64,000 nucleotides of DNA, taken from Comamonadaceae bacterium (GTDB lineage Bacteria > Pseudomonadota > Gammaproteobacteria > Burkholderiales > Burkholderiaceae_C). The translations under genes were made by a program, and so were the position numbers. The stretch is taken from assembly GCA_947453965.1 (NCBI GenBank), contig CANGIQ010000008.1, positions 1 to 64,000 of the forward strand, given 5' to 3'. Every line of letters begins with the position of its first letter. The stretch's first letter is position 1. Below, one piece after another: positions 1 through 64,000 of the stretch. A model generated the notes under the pieces. That model saw nothing but the letters and a program-made list of their open reading frames with translations, did no database searches and was not told the origin of the DNA.

Positions 1-56
1 AGGGCATCCGTTATTCGGATGAGAAGATCACGATCAAAGAGACCAAGAAGAAATAA
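1..56 (+). CDS. rplF: 50S ribosomal protein L6, C-terminal end (partial)
   Basis: Only the last 17 codons and the TAA stop are in the window; the gene starts upstream. The readable tail [17 protein letters not shown] is the typical L6 C-terminus. L6 is a large-subunit protein near the factor-binding site. It precedes rplR by 11 bases, as in the spc operon of nearly all bacteria, so identity rests on both tail sequence and position. Confidence 0.9.
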
Positions 57-67
57 GGAGCTGCAAC

Positions 68-433
68 ATGTTGACCAAAAAAGAGCAGCGTCTTCGCCGG
101 GCCCGTCAGACCCGTATCCGTATCGCCAATCAAGGCGTTGCGCGTCTGATGGTGAACCGTACCAACTTGCACATTTACGCCAGCGTGATTTCTGGCTGCG
201 GCACCAAGGTGTTGGCAGCTGCATCGACCGCCGAAGCCGATGTGCGCAAAGCGCTGGGCGCAACAGGCAAGGGCGGCAACGTCAATGCCGCCCAAGTGAT
301 TGGCAAGCTGATCGCTGAAAAAGCGAAAAAAGCTGGCGTTGAAAAGGTGGCGTTTGACCGTTCAGGTTTCGCTTACCACGGCCGCGTCAAAGCTTTGGCT
401 GATGCAGCCCGCGAAGCTGGTTTGCAGTTCTAA
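68..433 (+). CDS. rplR: 50S ribosomal protein L18
   Basis: This 121-aa protein binds 5S rRNA and helps attach it to the large subunit. Its length is normal for L18, with a basic N-terminus ([13 protein letters not shown]) and the family C-terminus [23 protein letters not shown]. The ATG at 68 follows an AAGGAGCTG Shine-Dalgarno. It sits between rplF and rpsE in the canonical spc order and is surely co-transcribed with them. Confidence 0.97.
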
Positions 434-450
434 CCGAATCGGAATGACAC

Positions 451-969
451 ATGGCTAAATTACAGGCAAATACCAAGAGTGACGGTCCTGAAGACGGTCT
501 GAAGGAAAAGATGATCGCGGTCAACCGCGTGACCAAAGTTGTGAAGGGTGGCCGTATTCTCGGTTTCGCCGCACTCACGGTTGTGGGTGACAACGACGGT
601 CGCGTGGGCATGGGCAAAGGCAAATCGAAAGAAGTGCCAGCTGCTGTGCAAAAAGCGATGGAAGAAGCCCGTCGCAACATGATCAAAGTTTCTTTGAAGA
701 ACGGCACCATCCACCACACCGTGCACGGTCGCCACGGCGCTGCAAACGTGATGATGATTCCAGCACCTAAGGGTACCGGCATCATTGCTGGCGGCCCCAT
801 GCGTGCTGTTTTCGAAGTGATGGGTATCACGGACATCGTGGCAAAGAGCCATGGCACGTCCAACCCCTACAACATGGTTCGCGCAACGTTCGACGCCCTG
901 AAGAACTCCACCACAGCATCTGAAGTGGCGGCGAAGCGCGGTAAGAACGTCGAAGAAATCTTCGCCTAA
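451..969 (+). CDS. rpsE: 30S ribosomal protein S5
   Basis: S5 (172 aa) sits at the back of the 30S subunit and contributes to decoding fidelity and helicase activity at the mRNA entry. The sequence has the S5 RNA-binding core ([21 protein letters not shown], roughly residues 19-39), a glycine-rich loop [12 protein letters not shown], and the C-terminal fold containing [32 protein letters not shown]. Length and order between rplR and rpmD are canonical. Confidence 0.97.
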
Positions 970-983
970 TCTCGGAGCATTCG

Positions 984-1166
984 ATGAGCACCCCCCAAAC
1001 TGTCAAGATCCAATTGGTGCGTAGCCCAATTGGCACCAAAGAATCGCACCGCGCCACTGTCCGTGGCCTGGGTCTGCGCAAGCTCAACTCTGTGAGCGAA
1101 TTGCAAGACACACCCGCTGTGCGCGGCATGATCAACAAGATCAGCTATCTGGTCAAAGTGCTGTAA
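984..1166 (+). CDS. rpmD: 50S ribosomal protein L30
   Basis: This 60-aa protein has the short bacterial L30 architecture: [30 protein letters not shown] followed by [14 protein letters not shown]. It is a peripheral large-subunit protein. It lies 14 bases after rpsE and 9 before rplO, as in other proteobacterial spc operons. Motifs, size and synteny agree. Confidence 0.97.
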
Positions 1167-1175
1167 AGGTTAACG

Positions 1176-1607
1176 ATGGAACTCAATAACATCACCCACG
1201 CACCTGGCGCCAAACACGCCAAGCGTCGCGTTGGTCGCGGCATTGGCTCTGGCCTCGGCAAGACTGCAGGTCGCGGTCACAAAGGTCAGAAGTCACGTTC
1301 AGGTGGCTACCACAAAGTGGGTTTCGAAGGCGGTCAAATGCCTTTGCAACGTCGCTTGCCTAAGCGCGGCTTCAAGTCCACCACTTTGAAGTACAACGAC
1401 GAAGTCACTTTGGCTGACTTGCAACAACTCGGCGCTGCTGAAGTCGATATGCTGACCTTGAAGGCTGCTGGCTTCGTGGCATCGATCGCTCGCGTGGTCA
1501 AAGTTGTCAAGACTGGCGAATTGACCAAGGCTGTCAAACTCAACGGCATCGGCGCAACTGCCGGCGCCAAAGCTGCAATTGAAGCCGCTGGCGGCTCGGT
1601 CGCTTAA
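1176..1607 (+). CDS. rplO: 50S ribosomal protein L15
   Basis: L15 (143 aa) is a late-assembly large-subunit protein. Its N-terminus carries the signature arginine/glycine-rich RNA-binding extension ([29 protein letters not shown]), followed by the conserved [19 protein letters not shown] segment and a globular C-terminal half. It directly precedes secY, the usual arrangement. Confidence 0.97.
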
Positions 1608-1635
1608 GTCTCAGCTTCAACTGGAATAGCGCTCC

Positions 1636-2949
1636 GTGGCCACCACTTCTTCATCGATGGGTAACAACGACAAGTTCGGCGATTTGCGTCGCCGACTGGT
1701 CTTTTTGCTGCTCGCTTTGGTGGTGTACCGCGTGGGCGCACACATTCCAGTGCCTGGTATTGATCCCAACCAGTTGCAACAACTGTTCAAGGGCCAGCAA
1801 GGCGGCATCTTGAGCTTGTTCAACATGTTCTCGGGCGGTGCGTTGTCGCGCTTCACCGTGTTCGCGTTGGGCATCATGCCTTATATCTCTGCATCGATCA
1901 TCATGCAGTTGCTGACCTATGTGTTGCCCTCGTTAGAGCAGCTCAAAAAGGAAGGCGAAGCAGGTCGTCGCAAGATCACCCAATACACGCGTTATGGCAC
2001 GCTCGGTTTGGCTTTGTTCCAATCTATGGGCATCGCCTTGGCGCTGGAAGCTTCTGCTGGTTTGGTCAATGTGCCAGGCTTTGGTTTCCGTGTGACGGCC
2101 ATGGTCAGCTTGACCGCCGGCACCATGTTCTTGATGTGGCTGGGTGAACAAATCACCGAGCGCGGCTTGGGCAACGGTATTTCGATTTTGATTTTTGCGG
2201 GTATCGCCGCTGGCTTGCCAAACTCTGTGGGTGGCTTGCTGGAGTTGGTGCGTACCGGTGCCATGAGCATCTTGGTGGCCTTGGTCATTGTGGTGGTGGT
2301 GGCCTTGGTCACTTACTTCGTGGTGTTTGTTGAGCGCGGACAGCGTAAAATCTTGGTGAACTATGCGCGTCGCCAAGTTGGTAACAAGGTGTATGGCGGC
2401 CAGTCTTCGCACTTGCCTTTGAAGTTAAACATGGCAGGTGTGATTCCTCCCATCTTTGCTTCTTCCATTATTTTGTTGCCCGCCACCGTGGTGAGCTGGT
2501 TCAGTTCCGGTGACAGCATGCGCTGGTTGAAAGATATTTCAGCTGCCTTGGCACCCGGACAGCCTGTGTATGTGATGTTGTACGCCGCAGCGATCGTGTT
2601 TTTCTGCTTTTTCTACACTGCGTTGGTTTTCAACAGCCGTGAAACTGCAGACAACTTGAAGAAAAGCGGTGCGTTTGTTCCTGGCATTCGTCCAGGCGAC
2701 CACACAGCTAAGTACATTGACAAAATTTTGGTTCGACTCACGCTCGCAGGTGCCGTTTACATCACATTTGTGTGTTTGTTGCCTGAGTTCTTGATCTTGA
2801 AATACAACGTGCCTTTCTACTTCGGTGGTACTTCGTTGTTGATTATTGTGGTGGTGACGATGGACTTCATGGCCCAAGTTCAAAACTACATGATGAGTCA
2901 ACAGTATGAATCGCTGCTGAAAAAGGCAAGTTTCAAAACAACGCTGTAA
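1636..2949 (+). CDS. secY: SecYEG translocon channel subunit SecY
   Basis: SecY (437 aa) forms the inner-membrane protein-conducting channel. About ten transmembrane segments are readable, starting with [21 protein letters not shown] near residue 20. Family hallmarks include the plug region ([32 protein letters not shown]) and the cytosolic loop [17 protein letters not shown]. The start is GTG at 1636, 28 bases after rplO. Here secY is followed directly by rpmJ, with no infA between them. Length is typical. Confidence 0.97.
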
Positions 2950-2988
2950 TTCAAATACAGCTTAGCAAAAGAGTTTTAGGAGAGTGAA

Positions 2989-3102
2989 ATGAGAGTTTCG
3001 GCTTCGGTCAAAAAAATTTGCCGCAACTGCAAAATCATCCGTCGCAAGGGTGTGGTTCGTGTGATCTGTACAGATCCACGTCACAAACAGCGCCAAGGTT
3101 GA
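2989..3102 (+). CDS. rpmJ: 50S ribosomal protein L36
   Basis: This 37-aa protein is too short for many gene calls. It begins [20 protein letters not shown] and ends DPRHKQRQG. The zinc ligands Cys11, Cys14, Cys27 and His32 are all present, so it is the zinc-binding (C+) form. The start follows the Shine-Dalgarno TTAGGAGAG. It sits between secY and rpsM, the normal junction between the spc and alpha operons. Confidence 0.95.
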
Positions 3103-3127
3103 TTGAACTGGTTTAAAGAGGACGCAC

Positions 3128-3493
3128 ATGGCACGTATCGCTGGCATTAACATTCCGCCGCACAAACACACTGAAATTGGCTTGACAGCTATTTTTGGTA
3201 TTGGTCGCACACGCGCTCGCAAAATTTGCGAAGCAAGTGGCATTGATTACGCGAAAAAGATCAAAGATCTGACGGACGCCGATCTGGAAAAGATCCGCGA
3301 CCAGATCGCTGAGTTCACCATCGAAGGTGACTTGCGCCGCGAAACAACCATGAACATCAAGCGTTTGATGGACATCGGTTGCTACCGTGGTTTCCGTCAT
3401 CGCCGTGGTCTGCCCATGCGCGGTCAGCGTACGCGTACCAACGCACGTACACGCAAGGGCCCGCGTAAAGCAGCTCAAGCGCTGAAGAAATAA
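3128..3493 (+). CDS. rpsM: 30S ribosomal protein S13
   Basis: S13 (121 aa) sits in the 30S head and contacts the P-site tRNA and L5. The sequence has the N-terminal helix-two-turn-helix ([30 protein letters not shown]), the [21 protein letters not shown] core and the basic C-terminal tail ([18 protein letters not shown]) that reaches the tRNA. It is the first gene of the alpha operon segment rpsM-rpsK-rpsD-rpoA-rplQ. Confidence 0.97.
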
Positions 3494-3511
3494 TTGGATT
3501 AGGGCAGAACA

Positions 3512-3916
3512 ATGGCTAAATCACCTTCAAACAGCGCAGCTCAGCGCGTTCGCAAAAAAGTCCGCAAGAATATTGCAGACGGCATTGCACACGTGCACGC
3601 TTCGTTCAACAACACCATCATCACCATCACCGACCGTCAAGGCAATGCATTGTCTTGGGCTTCGTCGGGTGGTCAAGGTTTCAAAGGCTCACGTAAATCC
3701 ACACCATTCGCGGCTCAGGTTGCGTCTGAAGTGGCTGGCCGTGCAGCTGTTGACCAAGGTATCAAGAACCTGGATGTCGAAATCAAAGGCCCAGGTCCTG
3801 GTCGTGAATCTTCGGTGCGCGCTTTGGCCGCATTGGGCATTCGCATCAACTCGATTGCTGACGTGACACCGGTGCCACACAACGGTTGCCGTCCACAGAA
3901 GCGTCGTCGCATCTAA
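3512..3916 (+). CDS. rpsK: 30S ribosomal protein S11
   Basis: S11 (134 aa) is part of the 30S platform and contacts mRNA at the E site. Conserved blocks are [31 protein letters not shown] and the C-terminal [25 protein letters not shown]. It follows rpsM by 18 bases and precedes rpsD by 99 bases, a spacer that holds two small inverted repeats. Confidence 0.97.
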
Positions 3917-3950
3917 GCGTTCTCGCTTTACTGTTAACCACAAGCCCACC

Positions 3951-3990
3951 GCCGCTGGTATTGCTCCAGCGGCTCCTCACTTTTTGTGAG
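3951..3990 (+). other. Two adjacent inverted repeats between rpsK and rpsD
   Basis: GCCGCTGG at 3951-3958 pairs with CCAGCGGC at 3966-3973. Directly after it, CTCAC at 3976-3980 pairs with GTGAG at 3986-3990 across a TTTTT loop. Neither has a downstream U tract, so they are more likely mRNA structures in the rpsD leader than terminators. S4 is the translational repressor of the alpha operon in E. coli; whether these form an S4 target here is inference. Confidence 0.5.
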
Positions 3991-4015
3991 CAGATGATTT
4001 AAGAAGGAATTTCAA

Positions 4016-4639
4016 GTGGCACGTTACCTAGGCCCCAAGGCCAAACTCTCTCGCCGTGAAGGCACCGACTTGTTCTTGAAGAGCGCTCGCCGCTCGATCG
4101 CAGACAAGTCCAAATTCGACACCAAGCCAGGCCAACACGGCCGCACATCGGGCCAGCGTACGTCTGACTTCGGTCTGCAATTGCGCGAAAAACAAAAAGT
4201 CAAGCGCATGTACGGTGTGTTGGAGCGTCAGTTCCGCCGCTACTTCGCAGCAGCTGACCGCCAAAAGGGCAACACCGGTGCCAACCTGTTGACCATTTTG
4301 GAAACCCGTTTGGACAACGTCGTCTACCGCATGGGCTTTGGTTCCACACGTGCTGAAGCACGTCAGTTGGTGTCGCACAAGGCCATCACCGTGAACGGCC
4401 AACAAGTCAACATCCCGTCTTACTTGGTGAAAGCCGGTGACGTGATCGCTGTGCGTGAAAAGTCGAAGAAACAAGGTCGCGTTTTGGAAGCGCTTGAGTT
4501 GGCCAAACAAGTTGGCATGCCAGCTTGGGTCGAAGTCAATGCAGACAAAGCCGAAGGCACATTCAAGAAGTCACCTGACCGTGACGAATTCGCAGCTGAC
4601 ATCAACGAATCGCTGATCGTCGAACTGTATTCGCGTTAA
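4016..4639 (+). CDS. rpsD: 30S ribosomal protein S4
   Basis: S4 (207 aa) initiates 30S assembly by binding the 5' domain of 16S rRNA and in enterobacteria represses its own operon. The N-terminus [22 protein letters not shown] is the Cys-free type. The S4 RNA-binding domain ([30 protein letters not shown]) lies at about residues 97-160. The start is GTG at 4016, preceded by AAGAAGGAA. Confidence 0.97.
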
Positions 4640-4643
4640 TTCT

Positions 4644-4695
4644 GGTTGAAGTTTTCAACCTGACGCACCCCACGCTGCCTGCTCGCGCAGCGTGG
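4644..4695 (+). other. Paired stem-loops in the rpsD-rpoA spacer
   Basis: Two hairpins are visible. GGTTGAA (4644-4650) pairs with TTCAACC (4654-4660), and CCACGCTGC (4670-4678) pairs with GCAGCGTGG (4687-4695). No T-run follows, so they probably stabilise or process mRNA, or partly attenuate before rpoA, rather than terminate. They fill the 113-base gap before rpoA. Confidence 0.5.
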
Positions 4696-4752
4696 TTCCA
4701 GACACCCTGCCTTACCGGTGTAACGAGCCGGGGGTATTGAGAGGAAATCTGA

Positions 4753-5742
4753 ATGCAAACTAACTTGCTGAAACCAAAAAACATCCACGTCGAGCAACTG
4801 GGCCACAACCGCGCCAAGGTCACCTTGGAGCCGTTTGAGCGTGGCTATGGCCACACGCTGGGCAACGCCTTGCGTCGTGTTTTGTTGTCGTCCATGGTCG
4901 GCTATGCCGTGACTGAAGTCACCATCGCTGGTGTGGTGCACGAGTACTCATCGATTGATGGCGTGCAAGAAGATGTGGTCAACATTTTGTTGAACCTCAA
5001 AGGCGTGGTTTTCAAGTTGCACAACCGTGACGAAGTGACCTTGAGCTTGCGTAAAGACGGCGAAGGCGCTGTCACTGCAGCCGACATCCAAACACCGCAC
5101 GATGTGGAAATCATCAACCCTGAGCATGTGATTGCCAACTTGTCGCAAGGCGGCAAGATCGATATCCAACTCAAAGTTGAAACAGGCCGTGGCTATGTAC
5201 CCGGTACTGTGCGTCGTTATGGCGAAGAGCCTAGCAAGTCGATTGGTCGCATCGTGTTGGACGCCTCGTTCTCACCTGTCAGCCGCGTGAGCTACAGCGT
5301 CGAAAACGCCCGCGTTGAGCAGCGTACCGATTTGGACCGCTTGGTCATGGAAATCGAAACCAATGGCGCGATCACTGCTGAAGACGCTGTGCGCGCTTCG
5401 TCCAAAATTTTGGTCGAGCAATTGGCTGTGTTCGCACAGTTGGAAGGTGACCAAATCAACAGCTTGATGGCTGAGGCACCACGTGGCAACCAACAGTTCG
5501 ATCCGATCTTGTTGCGCCCTGTGGACGAGCTCGAACTCACCGTTCGTTCTGCCAACTGCTTGAAGGCCGAAAACATTTACTACATCGGTGATTTGATCCA
5601 ACGCACCGAAAACGAGTTGCTCAAGACCCCGAACTTGGGTCGCAAGTCACTCAACGAAATCAAAGAAGTGCTCGCTTCACGCGGCCTGACTTTGGGTATG
5701 AAACTCGAAAGCTGGCCACCTGCCGGTTTAGAGCGTCGTTAA
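4753..5742 (+). CDS. rpoA: DNA-directed RNA polymerase subunit alpha
   Basis: RpoA (329 aa) nucleates core polymerase assembly and contacts UP elements and activators. The N-terminal domain has the dimerisation signature [23 protein letters not shown] (about residues 27-49). The C-terminal domain includes [21 protein letters not shown] and [19 protein letters not shown]. Length and position between rpsD and rplQ are standard. GAGAGGAAA precedes the ATG. Confidence 0.98.
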
Positions 5743-5817
5743 TTTAAAACCACTGACTTTTAAAGTCCCCTGGCCGTACCTGATACGGCGGCCGGCAAAA
5801 CATCAAAGGAAATCAAA

Positions 5818-6213
5818 ATGCGTCACGGACTCGGACTTCGCAAACTCAACCGCACCAGCTCACACCGCTTGGCCATGTTGCGCAACATGATGAATTCGCT
5901 CATCGAGCACGAAGCCATCAAAACCACATTGCCCAAAGCCAAAGAACTGCGTCGCGTGATTGAACCCATGATCACCTTGGCCAAAGAGCCAACCGTTGCA
6001 AACCGCCGCTTGGCATTTGACCGCTTGCGCGATCGTGACAGCGTGGTGAAGTTGTTCAACGAATTGGGCCCACGCTTCAAAACACGTCCAGGTGGTTACA
6101 CCCGTATTTTGAAAATGGGTTTCCGCGTCGGCGACAACGCACCGATGGCGTTTGTTGAATTGGTGGACCGTCCTGAAATTAAAGATGGCGCCGCTGAGCA
6201 ATCAGCAGCTTAA
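5818..6213 (+). CDS. rplQ: 50S ribosomal protein L17
   Basis: L17 (131 aa) is recognised from [24 protein letters not shown], the [23 protein letters not shown] block and [24 protein letters not shown]. It closes the alpha operon, 75 bases after rpoA. The initiator tRNA gene starts 22 bases downstream with only one clear terminator after both, so the tRNA may be partly read from the ribosomal-protein transcript. Confidence 0.97.
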
Positions 6214-6235
6214 TCCGCTACAATAACTCTCTTAC

Positions 6236-6312
<77 letters not shown>

Positions 6313-6316
6313 GATT

Positions 6317-6350
6317 AAAAAGCCCGCTGATTTATCAGCGGGCTTTTTTT
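6317..6350 (+). terminator. Rho-independent terminator after tRNA-fMet
   Basis: AGCCCGCTGA (6321-6330) pairs perfectly with TCAGCGGGCT (6335-6344) across a TTTA loop, followed by seven T and preceded by an A-run. It is the strongest intrinsic terminator in the window and closes the ribosomal-protein/rpoA/tRNA unit. Confidence 0.93.
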
Positions 6351-6414
6351 CTGTCCCAATTGGAATCCCAATTACTGCCCCAATTGCCCAGCCAGACCAA
6401 AACATGAGTTCAAG

Positions 6415-7233
6415 ATGAGCTTGATTCAAACCGCCCTCCAAGGCGCAGAGCGCCGTATCCAGCCCTATCCCTGGGGCGATGCCGTTTGGCATGTCTGGGG
6501 TGGCTCAAACGCCGCCGCTGCACCTCCTTTGGTACTTTTGCATGGCGGCTCTGGCAGTTGGACGCACTGGGTGCGTAATGTTCAGTATTTGTCGCAACAT
6601 CGGCCTGTGTGGGCGCTGGACTTACCGGGCTTTGGTGACTCGGGCTTGCCAGACGATGTGCGCGACGCCGACAACCTGGCGCCTTATGTGGGGCACATCC
6701 TGCACGACAGTTTTGGTGGGGCGCCGGTTGATGTCATGGGCTTCTCTTTTGGGGGCATGACGGCAGGCTTGTTGGCCGCAGCCCAGCCTGCGTGCATCAA
6801 GCAATTGATTTTGGTCGGCGTGCCTGGCTTGGGCTTGTTTAGTGAGGTGTTGCCCATGCGCGGCATGTCACCTGAGATGAGCGAGGTCCAACAACGCGCG
6901 GTACATCGCCACAACCTGAACGCCATGATGTTGGCCCATGACAGCAGCATTGATGAAGAACTGATTGATTTGCAGCAAGCCAATGTGGCGCGTGACCGCA
7001 TGCGTCGTCGTCGCATTGCCAAGACCGATGTGTTGGCCAAAGCACAAAGCGCTTGGACGTGTCCCGTGCACGGCATATGGGGCGCACAAGATGCGCTGTA
7101 CAAAGGCACGTTGGATCAAGTGCCGCACATTCTTCACAGGCTCGACTCTTTCACGCTCATACCCGATGCGGGCCATTGGGTGATGTACGAGCGCACAGAT
7201 GCCTTCCATGCGGCCGTGACACCGCTGCTGTAA
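6415..7233 (+). CDS. Alpha/beta-fold hydrolase
   Basis: A 272-aa soluble hydrolase of unknown substrate. The fold shows an oxyanion stretch LLHGGSGSW (residues 41-49), nucleophile elbow GFSFGG with Ser111, acid Asp226 in GAQDAL, and His254 in DAGHWV, so the catalytic triad is complete. The LHGG..HW pattern and cap region resemble the meta-cleavage-product hydrolase and haloperoxidase group. No pathway genes adjoin it. It begins 64 bases past the terminator and precedes the DUF1840 gene by 17 bases. Confidence 0.85.
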   Translation: MSLIQTALQGAERRIQPYPWGDAVWHVWGGSNAAAAPPLVLLHGGSGSWTHWVRNVQYLSQHRPVWALDLPGFGDSGLPDDVRDADNLAPYVGHILHDSFGGAPVDVMGFSFGGMTAGLLAAAQPACIKQLILVGVPGLGLFSEVLPMRGMSPEMSEVQQRAVHRHNLNAMMLAHDSSIDEELIDLQQANVARDRMRRRRIAKTDVLAKAQSAWTCPVHGIWGAQDALYKGTLDQVPHILHRLDSFTLIPDAGHWVMYERTDAFHAAVTPLL

Positions 7234-7250
7234 CGGCGCACAATCTGATC

Positions 7251-7592
7251 ATGTTGTACAAATTCAAATCCAAAGCGACGGGTGATCTCATCATGCTGGA
7301 GCCGCAAGGCCGTCAGATCTTGAAACTGATTGGTAAAGAAGCTGGTCCGCAAGGCATCATTCTTCCAGCGGAGATGTTGCCTGCCATTACTGCCTTGCAA
7401 GAAGCTGTGGTGCGTGAAGAGGCGGCCATTCAAGCTGCGCGTGAAGCGGCGCAAGCAGCCAATGACGAGCAGGTCAAACAGGCGTCGGTTGACGCAGCCA
7501 AAGGCGTGACCTTGAAGCAGCGCGTGGTTCCCTTCATCGACATGCTGCGTCGCGCGCATGCCGAAGACAAAGACGTTGCCTGGGGTGTTTGA
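7251..7592 (+). CDS. DUF1840 family protein
   Basis: A 113-aa soluble protein matching the DUF1840 pattern: MLYKFKSKATGDLIMLEPQGRQILKLIGKE at the N-terminus and a Phe/Met/Leu C-terminal segment (VVPFIDMLRRAH). The middle is a long alanine/glutamine/glutamate-rich helix (about residues 45-85), probably coiled coil. Function unknown; the family is common in Burkholderiales. Start ATG at 7251. Its 3' end overlaps the kinase gene by 35 bases, suggesting translational coupling. Confidence 0.8.
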   Translation: MLYKFKSKATGDLIMLEPQGRQILKLIGKEAGPQGIILPAEMLPAITALQEAVVREEAAIQAAREAAQAANDEQVKQASVDAAKGVTLKQRVVPFIDMLRRAHAEDKDVAWGV

Positions 7593-8589
7593 CACCCACG
7601 CCACGCCTCATGCTTATGAGGCACTGACACCCGATGTGGTGCTCGACGCATTGGCCGATTTAGGTCTGGCCGTCGATGGCCGTTTGACCGCTTTGAGCTC
7701 CTACGAGAACCGGGTCTACCAAGTCATGCTCGATGACGATCAAGCCTTGGTCGCCAAGTTTTACCGGCCTGAGCGTTGGCGTGATGCGCAAATTCTCGAA
7801 GAGCATGCCTTCGCTGCCGAGCTCATGGCTGCTGAAGTGCCGATGGTGGGGCCGCTGAGCTTTGCAGGCAAGACCTTGCACCATGCCCATGGTTTTGCAT
7901 TCAGCGTCAGTCCCCGCCGTGGTGGGCGCCCTCCAGAGCTGGATGACCCCGAGGTGTTGGAATGGATTGGCCGGTTCATTGCCCGCATGCACAACGTGGG
8001 CGCGCAAGCGGCATTCACCCAACGCCCAGCCTTGGATGTGCACACCTTTGGCCATGCGTCGCGAGATTGGTTGGTGCAGCACACCATCATTCCCTTGGAT
8101 CAACAGCGTGCTTGGTTGAGCATGTGCGATCAGGCGATTGCCATTGCGCAAGAAAAAATCGATGCCCATCCTGCTGCGTCCCTGCGTTTGCATGGCGACT
8201 GTCACCCGGGCAATATTTTGTGGACGCCCACAGATTTGCCCAACGGCGGCCCCCACTTTGTCGACTTGGACGATGCGCGCATGGGTCCTGCCGTACAAGA
8301 CCTGTGGATGCTGGTAAGCGGTGACCGCGCGCAGCGCACGCAGCAGTTGTCCATGCTGCTCGATGGCTATGAGCAGATGCGTGAACTCAGCCGCAGCGAG
8401 CTGGCCTTGATCGAGCCCTTGCGCACCTTGCGGCTGATTCATTACAGCGCGTGGCTTGCACGCCGCCGAGACGACCCTGCCTTTGTCCAGCACTTCTCAT
8501 GGTTTGGCAGCAGCGACTACTGGGCCGGACAAATCCACATGTTGGAAGAGCAGTGTGAGGCCATGCAAGAGCCACCCCTGTGGGTGTAG
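7558..8589 (+). CDS. srkA: Stress response kinase A (SrkA/YihE-like)
   Basis: A 343-aa aminoglycoside-phosphotransferase-fold Ser/Thr kinase; in E. coli SrkA protects against stress-induced death by countering MazF. Visible are the SYENRVYQV nucleotide loop, ATP-binding Lys67 (LVAKFYRPERW), catalytic loop HGDCHPGN (212-219) and metal-binding FVDLDDARMGPAVQDLWML (about 234-252). Length is close to the usual 325-330 aa. The start overlaps the DUF1840 gene; a start further in would lose part of the N-lobe. Confidence 0.87.
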   Translation: MPKTKTLPGVFDTHATPHAYEALTPDVVLDALADLGLAVDGRLTALSSYENRVYQVMLDDDQALVAKFYRPERWRDAQILEEHAFAAELMAAEVPMVGPLSFAGKTLHHAHGFAFSVSPRRGGRPPELDDPEVLEWIGRFIARMHNVGAQAAFTQRPALDVHTFGHASRDWLVQHTIIPLDQQRAWLSMCDQAIAIAQEKIDAHPAASLRLHGDCHPGNILWTPTDLPNGGPHFVDLDDARMGPAVQDLWMLVSGDRAQRTQQLSMLLDGYEQMRELSRSELALIEPLRTLRLIHYSAWLARRRDDPAFVQHFSWFGSSDYWAGQIHMLEEQCEAMQEPPLWV

Positions 8590-8615
8590 TTGACGGACGG
8601 GCAACCGGGCAGCGT

Positions 8616-9356
8616 TCAACAGCCCAGCAGATCAGCCAAGCCGTTCAAATCGTGCGCATGCAGATCATTGCCCGCTTGGGGCGACACATCTTTGACGCGT
8701 GAGGCGCCAAACTCCAAGGGGCGTTCAATGTAGGCGGTGCGCAGGCCACACGCGCGTGCCCCTGCCAAATCGTCGTGGTGTGCGGCGCACAGCATGATCT
8801 CCTGCGGCTGAAGATCAAACACATTCGCCACCCCCAGATAAGTGGCGGGGTCGGGCTTGTAGGCGCGAAAGACTTCGGCCGACAACACGCAATCCCAGGG
8901 CAAACCTGCATGTTTGGCCATGTGGGTGAGCAAGCCCAGGTTGCCGTTGGAGAGGGTGCAAATCGTGAACTTCTTTTTCAAGCGCAGCAAGCCTGCCACG
9001 CTGTCTGGCCAGGCATCCAGGCGATGCCACACCCGGTTAAGGTGAACACGCTCGGCTTCGTTCAAATGCGTCAAACCAAACTGCGGCAGCAAGTCGTCCA
9101 AGATCATGCGGTGGAGTTCATCAATCCGGGTCCAACCGAGTTCGCCAGATTGCACGCGTGCCATGGCCGGTACATAACCTGCGCGCCATGCGAGTGCGAA
9201 GGCATTCGCATCCACCGACGGGTAAAGCGTCTGCATCTCGCGCACGATGCTGCCGTGCCAATCGACGACGGTGCCAAAAATATCAAAGGCCAGCACGCGT
9301 GTGCTGGCCTGGATGGTTTCAAGCGAAGCGGGGGTGTTCAAGTCCATGTGTGTCAT
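8616..9356 (-). CDS. HAD type II haloacid dehalogenase-like hydrolase
   Basis: A 246-aa HAD-superfamily protein. Nucleophile Asp25 lies in AFDIFGTVVDW, motif II in CTLSNGN, the motif III lysine in YKPDPATYLG and motif IV in CAAHHDDLAGA. The DIFGTVVDW form and Asn in SNGN are typical of L-2-haloacid dehalogenases, but many such proteins are phosphatases, so the substrate is open. It follows htpG by 10 bases on the same strand and is probably co-transcribed. Confidence 0.83.
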   Translation of the reverse strand: MTHMDLNTPASLETIQASTRVLAFDIFGTVVDWHGSIVREMQTLYPSVDANAFALAWRAGYVPAMARVQSGELGWTRIDELHRMILDDLLPQFGLTHLNEAERVHLNRVWHRLDAWPDSVAGLLRLKKKFTICTLSNGNLGLLTHMAKHAGLPWDCVLSAEVFRAYKPDPATYLGVANVFDLQPQEIMLCAAHHDDLAGARACGLRTAYIERPLEFGASRVKDVSPQAGNDLHAHDLNGLADLLGC

Positions 9357-9366
9357 GGACCGTGTT

Positions 9367-11328
9367 TTACACCAAGAGTGCGTTCACCCGTTTCACATAG
9401 GCGGCAGGGTCTTCGGGCAAGCCGCCTTCTGCCAACAAGGCTTGGTCAAACAAGATGTGCGCCAAATCGTGGAAGTGGGGGTTGGCATCGCCGCTCAGCT
9501 TCTTGACGAGCGCGTGCTCCGCATTCACTTCCAAGATGGGTTTCATCTCGGGTGCTTGCTGACCGGCTTGCTTGAGCATGCGGGCCAGTTGCATGGACAT
9601 GCCGTGGTCTTTCACCACCAGGCAGGCGGGTGAATCTACCAGGCGTGTGGTGACGCGAACGTCCTCGGCCTTCTCTTTGAGGGCTTCTTTGAGTTTGGCC
9701 AGCACGGGCTTGAAGGCTTCGGCCGCGTCTTCGGCCGCTTTCTTCTCGGCCTCGTCTTGAAGTGAGCCCAAGTCCACCGCACCTTTGGCGACCGATTGCA
9801 GCGGTGTGCCGTCGAACTCTTGCAAGAAGTTCAACGCCCACTCGTCCACACGGTCGGTCATCAACAGCACCTCGATGCCTTTTTTGCGGAACACTTCAAG
9901 TTGTGGGCTGTTCTTGGCTGCGGCCAGTGTGTCGGCAGTGATGTAGTAGATGGCCTCTTGGCCTTCTTTCATGCGCGCCTTGTAGTCGGCAAACGACACA
10001 CTCACCGTGTCCGTGCTGGTGCTGGCAAAGCGCAGCAGCTTGGCGAGTTTGTCCTTGTTGGCAAAGTCTTCGCCCAAACCTTCTTTGAGCACCGCACCGA
10101 ACTCGGCATAGAACTGGCTGTACTTGCCTTCTTTGGCCTTGTCTTCGTCGCTCAAAACGTCAGTGACACCATCGTCGCCCGCCGCAGGGGCTTTGTCGTA
10201 TTTGGCCAAATCTTCCAGCACGGCCAACACACGGCGTGTGTTGCCTTCGCGAATCGCTTTCACGTCGCGGCTTTCTTGCAGCAATTCGCGGCTCACATTG
10301 AGCGGCAAATCGGCCGAGTCCACCACGCCTTTGATGAAGCGCAGGTAAGAGGGCATCAGCGCCTCGGCATCGTCCATGATGAATACGCGCTTGACATACA
10401 GCTTCAAGCCCGCTTTTTTGTCGCGGTTGAACAAGTCCATCGGCGCTTTGCCGGGGATGTACAAGAGCTGCGTGTATTCGGTACTGCCTTCGACGCGGTT
10501 GTGGCTCCATGCCAAGGGTGCTTCAAAGTCGTGGCTGATGTGTTTGTAAAACTCAGCGTGCTGCTCGTCGGTCACGTCTTTCTTGGGGCGGGCCCACAGC
10601 GCGTTGGCTTGGTTGACGGTTTCCCATTCATCGGTGAGCACCATTTCGCCTGGTTGGTCGTTCTCGCCTTCTTTCCATTCTTCTTTGCGCATGCGGATAG
10701 GCAAAGAGATGTGGTCGGAGTATTTGTTGATGACCGACTTGAGCTTCCAAGCGCTCAGGTATTCCTCGGCATCGTCACGCAGGTGCAAGATGATCTTGGT
10801 GCCACGTTCGGCTTGGGTGATGGTCTCCACCTCAAAGTCACCGGTGCCGGTGCTGCTCCAACGCACACCTTCTTCGGCTTTGAGGCCCGCGCGGCGCGAC
10901 TCGACGGTGATTCGGTCGGCCACGATGTAGCCTGAGTAAAAGCCCACGCCGAATTGACCAATCAAAGCGCCTTGGTCTTTGGCATTGGCCTTGTCATCGC
11001 TGCTGAGCTTGCCCATGAATTCGCGTGTGCCACTCTTGGCAATCGTGCCCAGGTGGGCAATGGCTTCTTCTTGGCTCATGCCAATGCCGTTGTCGGCGAT
11101 GGTGAGGGTGCGAGCGGCTTTGTCAAAGCTCACGCGCACTTCAAGCTCGGCGTTGCCTTCAAACAAAGCATCGTTGTTCAGGCCTTCGTAGCGCAGCTTG
11201 TCACAAGCGTCCGACGCGTTGGACACCAGCTCGCGCAAAAAGATTTCTTTGTTGGAATACAGCGAATGCGTTACCAAGTGCAGCAGTTGCGAGACTTCGG
11301 CCTGAAAGGAATGGGTTTGTTTGGTCAT
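9367..11328 (-). CDS. htpG: Molecular chaperone HtpG (Hsp90)
   Basis: A 653-aa cytosolic Hsp90 ATPase, full length. The GHKL ATP-binding domain includes [35 protein letters not shown] and [12 protein letters not shown]. The middle domain carries [11 protein letters not shown] with the catalytic Arg region, and a C-terminal dimerisation domain follows. It has its own spacer (93 bases) after the RluF-like gene, containing a probable minus-strand terminator, so it likely has its own heat-shock promoter; I could not fix a sigma-32 box. Confidence 0.97.
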
Positions 11329-11349
11329 GGTTTAAAAAACAGAATTACA

Positions 11350-11377
11350 AAAACAACGCCCTGAGATGTGGGGCGTT
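11350..11377 (-). terminator. Probable terminator of the RluF-like gene
   Basis: On the minus strand AACGCCC (11377-11371) and GGGCGTT (11361-11355) form a stem with a short loop, followed by GTTTTTG. It lies downstream of the pseudouridine synthase stop and upstream of the htpG start, so it would separate the two transcripts. The T tract is short. Confidence 0.5.
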
Positions 11378-11421
11378 GGCCAGAATTTCAAGAGGGGGTC
11401 AAACGTGGGAGGTTCGCGAAC

Positions 11422-12279
11422 TTAAAAACGCTCGTGGGGACCAAGGTAGCGCCACTGCCCCGCAGGCATCTGCCCCAGTTGTACGTTCCCAATGCGGATA
11501 CGTTTGAGGCCTACCACCTGAAGGCCGACTTGTTCGCACATGCGGCGAATTTGGCGCTTTTTGCCTTCGGTCAGCACAAAGCGAAGTTGCTCCGGGTTTT
11601 GCCATTCGACGCGTGCACGTTTGAGCGGTTTGCCGTCCAAACTCAAGCCGTGGCGTAAGCGTTCGAGTTGAGCCTTCGGGAACACCGCTTGCACGTTGTT
11701 GATCACCCGGTCGTGGTCACCGATAGCGCTGAGTTGATGGGCTCTGCCGCCATAGGTGGCAGATGCGGCGTTAGCTGCGGCGGTGTTTTCGTGGCCGGTG
11801 TAGGTCACGCGGACCAAATATTCCTTTTCCATCGCCGAGTCTTCGCCGATCAATTGGCGTGCGACACGGCCGTCTTGCGTCAACACCAACAAGCCTGTGG
11901 AGTCAATATCGAGTCGACCCGAAGGTGCGAGGCTGCGCAGCTGTGTGGGCGTGAAGCGTTGTTTGGACGAATCGCCAGCCCAATGCGTGCGAGGGTTAAT
12001 CAGCACAATCGCAGGCTCGTGCCCGTCCTCGGCCTGACCGCTCACATAGCCCATGGGTTTGTGCAGCAAGATGGTGACTTGGGTTTGTTGATGGCCCTTG
12101 GCGCGTGGGTCAATTTCCACCTTGTCATTCGGCCCGACTTTGACACCCATTTCGGCTGGGCGGCCATTGACCAGCACCCAGCCTTGCTCAATCCACGCAT
12201 CGGCCTCACGGCGTGAGCACAGACCGAGTTCGGCCATGCGTTTGTTGAGGCGGATGAGTTCTGATGGCGTGTCTGGCAT
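11422..12279 (-). CDS. rluF: RsuA/RluF-family 23S rRNA pseudouridine synthase
   Basis: A 285-aa enzyme that isomerises uridine in rRNA. An N-terminal S4 domain ([30 protein letters not shown]) is followed by the catalytic [17 protein letters not shown] with the nucleophilic Asp, and [22 protein letters not shown] near the C-terminus. I chose the ATG at 12279 because the upstream extension would run into the regulator gene and lacks family homology. RluF (U2604) fits best; other RsuA-family members are possible. Confidence 0.82.
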
Positions 12280-12304
12280 ATGGGGTGGCGTTAGGGCCTG
12301 AATT

Positions 12305-13012
12305 CTAAGTGCCGCTGGCCCGCAAGGCGGCCAAGTCCAGCACCCGCATGCCGCCGTATTCAATGCGAATCGCGCCTTGCTCTTGCAGCGTGTTGAGCGC
12401 CACGTTCACACGCTGGCGCGACAAACCCACCAAGTAGGCCAACTCTTGCTGGGTGATGCGCAGAATTTCGCCCACGCCGGGAAACAAGGTGGGGTTGAAC
12501 AGCGCCGCCAAATTACGCGCCACGCGCACGTCTGGGCTGTTGGAGCGGTCAATCTCACGCGCTTCAATGAACTGCGCCAAGCGTTCGTTGAGTTGGTTCA
12601 TCACAAAGCGGTTAAAGCCAATCGAGTTGTCGAGCAGCCAGTGGAAGGTGTCGATGGGCAAGCCCGCCACCACGCTGCGTCGCAAGGCCATGATGTTGTA
12701 ACGGTAAGGCTCGCGCTTGATGGCCGTGCCTTCGCCAAACCAACCACCAGGCGGCACGCCGGTGTAGGTGATGGTGCGGCCACTCGCGCTGTCGGCACTC
12801 ATCTTGAGCAATCCCTCCACCACGCCAAACCAATACGTGGCAGGACGCCCTACGCGGCACACATAGTCGCCTGGCAGCGGGTCGCTCACCACCAGCTGCG
12901 ACACGATGCGTTCACGCTCTGGTTCGGTGAGCAAGGTCAACCAGGGGATATGGGAAAGCTCGCTGACGGTGGGGCTGCGCCGCCGCTGGTAAACACTGGG
13001 GGATTGAGACAT
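12305..13012 (-). CDS. Crp/Fnr-family transcriptional regulator
   Basis: A 235-aa regulator with an N-terminal cyclic-nucleotide-binding fold ([21 protein letters not shown]...GGWFGEGT, about residues 45-95) and a C-terminal winged helix ([41 protein letters not shown]). No cysteine cluster of the Fnr iron-sulfur type is visible. An in-frame TTG lies 8 codons upstream; the ATG at 13012 is preferred. It is divergent from the acyl-CoA ligase operon, with a perfect inverted repeat between, so it may control that operon. Confidence 0.85.
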
Positions 13013-13077
13013 GTGCGGCCTTGAAACAAGGGTCAAAAGTCAGACTCGGGTAAGTCCTGCTAGGGGTCTTCCCTCAA

Positions 13078-13095
13078 TTGTCGTCGAAACGACAA
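13078..13095. promoter_or_regulatory. Perfect inverted repeat in the divergent promoter region
   Basis: TTGTCGT-CGAA-ACGACAA: 7-bp perfect arms with a 4-bp spacer, between the Crp/Fnr gene and the acyl-CoA ligase start. Geometry suits a dimeric regulator. It is not a CRP (TGTGA-N6-TCACA) or Fnr (TTGAT-N4-ATCAA) consensus site, so the binding factor is unknown; the adjacent Crp/Fnr protein is the obvious candidate. Confidence 0.5.
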
Positions 13096-13198
13096 CTTGG
13101 CGTCAAACATGCTCCTACGATCGCCGCAACATAGCCCATTCGTCGCAGGCGAGACAGCTATTTTTCGTTGCAACAGAACATTTGAACAAGGACCCGGA

Positions 13199-15145
13199 AT
13201 GCAGACCACGTTCCCCCGACTGTTACTAAAACATGCCAGCGAGCGCCCTCAGGCCCCCGCCATGCGCGAGAAGGAATACGGCATTTGGCAAACCATCCAC
13301 TGGGCCGAGATGGCGCAGATGGTCGAGCACATGGCCTGTGGCTTGCACCAAGCCGGTTTGACCCGCGGTGAGCACTTGGTGGTGATTGGTTCGAACCGTC
13401 CACGCCTGTACGCCACCATGCTGGCCGCGCAATCGTTGGGGGCGATTCCAATTCCCTTGTACCAAGACGCTGTGGCGGCCGAATGCGTTTACCCCTTGAA
13501 TAACGCCGAGGTGCGTTTCGCGGTGGTGGAAGACCAAGAGCAGGTCGACAAGATGTTGGAGATTCGTGAGCAATGCCCACAAATCTCCCATATCTTCTTT
13601 GACGACCCGCGTGGCCTGCGCAAATACGATGAGCCTGGTTTGGGCTCGGTCGAAGAGCTGCTCGCAGCGGGCGCTGTGTTTGCAAAGCAGCATCCCGAGT
13701 TTTATTTGACCGAGGTTGAAAAAGCCAACACCCACGATGTGGGCGCCATGTTCTTCACCTCGGGCACCACGGGCAATCCCAAAGGCGTGGTGCATACCCA
13801 TTACTCGCTCATCAACCGCGCAGAAGCGGGCGCCAAGTTTGACCACCTCACTTCTGAAGAAGATGTGCTCGCTTACTTGCCGCCAGCCTGGATTGGTCAA
13901 AACATTTTCAGCTACGCCCAATGGCTGTACTGCGGCTATGTGGTGAACTGCCCCGAGTCGGCCGCCACCGTGACCATCGACTTGAAAGAAGTCGGTCCCA
14001 CCTATTACTTCGCACCTCCCCGCGTGTTTGAAGGTTTGCTGACCAGCGTGATGATTCGCATGGAAGACGCAGGTGCTTTGAAGCGCAACATGTTCCATTA
14101 CTTCATGGACGTGGCGCGCAAGTATGGCCCCACCAAGATGGACGGCAAGTCCATTGGTCTGGTCGGTGGCTTGTTGTATGCCTTGGGCAATGTGTTGGTC
14201 TATGGCCCTTTGCGCAACACCCTGGGAATGAGCCGTGTGCGTGTGGCCTACACCGCTGGTGAAGCGATTGGCCCCGATTTGTTCAGCTTCTACCGCTCCA
14301 TTGGCGTGAACTTGAAGCAGCTCTATGGCTCGACCGAAACCGCTGTGTTCGTCTGCTTGCAGCCCGACCACGAAGCGCGTGCCGACACCGTGGGTGTGCC
14401 TTGTGCTGGCGTGGAGATCAAGGTCGCTGACAACGGTGAAATCTTGGTCAAGTCACCCGGCTTGCTCAAAGGCTATTACAAAAACGATGCCGCCACTGCC
14501 GAGGTGCTTACCGCTGATGGCTGGTACCACACCAGCGATGCGGGCTTCTTTGACGCCCATGGGCACTTGAAAATCATTGACCGCGTCAAAGACGTGGGCC
14601 GCATCAAAGGTGGCCCCAACGACGGCGCCATGTTTGCACCCAAGTACGTCGAGAACAAACTCAAGTTCTTCCCGCACATCAAAGAAGTGGTGGCCTATGG
14701 TGACCAACGCGAAAAAGTGTGCGTGATGATCAACATCGACTTTGACGCCGTGGGCAACTGGGCCGAGCGCCGCAACTTGCCCTACGCCGGTTACACCGAC
14801 TTGGCGCAAAAGCCCGAGGTCTACGGCCTGATCAAAGAGTGCGTCGAGAAAGTCAACGCCGATTTGGCCGCAGACGACTTGTTGGCGGGCAGCCAAGTTA
14901 GCCGCTTCTTGGTCTTGCACAAAGAACTCGATGCCGACGATGGCGAACTTACCCGAACCAACAAGGTGCGCCGTGGCTTCATCGCTGACAAGTACGACGC
15001 CTTGATTGGCGCCTTGTATGGCGGCGCCACTGAGCAATACATTGAAACCCAAGTCAAGTTTGAAGACGGCCGCACCGGCAGCGTGAGCGCAACGCTCAAG
15101 CTCTCAGACGCCCAAACCTTCGCCCCCGTGGGGAAAGCAGCATGA
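13199..15145 (+). CDS. AMP-binding long-chain-type acyl-CoA synthetase
   Basis: A 648-aa ANL-superfamily ligase that would adenylate a carboxylate and form its CoA thioester. The P-loop TSGTTGNPKGVVHTH lies near residues 187-201, with YGSTE and the hinge region SDAGFFDAHGHLKIIDRVKD later. The C-terminus ends in the FadD15-like LTRTNKVRRGFI block. ATG 13199 has an AAGGAC Shine-Dalgarno; a TTG 34 codons upstream is less likely. It overlaps livG by 4 bases, so substrate import and CoA activation are coupled. The imported acid is probably aromatic or branched; unproven. Confidence 0.87.
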   Translation: MQTTFPRLLLKHASERPQAPAMREKEYGIWQTIHWAEMAQMVEHMACGLHQAGLTRGEHLVVIGSNRPRLYATMLAAQSLGAIPIPLYQDAVAAECVYPLNNAEVRFAVVEDQEQVDKMLEIREQCPQISHIFFDDPRGLRKYDEPGLGSVEELLAAGAVFAKQHPEFYLTEVEKANTHDVGAMFFTSGTTGNPKGVVHTHYSLINRAEAGAKFDHLTSEEDVLAYLPPAWIGQNIFSYAQWLYCGYVVNCPESAATVTIDLKEVGPTYYFAPPRVFEGLLTSVMIRMEDAGALKRNMFHYFMDVARKYGPTKMDGKSIGLVGGLLYALGNVLVYGPLRNTLGMSRVRVAYTAGEAIGPDLFSFYRSIGVNLKQLYGSTETAVFVCLQPDHEARADTVGVPCAGVEIKVADNGEILVKSPGLLKGYYKNDAATAEVLTADGWYHTSDAGFFDAHGHLKIIDRVKDVGRIKGGPNDGAMFAPKYVENKLKFFPHIKEVVAYGDQREKVCVMINIDFDAVGNWAERRNLPYAGYTDLAQKPEVYGLIKECVEKVNADLAADDLLAGSQVSRFLVLHKELDADDGELTRTNKVRRGFIADKYDALIGALYGGATEQYIETQVKFEDGRTGSVSATLKLSDAQTFAPVGKAA

Positions 15146-15924
15146 GCAAGAAAATTGGTGACGTCATCCTCGACGTCAAAAACATTAGCCTGCGTTTTGG
15201 CGGCGTCAAAGCGCTGACCGACATTTCATTCAATGTGCGCGAACACGAGGTGCGCGCCATCATTGGCCCCAACGGTGCGGGCAAGAGCTCCATGCTCAAC
15301 TGCATCAACGGTGTCTATACCCCCCAAGAAGGTTCTATCACCTTCCGTGGTCAAACCTTTGACCACATGGACAGCCGCCAAGTGGCCGAAATGGGCATTG
15401 CCCGCACGTTCCAGAACTTGGCTTTGTTCAAGGGCATGAGCGTGATCGACAACATCATGACCGGGCGCAACCTGCGCATCAAGAGCAACCTGTTCATGCA
15501 AGCCCTGCGTGTAGGCCCCGCCCAGCGTGAGGAAGAAGAGCACCGCGAGTTTGTTGAACACATCATCGACTTTCTTGAAATTCAAGCCCACCGCAAAACA
15601 CCCGTGGGCCAACTGCCCTACGGTTTGCAAAAGCGTGTGGACTTGGGTCGTGCCTTGGCCATGGAGCCGCAAGTGCTGCTGCTGGACGAGCCCATGGCCG
15701 GCATGAACGTGGAAGAAAAACAAGACATGTGCCGTTTCATCTTGGATGTGAACGAAGAGTTCGGCACCACCATCGTGCTGATCGAGCATGACATGGGCGT
15801 GGTGATGGACATCTCGGACCGCGTGGTCGTGCTCGACTACGGCAAGAAGATTGGCGACGGCGCCCCCGACGAGGTGCGCAACAACGAGGAGGTAATTCGC
15901 GCCTACCTCGGCACCTCACACTAA
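15142..15924 (+). CDS. LIV-type ABC transporter ATP-binding protein (LivG-like)
   Basis: A 260-aa ATPase with Walker A GPNGAGKSS (about residues 41-49), a Q-loop near ARTFQNLALF, a degenerate signature LPYGLQKRVDLGRALA, Walker B LLLLDEPMAGM and the H-loop in VLIEHDM. The C-terminal VIRAYLG is typical of LivG. It overlaps the ligase gene by ATGA and precedes the first permease by 10 bases. Confidence 0.92.
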   Translation: MSKKIGDVILDVKNISLRFGGVKALTDISFNVREHEVRAIIGPNGAGKSSMLNCINGVYTPQEGSITFRGQTFDHMDSRQVAEMGIARTFQNLALFKGMSVIDNIMTGRNLRIKSNLFMQALRVGPAQREEEEHREFVEHIIDFLEIQAHRKTPVGQLPYGLQKRVDLGRALAMEPQVLLLDEPMAGMNVEEKQDMCRFILDVNEEFGTTIVLIEHDMGVVMDISDRVVVLDYGKKIGDGAPDEVRNNEEVIRAYLGTSH

Positions 15925-15934
15925 GGACAAGAAC

Positions 15935-16864
15935 ATGGCATTTTTTCTAGAAGCCCTTTTTGGTGGCCTGATGGCAGGCATGTTGTATTCGTTGGTCGCG
16001 CTTGGCTTTGTGTTGATCTTCAAGGCCTCGGGCGTGTTCAACTTTGCGCAAGGCGCCATGGTGTTGTTTGCCGCCTTGGCGATGGCCCGTTTTTCAGAGT
16101 GGGTGCCCGGTTGGTTGGGCACCGACAGCAAAGTACTGGCCAATGTGATTGCCTTTGTGATCGCGGGCGCTTGCATGTTTGTGCTGGCCTGGGTCATTGA
16201 GCGCTTGGTGTTACGTCACTTGGTCAACCAAGAAGGCGTGACCTTGTTGATGGCCACCTTGGGCATCACTTATTTCTTGGACGGTTTGGGTCAAACCATT
16301 TTTGGCAGCGACATCTACAAAATTGATGTGGGCATGCCCAAAGACCCCGTGTTCTTGTTGGACGGCATCTTCCAGGGCGGTGTGATGATCAACCTCGAAG
16401 ACGTGTATGCCGCCTGCATTGCCGCCTTGTTGGTGGTGGTGTTGTCCTTGTTCTTCCAAAAGACCAGCACGGGCCGTGCCCTGCGCGCGGTGGCAGACGA
16501 TCACCAAGCCGCACAGTCCATTGGTATTCCACTCAACCGCATTTGGGTCATTGTGTGGTTTGTGGCCGGCATCACCGCCTTGGTGGCCGGCATCATTTGG
16601 GGCTCCAAGATGGGTGTGCAGTTCTCGCTCACCACCGTCGCCTTGCGTGCTTTGCCGGTGATTATTTTGGGCGGCTTGACCTCGGTGCCTGGCGCCATCA
16701 TCGGTGGCTTGATCATCGGTGTGGGCGAAAAGCTGTCCGAGGTGTACTTCGGCCCCATGGTGGGTGGAGGCATCGAAATTTGGTTTGCCTACGTGCTGGC
16801 CTTGGTGTTCTTGCTGTTCCGTCCGCAAGGCTTGTTCGGCGAAAAAATCATTGACCGCGTGTAA
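15935..16864 (+). CDS. LIV-type ABC transporter permease (LivH-like)
   Basis: A 309-aa inner-membrane permease with about eight hydrophobic segments. The N-terminus LFGGLMAGMLYSLVALGFVLIFKASGVFNFAQGAM is the classic LivH start. The cytoplasmic coupling-loop region TSTGRALRAVADDHQAAQSIGI and the ILGGLTSVPGAIIGGLIIGVGEKL segment are conserved. Substrate not deducible from the permease. Confidence 0.92.
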   Translation: MAFFLEALFGGLMAGMLYSLVALGFVLIFKASGVFNFAQGAMVLFAALAMARFSEWVPGWLGTDSKVLANVIAFVIAGACMFVLAWVIERLVLRHLVNQEGVTLLMATLGITYFLDGLGQTIFGSDIYKIDVGMPKDPVFLLDGIFQGGVMINLEDVYAACIAALLVVVLSLFFQKTSTGRALRAVADDHQAAQSIGIPLNRIWVIVWFVAGITALVAGIIWGSKMGVQFSLTTVALRALPVIILGGLTSVPGAIIGGLIIGVGEKLSEVYFGPMVGGGIEIWFAYVLALVFLLFRPQGLFGEKIIDRV

Positions 16865-16875
16865 GGAGAAAAACA

Positions 16876-17952
16876 ATGTTTTACAGAGAAAACGGTCAAT
16901 TCAAAACCTCTTACCGCGCCGATCAACAGATCTTCCCAATCACGCAAGACCGCTGGATGATTCTGGCCCTCATCGCGTTCGCCTTTGTTGGCGTGCCCCT
17001 GTTGGTCGATGAGTATTTGTTCCGTGCGATTTTGATTCCCTTCTTGATCTTGTCCTTGGCTGCGCTGGGGGTGAACATCTTGGTGGGCTACTGCGGTCAG
17101 ATTTCGCTGGGCTCTGGCGCCTTCATGGCGGTGGGTGCCTACATGGCCTACAACACTTTCATTCGCGTGGAAGGCGTGCCCCTCATCGTGGCCTTGCTCT
17201 CGGGCGGCTTTTTCGCCACCTTGGTCGGTATGTTCTTTGGCATTCCCAGCTTGCGTGTGAAGGGTTTGTATTTGGCGGTGGCCACCTTGGCGGCACAGTT
17301 CTTTTGCGATTGGGCGTTCTTGCGCATGGGCTGGTTCACCAACTACAACGCCTCAGGCTCGGTGTCGGTGTCCAACCTCAGCGTGTTGGGTTTTTCAATC
17401 CAAACCCCGCTGGAGAAGTATGAGTTTTGCTTGATGTTCTTGGTGGTGTTTGGTTTGCTGGCCAAGAACTTGGTGCGCTCTGCCATTGGTCGTGAGTGGA
17501 TGGCCATTCGCGACATGGACGTGGCGGCTGCTGTGATTGGAATTCGTCCTGTGTACGCCAAGCTCAGCGCGTTCGCGGTCAGCTCCTTCATTGTGGGTGT
17601 GGCCGGCGGCTTGTGGGGCTTTGTGCACCTGGGTTCTTGGGAGCCAGCGGCCTTCTCGATTGACCGCAGCTTTCAGCTGCTGTTCATGGTGATCATTGGC
17701 GGCATGGGCTCCATCATGGGCAGCTTCTTTGGTGCGGCCTTCATCGTGGTGCTGCCTGTGTTTTTGAACCAGTTCTTGCCTGCCTTGGGCGAGATGGTGG
17801 GCATGACCATTTCGACCGCCACTGTGTCGCATGTGGAGTTCATGATTTTTGGCGCTTTGATTGTCTGGTTCCTGATCGTGGAGCCACACGGCTTGGCCAA
17901 GCTGTGGTCGATTGCCAAACAAAAGCTTCGCCTCTGGCCTTTCCCTCACTGA
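16876..17952 (+). CDS. LIV-type ABC transporter permease (LivM-like)
   Basis: A 358-aa permease. Typical LivM features are NILVGYCGQISLGSGAFMAVGAYMAYN (about residues 67-93), a PSLRVKGLYLAVATLAAQF segment, and the EAA-like loop SAIGREWMAIRDMDVAAAVIGIRPVYAKLSAF. It begins 11 bases after LivH with AAGGAGAAA as ribosome site. It pairs with the preceding permease to form the transmembrane channel. Confidence 0.92.
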   Translation: MFYRENGQFKTSYRADQQIFPITQDRWMILALIAFAFVGVPLLVDEYLFRAILIPFLILSLAALGVNILVGYCGQISLGSGAFMAVGAYMAYNTFIRVEGVPLIVALLSGGFFATLVGMFFGIPSLRVKGLYLAVATLAAQFFCDWAFLRMGWFTNYNASGSVSVSNLSVLGFSIQTPLEKYEFCLMFLVVFGLLAKNLVRSAIGREWMAIRDMDVAAAVIGIRPVYAKLSAFAVSSFIVGVAGGLWGFVHLGSWEPAAFSIDRSFQLLFMVIIGGMGSIMGSFFGAAFIVVLPVFLNQFLPALGEMVGMTISTATVSHVEFMIFGALIVWFLIVEPHGLAKLWSIAKQKLRLWPFPH

Positions 17953-17994
17953 TTCTTTTTCTTGACCTCTATAACTTTTAACAGGAGACAACCC

Positions 17995-19332
17995 ATGAAG
18001 TTTCGTCAAATCACAACCGCTGTGACCTTGGTCGCAGCCAGCCTCTCGGGCGCGATGTTCAGCACGCAAGCTGCAGCACAAGCCAAAGAGCAGTTCTTCC
18101 CCTCGTTGGTGTACCGCACTGGCGCTTACGCACCGAACGGCGTGCCGTTTGCCAACGGCTTTGCCGACTACTTGAAGCTCACCAACGCCCGCGGCGGTAT
18201 CAATGGTGTCAAGGTGTCGTTTGAAGAGTGCGAAACCGCTTATGCGACTGACCGTGGCGTTGAGTGCTACGAGCGCCTCAAAGGCAAGAACGGTGGCGCC
18301 ACCGTGTTCCAACCTTTGTCCACCGGCATCACCTTTGCGCTGACCGAAAAAGCACCCACCGACAAGATTCCTTTGTTGACCCCCGGCCTGGGCCGCAGCG
18401 AGTCACAAGACGGTGGCGTGTTCAAGTGGAACTTCCCCTTGGCCGGTACCTACTGGGTGGCTGCTGACACCATCATCCAAGACATCGGCAAAAAAGAAGG
18501 TGGCTTGGACAAGCTCAAGGGCAAGAAGATTGCGCTGATCTATCACGACAGCCCCTTCGGCAAAGAAGCCATTCCTATGCTGCAAGAGCGCGCTGCTTTG
18601 CACGGCTACCAGCTGAGCCTGTTGCCTGTGACACACCCCGGTGTGGAGCAAAAGTCGACTTGGTTGCAGATTCGTCAAAACCGTCCTGACTACGTGATCA
18701 ACTGGGGTTGGGGCGTGATGAACTCGACTGCTTTGAAAGAAGCCCAAGCCACAGGTTACCCACGCGAGAAGATGTATGGCGTGTGGTGGGCCGGTGCTGA
18801 GCCAGACGTCAAAGACGTGGGCCAAGGCGCGAAGGGCTACAACGCCGTCATGATGCAGCACGGTGCAGAGAAGAACTCTGACGTGGTCAAAGAAATCTTG
18901 AGCAAGCTGCACGCCAAAGGCCAAGGTACAGGTCCTAAGGAAGAAGTGGGCGATGTGTTGTACATGCGCGGTTTGCAAGCTGCGATGTATGGCATTGAAG
19001 GCGTTCGCGCTGCGCAAGAACGCTTCGGCAAGGGCAAAGTCATGACCGGCGAACAAGCACGCTGGGGTTATGAAAACCTGAACCTGACCCAAGCCAAACT
19101 GGACTCGCTCGGTTTCAAAGGCGTGTTGCGTCCTTTGTCGACCAGCTGCCAAGACCACATGGGTTCTGCGTGGACACGCATGCACACCTGGGACGGCACT
19201 AAGTTCGTCTGGTCTTCAGACTGGTACCAAGCCGACGAGCAAATCATCAAGCCCATGGTGAAAGCCGCTGCTGAAAAGTACGCTGCAGAGAAGAAGTTGA
19301 CACGCCGCAGCCCTGCGGACTGCCAGTCTTAA
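17995..19332 (+). CDS. Periplasmic substrate-binding protein of the LIV-type transporter
   Basis: A 445-aa protein with a signal peptide (MKFRQITTAVTLVAASLSGAMFSTQAAAQA) and a type I periplasmic-binding fold. Motifs include NARGGINGVKVSFEECE, where a cysteine-containing stretch replaces the usual amino-acid site. It is longer than LivJ/K (about 370 aa) and resembles binding proteins for aromatic or short acyl acids found beside CoA ligases. ATG 17995 has a strong AGGAGA; an upstream TTG is unlikely. Confidence 0.88.
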   Translation: MKFRQITTAVTLVAASLSGAMFSTQAAAQAKEQFFPSLVYRTGAYAPNGVPFANGFADYLKLTNARGGINGVKVSFEECETAYATDRGVECYERLKGKNGGATVFQPLSTGITFALTEKAPTDKIPLLTPGLGRSESQDGGVFKWNFPLAGTYWVAADTIIQDIGKKEGGLDKLKGKKIALIYHDSPFGKEAIPMLQERAALHGYQLSLLPVTHPGVEQKSTWLQIRQNRPDYVINWGWGVMNSTALKEAQATGYPREKMYGVWWAGAEPDVKDVGQGAKGYNAVMMQHGAEKNSDVVKEILSKLHAKGQGTGPKEEVGDVLYMRGLQAAMYGIEGVRAAQERFGKGKVMTGEQARWGYENLNLTQAKLDSLGFKGVLRPLSTSCQDHMGSAWTRMHTWDGTKFVWSSDWYQADEQIIKPMVKAAAEKYAAEKKLTRRSPADCQS

Positions 19333-19343
19333 TCTCTCCCCGG

Positions 19344-19427
19344 TCAGCCTAGGTGGCTGATCGTTTGGTGGCTCTCTCGAGCCACCAAACCTCAAACCCA
19401 AGATGACTCATGGGTTTGAGGTTTGGT
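19344..19427 (+). other. Three successive stem-loops, two mutually exclusive
   Basis: TCAGCC/GGCTGA (19344-19360) is followed by a perfect 12-bp stem GTTTGGTGGCTC/GAGCCACCAAAC (19363-19374 with 19379-19390). A perfect 17-bp stem then pairs 19384-19400 with 19411-19427. The last two share 19384-19390 (ACCAAAC), so they cannot form together. No long U tract follows. The position, after the binding-protein gene and before livF, suits differential expression of an abundant binding protein or an attenuator; mechanism is inference. Confidence 0.7.
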
Positions 19428-19460
19428 TCAACCAACAACGTTTTTTTAGCAAGGTAAGTT

Positions 19461-20270
19461 ATGAGCGCCAACAACATCGTTCTCAACGTCAACGGCATCG
19501 AAGTCATTTACAACCATGTGATCTTGGTGTTGAAGGGCGTGTCGCTGCAAGTGCCCGAAGGCAGCATCGTGTCTTTGCTCGGTGGCAACGGCGCGGGCAA
19601 GACCACCACCTTGCGCGCAATTTCTAACCTGCTACAAGGCGAGCGTGGTGAAGTCACCAAAGGCAGCATTGAGTTTCGTGGTGAACGCATTGAACGCCTC
19701 ACCCCAGCCGATTTGGTCCAACGTGGTGTGGTGCAGGTGATGGAAGGCCGTCACTGTTTTGCCCACTTGACCATCGAAGAAAACCTCATGACCGGCAGTT
19801 ACACCCGCAGCGACAAAGGCGAAGTGGCGGCCAATTTGGAAAAGGTCTACAACTACTTTCCCCGCTTGAAAACACGCCGCACCTCACAGGCGGCCTACAC
19901 CTCGGGCGGTGAGCAACAAATGTGCGCCATTGGTCGCGCCTTGATGGCCAATCCCAATATGGTGTTGTTGGACGAGCCTTCCATGGGCTTGGCGCCCCAA
20001 ATTGTGGAAGAGGTGTTCAACATCGTCAAAGACTTGAACGAAAAAGAAAAAGTCACCTTCCTGATTGCCGAGCAAAACACCAACATGGCCTTGAAGTACG
20101 CCGACTACGGCTACATCATGGAGTCGGGCCGCATCGTGATGGACGGTGCTGCGCAGGACCTGGCCAACAACGAAGACGTCAAAGAGTTCTACTTGGGCGT
20201 GGGCGGTGGCGAGCGCAAGAGCTTCAAAGACGCCAAGAGCTACAAACGCCGCAAGCGTTGGTTGGCGTGA
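19461..20270 (+). CDS. LIV-type ABC transporter ATP-binding protein (LivF-like)
   Basis: A 269-aa ATPase with Walker A GGNGAGKTT, Q-loop VVQVMEGRHCFAHLTIEENL, signature TSGGEQQMCAIGRAL and Walker B MVLLDEPSMGLAP. The MEGR and SMGLAP forms are typical of LivF. The C-terminal tail (GERKSFKDAKSYKRRKRWLA) is longer and more basic than usual. It completes the transporter begun at 15142 and is followed after 11 bases by a second CoA ligase. Confidence 0.92.
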   Translation: MSANNIVLNVNGIEVIYNHVILVLKGVSLQVPEGSIVSLLGGNGAGKTTTLRAISNLLQGERGEVTKGSIEFRGERIERLTPADLVQRGVVQVMEGRHCFAHLTIEENLMTGSYTRSDKGEVAANLEKVYNYFPRLKTRRTSQAAYTSGGEQQMCAIGRALMANPNMVLLDEPSMGLAPQIVEEVFNIVKDLNEKEKVTFLIAEQNTNMALKYADYGYIMESGRIVMDGAAQDLANNEDVKEFYLGVGGGERKSFKDAKSYKRRKRWLA

Positions 20271-20281
20271 AGGGCGTGCAC

Positions 20282-21526
20282 ATGTCTTCACACCACGACG
20301 CGCTCGAAACCCGAAGCCCTGCCGAGCGGGAAGCCGCGCTCATGGCCGCCTTGCCCGCACAGGTGGCGCATGCCCAAAAGAATTCGCCAGCATTTGCCAA
20401 AACATTGGCCGGTGTCGACGCGGCCAGTATCAACAGCCGTGCCGCCCTGGCCAAATTGCCGGTCATTCGTAAATACGAACTGCTGGCCCAACAGCAAGCG
20501 CAGCGTGCCACCAATGTGTTTGGCGGTTTCTCGGCTATTGCCTTTGGCAAAGCCATGCCGCGTGTGTTTGCCAGCCCCGGCACGATTTACGAACCCGAAG
20601 GTGCGCGCCCCGATTACTGGCGCATGGCCCGTGCGATTTACGCGGCAGGCTTTCGTCCCAACGAGTTGATTCACAACTGCTTCAGCTACCACTTCACGCC
20701 TGCAGGCTCCATGATGGAAACCGGCGCCCATGCGCTGGGTTGCACCGTGTTTGCGGGCGGCACGGGCCAGACCGAGCAGCAAGTGGGGGCCATGGCCGAG
20801 TTAAAGCCTGCGGGCTACATCGGCACGCCCAGCTTCTTGAAAATCATTGTGGAAAAGGCTGCCGAAATGGGCGTGGCGTTGCCCAGCGTGAAAAAAGCCT
20901 TGGTGTCAGGCGAAGCCTTTCCACCCAGCTTGCGTGACTGGTTGGCAGAGCGCGGCATTGCGGGTTATCAGTGCTATGCCACCGCCGATCTGGGCTTGAT
21001 CGCTTACGAAACCGAAGCCCGCGAAGGCTTGGTGCTTGACGAAGGCGTGATTGTGGAAATTGTGCGTCCCGGCACCGGCGACCCGGTGCCCGAGGGCGAA
21101 GTCGGCGAGTTGGTGGTGACATCGCTTAACCCCGACTACCCGCTGATCCGTTTTGGCACCGGCGATCTGTCGGCCGTGTTACCGGGCCAATGCCCGACAG
21201 GACGCACCAATGTGCGCATCAAAGGCTGGATGGGACGTGCCGACCAAACCACCAAGGTGCGTGGCATGTTTGTGCATCCAGGCCAGGTGGCCGAGGTGGT
21301 CAAACGTTTCCCTGAGATCAAGCGCGCGCGCTTGGTGGTCACGGGTGAAATGGCCAATGACCAAATGAGCTTGAAAGTCGAGGCCGTTGAGGCCGAAGGC
21401 TTGGCGCAAAAAATTGGTGAAGCCGTGCGCGACATCACCAAACTGCGTGCCGATGTGAGCTTGGTCGCGGTGGGCAGCTTGCCCAACGACGGCAAAGTGA
21501 TTGAAGACGCACGCTCTTACCAGTGA
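20282..21526 (+). CDS. Phenylacetate-CoA ligase family protein (PaaK-like)
   Basis: A 414-aa adenylate-forming ligase. Segments typical of PaaK include LAKLPVIRKYELL, FSYHFTPAGSMMETGAHALGCTVFAGGTGQTEQQV (a modified P-loop region), IGTPSFLKIIVEKA, and the hinge/C-terminal GWMGRADQTTKVRGMFVHPGQV. Substrate is probably an aryl or arylalkanoic acid; not certain to be phenylacetate. The ATG at 20282 was chosen since upstream frame sequence is the reverse-phase reading of livF. Two CoA ligases in one transporter operon suggest related substrates. Confidence 0.85.
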   Translation: MSSHHDALETRSPAEREAALMAALPAQVAHAQKNSPAFAKTLAGVDAASINSRAALAKLPVIRKYELLAQQQAQRATNVFGGFSAIAFGKAMPRVFASPGTIYEPEGARPDYWRMARAIYAAGFRPNELIHNCFSYHFTPAGSMMETGAHALGCTVFAGGTGQTEQQVGAMAELKPAGYIGTPSFLKIIVEKAAEMGVALPSVKKALVSGEAFPPSLRDWLAERGIAGYQCYATADLGLIAYETEAREGLVLDEGVIVEIVRPGTGDPVPEGEVGELVVTSLNPDYPLIRFGTGDLSAVLPGQCPTGRTNVRIKGWMGRADQTTKVRGMFVHPGQVAEVVKRFPEIKRARLVVTGEMANDQMSLKVEAVEAEGLAQKIGEAVRDITKLRADVSLVAVGSLPNDGKVIEDARSYQ

Positions 21527-21630
21527 TGAATTGCAGGTCGTGTTGACCTGCCTCAAGCTGTGTACGTGATTTCCCAGATTACAAGGCTGTCATAAATGTT
21601 TAGCATGGGCACCTCTACAAGGAGTGCTTC

Positions 21631-22614
21631 ATGAAGAAACTGTTCATGCTGAGTTGCTGGGCTGTTGCCACACTCAGCGCTGGCGTACAAGCGGCTGACT
21701 TCCCCATCAAAGACAAACCCGTCACCATCGTGGTCCCTTTCACTGCGGGTGGCCCCACGGACCGTGTGGCCCGTGATTTGGCCGAAGCTTTGCGCAAGCC
21801 CTTGGGCGCCAATGTGGTGGTGGAGAACGTGGCAGGCGCGGGTGGCACGATTGGCGCCAACAAGGTCGCCAAAGCACCCCAAGACGGTCACACCGTTTTG
21901 TTGCACCACATCGGCATGGCCACATCGCCTGCGCTGTACCGCAAGATGCCCTACAACACCATGGACGACTTCGAGTACCTGGGCATGGTCAACGATGTGC
22001 CCATGACCCTGATCGGTCGTCCCACCTTGCCCGCCAACAACTACAAAGAATTGGCGTCATGGATTGCGCAAAACAAGGGCACCGTCAACTTGGGCAATGC
22101 GGGCCTGGGCGCTGCGTCACATCTGTGCGGTTTGCTGTTTCAAAGTGCACTCAAGATCGACATGACCACTGTGCCCTACAAAGGCACGGCGCCTGCCATG
22201 AATGATTTGATGGGCGGTCAGATTGACTTGCTGTGCGACCAAACCACCAACACCACCAGCCAGATTGAAGGCAAAACCGTCAAAGCCTTTGCGGTCACGT
22301 CACTCAAGCGTTTGAGCACACCGGCTTTGAAAAATCTGCCCACCCTCGACGAGTCGGGCCTCAAAGGTTTTGAAGTCAGCATTTGGCACGGTTTGTATGC
22401 ACCCAAAGGCACGCCTGCGGATGTGACGGCCAAGATCAACAAGGCTTTGAAAGTCGCCTTGAAAGACCCGGAGTTCAACAAGAAGCAACAAGGCCTGGGC
22501 GCGATTGTGGTCAATGACAAGCGCAGCGATCCAGTGGAACACAAAAAGTTTGTGGCATCTGAAATTGCCAAGTGGGGTCCTGTGATTCAGGCCGCCGGCG
22601 TTTACGCCGACTGA
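21631..22614 (+). CDS. Bug/TctC-family periplasmic solute-binding protein
   Basis: A 327-aa tripartite-tricarboxylate-type receptor. It has a signal peptide ([22 protein letters not shown]) and the family motifs [24 protein letters not shown] and [20 protein letters not shown]. Start follows AAGGAG. No TctA/TctB membrane genes are nearby, as usual for orphan Bug proteins of Burkholderiales, which bind diverse carboxylates. Linkage to the ligase operon suggests a carboxylate sensor or binder; substrate unknown. Confidence 0.9.
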
Positions 22615-22693
22615 TCCAAAGCTTTCACCTACGCGACCTGTTGTCCTGGGGCGTGGTGGCATCATCCGTGCATACAGTCTCAGGAGATTTGAA

Positions 22694-23707
22694 ATGTTGT
22701 TACGTCGTCGTTTGCTTCGCATCACCCTTTACACCGCTTTGCTGAGCGCGCTGGCGGTGACGGGTTGGGGGGTGCATGCCCAGCAGGCTTGGCCCGCCAA
22801 GCCGGTACGCATCGTGGTGCCGTTTGCCCCTGGTGGCACCACCGACATCTTGGCGCGTGCCATGGCACCCGAGTTGAGCAAGGCCTTTGGCCAAACCTTC
22901 TTTGTGGAAAACAAAGCAGGGGCCGGTGGTAACTTGGGGGCCGAGATTGTGTCCAAGTCGCCCAACGACGGCTACACCTTGCTCATGGGCACCGTGGGCA
23001 CCCATGGCATCAACCGTGCGCTCTACAACAAACTGCCGTTTGATCCCATCAAAGACTTTGTGCCCATCAGCGTGGTCGCCGGTGTGCCCAATGTGATGGT
23101 GGTCAATGCAGAAGTGGCGAAGTCGCGCAACATCAACACGGTGGCGGATTTTGTGGCGTATGCCAAAGCCCATCCCGCCAAGCTCAATATGGCGTCCAGC
23201 GGCAACGGCACCTCCATCCATCTGGCTGGTGAGTTGTTCAAGAGCATGAGCGGCACCTACATGGTCCACTTCCCCTACAAAGGCTCGGGCCCGGCCTTGC
23301 TCGACCTGTTGGGTGGTTCGATGGATGTGATGTTTGACAACCTGCCGTCCTCGATTCCTCACATCAAATCTGGCAAGCTCAAAGCCCTGGCCGTGACCAG
23401 CAGCCAACGTTCGGCAGCGGTGCCGGATGTGCCCACGGTGGAAGAGGCGGGTGGCCCCAGCCTCAAAGGCTATGAAGCCAGTTCATGGTTTGGTTTGTTG
23501 GCCCCTGCCGGCACCTCGATGGAGGTGGTCAACCGCGTTCAGCAAGAAGTCACCAAGGCGTTGAATTCACCTGCGGTGAAAGAGAAACTGTTGTCCCAAG
23601 GTGCCATTCCAGGTGGCAACACCTCGGCCGAGTTCGCCAAGTTCATTGACGCTGAGCACAAGAAGTGGGCGCATGTGGTCAAGGTCTCAGGCGCCAAGGT
23701 CGACTGA
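22694..23707 (+). CDS. Bug/TctC-family periplasmic solute-binding protein
   Basis: A 337-aa second Bug protein with signal peptide (arginine-rich start then [19 protein letters not shown]) and motifs [24 protein letters not shown] and [30 protein letters not shown]. It follows the first by 79 bases on the same strand but the two are clearly divergent, not a recent duplication. It ends 14 bases from the convergent kinase gene with no terminator seen. Confidence 0.9.
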
Positions 23708-23721
23708 GCCTTGCCGGTTTG

Positions 23722-25164
23722 TCAGTTGAGCGGCTCACTCAGCTGCTCAAACGGCAGCGTGGACTTGACCAAGATCACGGTGCACGGCGCTTCCATTGCC
23801 ACCTTGATCGGCACCGTGGCCACAAAGCGTTGCATGTGCAGGCCACGGGTGGCGGCGCCCATGACGATCATGCTCACCTGGTTGCCTTCGGCATAGCGCA
23901 CCAGGGCCGTGGCCACATCGCTGGCTTCGAGCACGTGGTACGAGGTTTGATGGCCGTCTAAATCCAGCGGCTGCGCCCATTGGCGCAACATCGTCAAGTA
24001 CTGGCGATGCACCGAGGTTTCGCTCTTGTCGCTCTCTGAGGCGCTGGTTTGGTTGGGTGAAATGACGGTCACCACGGCCAAGCGTGCGCCAGGCCGAATC
24101 CCTAGCGAACGTGCCACCGCTTGGCGCAGCGAGTACAAGGTGGCATCGCTCACGTCCTGGTGCGGCACAGCCACCATCACGATCGGCACTTCTTCAATTT
24201 GTTGCGAAGGCAAGGGGCTGGGCTGGTAATGCATGCCCGCTGCTTTGAGCCAGCGCTTGACGTGGGTGAAGAACGGCGTGCCAATCACTTGCTGGCCGCG
24301 TGCCGTGATTTGGATTTGATCGGTGTTCTCCAAATCAAATGCCAAATGCGCCGCCGATGGGTAGCGTTGTGCAGCCTCTGGGGCCAAGCAGCGCAGCACC
24401 ACCTCTTGCAACCACGCGGGGAGTTCGGGGCGCAAGCGACGCGGTGGCGCAGGGTCCATCCACAAGCGCTGGCGCATGCCGCCATCAGTCGTGGGATTGC
24501 CAAAGGGCAACTCACCCGTGGCGAGTTCATAGAGCATCACGCCAATGGCAAACACATCGCTGCGTGGATCGCCGCGTACACCGACCACTTGTTCGGGGGC
24601 GATCCAGGCGGGGGAGCCTACCGCTTTGCGCAGCTCTTCGGCCAGCAGGTCGGGGTAGTGTGCGTGGCAGGACAAACCAAAATCCAACAACACCGCATGG
24701 CCATCGGGATGCAACAACACATTGGCCGGTTTGATGTCGAGGTGGCAGGTGTTTTGTTGGTGCAAGCTGTGCGCCGCACGCGCGATGGCGGCACCGAGTT
24801 TGGCAATCTCGTCAGCACTGGGGCGTGTGTGGGCCTCGGTGTGCTGATCGAGCACATGCTGCAAGGTGTGGCCGGGCACATGCTCCATGACCAAATAAGG
24901 CAAGGAGGCCAAATCGCCTGCGGCGACAAAACGGGGCACGTGGCGCCCGTGCAGCACCTGCAAGATTTGGTGCTCGACCTCAAAGCCCACAATATTTTCG
25001 GCCCCATCACCAGCGCGCATGCGTGGCACTTTCATCACCATGGGGAATAGCGCTGCGTGTGGGTCCGCGTAAGTCACTTCGTAAATATGGGCCATGCCAC
25101 CCGCATGCAAACACGGGCCGATGCAAAAGCCGTCGAGTTCAGAGCCAGCTTGCAGGCGTGTCAA
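23722..25164 (-). CDS. Serine/threonine kinase fused to a universal-stress (UspA) domain
   Basis: A 480-aa cytosolic protein. An N-terminal Hanks-type kinase (about 12-280) has Lys45 in MVMKV, catalytic HLDIKPANVL (Asp143; Leu replaces the usual Arg, so non-RD), DFG at 161-163 and the APE-like IAPEQ. A UspA-like domain follows (about 325-470: VPIVMVAVP ... VSMIVMGAATRGLHM). No transmembrane helix or sensor domain is seen, so the Usp part may be the ligand sensor. The TTG start overlaps the phosphoesterase stop (TTGA), suggesting coupling. Confidence 0.85.
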   Translation of the reverse strand: MTRLQAGSELDGFCIGPCLHAGGMAHIYEVTYADPHAALFPMVMKVPRMRAGDGAENIVGFEVEHQILQVLHGRHVPRFVAAGDLASLPYLVMEHVPGHTLQHVLDQHTEAHTRPSADEIAKLGAAIARAAHSLHQQNTCHLDIKPANVLLHPDGHAVLLDFGLSCHAHYPDLLAEELRKAVGSPAWIAPEQVVGVRGDPRSDVFAIGVMLYELATGELPFGNPTTDGGMRQRLWMDPAPPRRLRPELPAWLQEVVLRCLAPEAAQRYPSAAHLAFDLENTDQIQITARGQQVIGTPFFTHVKRWLKAAGMHYQPSPLPSQQIEEVPIVMVAVPHQDVSDATLYSLRQAVARSLGIRPGARLAVVTVISPNQTSASESDKSETSVHRQYLTMLRQWAQPLDLDGHQTSYHVLEASDVATALVRYAEGNQVSMIVMGAATRGLHMQRFVATVPIKVAMEAPCTVILVKSTLPFEQLSEPLN

Positions 25165-25925
25165 CGTCCGGTCTCCAGCCGTTGGGCAAAAAACTCTGGC
25201 AAACCTGCTTGGCGAATGCTGCGTGCCGCGGCCATGTGGTCGTAGGCCACGCGGTGAAAGGTGAGCTTGGCGGCGGCGCTGTCAAACACCGCATACATGG
25301 CGCGCGGATTGCCATCGCGTGGCTGCCCGACCGAGCCCACAGTGGCAATCCAGTGGCGGTGCTTGGGCGTAGGAATCGGCACACCCGCCGTGGGTTTGAA
25401 GGCCATCAGCTGGCGTCCTGTGCCCCGGTAATACAGCGACTGGTGATGCACATGACCCCCAAACACGTAATGCACATCGGGGTTGGTGCAGGCGGCGTCG
25501 AGGCTCAGCGCCGCGATGCGTTCGTCGTCCACATAGCGCCAACGCTCGGGCGCATCAGCGCTGGCATGCACGAACAGCAGGGCATCGTCTTGCGCCGTGA
25601 GGGGCAAGATCTCCAACCAAAAGCGTTGTGCAGGGCTGAGTTGTTCGTGCGTCCACTCGGCGGTTTGGCCACCCAGCGAGGGGGTGGCCAAGGCGCTGCT
25701 CAAGCTGTGACTTTGAATCAACTCTTCGTGGTTGCCGCGCAGCACAATGCCGCCGCTGTGTGCAATCTCTTGGCAGCGCGTCACCACTTCGACTGGAAAC
25801 GCGCCGTAGCCCACCAAGTCGCCCAACACCGCGATGCGTTCCACCCCCTGTTTTTGGGCATGGTCCAAACATGCCTCGAAGGCATGCAGGTTGCTGTGGA
25901 TGTCAGACAGCAGGGCGTACTTCAT
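25161..25925 (-). CDS. Calcineurin-like metallophosphoesterase
   Basis: A 254-aa protein with the binuclear-metal motifs SDIHSN, GDLVGYG, RGNHEE, and C-terminal GHVHHQ. Its architecture is that of the YfcE/ApaH-like phosphodiesterase group, with a long insert. ATG 25925 gives the exact family N-terminus MKYALLSDIHSNLHAF. It overlaps the kinase-UspA gene, which hints that it opposes or accompanies kinase signalling; a protein phosphatase or nucleotide phosphodiesterase role is equally possible. Confidence 0.83.
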   Translation of the reverse strand: MKYALLSDIHSNLHAFEACLDHAQKQGVERIAVLGDLVGYGAFPVEVVTRCQEIAHSGGIVLRGNHEELIQSHSLSSALATPSLGGQTAEWTHEQLSPAQRFWLEILPLTAQDDALLFVHASADAPERWRYVDDERIAALSLDAACTNPDVHYVFGGHVHHQSLYYRGTGRQLMAFKPTAGVPIPTPKHRHWIATVGSVGQPRDGNPRAMYAVFDSAAAKLTFHRVAYDHMAAARSIRQAGLPEFFAQRLETGR

Positions 25926-25954
25926 GGCTGCGGCGTGTGACGCACAGGGGGCGT

Positions 25955-26803
25955 TCAGTAGGTGTAGACGCCGCGGCCTGTTTTGCGACCCAATTGACCG
26001 GCAGCCACCATCTCTTTGAGCAGCGGGCATGCGCGGTACTTGCTGTCGCCAAACTCTTCCAGGTACACGTCCATCACGGCCAGGCACACGTCCAGGCCAA
26101 TCATGTCGGCCAGGGCCAGGGGGCCGATGGGTTGGTTGCAACCAAGCTTCATGCCTGCGTCGATGTCTTCGGCCTTGGCCACGCCCTCGGCCAGCACAAA
26201 GAAGGCCTCGTTGATCATGGGCACCAAGATGCGGTTGACCACAAAGCCGGGTGAGTTTTTGACGGTGATGGGGCTCTTGCCCAAGCGGGTGGACAAGTCG
26301 TGCACGGCATCGTGGGTGGCGTCAGAGGTTTGCAAACCGCGGATGATTTCCACCAAGGCCATCATGGGCACCGGGTTGAAGAAGTGCATGCCAATGAAGC
26401 GGTCGGCACGGCTGGTCACGGCTGCGAGCTTGGTGATGGAGATGGACGAGGTGTTGGACGCCACGATGACCGAGGCGTCGAGCAAGGCGTCGACTTGCTT
26501 CAAGATCTTGACCTTGAGGTCAAAGTTTTCGGTCGCGGCTTCGATCACCAGCTGTGTGCGCTTGAGGTCGTCGTAGCTGGTGCTGGTGGTGATGCGCGAG
26601 AGGGCGGCGGCTTTGTCGGCCTCGGTGATTTTTTCTTTTTTAATCAGGCGGTCCAGGCTGCTGGCCACGGTGGCCAGGCCTTTGGCGACAGCGGCCTCGG
26701 AGATATCGACCATCACCACGTTCACGCCAGATACGGCACAGGCTTGTGCAATGCCGTTGCCCATGGTGCCGGCGCCGATGATGCCTACGGTTTGAATGCT
26801 CAT
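25955..26803 (-). CDS. 3-hydroxybutyryl-CoA dehydrogenase
   Basis: A 282-aa NAD-dependent enzyme oxidising (S)-3-hydroxyacyl-CoA. The Rossmann motif GIIGAGTMGNGIAQACA starts near residue 7; the catalytic region GMHFFNPVPMMALVEII and SPGFVVNRILVPMINEA are family signatures. The start at 26803 gives the standard N-terminus after an AAGGA site. Length matches the Hbd/PaaH single-domain group. It lies between the NodIJ-like exporter genes and the phosphoesterase, all on the minus strand. Confidence 0.93.
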   Translation of the reverse strand: MSIQTVGIIGAGTMGNGIAQACAVSGVNVVMVDISEAAVAKGLATVASSLDRLIKKEKITEADKAAALSRITTSTSYDDLKRTQLVIEAATENFDLKVKILKQVDALLDASVIVASNTSSISITKLAAVTSRADRFIGMHFFNPVPMMALVEIIRGLQTSDATHDAVHDLSTRLGKSPITVKNSPGFVVNRILVPMINEAFFVLAEGVAKAEDIDAGMKLGCNQPIGPLALADMIGLDVCLAVMDVYLEEFGDSKYRACPLLKEMVAAGQLGRKTGRGVYTY

Positions 26804-26879
26804 TGGGAAATCCTTGTCTTGAGGGTTGATCTTTGAGAACAATGTTAGCGGGGGAAGGGTTGCGTTTGGCTGACGAATG

Positions 26880-27650
26880 TCAAGCTTTGAAGCGCTTCTT
26901 GGTCAGGTGCAGTGCGATTTTCCAGGCGCCTAGCGCGTAGACGGCCAGCACGCCCAGATGCAGCGCTGCATCGGTGGGCCACTGGTCCATGAATAGGGGG
27001 CGCACCAAGGCAATGGCTTGGGTGAGGGGCAACCAGGCCGAGATATCGCGCACGATGCCGGGCAGTTGGTCGCGCGGAAAGAACACGCCGCTCAAGAACA
27101 TCATCGGCGTGAGGAACAGCGTGAAGTAATAGGTGAAGAAGTCATAGCCCTTGGCCAGCGCGTTGAAGATGAGCGCGATGCAGCTGAAGGTGATGCCCAC
27201 GCACAGCAGGATGGGCCAAGCAGCTAGGAGCTTCCAGCTTTGGGTGATGCCCAGCGCGCACATGACGCCCAAGATGGCGGTGATGGTGAACAGGGCTTTG
27301 AAGGCGGCCCAGAGCATTTCGGCCAAGAGCACATCGTCCAAGCGCATGGGCGCGTTCAAAATGCCGTCCCAGGTTTTTTGCACATGCATGCGCGAGAAGG
27401 CCGAGTACAAGGCTTCAAAGGTGGCGGCGTTCATGGCGCTCATGCAGATGGAACCGCTGGCCAAGAACAAGATATAGGGCACTTTGTCCGTGCCGAGGGT
27501 GACATCGCCCACCAGCGCGCCCAAGCCGTAGCCAAAGGCCACCAGCCACATCAAGGGTTCGGCAATATTGGCCACCAGGCTGGGAATGGCGAGCTTGCGC
27601 CACACCAAGAGGTTGCGTAAAAAGACGGGCCAGAAACGGAACATGGTCAA
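26880..27650 (-). CDS. ABC-2 type transporter permease (NodJ-like)
   Basis: A 256-aa membrane protein with six hydrophobic segments and the NodJ-like start FWPVFLRNLLVWRKLAIPSLVANIAEPLMWLVAFGYGLG. The segment MFLSGVFFPRDQLP is typical of the family. It overlaps its ATPase by 4 bases. In rhizobia NodIJ exports Nod factors; beta-proteobacterial chromosomal relatives export unknown substrates and no nod genes are present here. Confidence 0.87.
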   Translation of the reverse strand: MTMFRFWPVFLRNLLVWRKLAIPSLVANIAEPLMWLVAFGYGLGALVGDVTLGTDKVPYILFLASGSICMSAMNAATFEALYSAFSRMHVQKTWDGILNAPMRLDDVLLAEMLWAAFKALFTITAILGVMCALGITQSWKLLAAWPILLCVGITFSCIALIFNALAKGYDFFTYYFTLFLTPMMFLSGVFFPRDQLPGIVRDISAWLPLTQAIALVRPLFMDQWPTDAALHLGVLAVYALGAWKIALHLTKKRFKA

Positions 27651-28570
27651 CCTTCCTCGCGGATTTGGCGTCCGGTCATTTTCAAAAACAAATCTTCCAA
27701 GTTGGCAGGGCGGTGCAGGGTGCGCAGCCCCGTGTGCGCGCTGAGCGCGTTTAGCAGCGGCGCCGCGTCTTGGGTGTAGAAAAACACGGTTTCGCCACTG
27801 GTCTCCACGCGTTGTGCCAGCGCTGCGATGGGGCTGTCCACCAAAGCCAAGGCACCCTGGCCGTAAACCTCCACCACATCGGGCTCCAGGTGTTGGGCAA
27901 TCAAATCACGCGGTGTGCCTTCGGCAATTTTTTTGCCGTGATCGAGCACCAGCAAACGGTTGCACAAACGCTCGGCCTCGTCCATGAAGTGGGTGGTCAA
28001 CAAGATGGATTTGCCTTGTTGCAGCAGTTGCTGCAAACGCTCCCACATCAGGTGGCGCGCTTGTGGGTCGAGCCCGGTGGTGGGTTCGTCCAGCAGCAGC
28101 AAGTCGGGGTTGTTGATGAGGGCGCGGGCCAGGCTCAAACGGCGCTTCATGCCGCCAGACAGCTCGCCCGGTTTGGCGTTGGCTTTGTGCGAGAGCGCGG
28201 CAAATTCCAGCAGTTGCGGAATACGCGCTTGGATGTCGGCCTTCTTGAGCCGGAAGTAACGGCCAAACACCATCAGGTTTTCGGCGCAGGTGAAATCGGG
28301 GTCGAGTGTGTCAAATTGGCTCACCACGCCCAAACGCGCTTTGATGGCCAGCGCGTCATCGGGCATGGTCAAGCCAAATGCTTGGATGCTGCCGCCATCG
28401 GGCTGTGCCAGCCCAAGACACATGCGCAGGGTAGTGGTTTTGCCTGCGCCGTTGGGGCCAATGACGCCCAAGCATTCGCCCGGTGCGATGCTGAACGACA
28501 CATCGTTCACCACGGTGTGGTCACCGTAGCGTTTGAGAAGGTGATTGCATTCAAAAAGTGGGGTGCTCAT
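27647..28570 (-). CDS. ABC-2 type transporter ATP-binding protein (NodI-like)
   Basis: A 307-aa ATPase of the DRA exporter group. Visible are Walker A GPNGAGKTTTLRM, Q-loop VVSQFDTLDPDFTCAENLMVFGRYFRL, signature LSGGMKRRLSLARALINNPDLLLLDEPTTGLDP, H-loop LTTHFMDEAERLC, and a NodI-type C-terminal domain. The FDTLDP pattern is characteristic of NodI-like proteins. Transcribed with the permease; the start is 32 bases from the divergent psd gene. Confidence 0.9.
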   Translation of the reverse strand: MSTPLFECNHLLKRYGDHTVVNDVSFSIAPGECLGVIGPNGAGKTTTLRMCLGLAQPDGGSIQAFGLTMPDDALAIKARLGVVSQFDTLDPDFTCAENLMVFGRYFRLKKADIQARIPQLLEFAALSHKANAKPGELSGGMKRRLSLARALINNPDLLLLDEPTTGLDPQARHLMWERLQQLLQQGKSILLTTHFMDEAERLCNRLLVLDHGKKIAEGTPRDLIAQHLEPDVVEVYGQGALALVDSPIAALAQRVETSGETVFFYTQDAAPLLNALSAHTGLRTLHRPANLEDLFLKMTGRQIREEG

Positions 28571-28602
28571 AGCCTGGATTGTGCCCGCCTAAAATCTTTC
28601 TT

Positions 28603-29472
28603 ATGAATGAAAAAACCTTTGTGGCTTTGCAACACGTCTTGCCCAAACAACTGCTCACGCAATTCGCGGGCGTGGTGGCCGGTGCGCGCTGCGGCCGCTG
28701 GACGCATGCCCTGATTCGCTGGTTTGTAGGCAAGTACCAGGTCAACATGGACGAGGCGGCGCAGCCCGACATCACGCAGTACCCCTGCTTCAACGACTTC
28801 TTTACCCGCGCTTTGAAGCCCGGCGCACGGCCCTTGGCTGATGCGGCCTTTGTGTGTCCGGTGGATGGGGCCATCAGCCAGTTGGGCCACATCGATGGCG
28901 ACCAAGTGTTTCAAGCCAAAGGCCACAGCTACAGCACACAAGCGCTGGTGGGCGGCGACGCCGCCTTGGCGGCGCAATTCCAAGACGGCGAGTTCGCCAC
29001 CATCTACCTCAGCCCCAAGGACTACCACCGCATCCACATGCCAAGCGCGGGGCGCTTGCGACGCATGATCCATGTGCCGGGTGATTTGTTCTCGGTCAAC
29101 CCCGCCACCGCGCGTGGTGTGCCTGGGTTGTTTGCGCGCAACGAGCGCGTGGTGTGTGTTTTTGACATGCCCGCTGTTGCGGGTAAACCACCCAAGCAAT
29201 ATGTGTTGGTGCTGGTCGGTGCCACCATCGTCGGCAGCATGGCCACCCCGTGGCATGGCGTGGTTAACCCACTGCGCCCTGGCACCGTGCGTGAATGGAC
29301 TTACGACGACCAAGACCTGAGCCTGAAGCAGGGTGAGGAAATGGGCCGTTTCTTGTTGGGCTCCACCGTGGTGTTGCTGTGGCCTAAGAACACCATTGCG
29401 CTGAATCCTGCTTGGCAAGCTGCGCAGAGTGTGCGCTTGGGCGAGAAGATGGGTGATGCAGCCCACGCGTAA
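28603..29472 (+). CDS. psd: Phosphatidylserine decarboxylase proenzyme
   Basis: A 289-aa membrane-associated proenzyme that makes phosphatidylethanolamine. The LGST autocleavage site is at residues 252-255, where Ser254 becomes the pyruvoyl group. The other self-processing residues are placed as expected: Asp88 in CPVDGA and His144 in DYHRIH, with a third histidine in ATPWHGVV. ATG 28603 is preferred over an upstream TTG. The gene stands alone on the plus strand and is followed by a bidirectional terminator. Confidence 0.95.
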   Translation: MNEKTFVALQHVLPKQLLTQFAGVVAGARCGRWTHALIRWFVGKYQVNMDEAAQPDITQYPCFNDFFTRALKPGARPLADAAFVCPVDGAISQLGHIDGDQVFQAKGHSYSTQALVGGDAALAAQFQDGEFATIYLSPKDYHRIHMPSAGRLRRMIHVPGDLFSVNPATARGVPGLFARNERVVCVFDMPAVAGKPPKQYVLVLVGATIVGSMATPWHGVVNPLRPGTVREWTYDDQDLSLKQGEEMGRFLLGSTVVLLWPKNTIALNPAWQAAQSVRLGEKMGDAAHA

Positions 29473-29493
29473 ACCTCAGGACCTCCGCATGTG

Positions 29494-29522
29494 AAAACCG
29501 CCTCTGTTGAGGCGGTTTTTTT
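29494..29522. terminator. Bidirectional terminator between psd and amn
   Basis: AAAACCGCCTC (29494-29504) pairs with GAGGCGGTTTT (29509-29519) across TGTT, with T-run to 29522 and an A-run on the other side. It serves the convergent psd and amn genes. Confidence 0.88.
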
Positions 29523-29528
29523 GTGGGC

Positions 29529-31022
29529 TTATTGGAAGGCCACTTCCGCAAAGCTACGCAACTTCCGGCTGTGCAGTTGCGCAGGGCCTTGCTGACGCAG
29601 CAATTCAATCGCACGCATGCCAATGCGCAAATGCTGATCCACCCGCTCGCGGTAAAAGTGGTTGGCCATGCCGGGTAGTTTGATTTCACCGTGCAAGGGT
29701 TTATCGCTCACGCACAGCAGCGTGCCGTAGGGCACGCGGAATCTGAAACCGTTGGCAGCAATGGTGGCGCTTTCCATGTCGAGCGCCACAGCGCGGCTTT
29801 GGCTGAAGCGGCGTTGTGGCGTGTTGTTGGGCAGCAGCTCCCAGTTGCGGTTGTCGGTGCTGGCCACGGTGCCGGTGCGCAAGATGCGTTTGAGCTCGGC
29901 GCCTTGGCATTGCGTCACGTCTTTCACCGCTTGCTCTAGCGCGACTTGAATTTCGGCCAAAGCCGGGATGGGTACCCACAGGGGCAGCTCTTCGTCCAGC
30001 ACATGGTCTTCGCGCACATAGCCGTGGGCCAACACATAGTCGCCCAATTGCTGCGTGTTGCGCAGGCCCGCGCAGTGGCCCAGCATCAACCAGGCATGCG
30101 GGCGCAGCACGGCAATGTGGTCGGTGATGTTTTTGGCGTTGGCCGGGCCCACCCCGATGTTGACCATGCTGATGCCCGTGTGGTCCGCGCGCACCAAGTG
30201 GTAGCCAGGCATTTGCGGCAAGCGAGGCGGCACTTTGCCCAGCGCATCTTGTGCCTCGGCTGGCAAGCCCACACGGCGCGTCACCACATTGCCTGGCTCC
30301 ACAAACGCGATGTACTCGCTCTTGGGGTCTTGCATGGCTTCGTGGCCCAAACGCACAAACTCGTCGATATAGAACTGGTAGTTGGTGAACAGCACATAGT
30401 TCTGAAAATGCTCTGGGCTGGTGCCGCTGTAGTGGCGCAGGCGCTGCAGCGAATAGTCCATGCGTGCGGCGGTGAACAGCGACAAAGGCTGGGGTTCACC
30501 TGCTTTGGCTTCGAAGGTGCCATTGGCAATGCCATCGTCCATCGCGGTGAGATCGGGCAGATCGAACACCTCACGCATGAGCTGGCGACGCTCGGCGCTC
30601 ATCTCGCCTTCCACATGGTCGTTGTCGGCAAATGAAAAATGCACGGGAATGGGCTGGTGGCTCACGCCCACCTCCAGCGTGCCGCCGTGGTTTTGCAGCA
30701 GCAAACGAAACTGCTCGCGGTAATACGCCGCAAACAAATCGGGGCGTGTCAGGGTGGTTTCGTAGCGGCCAGGCTCGGCCACAAACCCGTAGCTCAGGTG
30801 CGCGCCATCGCTGCCTGCTTGCAGTGCGCCGTGCTTGGTGTGGATGCGCACAAAGGGGTAAAACGCCCGCACCCGTTGTTCAAAGTGCTTGCCCGCCACA
30901 AACTCGCGCATGGCAAGTCGCAAGTGGTCCAGGCTGGTTTGGTACAGCGCCTGGACTTGTGCCAAGGCGCTGTCGGCGTCGGTGTGACGGGTGGGGGCGA
31001 TGAAGGGGGGACGAATGCTCAT
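29529..31022 (-). CDS. amn: AMP nucleosidase
   Basis: A 497-aa enzyme hydrolysing AMP to adenine and ribose 5-phosphate, controlling AMP pools. The N-terminal domain is Amn-specific (FYPFVRIHTKHG, GRYETTLTRPDLF). The C-terminal nucleoside-phosphorylase-like catalytic half includes MVNIGVGPANAKNITDHIAVLRPHAWLMLGHCAGLR and VALDMESATIAANGFRFRVPYGTLL. Size is close to E. coli Amn (484 aa). It lies 16 bases after icmF on the same strand. Confidence 0.93.
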   Translation of the reverse strand: MSIRPPFIAPTRHTDADSALAQVQALYQTSLDHLRLAMREFVAGKHFEQRVRAFYPFVRIHTKHGALQAGSDGAHLSYGFVAEPGRYETTLTRPDLFAAYYREQFRLLLQNHGGTLEVGVSHQPIPVHFSFADNDHVEGEMSAERRQLMREVFDLPDLTAMDDGIANGTFEAKAGEPQPLSLFTAARMDYSLQRLRHYSGTSPEHFQNYVLFTNYQFYIDEFVRLGHEAMQDPKSEYIAFVEPGNVVTRRVGLPAEAQDALGKVPPRLPQMPGYHLVRADHTGISMVNIGVGPANAKNITDHIAVLRPHAWLMLGHCAGLRNTQQLGDYVLAHGYVREDHVLDEELPLWVPIPALAEIQVALEQAVKDVTQCQGAELKRILRTGTVASTDNRNWELLPNNTPQRRFSQSRAVALDMESATIAANGFRFRVPYGTLLCVSDKPLHGEIKLPGMANHFYRERVDQHLRIGMRAIELLRQQGPAQLHSRKLRSFAEVAFQ

Positions 31023-31038
31023 CCCCCGATATTACCGA

Positions 31039-34000
31039 TTACATATTGCGACGGTATTGGCCACCCACCTCAAACAAAGCGTTGGTGATTTGGCCGAGTG
31101 AACACACGCGCACCGCATCCATCAACACCTCAAACACGTTGGCGTTGTCGATGACGGCTTGTTGCAGGCGCTTGAGCTGCACCGCTGCCGCGTCTTTGTG
31201 GCGGGTGTGGAAGTCGTTCAAACGCTTCAGCTGGCTTTGCTTTTCCTCTTCGGTGGAGCGGGCCAGTTCCAGCTTGTCCATCACTTGCTCGCCATGTGGG
31301 TTGCGGAAAGTGTTGACGCCGATGATGGGCAGCTCACCGGTGTGCTTGAGCATTTCGTAAGTCATCGACTCGTCTTGAATCTTGCCACGTTGGTAGCCGG
31401 TTTCCATCGCGCCCAACACACCGCCGCGCTCGGCAATGCGCTCGAACTCGGCCAGCACGGCTTCTTCCACCAACTCGGTGAGCTCTTCGATGATGAAGGA
31501 CCCTTGGTTGGGGTTTTCGTTTTTGGCCAAGCCCCACTCGCGGTTGATGATGAGCTGAATCGCCATGGCGCGACGCACCGAGTCTTCGGTGGGCGTGGTG
31601 ATGGCTTCGTCAAACGCGTTGGTGTGCAAGCTGTTGCAGTTGTCGTAAATCGCAATCAGCGCTTGTAGTGTGGTGCGGATGTCGTTGAACTGAATCTCTT
31701 GCGCGTGCAAGGAGCGACCAGAAGTTTGGATGTGGTACTTGAGTTTTTGCGAACGTTCGTTGGCGCCGTATTTCTCTTTCATCGCGACGGCCCAAATGCG
31801 ACGCGCCACGCGGCCCATCACGGTGTATTCGGGGTCCATGCCGTTGCTGAAGAAGAAGCTTAAGTTGGGCGCGAAGTCGTCAATGTGCATGCCGCGTGCG
31901 AGGTAGGCCTCCACAAACGTGAAGCCATTCGACAAGGTGAACGCCAATTGCGAAATGGGGTTCGCCCCGGCTTCGGCAATGTGATAGCCGCTGATCGACA
32001 CGCTGTAGAAATTGCGCACTTGGTTGTGCACAAAGTATTCGGCAATGTCGCCCATCACCTTCAAGCTGAATTCAGTGCTGAACAAACAAGTGTTTTGACC
32101 TTGGTCTTCTTTCAAGATGTCGGCTTGCACCGTGCCGCGCACGTTTTGCATGACCCACTCTTTGATCTTGGCCGTTTCGGTGTCGGTCGGTTCGCGGCCG
32201 TTGTCTTTTTTGAACTTGTTGATGTTTTGGTCGATGGCCGTGTTCATGAACATGGCCAAAATTGATGGCGCGGGACCGTTGATGGTCATCGACACGCTGG
32301 TGGTCGGGTTGCACAAATCAAAGCCGTCGTACAACACCTTCATGTCGTCCAGCGTGGCCACGTTCACGCCCGAGTTGCCCACCTTGCCGTAAATGTCGGG
32401 ACGTGGGTCGGGGTCGTTACCGTACAGCGTGACCGAGTCAAACGCGGTCGACAAGCGCTTGGCGTCCATGCCCTCGCTCACCAGCTTGAAACGACGGTTG
32501 GTGCGGAAGGGGTCGCCTTCGCCCGCAAACATGCGCGTGGGGTCTTCGTTCTCGCGTTTGAACGCAAAGGTGCCCGCGGTGTAGGGGTAGCTGCCGGGCA
32601 CGTTGTCGAGCATGAGCCACTTCAAAATTTCGCCGTGGTCTTCGTACTGGGGCAGCGCTACTTTGCGAATCACGGTGCCGCTGAGCGATTTGGTGGTGAG
32701 CGCGGTGCGAATCTCTTTGTCGCGAATTTTCACCACGTACTCGTCGCCTGCATAGGCCGCTTGCATGTCGGGCCATTGGGCCAAGAGTTTGCGTTCGGCA
32801 CTGCCTAAGTTTTCTTCACGCAAGACGGCCAAATCGATGGCGGCCTCAGACGCTTTGGCGCGATCAGGTTTGTCCACTGCCAGCATGCGTGCCGCTTCGC
32901 GCAGTTGTTGAATTTCGCGAGCCAGCTTGGCTTGCGCGCGGGCGCGCTTTTTGTAGCCACGCACGGTGTCGGTGATTTCGGCTAAGTAGCGGGTGCGTGC
33001 CGCAGGCACCACCGGGGTTTGGTTGCTGCTGTGGCGCACGTTGACCAAAGGCAAGCGGCCTTCTTTGAAGGTCAGGCCCAGCTCGGTCAAGCGGCCTTTG
33101 AGGGCTTGGTACAGCGCAGTCACGCCATCGTCGTTGAAGCGTGCGGCCATGGTGCCGAACACAGGCATTTGCTCGGTCGGTGTGTGCCAGGCTTCTTTGT
33201 TGCGTTGCACTTGCTTGGCCACATCGCGCAGCGCGTCGCTGGCACCTTTGCGGTCAAACTTGTTGATGGCGATGAACTCGGCAAAGTCCAGCATGTCGAT
33301 TTTTTCCAGCTGGCTGGCGGCGCCAAACTCGGGCGTCATCACATACATGGGCACATCCACGTGCGGCACGATGGCAGCGTCTCCTTGGCCAATGCCCGAG
33401 GTTTCCACAATGATCAGATCAAAGCCTGCGCACTTGGCAGCAGCCAACACATCGGGCAGGGCGGCGCTGATTTCGCTGCCAAAGTCACGCGTGGCGAGTG
33501 AGCGCATGAACACGCGCGCACCGCTGCTCCAAGGCGAAATCGCGTTCATGCGGATGCGGTCGCCCAGCAGCGCACCACCGCTCTTGCGGCGTGACGGGTC
33601 AATCGAAATCACGGCGATGCGCAGCGCATCGCCTTGGTCCAAACGGATGCGGCGCACCAATTCGTCAGTCAGCGACGACTTGCCCGCGCCGCCTGTACCG
33701 GTGATGCCGAGCACGGGCACCTTGTGCTTGAGCGATTCTTTGCGTACCGCCTCGACCATTTTTTGATCGGCCTTTTCGTTTTCAAGTGCGGTGATGAGCT
33801 GGGCCAACTTGCGCCAGGCCATCTCGTCATGGCCTTGAATTTCTTTCAGCGCGGTGGGGGCGTAACCCGACAAGTCCTTGTCGCAGCGCATGATCATTTC
33901 GCCAATCATGCCTTGCAGGCCCATCTTCTGGCCGTCTTCGGGGCTGTAAATGCGGGTCACGCCGTAGGCTTGCAGCTCGCGAATTTCGGGCGGCACGATC

Positions 34001-34332
34001 ACGCCGCCGCCGCCGCCGAAGACTTGGATGTGTTCGCCGCCGCGTTGGCGCAGCAAATCCACCATGTACTTGAAATACTCCACGTGGCCGCCTTGGTAGG
34101 AGCTGATGGCAATACCTTGCACGTCTTCTTGCAGTGCCGCCGTCACCACTTCGTCCACCGAACGGTTGTGGCCCAAGTGGATCACCTCGGCGCCCATGCC
34201 TTGCAAGATGCGACGCATGATGTTGATGGCCGCATCGTGACCGTCAAACAACGAAGCGGCGGTGACGAAGCGCACTTTTTGCGTCGGCTTGTAATTGGCG
34301 AGGGCTTGAAATTCAGCGGACAAATCGGTCAT
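31039..34332 (-). CDS. icmF: Fused isobutyryl-CoA mutase (IcmF)
   Basis: A 1097-aa B12-dependent acyl-CoA mutase. The N-terminal cobalamin domain shows [15 protein letters not shown] (His32 as lower ligand). A MeaI-type G-protein chaperone follows (Walker [13 protein letters not shown] near residue 215, switch region around [23 protein letters not shown] guanine motif). The mutase domain occupies roughly 560-1090 ([23 protein letters not shown]). The fused three-part order separates IcmF from methylmalonyl-CoA mutase. Isobutyryl/n-butyryl-CoA is the known substrate pair; some homologs prefer pivalyl- or isovaleryl-CoA. Promoter has a 16-bp palindrome. Confidence 0.93.
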
Positions 34333-34365
34333 GGGGACTCCGAGAAACGGGTGAGAGCGGACAGG

Positions 34366-34394
34366 GATTTAGTTTACGTTTACGTAAACGTCAA
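34366..34394 (-). promoter_or_regulatory. icmF promoter with 16-bp palindromic operator
   Basis: ACGTTTACGTAAACGT at 34376-34391 is a perfect palindrome. On the minus strand it lies between TTGACG (34394-34389, a good -35) and TAAATC (34371-34366, a weak -10), spacer 17, about 30 bases before the icmF leader. Operator-in-spacer geometry is typical of MerR-family control; from memory it resembles LiuR-type sites of branched-chain acyl-CoA genes. The regulator is not in the window. Confidence 0.65.
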
Positions 34395-34578
34395 TCATAC
34401 CGGTGCAGAACCCATTGTGGGCAAAGACCGCATGAAACAAGGCTTTGCCTAGGGTTTGTACTAGTCTTTTGGGTGACGACTTCGTATTTTTACGTAGAAG
34501 CTCGGGGTTTAAAAGCTGTCCTAGACGATCAGAATCACGCTTGTTTTTAACGAATTCCATCCACGTTTAGGAGACACC

Positions 34579-35805
34579 ATGATTCGCACCTTGAAATTGA
34601 CCGCGATTGCATCGCTCATGTTCAGCGCCGGTTTGGCTTTTGCCGCCGACACCATCAAAGTCGGCGTGACCGGCCCTTACACCGGCGGTTCGTCCTCCAT
34701 GGGCGTGAGCATGCGTGACGGCGTTCGCTTGGCGGTGGCCGAAATCAACAAGGCCGGTGGCGTCTTGGGCAAGCAGTTGCAACTCGTCGAGCGTGACGAC
34801 GAAGCCAAAAACGAGCGCGGCGTGCAAATCGCCCAAGAGCTGATCAACAAAGAGCAAGTGGTCGCCACCTTGGGCTTCATCAACACCGGTGTGGCCTTGG
34901 CCTCGCAGCGCTTTTACCAAGAAGCCAAGATTCCTGTGTTCAACAACGTGGCCACTGGCTCGGTGGTGACCCAGCAGTTCAAGGCGCCTGAGTTCCCAGA
35001 CAACTACATCTTCCGCAACGCCGCGCACGACAGCATTCAGGCGCCCATGATCGTGGAAGAGGCGATCACACGCCGCGGTTTCAAGAAAGTCGCCATCTTG
35101 GCCGACTCCACCAACTACGGCCAATTGGGTCGTGAAGACTTGGAAAAAGCGCTGGCTGCTAAAAACGTGAAAGCCGTGGCGGTTGAGAAGTTCAACATCA
35201 AAGACGTGGACATGACCGCCCAGTTGCTCAAAGCCAAAGAGGCCGGCGCTGAAGTGATCTTGACGTACGCGATTGGCCCTGAGCTGGCACAAATCGCCAA
35301 CGGCATGACCAAGCTGGGCTGGAAAGTCCCCATGATTGGCAGCTGGACCTTGTCCATGGCCAACTTCATCGACAACGCCGGTCCTGGCGGTGAAGGTGCG
35401 CGCATGCCACAAACCTTCATTCAAGAAGCCAACACCATGAAGCGCAAGGCCTTCATCGATGCTTACTTGAAGACCTTCAAGCCCAAGAACAACCGCATCG
35501 ACTCGCCTGTTTCGGCCGCTCAAGGCTACGACTCGGTTTACCTGTTGGCAGCTGCCATCAAGCAAGCCGGTAGCACCGAAGGTCCTAAGGTACGCGAAGC
35601 CTTGGAAAACCTGCAAACCAAGGTCGAAGGCGTGGTGACCACCTATGACAAGCCTTTCACACACGACGACCACGAAGCCATCACGGCCAACATCCCCGTC
35701 TTCGGTGAAGTCAAGGGCAGCAAAGTGGTGTACGCCTACGAAGAAGACCGCAAGAAAGGTTCTGACATCCGTACCAAGGTTGCCAAGCAACCCGCCAAGA
35801 AGTAA
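34579..35805 (+). CDS. LIV-type ABC transporter substrate-binding protein
   Basis: A 408-aa periplasmic protein with signal peptide MIRTLKLTAIASLMFSAGLAFAA. The binding fold begins IKVGVTGPYTGGSSSMGVSMRDGVRLAVAEINKAGGVLGK, close to LivJ/K. The start has TTTAGGAGA upstream. It heads the second LIV cluster and is divergent from icmF with a 246-base spacer, so both may answer to branched-chain substrates. A terminator-like hairpin follows, which would make this gene more abundant than the membrane genes. Confidence 0.9.
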   Translation: MIRTLKLTAIASLMFSAGLAFAADTIKVGVTGPYTGGSSSMGVSMRDGVRLAVAEINKAGGVLGKQLQLVERDDEAKNERGVQIAQELINKEQVVATLGFINTGVALASQRFYQEAKIPVFNNVATGSVVTQQFKAPEFPDNYIFRNAAHDSIQAPMIVEEAITRRGFKKVAILADSTNYGQLGREDLEKALAAKNVKAVAVEKFNIKDVDMTAQLLKAKEAGAEVILTYAIGPELAQIANGMTKLGWKVPMIGSWTLSMANFIDNAGPGGEGARMPQTFIQEANTMKRKAFIDAYLKTFKPKNNRIDSPVSAAQGYDSVYLLAAAIKQAGSTEGPKVREALENLQTKVEGVVTTYDKPFTHDDHEAITANIPVFGEVKGSKVVYAYEEDRKKGSDIRTKVAKQPAKK

Positions 35806-35819
35806 TTCTTAGGCCCTCG

Positions 35820-35862
35820 AGCACCGTCACCACGGCAGTCGCTGCGGGTACGGTGCTTTTTT
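35820..35862 (+). terminator. Terminator/attenuator after the binding-protein gene
   Basis: AGCACCGT (35820-35827) pairs with ACGGTGCT (35850-35857), with a small inner GCAG/CTGC stem, followed by six T. It lies between the binding-protein gene and livH, probably giving partial read-through and higher binding-protein expression. Confidence 0.75.
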
Positions 35863-35901
35863 CTGTTCTTTAGTTTTCTCAACTCACACCAGAGCGCATT
35901 T

Positions 35902-36780
35902 ATGGAAATTCTGCTGCAACTTATCTACAGTGGCGTAGCGCTGGGAATGATTTACGCGGTCATCGCGTTTGGCTACCAGTTAACGTTTGCCACCTCTGAC
36001 ACCCTGAACTTCGGTCAAGGCGAAGCCCTGATGTTGGGCGCCTTGGTGGGCCTGACCTTGGTCGATACCTTGGGTGTCAATTATTGGTTGGCCATTCCCG
36101 TGGTCGGCGCTTTCGGCCTGCTGCAAGGCGCCTTGGTGGAGCGCATTGGCGTTCGACCCGCCATCAAAATCAAAAGCGAGTTTGGTTGGATCATGTCCAC
36201 CATCGCCTTGGGCATTATTTTTAAAAACGTGGCTGAAAACATTTGGGGCCGCGACGATTTGAAATTTCCATCGCCCTTGCCCGAAGCACCGATGAAGGTC
36301 TTGGGTGCCAACGTGCTGCCGATGGAATTGTTGGTCATCGCCGGCGCCTTGCTGATGATGTTGGCGGTGGAGTTCTTCAACCGCAAAACCATTTACGGCA
36401 AGGCCGTGGTCGCCACCTTCAACGACCGCGATGCCGCTAAGTTGATGGGTATCAACACCGGCTTGGTGATCACCTTCTCGTATGCCTTGTCCTCACTCAC
36501 TGCCTCGTTTGCGGGCGTGTTGATTGCCCCCTTGACCTTGACCGGCGCCACCATGGGTGCGGTGTTGGGTTTGAAGGCCTTTGCGGTCGCCATCATCGGT
36601 GGTTTGACCAGCGGCATGGGCATCATCGTGGGCGGCATCATCTTGGGCGTGGCCGAGACCACGACAGGTTTTTACATCTCCACCGGCTACAAAGACGTGC
36701 CCGGCTTGGTGCTCTTGCTCTTGGTCTTGGCGGTCAAGCCTGCCGGACTGTTTGGTAAATCTGCGATCAAGAAAGTTTGA
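35902..36780 (+). CDS. LIV-type ABC transporter permease (LivH-like)
   Basis: A 292-aa inner-membrane permease with typical start LLQLIYSGVALGMIYAVIAFGYQLTFATSDTLNFGQGEALM and about eight hydrophobic stretches. The conserved late segment LKAFAVAIIGGLTSGMGIIVGGIILGVAE is present. It ends two bases before the fused LivM-LivG gene, so both are translated from the same message. Confidence 0.92.
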   Translation: MEILLQLIYSGVALGMIYAVIAFGYQLTFATSDTLNFGQGEALMLGALVGLTLVDTLGVNYWLAIPVVGAFGLLQGALVERIGVRPAIKIKSEFGWIMSTIALGIIFKNVAENIWGRDDLKFPSPLPEAPMKVLGANVLPMELLVIAGALLMMLAVEFFNRKTIYGKAVVATFNDRDAAKLMGINTGLVITFSYALSSLTASFAGVLIAPLTLTGATMGAVLGLKAFAVAIIGGLTSGMGIIVGGIILGVAETTTGFYISTGYKDVPGLVLLLLVLAVKPAGLFGKSAIKKV

Positions 36781-36782
36781 CC

Positions 36783-38708
36783 ATGAATCGCAAATATTTA
36801 GTTGCTGCCATTGTTGGCTTTGTGCTGCTGGCCTTGGTGCCTGTGTTCACGCACAACCCGTATTACATCCACTTGGTCGAAACCATCATGATCTACGCGA
36901 TCTTGTTGTTCGGCCTGGACATTGTGGTGGGCTACACCGGTCAGGTGTCCTTGGGTCACGCTGGTTTGTTTGGCATTGGGGCCTACACCGCAGGTGTGTT
37001 GTTCCTCAAAGTCGGCGCGCCGTTTTGGATCATCTTGCCAGCCAGCATTGCCGTCACGGCCGTGTTTGGTGCGGTGCTGGCCTTGCCCGCTTTGCGCGTG
37101 TCAGGCCCCTACCTGGCGATGGTGACCTTGGCCTTTGGCACCATCATCCAAATTTTGATCAACGAAATGACCTTCCTCACCGAAGGCCCCATGGGTTTGA
37201 AAATTCCTAAGCCCACGGTGGCGGGCTACAAGTTTGACGAGCAATCGTTTTACTGGGTGGTCTGCGCCATGACGGCGCTGTCTTTGTTGGTGGTGCACCG
37301 TTTGTTGCGTTCGCAACTCGGGCGTGCCTTTGAAGCCCTGCGCGGCAGCCCTGTGGCGTCTGACTGTATGGGCGTGTCGGTGTACCGCTACAAGGTGTAC
37401 GCCTTTGTGATCAGCGCTGGCTTTGCCGGTTTGGCCGGTTGCTTGTATGCCTATTCAGAGCAATACATTTCGCCCAACACCTACAACAACGAACTCACCG
37501 TGATGTTCTTGCTCGCCATCATCATGGGCGGTCGCAAAACACGCATTGGCGCTTTGTTGGGTGCCACCATCATTGTGTTGCTGCCTAAGTTGTTGGACGA
37601 TTTGGAAATGTTCCGTGTGGTTGCCAGCGGTTTGGCGGTGCTGATGTTGGTTGGTGCGCTCATCGGAGTGGCACGTCAAATGACCACCTTCAAAACCATG
37701 GCGGTGCCTGTGGTCGGCACGGCCGCCTTGGCTGCGTTTGCCTTCTGGTTAGACAACATCACCGACTGGCGCTTGTCCATCTTCGGTTTGATGATCCTGT
37801 TCGTGGTCTATTACCTCCAAGACGGCATCGTGGGCTTTGTGCGCACCTTGTTTGCGCGTCGCGGTGCAGCGGCACCTGTGCACAGCGCCTCGGATGTCAA
37901 CACGTCGGCAGACCCCATCATTCGCGCGGTCAACGCCGATGGCGAAGACCTGTTGGTGGCCAAAGAAGTGCTGATGCAGTTCGGTGGCTTGAAAGCGATC
38001 AACCAAGTGGATCTGCGCATCAAGCGCGGCACCATCCACGGTTTGATCGGACCCAACGGTTCGGGCAAGAGCACGATGATGAACGTGCTCACCGGCATTT
38101 ATGTGCCCACCTCAGGCAGCATCGAATTCCAAGGCCGCTCGGTCGTGGGCCGCACCTCGTCAGACATCGCGCTGTCGGGCATTGCGCGCACCTTCCAAAA
38201 CGTGCAGCTGTTTGGCGAAATGTCAGCCTTGCAAAACGTGCTGGTGGGCTTGCACCACACCTTCCACAGCAACTTCGTGGACGTGGCCTTGAACACCTCG
38301 CGCTATGTGCACGAAGACGAAGCCGCCACCCAACGCGCCATGGGCTTGCTGAACTTTGTGGGCTTGGCCGATTTGGCGGATGAGCAAGCGCGCAACCTGC
38401 CTTACGGCAAACAGCGCTTGCTGGAAATTGCCCGTGCTTTGGCCTTGGATCCACAGTTGCTGCTGTTGGACGAGCCCGCTGCGGGCTTGACCGCACCCGA
38501 CATCAAAGAGTTGGTGTTGATCATCCGCAAGATCCGCGACCACGGCATCACCGTGATCTTGATCGAGCACCACATGGACGTGGTGATGAGCATCTGCGAC
38601 ACCGTCTCGGTGCTGGACTTCGGTCAAAAGATTGCAGAAGGCCTGCCTGCCCAAGTGCAAGCCGACGAGAAGGTGATTGAAGCCTACCTCGGCGGAACAG
38701 CAGCCTAA
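36783..38708 (+). CDS. Fused LIV-type permease and ATP-binding protein (LivM-LivG)
   Basis: A 641-aa two-domain protein. Residues about 1-345 are a LivM permease (LDIVVGYTGQVSLGHAGLFGIGAYTAGVLF). Residues about 380-641 are a LivG ATPase with Walker A GPNGSGKST, Q-loop ARTFQNVQLF, signature LPYGKQRLLEIARALA, Walker B LLLLDEPAAGL and H-loop ILIEHHMDV. A linker of roughly 30-40 residues (FARRGAAAPVHSASDVNTSADP) joins them. ATG 36783 is preferred over a TTG two codons earlier. The first cluster has these as two separate genes. Confidence 0.93.
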   Translation: MNRKYLVAAIVGFVLLALVPVFTHNPYYIHLVETIMIYAILLFGLDIVVGYTGQVSLGHAGLFGIGAYTAGVLFLKVGAPFWIILPASIAVTAVFGAVLALPALRVSGPYLAMVTLAFGTIIQILINEMTFLTEGPMGLKIPKPTVAGYKFDEQSFYWVVCAMTALSLLVVHRLLRSQLGRAFEALRGSPVASDCMGVSVYRYKVYAFVISAGFAGLAGCLYAYSEQYISPNTYNNELTVMFLLAIIMGGRKTRIGALLGATIIVLLPKLLDDLEMFRVVASGLAVLMLVGALIGVARQMTTFKTMAVPVVGTAALAAFAFWLDNITDWRLSIFGLMILFVVYYLQDGIVGFVRTLFARRGAAAPVHSASDVNTSADPIIRAVNADGEDLLVAKEVLMQFGGLKAINQVDLRIKRGTIHGLIGPNGSGKSTMMNVLTGIYVPTSGSIEFQGRSVVGRTSSDIALSGIARTFQNVQLFGEMSALQNVLVGLHHTFHSNFVDVALNTSRYVHEDEAATQRAMGLLNFVGLADLADEQARNLPYGKQRLLEIARALALDPQLLLLDEPAAGLTAPDIKELVLIIRKIRDHGITVILIEHHMDVVMSICDTVSVLDFGQKIAEGLPAQVQADEKVIEAYLGGTAA

Positions 38709-38728
38709 ACGCAGACGGAGAACAAGAG

Positions 38729-39451
38729 ATGTTGACGATTAAAAATCTGGAAGCCGGTTACGGCAAAGTTCACGTGCTGCACGGCATTTCGCTGGATGTG
38801 CCCAAAGGCAAGGTGGTAACCCTGATTGGCTCCAACGGTGCTGGCAAAACCACCACCATGCGCGCCATCAGCGGCATGATCGCGCCCACCGCAGGCGAGA
38901 TCACGCTCAATGGCGAGCGCATCGATGGCATGGAGTCGTTTGCGATTGCCAAGCGCGGCTTGGCCCATTCGCCCGAAGGCCGCCGCGTGTTCGCCACCAT
39001 GAGCGTGACCGACAACCTCACCCTGGGTGCCTTTCCACGCTTGACGGGCAGCCGCCCCAAGGGCGATGTGGCCGGTGACTTGGACCGTGCGATGGACCTG
39101 TTTCCCCGCCTCAAAGAACGCCGCAACCAATTGGCCGGCACCTTGTCGGGCGGCGAGCAACAAATGCTGGCCATGGCCCGTGCTGTGATGTTGAACCCCG
39201 AAGTGGTGTTGCTCGACGAACCCTCCATGGGTTTGGCGCCTATCCTGGTGGAAGAGGTGTTCAAAATCATTGAGAACCTCAAAAGCCAAGGCGTGACCAT
39301 GTTGCTGGTCGAGCAGTTTGCTGCTGCTGCGCTCAATGTGGCCGACTACGGTTATGTGCTCGAAAACGGCCGCATTTCGGTGCACGGCGAAGCCAGCCGC
39401 TTGAAGAACGACCCGGCCGTCAAAGCTGCTTATCTGGGCGGTGGTCACTGA
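38729..39451 (+). CDS. LIV-type ABC transporter ATP-binding protein (LivF-like)
   Basis: A 240-aa ATPase with Walker A GSNGAGKTT, the LivF-type HSPEGRRVFATMSVTDNL Q-loop region, signature LSGGEQQMLAMARAV, Walker B VVLLDEPSMGLAP and H-loop LVEQ. It pairs with the ATPase half of the upstream fusion. A 7-bp stem CAGGCCA/TGGCCTG (39463-39496) after the stop may be a weak transcript end. Confidence 0.93.
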   Translation: MLTIKNLEAGYGKVHVLHGISLDVPKGKVVTLIGSNGAGKTTTMRAISGMIAPTAGEITLNGERIDGMESFAIAKRGLAHSPEGRRVFATMSVTDNLTLGAFPRLTGSRPKGDVAGDLDRAMDLFPRLKERRNQLAGTLSGGEQQMLAMARAVMLNPEVVLLDEPSMGLAPILVEEVFKIIENLKSQGVTMLLVEQFAAAALNVADYGYVLENGRISVHGEASRLKNDPAVKAAYLGGGH

Positions 39452-39551
39452 GGTCTGAGCCTCAGGCCACCTAGGGGTTTCCTCTTGTGTGGCCTGCTCA
39501 ACGAGCCCCAAGTCTCTATACTTGTTCAGGTTCTCAACGGCTCTGTTTTTC

Positions 39552-39977
39552 ATGACGCGCAATCACACCCACGCCCAGCCTGTGCCCGCCGAAGGGTACG
39601 CGGGCGATGTCTCGCCCGAGTTGGCCTACCAATGGCTGCAAAACGGCGACGCTGTGCTGATTGACGTGCGCTCAGACGCCGAGCGTGAATGGGTCGGCTT
39701 TGTCCCCGGCGCCGTGGCCGTGGCCTGGAAACAATGGCCCGGCATGGCCATGAACCCCTTGTTTGACGAAGCCATTGGCAATGCCGCCAACGGCCAAAAA
39801 GTGGTGTTGCTCTGCCGCAGTGGTGTGCGGTCCATCGCCGCTGCCAAACGCGCTACCGAACTGGGCATTGAGGCCTACAACATCCTCGAAGGCTTCGAGG
39901 GCGACGCCAATGAGAACGGCCACCGTGGTTTCAAAGGCGGCTGGCGCATGCGCGGCCTACCTTGGCGCCAAAACTAA
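39552..39977 (+). CDS. Rhodanese-like domain protein
   Basis: A 141-aa single-domain sulfurtransferase-fold protein. It has AVLIDVRSDAEREWVGFVPGAVAVAWKQWPG and the active-site loop CRSGVRS with Cys88, so it should accept persulfide sulfur. No signal peptide or second domain. ATG 39552 was chosen; an earlier in-frame start lacks homology. It lies 12 bases before coaX and the two are probably co-transcribed. Physiological sulfur acceptor unknown. Confidence 0.85.
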   Translation: MTRNHTHAQPVPAEGYAGDVSPELAYQWLQNGDAVLIDVRSDAEREWVGFVPGAVAVAWKQWPGMAMNPLFDEAIGNAANGQKVVLLCRSGVRSIAAAKRATELGIEAYNILEGFEGDANENGHRGFKGGWRMRGLPWRQN

Positions 39978-39989
39978 TTCCCAGCTGCC

Positions 39990-40772
39990 ATGACTTTCCT
40001 TGCGCTTGATGTGGGTAACACCCGCTTGAAATGGGCTCATTACGACCAGCCCGCGCCAGGCGCCAAGCTGTTGGGCCATGGTGCGGTGTTCTTAGAAAAC
40101 ATCGATCGCTTGGCCGACGAAGACTGGCGCGATTTGCCCGAACCCACGCAGATGCTGGGTTGCATCGTGGCAGGCGAGGCGATTCGCCGACGCGTCGAAG
40201 AACAAATGGAGCTGTGGGACTTCACCCCGCATTGGGCTGTCTCGTCGGCTGCCGAAGCGGGCATGACCAACGGCTACGACCATCCCACGCGCTTAGGCGC
40301 AGACCGTTGGGTCGCCATGGTTGGCGCACATGCCCGCATGGTGCAACAAACGCAAGCAGACAACCAAGCCCGTCGCCCCATGGTGGTGGTCATGGTGGGC
40401 ACGGCCGTCACGGTGGAGGCGATTGACGCCCAAGGCAAATTCTTGGGAGGCTTCATCTTGCCGGGCCACGGCATCATGCTGCGCGCGCTGGAGTCTGGCA
40501 CCGCCGGACTGCGTGTGCCCACCGGCGATGTGTGCGAGTTCCCCACCAACACCAGCGACGCCCTCACCAGTGGCGGCACTTATGCCATTGCCGGTGCCGT
40601 GGAACGCATGGTGCAACACGTGCGCCAACACTGCGGCGCCGAACCGCTGTGCTACATGACGGGCGGTGCAGGCTGGAAGATGGCGCCCAGCATGTCGGTG
40701 CAGTTTGAACTGATCGACACCTTGATCTTTGATGGCTTGCTTGAAATCGCGCAGCGTAGACTCGCGCTTTGA
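39990..40772 (+). CDS. coaX: Type III pantothenate kinase
   Basis: A 260-aa cytosolic enzyme for the first step of coenzyme A synthesis. The ASKHA fold is visible: phosphate motif [16 protein letters not shown] at the N-terminus, [26 protein letters not shown], and [22 protein letters not shown]. Length is normal. The type III enzyme needs a monovalent cation and is not feedback-inhibited by CoA, which may matter here given the many CoA-dependent enzymes. Confidence 0.9.
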
Positions 40773-40809
40773 TTCTTCTCCCTGGCTGCGCGCAGCTTTT
40801 AGGACCGCT

Positions 40810-41802
40810 ATGACAATCCAACGCTCTCTTTCCATGTTCAAAAAATCACTGTTGGCACTGACCCTCACTTTGCTGGCCAGCGCAAGCACCCTGGCCCAAA
40901 CCTTTCCCTCCAAAACCATCAAGATCGTGGTGCCCAATGCGGCAGGTGGCGCGGCGGACATCACGGCGCGTACCGTGGGTCAAAAGCTGGCCGAGGCTTT
41001 GGGCCAAGCCGTGGTGATTGAAAACAAACCCAGCGCCGGCGGCATTGTGGCGGGCGAAATGGTGGCGCGCGCTGAGCCCGATGGCCACACCATGTTGCTG
41101 ATCTCGAGCGGCACAGCGGTCAGCGCCTCGCTGTTCAAAAGCCTGCCCTTTGACACCGTCAAAGACTTTACCCCCGTGTCCAAGCTGGCAACCTTCGATT
41201 TGGTGATTGCCTCTGCCGAAGGCGGGCGCTTCAAAACCTTTGCCGACTTGCTGGCCTATGGCCGTGCCAACCCCGGCAAGCTCAACATTGGCACGCCGCA
41301 AGTGGGCACCACCCAAAACTTGGCGGCTGAGTTGTTTTTGAGCTCATCGGGCTTGTCGGCGCAAATCGTGCCTTTCAATGGCACGCCGCCCGTCATCACG
41401 GCTTTGCGCGGTGGCAGTGTGGATGCCATGGTCGAAATCGTCGGCCCCTTGATGCCGCAAATCAAATCGAATGTGGTGCGTCCCTTGGCCTTGTTGGGTG
41501 ACAAACGTTCACCCAGCATGCCCGACGTGCCTGCCGCGCGAGAAGCCGGTGGCCCGTTGGCAAAATTCCAAGCCTCGTCTTGGAATGGCTTGGCCGTGCC
41601 CTCGCACACGCCCCGTGAGGTGGTGCTGCGCCTGAGCCGTGAAATTCAAGCCATCATGGACATGCCTGACGTCAAAAAGCGCTTGGCCGATGTCAACCTC
41701 AACGCCCAAGGCTCCACGCCAGAGCAAGCCGCCGAGGTGCTGGCCGCCGACATTCGCCGCTGGCATGAGGTGATCGTCAAAGCCAAAATCGACAAGCAAT
41801 AA
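40810..41802 (+). CDS. Bug/TctC-family periplasmic solute-binding protein
   Basis: A 330-aa receptor with signal peptide (core MFKKSLLALTLTLLASASTL) and motifs IKIVVPNAAGGAADITARTVGQKLAEALGQ and VVIENKPSAGGIVAGEMVA. ATG 40810 has the better upstream TTTAGGA; an internal ATG at 40834 would give a shorter signal sequence. No TctAB genes adjoin. The next gene is an amidohydrolase, so an N-acyl amino acid or related carboxylate is a plausible but unproven ligand. Confidence 0.9.
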   Translation: MTIQRSLSMFKKSLLALTLTLLASASTLAQTFPSKTIKIVVPNAAGGAADITARTVGQKLAEALGQAVVIENKPSAGGIVAGEMVARAEPDGHTMLLISSGTAVSASLFKSLPFDTVKDFTPVSKLATFDLVIASAEGGRFKTFADLLAYGRANPGKLNIGTPQVGTTQNLAAELFLSSSGLSAQIVPFNGTPPVITALRGGSVDAMVEIVGPLMPQIKSNVVRPLALLGDKRSPSMPDVPAAREAGGPLAKFQASSWNGLAVPSHTPREVVLRLSREIQAIMDMPDVKKRLADVNLNAQGSTPEQAAEVLAADIRRWHEVIVKAKIDKQ

Positions 41803-41867
41803 GGCCCTGCGCAGGGGGTGAAATCCCCGGATAGCGCGGGCTATTGCCTGCGGCTAGACTGAGGGTT

Positions 41868-43055
41868 ATGAAAGTCATCGACGCACTCGCACTCGAAGCC
41901 GCTGGCATAGTCGCCGTACGCCGCGACATCCACGCCCACCCCGAACTGTCCTTTGAAGAGCAGCGCACTGCCGATGTGGTGGCTGCCAAGCTCACCGAAT
42001 GGGGCATCGAGGTGCACCGTGGCATGGGGCGCACAGGCGTGGTGGGCGTTCTAAAAAACGGCACCAGCAACCGCACCATTGGCCTGCGCGCCGACATGGA
42101 CGCCTTGCCCATGCAAGAGTTCAACCAATTCCCCCACACCAGCCAACACGCCGGCAAGATGCACGCCTGCGGTCACGACGGCCATGTGGCCATGCTGCTT
42201 GCAGCGGCCCAGCATTTGTCGCGGGTTAAAAATTTTGACGGCACGGTGTACTTCATCTTCCAACCCGCAGAAGAGGGCGGTGGCGGTGCCCGCGAGATGA
42301 TGAACGATGGCTTGTTCACCCAATTCCCCATGCAAGCCGTGTTTGGCATGCACAACTGGCCGGGCTTGGAGGTGGGCAAGTTCGCTTTGAGCGCCGGGCC
42401 GGTGATGGCGTCGAGCAACGAATTCAAAATCACCATCCACGGCAAAGGCAGCCACGCTGCGCTGCCGCACAACGGGGTGGACCCGGTGCCGGTCGCCTGC
42501 CAAATGGTGCAGGCCTTTCAAACCATCATCAGCCGCAACAAAAAGCCGCTCGATGCAGGGGTGATCTCGGTCACCATGATCCACACCGGCGAAGCCACCA
42601 ACGTGGTGCCCGATGTGTGCGAAATGCAAGGCACGGTGCGCACCTTCAGCGTCGAGGTGCTCGACCTGATCGAGCAGCGCATGCGCGAGGTGGCGCAACA
42701 CACCTGCGCCGCTTTTGGCGCCACCTGCAGCTTTGAGTTTGAACGCAACTATCCGCCTACCGTCAACCATGCGGCGGAAACCGCGTTTGCCCAAGGTGTG
42801 ATGGCCAGTGTGGTGGGTGAACACAATGTGGTGGTGCAAGAGCCCACCATGGGCGCTGAAGACTTCTCGTACATGCTGCAAGCCGTGCCAGGGGCCTACT
42901 GCTTCATTGGCAATGGCGACGGTGTGCACCGCGAGATGGGGCACGGTGAGGGCCCGTGTACGTTGCACAACCCCAATTACGACTTCAATGACGACCTGAT
43001 TCCCTTAGGGGGGACTTATTGGGTGCGGTTGGTGGAGGCTTGGTTGGCTCAATAA
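41868..43055 (+). CDS. M20 family amidohydrolase (hippurate hydrolase-like)
   Basis: A 395-aa metalloenzyme of the M20D amidohydrolase group, which cleave N-acyl amino acids such as hippurate or IAA conjugates. Metal and catalytic motifs are RRDIHAHPELSFEE, GLRADMDALPMQE, MHACGHDGHVAML, QPAEEGGGGAREMM and GAEDFSYML. The internal dimerisation lid lies around residues 180-300. No signal peptide, so cytosolic. ATG 41868 gives the standard N-terminus. Exact substrate cannot be told. Confidence 0.9.
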   Translation: MKVIDALALEAAGIVAVRRDIHAHPELSFEEQRTADVVAAKLTEWGIEVHRGMGRTGVVGVLKNGTSNRTIGLRADMDALPMQEFNQFPHTSQHAGKMHACGHDGHVAMLLAAAQHLSRVKNFDGTVYFIFQPAEEGGGGAREMMNDGLFTQFPMQAVFGMHNWPGLEVGKFALSAGPVMASSNEFKITIHGKGSHAALPHNGVDPVPVACQMVQAFQTIISRNKKPLDAGVISVTMIHTGEATNVVPDVCEMQGTVRTFSVEVLDLIEQRMREVAQHTCAAFGATCSFEFERNYPPTVNHAAETAFAQGVMASVVGEHNVVVQEPTMGAEDFSYMLQAVPGAYCFIGNGDGVHREMGHGEGPCTLHNPNYDFNDDLIPLGGTYWVRLVEAWLAQ

Positions 43056-43085
43056 GCGGGGCAATTTTTTAAGTGTTACGGTAAA

Positions 43086-43108
43086 TTTATAATTCATTTT
43101 ATAATTCA
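43086..43108 (+). promoter_or_regulatory. Tandem TTTATAATTCA repeats overlapping two -10 boxes
   Basis: The 11-bp unit TTTATAATTCA occurs at 43086-43096 and 43098-43108, a 12-bp period, each containing a perfect TATAAT. It lies 11-33 bases before the HipH-like coding region. No clear -35 is seen. It may be a promoter and a tandem operator for the HTH domain of the downstream protein; that link is inference. Confidence 0.55.
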
Positions 43109-43118
43109 ATCTTTTGGA

Positions 43119-44468
43119 TTGAGCTTGACACATCACACAGACGCCTTACGCCTTCGCCTGGCGGCTGGCCCGAAGTCGGGGACGCAGATGGCCAAGGAAA
43201 TCGGCCTGAGTCAGCCGACGGTGACGCGTGCGCTTGCTGCGATGGGCGAAGACGTTGTCAAGACGGGGCAAAAAAAATCAACCCGCTATCTTCTGCGCGA
43301 TCACAGTCGCGGCTTTGCGGATACTCCCGTTTTTCGAGTGGATGCAGCAGGCAAAGTCAAAGAACTCGGTGTGTTGACACCTGTTCGGCCCGATGGCTAT
43401 GTTTTTACGCAATCCGATGGCCAACAAATACATAGCGATGCACTTCCGTGGTGGTTGCTGGATATGCGCCCACAAGGATTCCTCGGGCGTGCTTATGCGG
43501 CGCGTTATGCCTCTGATCTGGGCTTGCCTGGCACGCTCAAAGAGTGGACAGACAGCCATGCCATACGAGCCTTGCTGGTGCACGGTCACGACTTGGTCGG
43601 CAATTTATTGATCGGCACAAGCGCTAGAGACAAATTCATTCGCGCTCCAGAGCCCGAGTGCATCCGTGAGGTTGACAAAACAACGGCCTATCCCAGCTTG
43701 GCCATGGGTGCATCGGCGGGTGACTCACCAGGATCTTCCGCCGGTGGTGAGCAGCCCAAATTCACGGCGTATGTCGAGTTTGAAAAAGAAACGCGGCATG
43801 TCATTGTCAAATTCAGTGAGGCACAAAAAAGCCCCAACAGTCAGCGTTGGCGCGATTTGCTGCTGGCGGAACACATGGCGCTTGCCACACTCAGACAGGC
43901 AGGTATTGCTGCAGCGCACACAAGAATTTACGACGGTCAAGCACAACGGTTTTTGGAAGTGGAACGCTTTGACCGCGTAGGCGCTTGGGGTCGAAAAGCC
44001 GTGATATCACTTGCCTCACTTGACGCCGAATTCGTCGGCGCCGCGAATCAGCCATGGCCTGTCATCACCAAGGCGCTGGTCAAGCAAGGAGTGATCACGC
44101 AGCAATCTGCAGACATGGCAGGAGTGTTGTGGGCCTTTGGCGCCTTGATTGGCAATTCAGATATGCATGGCGGTAATTTGTCGTTCGTATCCGAGCATGG
44201 GCGACCTTACGAACTTGCGCCTGCTTACGATGTCACGCCCATGTCATTTGCCCCAACCAGCAGCGGAAGGTTGCCGCATGTCATTCATCCCATCACACCC
44301 CACGCCAGTGTGAGCCATGAAAATTGGCGCAAAGCACAACAGCTGGCCCAAACCTACCTCGCTTCGATCCGGGCTTCTAATGAATTCGGTCCAGAATTTC
44401 AAATTTGCGTTGAAGCGCTGCAAACGCACATCGACATAGCCAGCGCACAAATCAACCGACTTGCGTAA
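43119..44468 (+). CDS. HipA-like kinase with N-terminal HTH (HipH/YjjJ-like)
   Basis: A 449-aa protein combining a DNA-binding HTH (about 10-60: GTQMAKEIGLSQPTVTRALAAMG) with a HipA kinase fold. The SSAGGEQPKF loop is at 207-215, ATP Lys231 in VIVKF, catalytic GNSDMHGGNLSF (Asp348, Asn353) and metal Asp371 in PAYDVTP. This matches E. coli YjjJ (HipH), a toxin lacking a separate HipB antitoxin. No HipB gene adjoins. Start is uncertain: TTG 43119 or TTG 43125; no ATG gives the full HTH. Confidence 0.87.
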   Translation: MSLTHHTDALRLRLAAGPKSGTQMAKEIGLSQPTVTRALAAMGEDVVKTGQKKSTRYLLRDHSRGFADTPVFRVDAAGKVKELGVLTPVRPDGYVFTQSDGQQIHSDALPWWLLDMRPQGFLGRAYAARYASDLGLPGTLKEWTDSHAIRALLVHGHDLVGNLLIGTSARDKFIRAPEPECIREVDKTTAYPSLAMGASAGDSPGSSAGGEQPKFTAYVEFEKETRHVIVKFSEAQKSPNSQRWRDLLLAEHMALATLRQAGIAAAHTRIYDGQAQRFLEVERFDRVGAWGRKAVISLASLDAEFVGAANQPWPVITKALVKQGVITQQSADMAGVLWAFGALIGNSDMHGGNLSFVSEHGRPYELAPAYDVTPMSFAPTSSGRLPHVIHPITPHASVSHENWRKAQQLAQTYLASIRASNEFGPEFQICVEALQTHIDIASAQINRLA

Positions 44469-44478
44469 TTTCTACACG

Positions 44479-45126
44479 CTAATAAGCCGCCAACAACTGC
44501 CCCAAATGCGGCTTGTGCGCCGGTGCCGCGTAGGGCAACAGCAAGCCCAACACATGTTTGGCGCCGCGTAGCAAAGACTTTTGTGCGCTCTCGGGTTCCA
44601 GCGCATGGCGCGGGTCGCGCACATACTCGTAGCTCAGCCACCAGGTGAGCATGACCACCATGTGCGTGGCCGTCACCTCGCGTTCAGACGCGGTCATCTG
44701 CAGTACCTTGGCATGTTCCAGCCCGTCCAGCACAGCGCGAAATGCGGTGGTCTTGTGCAGCAGCGCGTCTTTGATGTGTGTCTCGAGCCGGCGGTTTTTG
44801 CTCAGCAAATCGTTCAAGTCGCGGTACAAAAAGCGGTACTGCCACACCAGCTCAAACAGCGTGTGCATGAAGAACCAAGCGTCCTCCACATCGTGCACGC
44901 CAGGCGCAGCCTCTAGCAGCTCGTGCAGCGCTGACTCATAGCGCACAAACAGCGCATTCACCAGCTCCTCTTTGGCCGGGTAGTGGTAATACAAATTACC
45001 CGGGCTGATGTTGAGCTCGGCCGAGATCAACGTGGTCGACACATTGGGCTCGCCAAAGCGGTTGAAGAGGTCTAGCGTGACCTCCAAAATCCGCTCTGCA
45101 GTCCGGCGTGGCGCTTTTTTAGCCAT
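44479..45126 (-). CDS. phaD: TetR-family regulator, PhaD-like
   Basis: A 215-aa regulator. The HTH at about residues 9-55 reads ILEVTLDLFNRFGEPNVSTTLISAELNISPGNLYYHYPAKEELV, closely following the PhaD pattern of Pseudomonas (GEPNVST, ISPGNLYYH). The ligand-binding domain fills the rest. It lies 35 bases after the phasin gene on the same strand, and PhaD controls phasins elsewhere, so assignment is supported by context. Convergent with the HipH-like gene with a 10-base gap. Confidence 0.75.
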   Translation of the reverse strand: MAKKAPRRTAERILEVTLDLFNRFGEPNVSTTLISAELNISPGNLYYHYPAKEELVNALFVRYESALHELLEAAPGVHDVEDAWFFMHTLFELVWQYRFLYRDLNDLLSKNRRLETHIKDALLHKTTAFRAVLDGLEHAKVLQMTASEREVTATHMVVMLTWWLSYEYVRDPRHALEPESAQKSLLRGAKHVLGLLLPYAAPAHKPHLGQLLAAY

Positions 45127-45161
45127 GTTTAATCGGCGTCTTAATCGGGGTCAGATCCCAA

Positions 45162-45641
45162 TTACTTCGCGGTCTTTTTCTTGGCCGCAGGTCGTTTGGC
45201 AGCCACCTTTTTTGCCGCTGTGGTTTTGGCTACTGGTTTGGCGGCAACTTTAGCCTTGGCGCCCAGTTGCTTTTCGAGCTGATCAATCCGTGCATGCAAG
45301 GCCTGCAGCTCGGCAGCAGAAGGAATGCCCAAACGCGTCAAGGCTTTGGCCACGCGGTCTTCAAAGATGTTTTCCAGCTTGTCCCATTGCCCAGTGGCAC
45401 GTTCGTTGAACTGATGCGCCACTTGGCTTACTTTTTGAGTCGCCTCGGCCAGTTTTTCTTCGGCGGTCACTTGCGCCTTGCGCTGCATGGTGATGCCGTC
45501 GTTCACCAGTTTTTCAAACGTCTTGGTGCCTTCTTGCTGGGCTTTCGAAAAAGCGCCCAAGCCCGCCAACCAAATTTGCTGGGCTTGTTCTTTCATGGCA
45601 TCGGTCATGGCAGAAGGGTCAAAGTGTGGCTTGGTCGACAT
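45162..45641 (-). CDS. Phasin-family PHA granule-associated protein (PhaF/PhaI-like)
   Basis: A 159-aa protein. The amphipathic phasin domain (about 10-110) includes QQIWLAGLGAFSKAQQEGTKTFEKLVNDG, followed by a leucine-zipper-like AELQALHARIDQLEKQL. The C-terminus is a lysine/alanine/proline tail (AAKPVAKTTAAKK... to KTAK) like the DNA-binding tail of PhaF. It would coat polyhydroxyalkanoate granules and perhaps link them to the nucleoid. No PHA synthase gene is in the window. Confidence 0.85.
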   Translation of the reverse strand: MSTKPHFDPSAMTDAMKEQAQQIWLAGLGAFSKAQQEGTKTFEKLVNDGITMQRKAQVTAEEKLAEATQKVSQVAHQFNERATGQWDKLENIFEDRVAKALTRLGIPSAAELQALHARIDQLEKQLGAKAKVAAKPVAKTTAAKKVAAKRPAAKKKTAK

Positions 45642-45754
45642 GGTGGGCTTTCATAAAAACGGTAGCGCAACTTTAACGTGTTGAACCGTGGTTTGTCCAA
45701 GGAATTCGCTTCACACAGCGTCGATAGAATGCCAAAAAGAAAGGTGCTCAACCC

Positions 45755-46294
45755 ATGTTCCAACAGATCTCCAAATTACTGATCGCAAGCAGCATCGCAT
45801 TGCTGTCATTCCAATCCCATGCGCTTGACAGCACGACCCGCAATGGCAATTTGCTCGCTATGGGCCTGCCTGCCTTTGCCGCTGGCATGAGCTTTCTTAA
45901 TGACGACACCGAAGGCGTGGTGCAACTCATCAAGTCCGAAGCCGTCACGCTGGGTATTGTGGAAGTGCTCAAGTCCAGCACGCACCAAATGCGCCCCGAT
46001 GGCAGCGACAACAAGAGCTTTCCCTCGGGTCATGCCGCCGTGGCGTTTTCTGCCGCGCAGTACATGCAAATGAAAGGCGGCTGGGAATATGGCGCCCCCG
46101 CCTATTTGGCCGCCAGCTATGTGGCCTATGCACGTGTAGACGCCCGCAAACACCACTGGCGCGACGTGGCTGCGGGCGCTGGCACCGGTATGTTGACCAC
46201 CTATTACTTCACCGACGCCAACTCAGACCGTCGTCTGGGCATGAGCTGGACCGGGCGTTCAGCCTCGTTGTTGTACCAGCAGCCTATCAAGTAA
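45755..46294 (+). CDS. PAP2-family phosphatase
   Basis: A 179-aa lipid-phosphatase-type protein with a signal/membrane segment (LLIASSIALLSFQSHA). The three PAP2 motifs are KSSTHQMRP (Lys73, Arg80), PSGH (90-93) and RVDARKHHWRDV (Arg127/Arg131, His134). It is small and, beyond the N-terminus, weakly hydrophobic for a PAP2 enzyme. Next to DgkA and UppS, an undecaprenyl or diacylglycerol pyrophosphate substrate is plausible. Confidence 0.82.
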   Translation: MFQQISKLLIASSIALLSFQSHALDSTTRNGNLLAMGLPAFAAGMSFLNDDTEGVVQLIKSEAVTLGIVEVLKSSTHQMRPDGSDNKSFPSGHAAVAFSAAQYMQMKGGWEYGAPAYLAASYVAYARVDARKHHWRDVAAGAGTGMLTTYYFTDANSDRRLGMSWTGRSASLLYQQPIK

Positions 46295-46302
46295 AGCCAA
46301 CC

Positions 46303-46659
46303 ATGTCTTACCTACAGGGCCGCATGCGCAGCGTGGGTTTTGCCTTGCAAGGCCTGCAAGCCCTGTGGGCTACCCAGTCCAATGTGCGCATTCATGCGGT
46401 GGCCACGCTGTGCGTGGTGGCTGCGGGTGGGTACTGCCAAATCAGCCGCAGCGACTGGCTGGCGCTGGTGCTGGCCATTGCTCTGGTGTGGGTGGCTGAG
46501 GCGCTTAACACAGGCATTGAATGGGCAGTGGACCTCGCCTCGCCTGAGCACCATCCCTTGGCTGGCAAAGCCAAAGACGTGGCAGCCGCAGGCGTGCTCC
46601 TCGCCAGCCTGGCTGCGGTGGTGGTGGGATTGCTGGTGTTTGTGCCTTATTTGCTTTAA
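46303..46659 (+). CDS. dgkA: Diacylglycerol/undecaprenol kinase, DgkA family
   Basis: A 118-aa inner-membrane kinase with three hydrophobic segments. The active-site motif is AEALNTGIEWAVD (Glu66, Asn69, Glu73, Asp77), followed by HHPLAGKAKDVAAAGV. Gram-negative DgkA phosphorylates diacylglycerol; the neighbouring UppS, PAP2 and glycan genes also allow undecaprenol as substrate. It starts 8 bases after the PAP2 gene. Confidence 0.88.
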   Translation: MSYLQGRMRSVGFALQGLQALWATQSNVRIHAVATLCVVAAGGYCQISRSDWLALVLAIALVWVAEALNTGIEWAVDLASPEHHPLAGKAKDVAAAGVLLASLAAVVVGLLVFVPYLL

Positions 46660-46740
46660 AGCGCACATTTCATGTGTATGCCGAAGGCGCATCCTCAAGT
46701 CGGGACGAGTTTTTGAGTAAACTCCTCAAAAGTAAAACAA

Positions 46741-47243
46741 ATGACCGACTCCGACAAGCCCTCCATCGCCTGGTACGCCGTACACACCAAGCCCCGCCAA
46801 GAAGCCCGTGCGCTCGAAAACCTGCTGAACCAAGGCTTTGAGTGCTTTTTGCCGATGATGGAGGTTGAAAAAGTTCGCCGCCAAAAGGTCAGCCGCGTCA
46901 CCGAGCCCATGTTCAGCCGCTATTTGTTTATCCGGCTCAACGACGTCAACCACAATTGGTCGCCCATCCGCTCCACCCTGGGCGTGAGCAAATTGGTCAG
47001 CTTTGGCCATGTGCCTGCCAAAGTGCCCGCCGAATTCATTCACTTCTTGCGTGACGCACCGCCCGCTGCAGTGGCCCGCTTGTTTGTGCCTGGCGACAAT
47101 GTGCGCATTGCTTACGGCCCCTTGGCTGGGCTAGAAGGCGTGTACCAAGCGCACGATGGCGAAACCCGCGCCTTTGTGTTGGTCGAGCTCTTAGGCCAGC
47201 CCCAAAAACTCAAACTCGCCATCGAGTCGCTCGCTGCCAACAC

Positions 47244-47247
<4 letters not shown>
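46741..47247 (+). CDS. RfaH/NusG-like transcription antiterminator
   Basis: A 168-aa NusG-superfamily elongation factor. The NGN domain (about 9-105) reads AWYAVHTKPRQEARALENLLNQGFECFLPMM and MFSRYLFIRLND; the KOW-containing C-terminal domain starts near FVPGDNVRIAYGPLAGLEGVYQ. Housekeeping NusG normally sits beside secE and is longer, so this is a specialised paralog. RfaH (162 aa) is the closest characterised type. An exact ops element lies 6.2 kb downstream on the same strand. No clear Shine-Dalgarno precedes the ATG. Confidence 0.88.
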
Positions 47248-48020
<773 letters not shown>

Positions 48021-48025
48021 CTACA

Positions 48026-50716
48026 ATGAGAAATACTTTGAAAGTAACCATGGTTTTTGATCGAATAAAAACTCTCAGCCGCGCGTGTGTGCTTGTTGTT
48101 GGCGTGTTCAGTTCGACGGCTTTGATCGCCCAGATACCGCAAGGCAGCCAAAGTCTTCAGTTGCCTCAGGGCATGCAAGGCGCTTTGGGTGGTATTTCGG
48201 GAGGCGCAAGTATCGGCGGAGGCCTTGGCAACTTGAGCCTGGGTTCGGCGGGTGCCAACGCCATTCGTTCATCTGACCCCTTGCCGATCAACCCCAATTT
48301 CAATATGCAAGGGATGTTTCAACCCTTGGAACCTCTCAAAGCCAACGATTTCCAAAAGTTTGTGCTCGAAACCACGGGCTACAAATTGCCGCTGTACGGC
48401 TCTGTGTTTTTCGAAAACCTGCAGTTCATTCAACGCAACCAGTTATCCAACCAGCCAGGGCCCAGCCCCTTTGCGCCCACCGAGAGTTCACCTGTCAGCG
48501 CCGACTATCCGCTGGGTCCAGGTGACCAGATTCTGATTCGAGGCTGGGGCTCGCTGGAAGTGGACGTGCGTGCTGTGGTGGACCGCAATGGCATGGTCAA
48601 TATCCCCAAGGTGGGTACCGTCTCGCTCGCTGGCGTGAAATTTGGTCAAGCAGAAGGCGTGATCAAAAATGCCGTCGGCAAGTACTACAAAGACTTCCAG
48701 CTCAGCGTGACCATCGGTCAATTGCGCACCATCACCGTCTATGTGGTGGGCCAAGCGCGTCGCCCAGGCAGTTATTCTTTGAGCAGTGTGTCCACCTTGT
48801 CGACGGGGTTGTTTGCCACAGGCGGCCCTAACGCCACGGGCTCTATGCGTCGTGTGCAGCTCAAGCGTGGCGGGCAAATCGTCACCGAATTTGACCTGTA
48901 TGCGTTCTTGGCGCAAGGCAACAGCGCGGGTGACGTCAAACTCGTGGATGGTGACATCATCGTGATTCCCCAGGCCGTGGGCCATGTTGCCTTGGTGGGC
49001 AAAGTCAACAACCCCGCCGTGTACGAAATGAAGTCCAGCAAAGAAACGCTGGAAGACTTGTTGGCTGTTGCCGGCGGCCTGCCTGTGGTGGCCGATCCGC
49101 GCCGTGCTGTGCTGGAGCGTCTCACCCCCAAAGACGCGCAACCTCGTCGCGTGCAAGACGTGGCGCTTGAAGGTGCGGGCCTCAAAACCGAGCTGCTCAA
49201 TGGCGACCTCATCACCGTACTGGCCATCACCCCAGAACTGTCCAACGCCGTCACCTTGCGCGGTAACGTGGCACAACCCTCGCGCATGGCTTGGCGCGAA
49301 GGCATGCGCGTGCGAGACCTCATTCCCAACAAAGAAGTGCTGATCAGCCGGGACTCGATTCGCCGTCAAAACGAAGTGCTGTTCGATGCCAACCAACGCG
49401 AGCGTGCCCTGCGTGAGCGAGAGCTCATGTCAGAAGACTTGTTGGACGACCCAGTGCTCGATTCACGTATTGACCAAAAGGGCATGCGTGAAGCGAGGCT
49501 GAAAGAAATGGCTGCAGCCGATAGGCCTAACCCAAGTGCAACGACCCCAGGAGCCCTTGTTAGCAACAAGCCCAGCGAGAAGTCGTATGACGGGCGAACC
49601 GCCATCATTGATAAAGAGTCTAGAACCATCGAGGGTTACCGCGAGTCGCGCCAAGCGCGCATGTTCTCTAACCAAGCGCCTATCAAGGTCAACGAGCGCA
49701 ACACCGTGCCTTCGGTGGCTGAGTCTGTGGGTAACCTGTACGACGAAATCAATTGGGACTATGCGGTGATTGAGCGGGTCGACCGCCAAAACCTCAATGT
49801 CAGCTTGGTGCCTTTTAATTTGGCGCGTGTTCTGAACGACGCCAAAGACCCCGACAACCAATTGCTGCAAGCGGGCGATGTAGTCACCGTTTTTTCTGTC
49901 AACGACATGCGTGTGCCCATTGCAAAACGCCGCATCATGGTGCGTGTTGAAGGCGAAGTGGCACAACCTGGCATCTATCAAGTCAAGTCGGGAGAAAACT
50001 TGGCAGATGTGTTGCAACGTGCAGGTGGCTTGACGCACGATGCGTATTTGTTTGGCTCAGCCTTTTACCGTGAAGACGTGCGCAAAAGCCAGGTTGAGAA
50101 CCTTGATAAGTTGGTTCGCCGTTTAGAAACCGAATCCAGTGCACAACTCGCCCAGGCCAGCCAAAGCTTGGGCGCTAGCTCTGACGCAGCCATCTCGCAG
50201 GCGCGTATTCTTGCGGCGCAGCAAGCTCAGCGCCAAGCGCTGGAGCGTGTGCGCAGCTTAAAACCCGAGGGGCGCATTGCTTTGGGGTTGGACCCACAGT
50301 TGTACAACTACATCAACAACTTGCCTGAAATCCGTTTGCAAAACGGCGACCGGTTGATCATTCCTACCCGGCCAGACTTTGTGTATGTCTATGGTGCAGT
50401 GAATACCGAATCTGCCTTGATCTTCAAAACCGGCAAAACCGTGCAAGATTATTTGAACGCCGCAGGCGTTGGCTCAGGGGCTGACCGCGATTCGGTGATT
50501 TTGATTCGCGCTGACGGCTCTGCTTTAACCAGCAATGGCGGCTGGTTTGGCTCGATCAACAGTGCCAAGGTCATGCCTGGCGATTCCATCGTCATGCCCG
50601 ATAAGTTGGACCGCGAGGCGGTGTGGAGCGCTGTGATTCGCAATGCCAAAGACATCACCCAAATCTTCTACCAATTGGGCTTAGGCGCAGCCGGTTTGAA
50701 GGCCTTGGGCTATTAA
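48026..50716 (+). CDS. Large SLBB-domain polysaccharide export protein (Wza-like)
   Basis: An 896-aa outer-membrane/periplasmic export protein with a signal peptide (ACVLVVGVFSSTALIAQ). The Poly_export domain lies around residues 155-240 (DYPLGPGDQILIRGWGSLEVDV), followed by several SLBB repeats (ITVYVVGQARRPGSYSL; HVALVGKVNNPAVYEM; RIMVRVEGEVAQPGIYQV; FVYVYGAVNTESALIF). It is more than twice the length of E. coli Wza (about 380 aa) and has a charged linker near residues 430-540. ATG 48050 with an upstream GAAAG is an alternative start. It forms the exit route for the polymer. Confidence 0.88.
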   Translation: MRNTLKVTMVFDRIKTLSRACVLVVGVFSSTALIAQIPQGSQSLQLPQGMQGALGGISGGASIGGGLGNLSLGSAGANAIRSSDPLPINPNFNMQGMFQPLEPLKANDFQKFVLETTGYKLPLYGSVFFENLQFIQRNQLSNQPGPSPFAPTESSPVSADYPLGPGDQILIRGWGSLEVDVRAVVDRNGMVNIPKVGTVSLAGVKFGQAEGVIKNAVGKYYKDFQLSVTIGQLRTITVYVVGQARRPGSYSLSSVSTLSTGLFATGGPNATGSMRRVQLKRGGQIVTEFDLYAFLAQGNSAGDVKLVDGDIIVIPQAVGHVALVGKVNNPAVYEMKSSKETLEDLLAVAGGLPVVADPRRAVLERLTPKDAQPRRVQDVALEGAGLKTELLNGDLITVLAITPELSNAVTLRGNVAQPSRMAWREGMRVRDLIPNKEVLISRDSIRRQNEVLFDANQRERALRERELMSEDLLDDPVLDSRIDQKGMREARLKEMAAADRPNPSATTPGALVSNKPSEKSYDGRTAIIDKESRTIEGYRESRQARMFSNQAPIKVNERNTVPSVAESVGNLYDEINWDYAVIERVDRQNLNVSLVPFNLARVLNDAKDPDNQLLQAGDVVTVFSVNDMRVPIAKRRIMVRVEGEVAQPGIYQVKSGENLADVLQRAGGLTHDAYLFGSAFYREDVRKSQVENLDKLVRRLETESSAQLAQASQSLGASSDAAISQARILAAQQAQRQALERVRSLKPEGRIALGLDPQLYNYINNLPEIRLQNGDRLIIPTRPDFVYVYGAVNTESALIFKTGKTVQDYLNAAGVGSGADRDSVILIRADGSALTSNGGWFGSINSAKVMPGDSIVMPDKLDREAVWSAVIRNAKDITQIFYQLGLGAAGLKALGY

Positions 50717-50725
50717 GGATTGCAG

Positions 50726-51913
50726 ATGTCTGACTTGAACCAAACTGCAACCGTGGCTGCTGAGGCCGAAGAAGATGAAATCAGCCTGATCGACTTGGCC
50801 ATTACCCTGGGGGAAGAAAAGAAAACCCTGTTTGCGGTGCCCGCCATTACCACCACACTGGCGATTGTGGTGAGCTTATTAATGACGCCCATCTTCACTG
50901 CTAAAACTGTGATGATGCCGCCTCAGCAGCAGCAAAGTGGTGCGGCTTCTGCTCTGGCGAGTTTAGGCGCGCTTGCTGGACTAGCTGGTGGGGCTGCAGG
51001 TATCAAGAGCCCGGATGAGATGTATATCGCCTTTATGCAAGGCGAGAGCTTGCAAAATGCGGTGATCAAGAAGCTTGATCTTCAAGCGCGTTACGAGAAG
51101 AAAACGCTTTTCGAAACCCGCGAGCATTTGAAGCAAACCGTCAAAATCGCTTCAGACAAAAAGTCAGGCCTTATTACCATTGAGGCCGACGACAAAGACC
51201 CAGAGTTTGCAGCCAAGCTGGCCAACGCACATGTAGACGAGCTCCGTAGTCTGATGGGTCGTTTGGCGGTCACAGATGCCCAGCAGCGCCGACTGTTCTT
51301 TGAGCAAGCGATTGCCAGAAACCAAACCGAGTTGGCAGAGGCGGAAGCAAATTTCCGCACTGCCAAAGAAAAGTCGGGCATGCAAGTTACAGCGGTTATT
51401 GCAGAAACGGCAGTCAGAGCTGGCGCTGAAATGCGAGCTCAGATAGCCGCCAAAGAAGTGCAACTAGCTGCCATGAGCAACTTTGCCACTCCACAAAACC
51501 CAGACGTTCAACGCTTGGCTGGGGAATTGTCAGCTTTGCGCTCACAGTTAAAAAAGTTAGAGCAAGGCTCAGGTGGAGACGAAAAATCTTCACCCATGCA
51601 GCAATTGGCCGTTAAGTCTTACCGTGACATCAAAGCCCGTGAAGCCATGGCGGGAGTGCTGGTCGCGCAGTATGAGTCTGCCCGTGTGGATGAGTCTAAA
51701 GAAGGACCGCTGATCCAGCAGGTTGATGTGGCCGTTGCGCCAGAACGTAAATCTAAACCTAAGCGCGCCATTATTGTCATTGTCTCGGCATTTGCTGGCT
51801 TGTTCTTGGGCGTTCTAATTGCTTTTGTGCGACGTGCATTACGCAAAGCCTCAGAAGATCCGCAAAGCGCTTCGCAAATGGCAATGCTCAGAGCTGCTTG
51901 GCGTTGGAAGTAA
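50726..51913 (+). CDS. Wzz-type polysaccharide chain-length/co-polymerase protein
   Basis: A 395-aa inner-membrane protein with two transmembrane segments (about 37-58 and 352-376) flanking a large periplasmic coiled-coil region. The N-terminal EDEISLIDLAITLGEEKKTLFAVP matches the Wzz domain, and the proline-containing VAVAPERKSKPKRAIIV precedes TM2. There is no C-terminal tyrosine-kinase domain, so it is PCP-1/PCP-2b-like. AAGGAT precedes the ATG. It controls polymer length with the SLBB protein. Confidence 0.88.
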   Translation: MSDLNQTATVAAEAEEDEISLIDLAITLGEEKKTLFAVPAITTTLAIVVSLLMTPIFTAKTVMMPPQQQQSGAASALASLGALAGLAGGAAGIKSPDEMYIAFMQGESLQNAVIKKLDLQARYEKKTLFETREHLKQTVKIASDKKSGLITIEADDKDPEFAAKLANAHVDELRSLMGRLAVTDAQQRRLFFEQAIARNQTELAEAEANFRTAKEKSGMQVTAVIAETAVRAGAEMRAQIAAKEVQLAAMSNFATPQNPDVQRLAGELSALRSQLKKLEQGSGGDEKSSPMQQLAVKSYRDIKAREAMAGVLVAQYESARVDESKEGPLIQQVDVAVAPERKSKPKRAIIVIVSAFAGLFLGVLIAFVRRALRKASEDPQSASQMAMLRAAWRWK

Positions 51914-51919
51914 TCTCTT

Positions 51920-53032
51920 ATGGAACTGGCTATCAACTGGACTGTGTTGTTGCTCAGCTTATTGGTAGCAGTTACCGTGACTGGTTTTTTTGCGCTCTCC
52001 AAAGTTCAGTTTGGTTCAGACAAAGACGCAGGCGTTCAAAAGTTTCACACCAAGCCTACATCACGCTTAGGCGGGGTGGGAATATCCATGGGGCTTGCCA
52101 GTGGTGTGTGGTTTTCTCAAACCTATTACCCTCATGACGCTTTACTTGGCGTGTGGCTGCTGGTGGCGTCTTTGCCTGTATTTTTAGGGGGCTTGGTCGA
52201 AGACCTCACTCACAAAGTGACCCCTCGCATGCGATTGTGTTTGGCCTGTTTATCTTCTAGTGCTGTGTACGCTCTTTTTCATTTGGGCGTGACACGCACA
52301 GATATTGCGGTTTTAGATTGGTTGTTGACTTTTCCTGGCGTAGCCTTGGTATTGACTCTTCTTGTCGTTGCGGGGTTTATCAACTCCGTCAACATCATCG
52401 ATGGTTTTCATGGCTTAGCCTCCGGCACGGTCATCATCATGCTGCTGGGGCTAGCCAGCTTGGCCATGCGTGTGGATGATGGCGTGGTGTTCAGATTGAG
52501 CCTGATTACCGCCGTAGCCACACTTGGTTTTGCCATTTGGAACTGGCCCTTTGGCAAGATATTTTTGGGCGATGGCGGCGCGTATTTACTGGGCCTGTGG
52601 GTGGTAGAGCTGGGGCTGTTGCTGCCCCACAGAAGCCAAGCCATTTCGCCTATGGCACCCGTGTTGGTCGGTGTGTACCCGCTGCTAGAAACGCTTTACA
52701 GCATGTATAGGCGCAAATTTGTTCGTGCGCATCCCATTAATCATCCGGATGCTTTGCATTTGCATACCTTGATTTACCGACGTTTAATTTTGAATCCCGC
52801 ACTAGATATATCCGACCAAAGTAAAAACCGCGCAAACGCGCAAGTCGCTTTGATTGTTTGGGGATTTGCTGCCACGCCCGCTGTGCTGGCTGTGTATTTT
52901 TATGAACAAACCAATATGCTGTTGGCGTTTATTGGTCTGCTTGCTTTGGCTTATGTTTATTTTTACGGATTGTTAATCAAGTTTAAGGCACCTGTATTTT
53001 TAATGTCTGAAAGTCGCAGAGCAGGACGCTAG
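51920..53032 (+). CDS. WecA-like undecaprenyl-phosphate glycosyl-1-phosphate transferase
   Basis: A 370-aa polyprenyl-phosphate sugar-phosphate transferase (glycosyltransferase family 4, PNPT). About ten hydrophobic segments are present. Catalytic motifs include the DED-like HTKPTSRLGGVGI, NSVNIIDGFHGLASG, FLGDGGAYLLG and a C-terminal HPDALHLHTL histidine motif. It starts the repeat unit by moving a HexNAc-1-phosphate onto undecaprenyl phosphate; the sugar is probably a GlcNAc-type derivative. Last gene before the operon break. Confidence 0.88.
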   Translation: MELAINWTVLLLSLLVAVTVTGFFALSKVQFGSDKDAGVQKFHTKPTSRLGGVGISMGLASGVWFSQTYYPHDALLGVWLLVASLPVFLGGLVEDLTHKVTPRMRLCLACLSSSAVYALFHLGVTRTDIAVLDWLLTFPGVALVLTLLVVAGFINSVNIIDGFHGLASGTVIIMLLGLASLAMRVDDGVVFRLSLITAVATLGFAIWNWPFGKIFLGDGGAYLLGLWVVELGLLLPHRSQAISPMAPVLVGVYPLLETLYSMYRRKFVRAHPINHPDALHLHTLIYRRLILNPALDISDQSKNRANAQVALIVWGFAATPAVLAVYFYEQTNMLLAFIGLLALAYVYFYGLLIKFKAPVFLMSESRRAGR

Positions 53033-53053
53033 TTAAAAAAGTAGATCTGATAA

Positions 53054-53312
53054 CAGGAGTTAGCGGGCGAGGTGGAAATTAGCCACGTACAGGAGATGCA
53101 TCAAGATGCCGAAAGCTCCTACGGATCCGACCTGCCCAACCTGGTGGCGGTCAAGGGCTACCCACAAGCTGTTGAACAATGAGGCCGTCAAAAGCTACAT
53201 CCAACGCCACGAACCTGAGATCTTGGGGCAGTTCGAACTGGTGGTGAACACCGTCAGCATGGAGGAGGCTGTCCAGCAGCAGGTCAATACCACCTCAGCA
53301 GAAGTCAGCTAA
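53054..53312 (+). pseudogene. Decayed RepB/ParB-like C-terminal fragment
   Basis: Two frames read as one protein if a small indel near 53162 is corrected. The first gives ...HQDAESSYGSDLPNLVAVKGY, the second KLLNNEAVKSYIQRHEPEI and onward to a stop at 53312. The pattern YG...NLV.(A/V)(R/K)GY..KLL.N..V..Y...H.PEIL..F resembles the C-terminus of RepB/ParB-type plasmid partition proteins, from memory. No start, N-terminal domain or partner gene is present. It sits in a 401-base gap between the EPS blocks and suggests a past insertion or recombination. The rest of the gap is AT-rich leader. Confidence 0.5.
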
Positions 53313-53384
53313 GCGTCAAAACATTAATGGTTTCGATAAATATTTTTTTGTTGTCATAGAAAATTCATCTACTAGAAGTTAGAA

Positions 53385-53402
53385 TTGTTCGAATTCGTAC
53401 AA
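53385..53402. promoter_or_regulatory. Near-perfect palindrome upstream of the MarR-type EPS regulator
   Basis: TTGTTCGAATTCGTACAA pairs 8 of 9 base pairs about its GAATTC centre. It lies about 80 bases before the regulator ATG and 53 before the ops element, in AT-rich DNA suited to a promoter. Size and symmetry fit a MarR dimer site, so autoregulation is likely but not shown. Confidence 0.55.
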
Positions 53403-53454
53403 ACGTTCCCTTGCAGAACAGCTCCTAACGCGCTTGCCGATCGTGACACGGCAC

Positions 53455-53466
53455 GGCGGTAGCGTG
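53455..53466 (+). promoter_or_regulatory. ops element (RfaH recruitment/pause site)
   Basis: GGCGGTAGCGTG matches the E. coli ops consensus GGCGGTAG-NN-TG at every fixed position. It lies on the coding strand 15 bases before the regulator ATG, in the 5' leader of a long glycan operon, the exact setting of ops elements in enterobacteria. An RfaH-like gene is at 46741. The following start lacks a clear Shine-Dalgarno, also typical of RfaH-dependent operons. Confidence 0.8.
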
Positions 53467-53481
53467 GACAAAATCCCTCAC

Positions 53482-53853
53482 ATGACCAGCCGCCGATCCC
53501 AGCTTCAGGAAGACACCTACTTTCGAATCTTACGCATGCTGCAAGACAACCCCGATATGACCCAGCGCGAGATTGCAGAAAAGCTGGGTGTCAGCACCAG
53601 CGGGCTTAACTACTGCCTAAAAGCGTTGATCGACAAGGGTTTGGTCAAGGCGCAGAACTTCAGCCTAAGCAAGAATAAGTTTGGGTACATCTACGTGCTT
53701 ACGCCGCAGGGTTTGGCCGAAAAGGCGCAGCTGACAGGGCGCTTTCTCAGCCGAAAGTTGCAAGAGTACGAAGCTCTTCGGGTTGAGATTGATGCATTAA
53801 GTGCCGAAGCTGATGCCAATAATTTCAAAGAATATAAGGGGGGTACCCTTTGA
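53482..53853 (+). CDS. MarR-type EPS-associated transcriptional regulator
   Basis: A 123-aa winged-helix protein with the EPS-associated MarR pattern: [48 protein letters not shown], then [33 protein letters not shown]. Such small regulators sit at the head of exopolysaccharide loci in many proteobacteria. ATG 53482 gives the family N-terminus; an upstream TTG at 53434 would place the ops element inside the gene. Its stop overlaps the ugd start (TTGA). Confidence 0.88.
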
Positions 53854-55052
53854 AAATCGCTATCGCTGGCACCGGATATGTCGGATTATCTAACGCCATA
53901 CTTCTCGCTCAGCACCATCAAGTGGTGGCGCTAGACATCGCGTCCGCCAAGGTCGACCAGATTAATAGCAAACAGTCTCCAATAGAAGACCCAGACGTTG
54001 AGTACTTTCTGCAGCATAAGCCCCTCAATCTGCACGCCACCCTAGACAAACACGAAGCCTACCAAGGTGCAGACTACGTAATTATTGCCACCCCTACCGA
54101 CTATGACCCCACGACCAACTACTTCAATACCAAAAGCATCGAAGCGGTCATTAATGATGTAATGGCCATTAATCCCCAGGCGGTCATGGTAATCAAGAGC
54201 ACCGTACCGGTGGGTTACACCGCCAAAACTTCCCAAACCCTGGGCACGCGCAATCTACTGTTTAGTCCCGAGTTTTTGCGTGAAGGTAAGGCTCTTCATG
54301 ACAACCTGCACCCCAGCCGGATTGTGGTTGGCGAGCAGAGCGAGCGCGCCAAAGCCTTTGCCAACTTGCTCGAACAAGGCGCCATAAAGCAAAAGGTGCC
54401 TGTGCTGCTCACTCAAAGTACCGAGGCAGAGGCTATCAAGCTCTTTGCCAACACATATTTGGCCATGCGCGTGGCCTACTTTAATGAGCTAGATACTTAC
54501 GCAGCTACCCATGGCCTAGACACCCGGCAGATCATTGACGGGGTGTGCCTAGACTCCCGTATTGGGAGTCACTATAACAACCCCAGCTTTGGTTATGGTG
54601 GCTACTGCTTGCCTAAAGACACCAAGCAGCTTTTGGCCAACTACCAAGACGTACCTCAAACGCTCATCCAAGCCATCGTCAGCGCCAACAGCACCCGCAA
54701 AGACTTTATCGCCCAAGAGGTGGTTCAGCGTGCTGAGACTCAAGTTCTACAGAGCGGCCATAACTATGCGAAGCCTGTTGTTGGCATTTATCGCCTTATT
54801 ATGAAAGCCGGTAGCGATAACTATCGTGCGAGCGCTATACAAGGGGTGATGAAGCGAATTAAGGCCAAAGGCATCGAGGTTATTGTTTACGAACCTGTTT
54901 TAAATCAGGCTGATTTTTACCATTCCAAGGTGGTTAACGACCTTACTGCATTTAAGCAACAGGCCAGCGTCATCATCGCTAATAGGCTAACAGAGGCACT
55001 TAGCGATGTAGTAGGTAAGGTCTATACGCGTGATCTTTTCGGTAACGATTAA
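53850..55052 (+). CDS. ugd: UDP-glucose 6-dehydrogenase
   Basis: A 400-aa NAD enzyme oxidising UDP-glucose to UDP-glucuronate. NAD motif is [11 protein letters not shown] at the N-terminus; the catalytic segment [12 protein letters not shown] has Cys253; [13 protein letters not shown] and KSTVPVGYT are conserved. The sequence is of the short E. coli Ugd type (388 aa), not the WbpA UDP-GlcNAc dehydrogenase type. TTG start overlaps the regulator stop. It supplies glucuronate for the polymer, the substrate class of the C5-epimerase downstream. Confidence 0.92.
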
Positions 55053-55067
55053 ATTTAAGAGGGAAAA

Positions 55068-56129
55068 ATGCTGAAATTTGCATTGGTTGGTTGTGGTCGT
55101 ATTGCCAAGCGTCACTCGGAATTGTTGGGGCTTGGCCAGATTGAGGGTGCGCAGTTAGTAGCGGCGTGTGATTTGTTGGAAGAAAAAGCCAGAAAAATCG
55201 GCGAGCAGTTTTCTGTGCCTTATTTCACAGACATGCATCAGATGATGCAAAGTGAAAATATTGATGTTGTCGTTGTGCTAACGGAGAGCGGAAATCACGC
55301 TAAGAACGTGGTTGATCTAGCGCAATATGGCAAACACATCGTAGTAGAAAAGCCAATGGCTTTAACGCTCGACGATGCCGACGCGATGATTCAAGCCTGT
55401 GACAAGACTGGCGCGAAGCTGTTTGTTGTCAAGCAAAATCGATTTAATGTTCCAGTTGTGAAGTTGCGTGAAGCGCTCGAGCAAGGGCGATTTGGAAAGT
55501 TGGTTCTGGGTACAGTCCGCGTACGCTGGTGTCGTCCCCAAGATTATTACGATCAAGCGCCATGGCGTGGAACTTGGGCAATGGATGGTGGAGTTTTGAC
55601 AAACCAAGCAAGTCATCATGTCGATATGCTCGAATGGATGATGGGCGACGTAGAAAGTGTATTCGCGAGGAGCGCAACGGCACTGGCGAATATTGAAGCA
55701 GAAGACACAGCGGTGGTCACACTCAAGTTCCGTAATGGTGCCCTCGGTGTGATTGAGGCCACAACGGCAACGCGCCCTAAGGACCTGGAGGGATCGATAT
55801 CAGTGTTGGGCGAAGGTGGCACGGTGGAAATTGCTGGATTTGCTGTCAACAAGATGAAGACTTGGAATTTTGTAGAGGCTAAGCCCGGCGACGAGGACGT
55901 TATGGAAAAATACTCCGTCAATCCTCCAAGCGTATACGGTTTTGGGCATCAAGCTTACTATGAATATGTCGTTGACTGTATCAGCAACAACGGTCCGCAT
56001 CTTGTAGATGGCCTTGTCGGAAGAAAGAGTCTTGAATTAATTAATGCGATATATGAATCCGTCGAGACGGGTAAAGAAGTCTACTTGCGGTTCCGTCCAA
56101 AGCACTGCAAGCTCGGGGGCTCATTTTGA
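55068..56129 (+). CDS. Gfo/Idh/MocA oxidoreductase (WbpB/GnnA-like)
   Basis: A 353-aa NAD(P)-dependent sugar-nucleotide oxidoreductase. The Rossmann start is FALVGCGRIAKRHSELL; the conserved VVEKPMALTLDDADAMI and DGGVLTNQASHHVDMLEWMMGD are typical of the WbpB/WlbA/GnnA group that oxidises C3 of UDP-HexNAc sugars. It precedes an acetyltransferase (TTGA overlap) and an aminotransferase, so together they would make a 3-acetamido sugar. Whether the substrate is UDP-GlcNAc or UDP-GlcNAcA cannot be told. Confidence 0.85.
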   Translation: MLKFALVGCGRIAKRHSELLGLGQIEGAQLVAACDLLEEKARKIGEQFSVPYFTDMHQMMQSENIDVVVVLTESGNHAKNVVDLAQYGKHIVVEKPMALTLDDADAMIQACDKTGAKLFVVKQNRFNVPVVKLREALEQGRFGKLVLGTVRVRWCRPQDYYDQAPWRGTWAMDGGVLTNQASHHVDMLEWMMGDVESVFARSATALANIEAEDTAVVTLKFRNGALGVIEATTATRPKDLEGSISVLGEGGTVEIAGFAVNKMKTWNFVEAKPGDEDVMEKYSVNPPSVYGFGHQAYYEYVVDCISNNGPHLVDGLVGRKSLELINAIYESVETGKEVYLRFRPKHCKLGGSF

Positions 56130-56596
56130 ACCAACCCAAAATCAAAGAGGCCCGGATTGTCAATGTCAAGTTTGGCGATGGCGTGACTGTTGTCAACCCA
56201 GTCAACCTTTATGGGTGTGCGATTGGCAGTAACGTCTTTGTCGGACCTTTTGTTGAAATTCAAAAAGATGTGAATATCGGCGAACGCACCAAAATTCAGT
56301 CTCATTCCTTCATTTGTGAGTTGGTTGACATAGGAAAAGATTGCTTCGTCGGTCATGGTGTGATGTTTATTAATGACACCTTCGTTAAGGGCGGACCAGC
56401 AAGAGGAGATAAGTCGCTTTGGATGCAAACTAAAATCGGCGATAACGTTTCAATTGGGAGTAATGCCACCATTCTCCCAGTTACTGTATGCGCCAACGTT
56501 GTTATTGGTGCCGGCTCCGTAGTGACTAAAGACATAAAGGCCCCAGGAGTCTATGTCGGTAACCCAGCCAAGTTCATCAAGAAACTATCTGATTGA
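56126..56596 (+). CDS. Left-handed beta-helix N-acetyltransferase (WbpD-like)
   Basis: A 156-aa hexapeptide-repeat acetyltransferase. Repeats such as GCAIGSNVFVGPFVEIQKDVNIGERTKIQSHSF and VSIGSNATILPVTVCANVVIGAGSVVTKDI are clear, with a terminal GNPAKFIKKL. It would N-acetylate the 3-amino group made by the next gene's aminotransferase. Slightly shorter than WbpD (about 190 aa). The start is TTG 56126, overlapping the previous stop. Confidence 0.87.
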   Translation: MNQPKIKEARIVNVKFGDGVTVVNPVNLYGCAIGSNVFVGPFVEIQKDVNIGERTKIQSHSFICELVDIGKDCFVGHGVMFINDTFVKGGPARGDKSLWMQTKIGDNVSIGSNATILPVTVCANVVIGAGSVVTKDIKAPGVYVGNPAKFIKKLSD

Positions 56597-56607
56597 AAAT
56601 CTAAACC

Positions 56608-57723
56608 ATGAATACTCAAATGCCTTTTGTTGACCTTCACGCTCAATATCAAACTATAAAAGAAGAAATTGACTTCGTAATCAGTGATGTCATTCAAAAA
56701 TCATTATTTGTTCGCGGACCGTACGTTGATAAGTTCGAGCAGATGTTTGCCGAAGCAATGGAACGCAAGCACTGTGTTTCCTGTGCTAATGGGACGGACT
56801 CCCTCTATATTGCGATGGTTGCTTTAGGCGTCAATCCTGGTGACGAAGTGCTAGCGCCCGCGCATTCATGGATATCCACTACAGAAACCATAAGCCAAGC
56901 TGGGGGAAAAGTGGTTTTTTGCGATACGGACAAAGACACATTCACTATTGACCCCAAGAGCATTGAGGAAAAGATAACATCAAACACGGTAGGTATTATT
57001 CCGGTGCACCTTTATGGACAGCCGGCGGACATGGATGCAATTATGGCTATTGCCAAGAAGCATAATCTTTGGGTGTTGGAGGATTGCGCTCAAGCACATC
57101 TTGCCCGGTACAGAGGCAAGCTGGTGGGCACATTTGGTGATGTAGCTTCCTTTTCATTTTACCCCGGGAAAAACTTAGGTGCTATGGGTGACGCAGGTGC
57201 TGTTATAACCAATGACCAAGCACTGGCCGAAAAGATGGCAATGTTTGCTCGTCATGGCGGCTTGCAAAAGGGTAGTCATGAGATCGAAGGTATCAATAGC
57301 AGATTAGACGGTATACAAGCTGCCATCCTTTCGGTCAAATTGCCCCACTTGCTCAAATGGACCGAGTTGCGTCAGGCAAAGGCGTTGCGTTATTCAGAAT
57401 GCCTGTCTGAAATAAAGGGCATCAAGACGCCCTACGTTGCGGCGGAGCGCGAGCATGTTTGGCATTTGTACGTGATACAACATGAACGGCGTGATGCGCT
57501 CAAAGATTTTCTCGCTCACAGAGGCATTGCGGCGGTGATCAATTACCCCGTGGCATTGCCGTTTTTACCTGCCTATAGACGCTATGGACACCAAGTCGAA
57601 GAATTCCCCAACGCGCATTTCGCCCAATCGCGAATCTTATCGCTCCCGATTTATCCTGAAATGAGCGACGAACATGTTCAACATGTCGCGGCTGTGGTTG
57701 GACAGTTTGCGTATTCGCATTAA
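56608..57723 (+). CDS. DegT/DnrJ/EryC1/StrS aminotransferase (WbpE-like)
   Basis: A 371-aa PLP enzyme that transaminates a 3-keto sugar nucleotide. The PLP lysine is Lys188 in SFSFYPGKNLGAMGDAGA; LEDCAQAH and INSRLDGIQAAIL are family signatures. It completes an oxidation-amination-acetylation set giving UDP-GlcNAc(3NAc) or its uronic acid. The order oxidoreductase-acetyltransferase-aminotransferase matches wbpB-wbpD-wbpE. Confidence 0.9.
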   Translation: MNTQMPFVDLHAQYQTIKEEIDFVISDVIQKSLFVRGPYVDKFEQMFAEAMERKHCVSCANGTDSLYIAMVALGVNPGDEVLAPAHSWISTTETISQAGGKVVFCDTDKDTFTIDPKSIEEKITSNTVGIIPVHLYGQPADMDAIMAIAKKHNLWVLEDCAQAHLARYRGKLVGTFGDVASFSFYPGKNLGAMGDAGAVITNDQALAEKMAMFARHGGLQKGSHEIEGINSRLDGIQAAILSVKLPHLLKWTELRQAKALRYSECLSEIKGIKTPYVAAEREHVWHLYVIQHERRDALKDFLAHRGIAAVINYPVALPFLPAYRRYGHQVEEFPNAHFAQSRILSLPIYPEMSDEHVQHVAAVVGQFAYSH

Positions 57724-57800
57724 GCAGCTAGCAACGACCCGTGACGATCAAAAAACAGTTTAATAAAAATCAAGATCAAACGCAGATTTAACATAAGCTT

Positions 57801-58472
57801 ATGGATAAAAATCTCAATTTTGAATATATTTCAAATTCCGAAGAGTCAAGAAAATATTATTCTAAAGTGATCGATGAGTTGAATATAAATAGCGGGACAT
57901 TGATAGATTTTGGTTGTGGTATGGGACAATTATCAATCTTGGCAAGCAAGAGGGCGACGAATTGCAAGATTTTGGGAATCGATCTCAATCCACCGCAAAC
58001 TGTAGAAATTTCGGGGAAATTGGAGTTTGTTCAGGGAGGATTAGAAGATTTGGATGCTATCCTTTGTAAAGAAAATGTCAGCTACTTAATTTTTTCAAAC
58101 TGCATTCAATACTTAAATATAAATGAAGTAAATAGAATTGTTGCGCGGCACATGTCAATCCAAAAGGTTTTTATATCTACAGCCTTTAGCAAATTTTATT
58201 GGATTCGCTTCATTCAAGCAATAAAAAAAATGCGCCTGCGAGAAATTATTCGCTATTTCTTGTTGTTATTAAAAAGTAGTCTTGTTCCGTATTTTTTATA
58301 TGCAAATTCCGAAAGAGAGAAGCCCCCAAGTTTTCGTCAAATTAATGCGGGGATGGAAGCTGCCGGGCTGAGCCTTGTTAATGCATTTTATGCTGATATT
58401 TGGGGTGATAAATATCCTTGGATTGGGAACCGTAATATTTTGAACTGTTATTTGTTTACAAGAAAGAATTAA
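57801..58472 (+). CDS. Class I SAM-dependent methyltransferase
   Basis: A 223-aa protein with SAM motif I SGTLIDFGCGMGQLSILA (about residues 34-51) and motif II ILGIDLNPPQ; the C-terminal half has no recognisable signature. Base composition is strongly AT-rich compared with the upstream genes, a sign of separate acquisition. It may methylate a sugar of the polymer; target unknown. A 209-base AT-rich gap without an open gene follows. Confidence 0.78.
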   Translation: MDKNLNFEYISNSEESRKYYSKVIDELNINSGTLIDFGCGMGQLSILASKRATNCKILGIDLNPPQTVEISGKLEFVQGGLEDLDAILCKENVSYLIFSNCIQYLNINEVNRIVARHMSIQKVFISTAFSKFYWIRFIQAIKKMRLREIIRYFLLLLKSSLVPYFLYANSEREKPPSFRQINAGMEAAGLSLVNAFYADIWGDKYPWIGNRNILNCYLFTRKN

Positions 58473-58681
58473 ACGCTTTCAACAAATTTCTGAATGCGAA
58501 GGCTATGTTAGATTGCATGATAAATAGTTAATGATGAGAGCGATTGGTGCTTACACAAGGGTTTGTGGATAAAGCCATCAATGTTACGTCCGTGTTAAAT
58601 GGGTGGTAATGTGTCCGACTTAATAAAGAAAACTCTAAATTGAATGCTCTATTAATTTAAATATATGAAACAGGAGAAATT

Positions 58682-59569
58682 ATGAGACGAACGCTTCTAA
58701 AACGAATCGTTTACAATGACCCACTTGAAAACTTCATTAAAGGAATTGTTCGGCATTACCTAAATAAAAAATCCAATCAACTCATTAAAAAGCGAGGCTA
58801 TCCGATTGCTGTTTTTGGCAATGATTGGATTGGCAGTAGCATTTTTATGAGTGGAATTTATGAAGAGCATTTAATTGAAGATTTGTTCTGCGTTGTAAAT
58901 GAAGTTGGTTTTAATTTATCTAAAGCAACAATTGTTGATATTGGTGCAAATATTGGGAATCACTCAATTCAATTTTCTCGAAAATTTAAAAAAGTGTTTT
59001 CATTTGAGCCAAATCCGAGGGTGTATGAAATTCTTGTTTCTAACACAAAGCGGATTTCCAATATAGAAACATATAATCTTGGAATCGGTCGCAATAGTGC
59101 TGTACTTAAGCTAAAAGAGAATTGGATGAACATGGGCGGTAGTAGCGCGACGATGAATGTCGTTTCAGATTCAATTGTTGATATTGAAATTAGTACCCTT
59201 GACAGTATGGTTAATTTGTTGGGTAAAGTTGATGTCATCAAGATTGATGTAGAGGGTATGGAGCTCGATGTTCTGCTTGGTGCGACCGAAATAATATCTA
59301 AGAATCACCCTATAATTTGCCTTGAGCAAGATATAAGTGAATTTAAGAATGAATTTAACGAGACTGCATCACTCGATTTTCTTAGATCACTAGGTTACAG
59401 ATTTTATGTCCAAAAGACCTATGAACAGTTGCCTTGGTTGGTCCTTAGATTAAAGAATATTTTCGAAATTGTCTTCGGCTGTAGATCACAAAGGGAAATT
59501 TTGGAATTTGATAGGCTTCCTAAAAAAACCTATTCGATGATTTTTGCAATACATTGCACTAGCTTATGA
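58682..59569 (+). CDS. FkbM-family methyltransferase
   Basis: A 295-aa methyltransferase of the FkbM type, common in glycan clusters for O-methylation. Motifs are TIVDIGANIGNHSIQFS (motif I), FSFEPNPRVYEIL and VDVIKIDVEGMELDVLLGA. It is AT-rich and starts after a strong AGGAGA site, with its own 209-base leader, so it may have an internal promoter. The sugar position methylated is unknown. Confidence 0.83.
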   Translation: MRRTLLKRIVYNDPLENFIKGIVRHYLNKKSNQLIKKRGYPIAVFGNDWIGSSIFMSGIYEEHLIEDLFCVVNEVGFNLSKATIVDIGANIGNHSIQFSRKFKKVFSFEPNPRVYEILVSNTKRISNIETYNLGIGRNSAVLKLKENWMNMGGSSATMNVVSDSIVDIEISTLDSMVNLLGKVDVIKIDVEGMELDVLLGATEIISKNHPIICLEQDISEFKNEFNETASLDFLRSLGYRFYVQKTYEQLPWLVLRLKNIFEIVFGCRSQREILEFDRLPKKTYSMIFAIHCTSL

Positions 59570-59611
59570 ATTAAAAATTTTATTTTTAATAAAAATACGC
59601 ACAGGATAATA

Positions 59612-60583
59612 ATGTTACACGTTTCAATCGTTTGGCACGTTGAGCCGGGATTGCGCTTTGAGCCTAATCTGATTGTCGATGATGAGAATATTTCTTGTCT
59701 TTTTGATCTCATCAAGGCGACGCCAGAAATTCGGCATACTTTAATGATTCAGGCAGATGACTCAGTTCTAAGCGCGACCGGAAAACGTGCGTATCTTTTT
59801 GAGCGGTTTAGTTCAGAGTTGCGCGAATTGACGGCAGACGGGCATGAAATCGGCTGGCATTTTCACCCTATTGAAATCCATGAGGGGCGATGGCAACAAA
59901 GTTTGGATCAGCTCCGAATTTGTGCTGCTGCTGAACAGGCTTTTAATGACATCAATTTTGCTTTTCCGATTGCGGTATGCAGCACGGGTTGGTGCTATGG
60001 TAGCAATGAGCTGACTGCGACCTATCGTAGATTGGGCTTGCGGGTCGACTGTTCGGCCCTGCCAGGACTCTTTAACCCAGGAGTGGATGTTGCTGATCGG
60101 TATGGAAATATTGGCCGTGTAAACCATCATGATTGGCGTCAATCACCATTGCGTCCGTTCAAACCTGGCTACGAGAACTATCAGTTAGAGTCCCCCGCTC
60201 AAGATGGTTCGCTTGTGCAATTCCCGGCTTTGACGACGCGAGACAATTTGGTTTCGCTCAATGAGAGCGTGCATTGGTACTCACCAGCCTATTGTGGCGT
60301 CAAACGTGCTCTGACTGAGGGGCGTGATGTTTATCTACAGTTGTATTCACATTCGTTCAACATGAGAAGGCCGGATCAGCGGATGCATTTTTATCGTCAT
60401 ATCAAGCTCCTAAATACTTTAGCAGCTGAAACTGGGAGCGCACTCAATTTTGGCACGGTAAGTTCGGTTATTAGCGCTTGGTCGCGTACTACAAATTGTA
60501 TCGACTTATTATCTTACGTTGAGCAAGAAGCTCTATGGGTAAAATTGGGTAAACGCATAATGCACAAGGCTGGATTCATCTAA
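59612..60583 (+). CDS. Polysaccharide deacetylase-like (NodB-superfamily) protein
   Basis: A 323-aa protein with a deacetylase-like barrel pattern: HVSIVWHVEP at the N-terminus, MIQADDS near 45-51, and the histidine motif ADGHEIGWHFHP (75-86). A late PAYCGV...YLQLYSHSFNMRRP segment resembles the family His region. The classic TFDD motif is absent, so it is divergent and might be a related hydrolase. It shares a TAATG stop/start with the C5-epimerase gene, indicating a coupled pair. Confidence 0.65.
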   Translation: MLHVSIVWHVEPGLRFEPNLIVDDENISCLFDLIKATPEIRHTLMIQADDSVLSATGKRAYLFERFSSELRELTADGHEIGWHFHPIEIHEGRWQQSLDQLRICAAAEQAFNDINFAFPIAVCSTGWCYGSNELTATYRRLGLRVDCSALPGLFNPGVDVADRYGNIGRVNHHDWRQSPLRPFKPGYENYQLESPAQDGSLVQFPALTTRDNLVSLNESVHWYSPAYCGVKRALTEGRDVYLQLYSHSFNMRRPDQRMHFYRHIKLLNTLAAETGSALNFGTVSSVISAWSRTTNCIDLLSYVEQEALWVKLGKRIMHKAGFI

Positions 60584-61557
60584 TGCAACGTAGTTATCCA
60601 GTCGACATCTCAGATTTTTATGACTCAGCTAACCAAGGGTATTGCGAATTTGACAATAAACATGTGCCGCTGATTGATTACGATCGCGTATTTGGACTAT
60701 GGGGGCAAATTTCTGGGAGTCGTTTTGGGAAGCAATACAATACGGTTGCGATTGCGCAATATGGATTGGCTGCCATCGCAAAATTGAATCAGGTGACATG
60801 CGACGAGGATAACGATCGATTACGTGAGCAAATCTATTCTTGCGCGGATTGGTTGTGCTCTAATTATGCAGAGTCAGTTTATGGTATTTACTGGCCATAT
60901 AAATTTGACTTCCCTCCCTATCGCCTAGAAAGTGGATTTACTTCGTGCATGTCACAGGGGTTTGCACTTTCGCTGCTTTTGAGAGCCCATCAGATTTTTG
61001 GCGAAGAACGATTTCTTGAGGTGGCTATTCGAGCGCGTGATTTCTTCAAAAATAATGCAGTTGGTGACGATCCGGTCAATTTTGTACGTAAGTTCGGACA
61101 TCTGGTATGGTTTGAAGAATATCCGTCCCACCTACCGAGCCGTGTCCTGAATGGGTATCTTTTTGCTGTCATCAGCCTGCATGATTCCTTGTCGTATTTA
61201 GAAGACACGGTGATTGCCGGAATCGTTGCAGAGGCCGTTAAAAAACTCCCGTTGGTGATAAAAATGTACGACTTAGGGTATTGGAGTAAATATGATTTCC
61301 TGCCTGGACGAACCGCAACCTTGACCTATCATCGAATACACCTTCTTCAATTACAGTATTTTTGTGCCCAATTTGAAAGTCACGGCTTAGCACCGCTCTT
61401 GGAGCGATGGTCGCGTGGCGCCGCTTCTCGATATTACCGGTTTCTGTACCATCTGAAATCTACAAATCCATACGTGAAATTCGGCTCTTTGGTCCACGCG
61501 TTAAAGCTGCGCTACAAAAAGCACCTTAGATCCGAATCTATTCACTTGCATATTTAA
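60583..61557 (+). CDS. D-glucuronyl C5-epimerase family protein
   Basis: A 324-aa alpha/alpha-barrel-type protein. The catalytic-domain pattern of glucuronyl C5-epimerases is clear: WPYKFDFPPYRLESGFTSCMSQGFALSLLLRA (104-135), WFEEYPS...VLNGYLFAVISLHD (176-201), MYDLGYWSKYDF (228-239) and YHRIHLLQL (249-257). These enzymes invert C5 of glucuronate in a polymer to give iduronate. It lacks the N-terminal extension of animal enzymes. Ugd in the same operon provides the precursor. No signal peptide, so action on cytosolic lipid-linked chains is likely, unless exported otherwise. Confidence 0.8.
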   Translation: MQRSYPVDISDFYDSANQGYCEFDNKHVPLIDYDRVFGLWGQISGSRFGKQYNTVAIAQYGLAAIAKLNQVTCDEDNDRLREQIYSCADWLCSNYAESVYGIYWPYKFDFPPYRLESGFTSCMSQGFALSLLLRAHQIFGEERFLEVAIRARDFFKNNAVGDDPVNFVRKFGHLVWFEEYPSHLPSRVLNGYLFAVISLHDSLSYLEDTVIAGIVAEAVKKLPLVIKMYDLGYWSKYDFLPGRTATLTYHRIHLLQLQYFCAQFESHGLAPLLERWSRGAASRYYRFLYHLKSTNPYVKFGSLVHALKLRYKKHLRSESIHLHI

Positions 61558-62615
61558 TGATAAGACTTTTTTTCCCAGTAAATCTCGAAACAAACAAGGG
61601 CGATTCGGTGCATGCGCTTAAGTTGCTGAAATACTTCCGATTAAAGGAAGCGAACTACCTGGTCGTCTCTTATGACTCGCAGCGCGGTCGAATCAATAAG
61701 TATTTTTATTTTTTAATCAAAAGCATTCTTGGGGCATTCGCCCCTAAAACTGATATACTTTACGTTCGATATTTTCCGCTTTGCTCGTTAAGTATTCTTC
61801 TTGCGAAACTCCGTAAACTTCCGTGTTTTGTGGAATTGAATGCGATCATTTCTGAAGAATTAATAGATCGCAAAATCTCTAATCCGCTTTATCAGCTTGT
61901 GACTTACATCGACGAGCAGATCATTTCCCGTTATGCTAGTGGAGCTGTCTGCGTCACGGAAGGCATCCGGAATTTTTATTTTGGTGACCGGGATCCTAGG
62001 GCGATCGTTCTAGGTAATGGCGTTGATATTGATGAGTTCAACGCGATACAAACTGTCACCAATTATGATGGCTTGATCGAATTCGACTTTGGCTTTGTAG
62101 GCTCCTTATCTCCATGGCAGGACCTTGAAACGCTGATTGCTGCCGTGGCGCTCTTGCGCGATCGCTATCAAGTTCATGCGCGTACTCTCATTGTTGGTCA
62201 TGGAGTAAATTTTGCGGCCATAGTAAAGCTGGTCAGCAAATTTGGCCTATCAAATCAAGTTCATTTCTTGGGCGAGGTCCCCAAGGCTGATGTTCCTCAA
62301 GTGATGCAGAAATTTAAAATTGGCGTCGTGCCATTAAAAGGAAGTCGCCTCAAGAAAACTGGCACGTCAGCTGTCAAAATCCTCGAATATATCGCTGCCG
62401 GGCGGCAAGTCGTTTGTACCCATGTCGCGATGGCGGAAAATTTGACTACTCTGGTTGATTTCTTCTACGAACCTGAGAGTGTTAAGGATTTAGCCAAACA
62501 ACTGTATTCAGCATATCTGCAGCGCGATCAAGTTATCAGACTCAAAGATATTTCTAGCTTCACATGGGAAGCGCATGTGACCAAATTAATGAAATTCATT
62601 AATTCAAAACGATGA
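61557..62615 (+). CDS. Glycosyltransferase family 4 protein
   Basis: A 352-aa GT-B glycosyltransferase. The C-terminal nucleotide-sugar domain reads FGFVGSLSPWQDLETLIAAVALL and TGTSAVKILEYIAAGRQVVCT, with VLGNGVDIDEF typical of the GT4 interdomain region. The N-terminal acceptor domain starts IRLFFPVNLETNKGDSVHALKLL. Overlaps the epimerase stop by TAATG. Donor and linkage are unknown. Confidence 0.88.
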   Translation: MIRLFFPVNLETNKGDSVHALKLLKYFRLKEANYLVVSYDSQRGRINKYFYFLIKSILGAFAPKTDILYVRYFPLCSLSILLAKLRKLPCFVELNAIISEELIDRKISNPLYQLVTYIDEQIISRYASGAVCVTEGIRNFYFGDRDPRAIVLGNGVDIDEFNAIQTVTNYDGLIEFDFGFVGSLSPWQDLETLIAAVALLRDRYQVHARTLIVGHGVNFAAIVKLVSKFGLSNQVHFLGEVPKADVPQVMQKFKIGVVPLKGSRLKKTGTSAVKILEYIAAGRQVVCTHVAMAENLTTLVDFFYEPESVKDLAKQLYSAYLQRDQVIRLKDISSFTWEAHVTKLMKFINSKR

Positions 62616-63667
62616 AATATTGCCTGGTAGGAGATCGGACATCAATACACTTGAAGAAGTGGGAGTCCTATTTACACGAGCAAGGGCATGAAACTTACTA
62701 TGTAGATACTTCAGGCGGCCAACAAGGGGGATCTGAGAGTAATATTATAAGTATCAAATTCGATCGTATGGGGAAGCTTTTGATTTTCTTTCAGATGTTG
62801 CGGGTTGCTTGGTTTGTATTGAAAAATCAGATCAAAGTGGTCGATGTTCATTATGTGGGCTTAAATTCTGTTGTGTCTTTTTTAACGCTGGGGGCTATGA
62901 GGGTAGCAACTTGCCATGGTTCGGATATTCACACGGACCCATATAGATCAAGGCTGTTGCGCTGGGCCACCTGGATAGAGCTTCTTCGAGCCAATCTGAT
63001 TTTTGTTAGCGGGCGTCCCTTGAGCCAAGAGCTAAAAAAAATCTATCCAACAATCGACGAAAAAAAGATTATTCCTTATTCACCGGGAGTGAATTTAGAC
63101 GTCTTCCGAACGTGCTCTAGAGGAACCAAAAAATATGATTTCATTTCAACACGTCTGATGCAGGAGAAGTACGCTATTCTGCAAATGATTGAAGGGCTTA
63201 TTAAGCTTAAGCAAATAGGTTTTGTTTTTAAAGTTGCGTTAGTTGTAACTAAGCCTAATGCGACCTATCTTGAATTGATCAAGACTAAAATCAGTCAAGC
63301 ATTGTCTGACGAGGTCGATTTCTTTCCTGAATTGCCACAAGAAAAAATTGCGACACTTTACAATGCATCCGCATTCAGCCTACATTTTCCTTATGGTGAG
63401 AGTATTGGATTAAGCGTAATCGAGAGCACCCTGTGCGACTGTTTTCCAATTACGCTTGGACATGCAGCATACATGGATTATATGGATGCAAACGATATGA
63501 TCATTGCTAGATCAGTTAGTGCCGCAGACTTGATGGAGTCCATGAAGACCGCGTTGCAGGGGGATTTTCGTGTGTCGCAGTCCCTAAAGCAGCGCCTCGC
63601 AGAACTACATTCCTCGCCTACTAATTATATGAGAAATCTTGCGTTGATCAGCGCTGCGAGAAAATAG
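62612..63667 (+). CDS. Glycosyltransferase family 4-like protein
   Basis: A 351-aa GT-B protein. The N-terminus MKYCLVGDRTSIHLKKWESYLHEQGHETYYVDTS and the middle VVDVHYVGLNSVVSFLTLGAMRVATCHGSDIHTDP follow the GT4 acceptor domain; IIPYSPGVNLDVF and SLHFPYGESIGLSVIESTLCDCFPI form the donor site, where Glu in ESIGLSVIES is the usual phosphate/sugar contact. It overlaps the previous gene by ATGA. Donor unknown. Confidence 0.87.
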   Translation: MKYCLVGDRTSIHLKKWESYLHEQGHETYYVDTSGGQQGGSESNIISIKFDRMGKLLIFFQMLRVAWFVLKNQIKVVDVHYVGLNSVVSFLTLGAMRVATCHGSDIHTDPYRSRLLRWATWIELLRANLIFVSGRPLSQELKKIYPTIDEKKIIPYSPGVNLDVFRTCSRGTKKYDFISTRLMQEKYAILQMIEGLIKLKQIGFVFKVALVVTKPNATYLELIKTKISQALSDEVDFFPELPQEKIATLYNASAFSLHFPYGESIGLSVIESTLCDCFPITLGHAAYMDYMDANDMIIARSVSAADLMESMKTALQGDFRVSQSLKQRLAELHSSPTNYMRNLALISAARK

Positions 63668-63777
63668 TCGGCATTACTCTCAATCAGCGATTGGCCAAGA
63701 CCGCTTAAATCTAATAATAATTTTAGCCAAAAAGATTGGCGAAATATAATTAGTAAATATATTCGAATCAAATTTTA

Positions 63778-64000
63778 ATGATTAATTATGTCTTTTTTCA
63801 GATAATTGTTTCGATTTCAGGGTATGCGTTGTCCTACCTAATCTATCAGATATATGGTACGGAGTTTATGGGCGAATATGCAAAGCAGATGGCGTTATTT
63901 ATGCTGATCTATTCATTCTCAAATTTCGGCGTTCCGAACTTACTACTCTACCGTTCAATCGGCACTCCTTTGCCCTCAAGCGATAGCCGATCATTAACTG
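63778..64000 (+). CDS. Probable Wzx-type flippase or polymerase, N-terminal part (partial)
   Basis: An open frame from ATG 63778 runs 74 codons to the window end. It begins MINYVFFQIIVSISGYALSY and continues with a second hydrophobic stretch ALFMLIYSFSNFGVPNLLLYRS, the layout of polysaccharide transport proteins (Wzx/RfbX group, GxxN near helix two). No Shine-Dalgarno is clear and 110 bases of AT-rich DNA precede it. A flippase is expected here; identity is limited by truncation. Confidence 0.65.
   Translation, partial: MINYVFFQIIVSISGYALSYLIYQIYGTEFMGEYAKQMALFMLIYSFSNFGVPNLLLYRSIGTPLPSSDSRSLT

Follow-up and report, generated by a model that had tools for sequence, protein, structure and literature searches.

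The best-described relative of the locus presented here is the RfaH/ops system of E. coli, in which an RfaH-family protein is recruited at a 12-nt ops element in the leaders of long glycan operons such as wza and rfb. According to the available part of PMC5995543, residues K10, H20, R23 and R73 of E. coli RfaH make the direct ops contacts, an alanine at K10, H20 or R73 strongly reduces recruitment in vitro, and the E. coli ops pause is a backtracking (class II) pause. The corresponding leader RNA, JUMPstart (RF01707), is listed for gammaproteobacteria in the available text of PMC2864571. Other NusG paralogs, UpxY of Bacteroides, LoaP and TaA, likewise serve one or a few long operons, and the part of PMC7819879 available to us places the B. 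fragilis leader upstream of upxY. Among RfaH proteins, cluster CL6 of Wang et al. (2020; PMC7593976) has uppS among its neighbors; as far as its available text goes, this article does not name a recruitment site for CL6, and its scheme has sequence-specific DNA contacts arising last. Finally, the accessible part of a preprint (PMC13015549) links a β-barrel C-terminal domain (CTD) to proteins acting near their own gene independently of ops, and describes predicted monomorphic homologs, with genes close to long operons, that are active independently of ops. No report of ops with RfaH in betaproteobacteria appeared among the literature matches listed, a search in which subscription papers were mostly outside the scope.

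The window analyzed here is a stretch of 64,000 nucleotides from a Comamonadaceae bacterium. Its relevant features are as follows.

46741..47247, + strand: RfaH-like NusG paralog, 168 aa (TIGR01955, 162.1 bits for a cut-off of 144.5)
47244..48020, + strand: uppS, undecaprenyl diphosphate synthase (PF01255; TIGR00055, 287.9 bits for a cut-off of 109.55)
48026..50716, + strand: polysaccharide export protein of the Wza/EpsE type with SLBB repeats (PF02563, PF10531)
50720..51913, + strand: chain-length determinant, Wzz/GNVR (PF02706, PF13807)
51920..53032, + strand: WecA-type sugar-phosphate transferase (PF00953)
53420..53481, + strand: whole leader element (covariance model R1, 71.7 bits)
53435..53439, + strand: 5' arm of the leader hairpin, TGCCG (stem TGCYG/CRGCA)
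53449..53453, + strand: 3' arm of the leader hairpin, CGGCA (stem TGCYG/CRGCA), ending 1 nt before ops
53455..53466, + strand: ops element GGCGGTAGCGTG, exact match, associated with RfaH-like genes
53482..53853, + strand: MarR_EPS, first gene after ops (TIGR04176, 148.9 bits for a cut-off of 88)
53850..55052, + strand: NDP-sugar (UDP-glucose type) dehydrogenase, second gene of the ops operon (TIGR03026, 334.8 bits for a cut-off of 189.8)
55068..63667, + strand: further genes of the ops operon (Pfam searches)

As in E. coli, a long glycan operon has an exact ops element on the non-template strand of its leader, and an RfaH-family protein and a hairpin ending 1 nt before ops complete the resemblance. 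The first-pass annotation had placed an exact RfaH recruitment site and an RfaH/NusG-like gene at these positions, about 6.2 kb apart, and all three statements hold, the distance being measured from the rfaH stop codon. In contrast to E. coli, rfaH belongs to the ops locus itself and lies upstream of ops, whereas in B. fragilis it is the leader that is upstream of upxY. The start of uppS overlaps the stop of rfaH, and the genes between rfaH and ops (uppS, the Wza-type exporter, the Wzz-type protein and the WecA-type transferase) are all on the + strand. This neighborhood recalls CL6, to which we liken the locus by its neighbors alone; the window locus has an ops. Behind the dehydrogenase gene, the operon encodes a Gfo/Idh oxidoreductase, a hexapeptide transferase, a DegT aminotransferase, a FkbM methyltransferase, a C5-epimerase C-terminal domain and two glycosyltransferases; two more of its genes match no Pfam family at E 1e-6. 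Behind ops, the run of genes on one strand, made mostly of glycan genes, extends to about 74.2 kb of the contig (~21 kb in total) and ends with yjbF/gfcB- and yjbH-type genes, followed by a gene on the opposite strand. As also proposed earlier, no good Shine-Dalgarno is visible by eye directly before the ATG at 53482. A search of the 700 nt before ops for a sigma-70 promoter gave one weak 9-of-12 match (0.8 expected) and no good promoter. At 53072-53312, past the WecA-type gene and ahead of the ops leader, two short pieces resemble by eye a disrupted open frame, and neither matches Pfam.

We propose, with a probability of roughly 85%, that this is a working ops in a JUMPstart-like leader, at which the locally encoded RfaH-like protein loads and carries RNA polymerase through the ~21-kb glycan operon. 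A polymerase heading to marR would pause at ops, and this pause may be reinforced by the small RNA hairpin adjacent to the upstream side of the hybrid. The RfaH-like protein would then load onto the paused polymerase, displacing NusG and with it Rho, and would help a ribosome to start on marR independently of a Shine-Dalgarno. By staying on the polymerase across the operon, it would act as an antiterminator. The position of the gene suggests that loading takes place on the same transcript, in cis.

The assignment of the protein to the RfaH family is clear, since its score against RfaH (TIGR01955, 162.1 bits) is far from that against NusG (44.4 bits). The protein also passes PRK09014 (129.9 bits, cut-off 124) and matches E. 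coli RfaH chains with a best E-value of 2.3e-23. By contrast, it remains under the cut-offs of UpxY (81.1 vs 100) and LoaP (58.2 vs 125).

The 12 letters of ops could in principle stand upstream of an exopolysaccharide gene by chance. The window contains no second exact copy, and sites with up to 2 mismatches are about as frequent as expected (7 vs 5.7), so that only the exact match is exceptional in the window. In the whole genome (2.95 Mb), however, the exact 12-mer is found four times, compared with once for the reversed pattern, and is thus not unique there by itself. Two of the three other copies lie within long open frames. The third (G000:C43:1410-1421) has no evident operon behind it; it is outside long open frames and, by eye, apparently faces a terminator hairpin. 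The earlier argument that a chance 12-mer is improbable therefore does not stand on the 12-mer alone, and holds through the position of the site and the comparison with relatives. We consider coincidence practically excluded by the position of ops and its association in relatives: as presented below, the site is associated with RfaH, keeps to one strand, often lies close to rfaH and follows an upstream sequence that is independently conserved at a constant spacing.

We surveyed 399 genomes of the same order. MarR_EPS was above its cut-off in 55 of them, and 54 were retained after one whose match starts at a contig end was dropped. A strong RfaH-like match, defined as at least 95 bits from a break in the list, was present in 44 of the 399 genomes (26 above the curated cut-off). 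As anticipated by the first-pass annotation, which had suggested searching relatives that carry the antiterminator for ops upstream of such operons, an ops with at most one mismatch within 600 nt before MarR_EPS was found in 14 of the 19 genomes with an RfaH-like protein and in none of the 35 without (Fisher 3.6e-9). All 12 letters are intact in 11 of these leaders, and three have one mismatch. MarR_EPS itself was considered as the partner of ops and rejected: with none of the 35 RfaH-less MarR_EPS genomes carrying the site, it follows RfaH and not MarR. Conservation as coding sequence was likewise discarded, because in the 11 exact leaders the spacing between ops and the start of the MarR match covers every value modulo 3. 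The longer pattern GCANGGCGGTAGCGTG gave 24 occurrences in 23 genomes, 18 of which have an RfaH-like protein, that is 18 of the 44 genomes with such a protein vs 5 of the 355 without a strong match (3.6e-15). Its reversed control gave 13 occurrences, one of them in an RfaH-like genome.

The sequence ahead of ops leads to the same sites. A weight matrix built on the 28 nt preceding ops in 12 sites, ops itself being left out, found three further leaders (G134, G218 and G018) with a score gap to noise of 28.9 vs 12.0. All three have ops at the same spacing, two exactly and one with 1 mismatch. Two MarR_EPS leaders with GGCGGTAGCGTC (L105 and L107, in genomes G230 and G042) have a different upstream sequence; in both genomes the RfaH-like gene is on another contig.

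The orientation of ops relative to rfaH is fixed. In a set of 127 distinct rfaH-like genes, none of which came solely from loci selected for ops, 27 (26 distinct loci) are followed on their own strand by an exact ops, and none has one on the opposite strand. This count of 27 is a lower bound, since for 51 of the 127 genes the sequence available downstream is shorter than 2 kb. One gene has ops upstream, and the site there follows a second rfaH fragment of the same locus. Sixteen sites lie 51-196 nt past the rfaH stop, when about 0.02 would be expected within 200 nt from the control rate. Similarly, a set of 80 named-genome loci, collected through their RfaH only, contains exact ops 11 times on the rfaH strand (10 loci) and never on the other (reversed control, 2 and 0), the fetched sequence of the remaining 70 loci having no exact ops. 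The rfaH-ops-operon layout is thus recurrent, the window being a long version of it (6.2 kb). In a Methylococcaceae locus (L189), exact ops occurs at 12031 and 14502, 1.5 and 4.0 kb after one rfaH.

The leader preceding ops is structured. Fifteen leaders, that of the window included, were used to build the covariance model R1; their hairpin has 9 nt in the loop and a 5-bp stem, TGCYG/CRGCA, separated from ops by 1 nt. In these 15 sequences, 98.7% of the stem cells are paired, vs a maximum of 54.7% when the stem is slid. Variation within the TGCYG group is mainly at one pair (C-G, U-G, U-A), and covariation of this stem was not above that of shuffles (63 of 500 as high). More generally, 29 of 33 exact leaders have a stem of at least 5 bp ending within 6 nt of ops, and the gap is exactly 1 nt in 20 of the 33 (1.3 expected). 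Sixteen of these 20 are of the TGCYG kind, related by descent and therefore not independent, and four are of a TTGGR/TCCAA kind. A second class of hairpins, with a gap of 6 nt and varied stem letters, is found in L040, L045, L060, L103 and L018 (1.2 expected). One fold of the window contained an outer helix in which CGCGCT pairs with the second (3') half of ops; it was rejected, as variation gave it no support.

Over the 399 genomes, the 15 strong matches of R1 are its own training sequences, and seven weaker ones have E-values from 2.4e-5 to 0.0084. The genome of the window has a single R1 match. Fourteen of the 15 strong matches are in genomes with an RfaH-like protein; the exception, G063, has a complete leader element (L076, G063:C5:6525-6586) and is one of the five genomes that carry GCANGGCGGTAGCGTG and no strong RfaH-like match. 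R1 also added matches in seven of the 80 named loci, among them Methylobacter, a Methylococcaceae bacterium, Crenobacter and Craterilacuibacter; these eight matches all have E-values of 2.4e-6 or lower. The site of Craterilacuibacter sinensis (L200) is exact.

In E. coli, the leaders of rfb and wza are both matched by the Rfam JUMPstart family, whose stem likewise ends 1 nt before ops. JUMPstart and the leaders described here have in common a 5-bp stem, a loop of 8-9 nt, the 1-nt spacer and ops, and differ in the letters of the stem (cUGGu/gCCAg vs TGCYG/CRGCA). Given the common spacing and the different stem letters, we conclude that the architecture is shared with JUMPstart and most letters are not. 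Searches with RF01707 gave no match at 52900-53900 of the window up to E 5 and none in 19 relatives up to E 0.1. Extending them to 11 more loci, up to E 0.5, gave a single hit, in L153, whose 24.8 bits fall short of the 35-bit threshold. The ops pause occurs at the 11th base of the element. If the polymerase pauses there, 12 nt would separate the base of the stem from the RNA 3' end, as is known for hairpin-stabilized pauses.

In an alignment with E. coli RfaH, residues K10, R16, Q24, E48, F56, T72 and I93 are conserved in the window protein, which differs from E. coli RfaH in having N20, N23, R70 (N70 in E. coli), L73 and Y130. The four direct ops contacts K10, H20, R23 and R73 thus read K, N, N and L, so that the full set is absent. 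At the autoinhibition positions, E48 and I93 are retained and F130 is a tyrosine. At E. coli RfaH positions 145-146, the protein has L-L, having lost the Rho-contact residues of NusG, which are I-F according to the available part of PMC7593976. The same holds for the group: none of the 27 proteins from the 26 ops-linked loci (L117 contributes two, one a fragment) has all four contacts. K10 is present in 25, H20 in three, R23 in eight and R73 in eight, while R70 and T72 are found in all 27 and Q24 in 26. At these positions, the 99 other RfaH-like proteins resemble these 27, and the residues therefore do not separate ops-linked from unlinked proteins.

An AlphaFold model computed with 28 relatives predicts a β-barrel CTD for the window protein (pLDDT 84.8). 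The same procedure applied to E. coli RfaH, with 28 enterobacterial RfaH, gave a helical CTD at low confidence (pLDDT 59.2). The CTD of the window protein may thus be β, unlike the helical one of E. coli RfaH, a contrast that is only suggestive because of the low confidence of the E. coli control. Compared with the PDB, the window model has a NusG model as its first match and, as the next two, recruited, open RfaH (8phk and 6c6s) over the full length with a TM of about 0.57; the alignment with autoinhibited RfaH is limited to about 100 columns.

These properties bear on another explanation, in which ops is a pause site only, slowing the polymerase for another factor such as the housekeeping NusG, MarR_EPS or an RNA-binding protein, and is not read by the RfaH-like protein when it loads. 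The replaced H20, R23 and R73 and the predicted β-barrel CTD would fit, as would the ops-independent monomorphic homologs near long operons of the preprint (PMC13015549, available part). The window protein resembles these predicted monomorphic β-RfaH in lying beside a long envelope operon and in its predicted CTD, and differs in that they are described as ops-independent, whereas here ops is in the locus and is associated with the gene across genomes. The absence of ops before MarR_EPS in all 35 RfaH-less genomes and the intact 12 letters in 11 of 14 leaders argue against a mere pause site, and we regard this explanation as unlikely. Loading of the local RfaH-like protein at ops is the reading that we retain, and the system is best described as a variant RfaH-ops circuit, locally encoded, with one R1-found target in the genome, an altered leader sequence and an altered reading surface. 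The self-contained circuit suggested at the outset is in this respect supported by the association of ops with RfaH across genomes, and departs from the canonical one in that three of the four contact residues are replaced.

The site is thus a candidate recruitment site for a locally encoded RfaH-like group, found here mostly in metagenome-assembled genomes of Burkholderiales. Its members are natural proteins that seemingly rely on these same 12 letters although they lack the complete set of H20, R23 and R73, and the site stands behind a leader hairpin conserved at one spacing with different letters. Both bear on how RfaH reads ops and on the proposed order of RfaH evolution. One could speculate that ops and its hairpin leader predate, or are independent of, the canonical reading residues and autoinhibition of RfaH. 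A constitutively open β-CTD RfaH, loading in cis at an ops directly behind its own gene in these beta- and methanotroph gammaproteobacteria, would then represent the missing link from a cis-acting NusG duplicate to the trans-acting, fold-switching RfaH of E. coli. We hold this scenario to be possible but rather doubtful.

Conservation of ops in the closest relatives is partial. Three named loci, in metagenome-assembled genomes titled Burkholderiales or Comamonadaceae, encode an RfaH 89-91% identical to that of the window; two of the three contigs end within 0.9 kb past rfaH. The closest judgeable one (L132, 91% identity) has the same layout: rfaH is followed by uppS and two long frames, and ops immediately precedes marR. 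In its region 8350-9095, the MarR_EPS frame has 89 codons and runs into glycosyltransferase-like sequence, and the dehydrogenase gene of the window is absent from the fetched contig. The leader and the marR start are preserved, what follows them is unlike the window, and the cluster is a mosaic. Such a mosaic, the apparent disrupted frame just upstream of the window leader and the element of G063 in a genome lacking a strong RfaH-like match are what would be expected if the leader were the relic of a transferred glycan cluster, unread by the resident RfaH-like protein. However, L132 keeps rfaH, ops and the marR start together despite the replaced sequence behind them, and we judge a relic quite improbable compared with a leader that the local RfaH-like protein still uses. 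The expectation that ops is conserved at this position in close relatives is consequently borne out by L132, but not by the wider group: 23 of the 80 named loci have rfaH beside uppS, and within the fetched sequence an exact ops was found in L132 only. Thirteen of the others have at least 6.5 kb of downstream sequence. In these loci, the site may be further off or elsewhere, or may have been lost or changed. An ops site adjacent to uppS was observed in L139, where it is exact, and, with the first letter changed to A, in L135 and L137 (Limnohabitans sp. Jir61; 1 mismatch).
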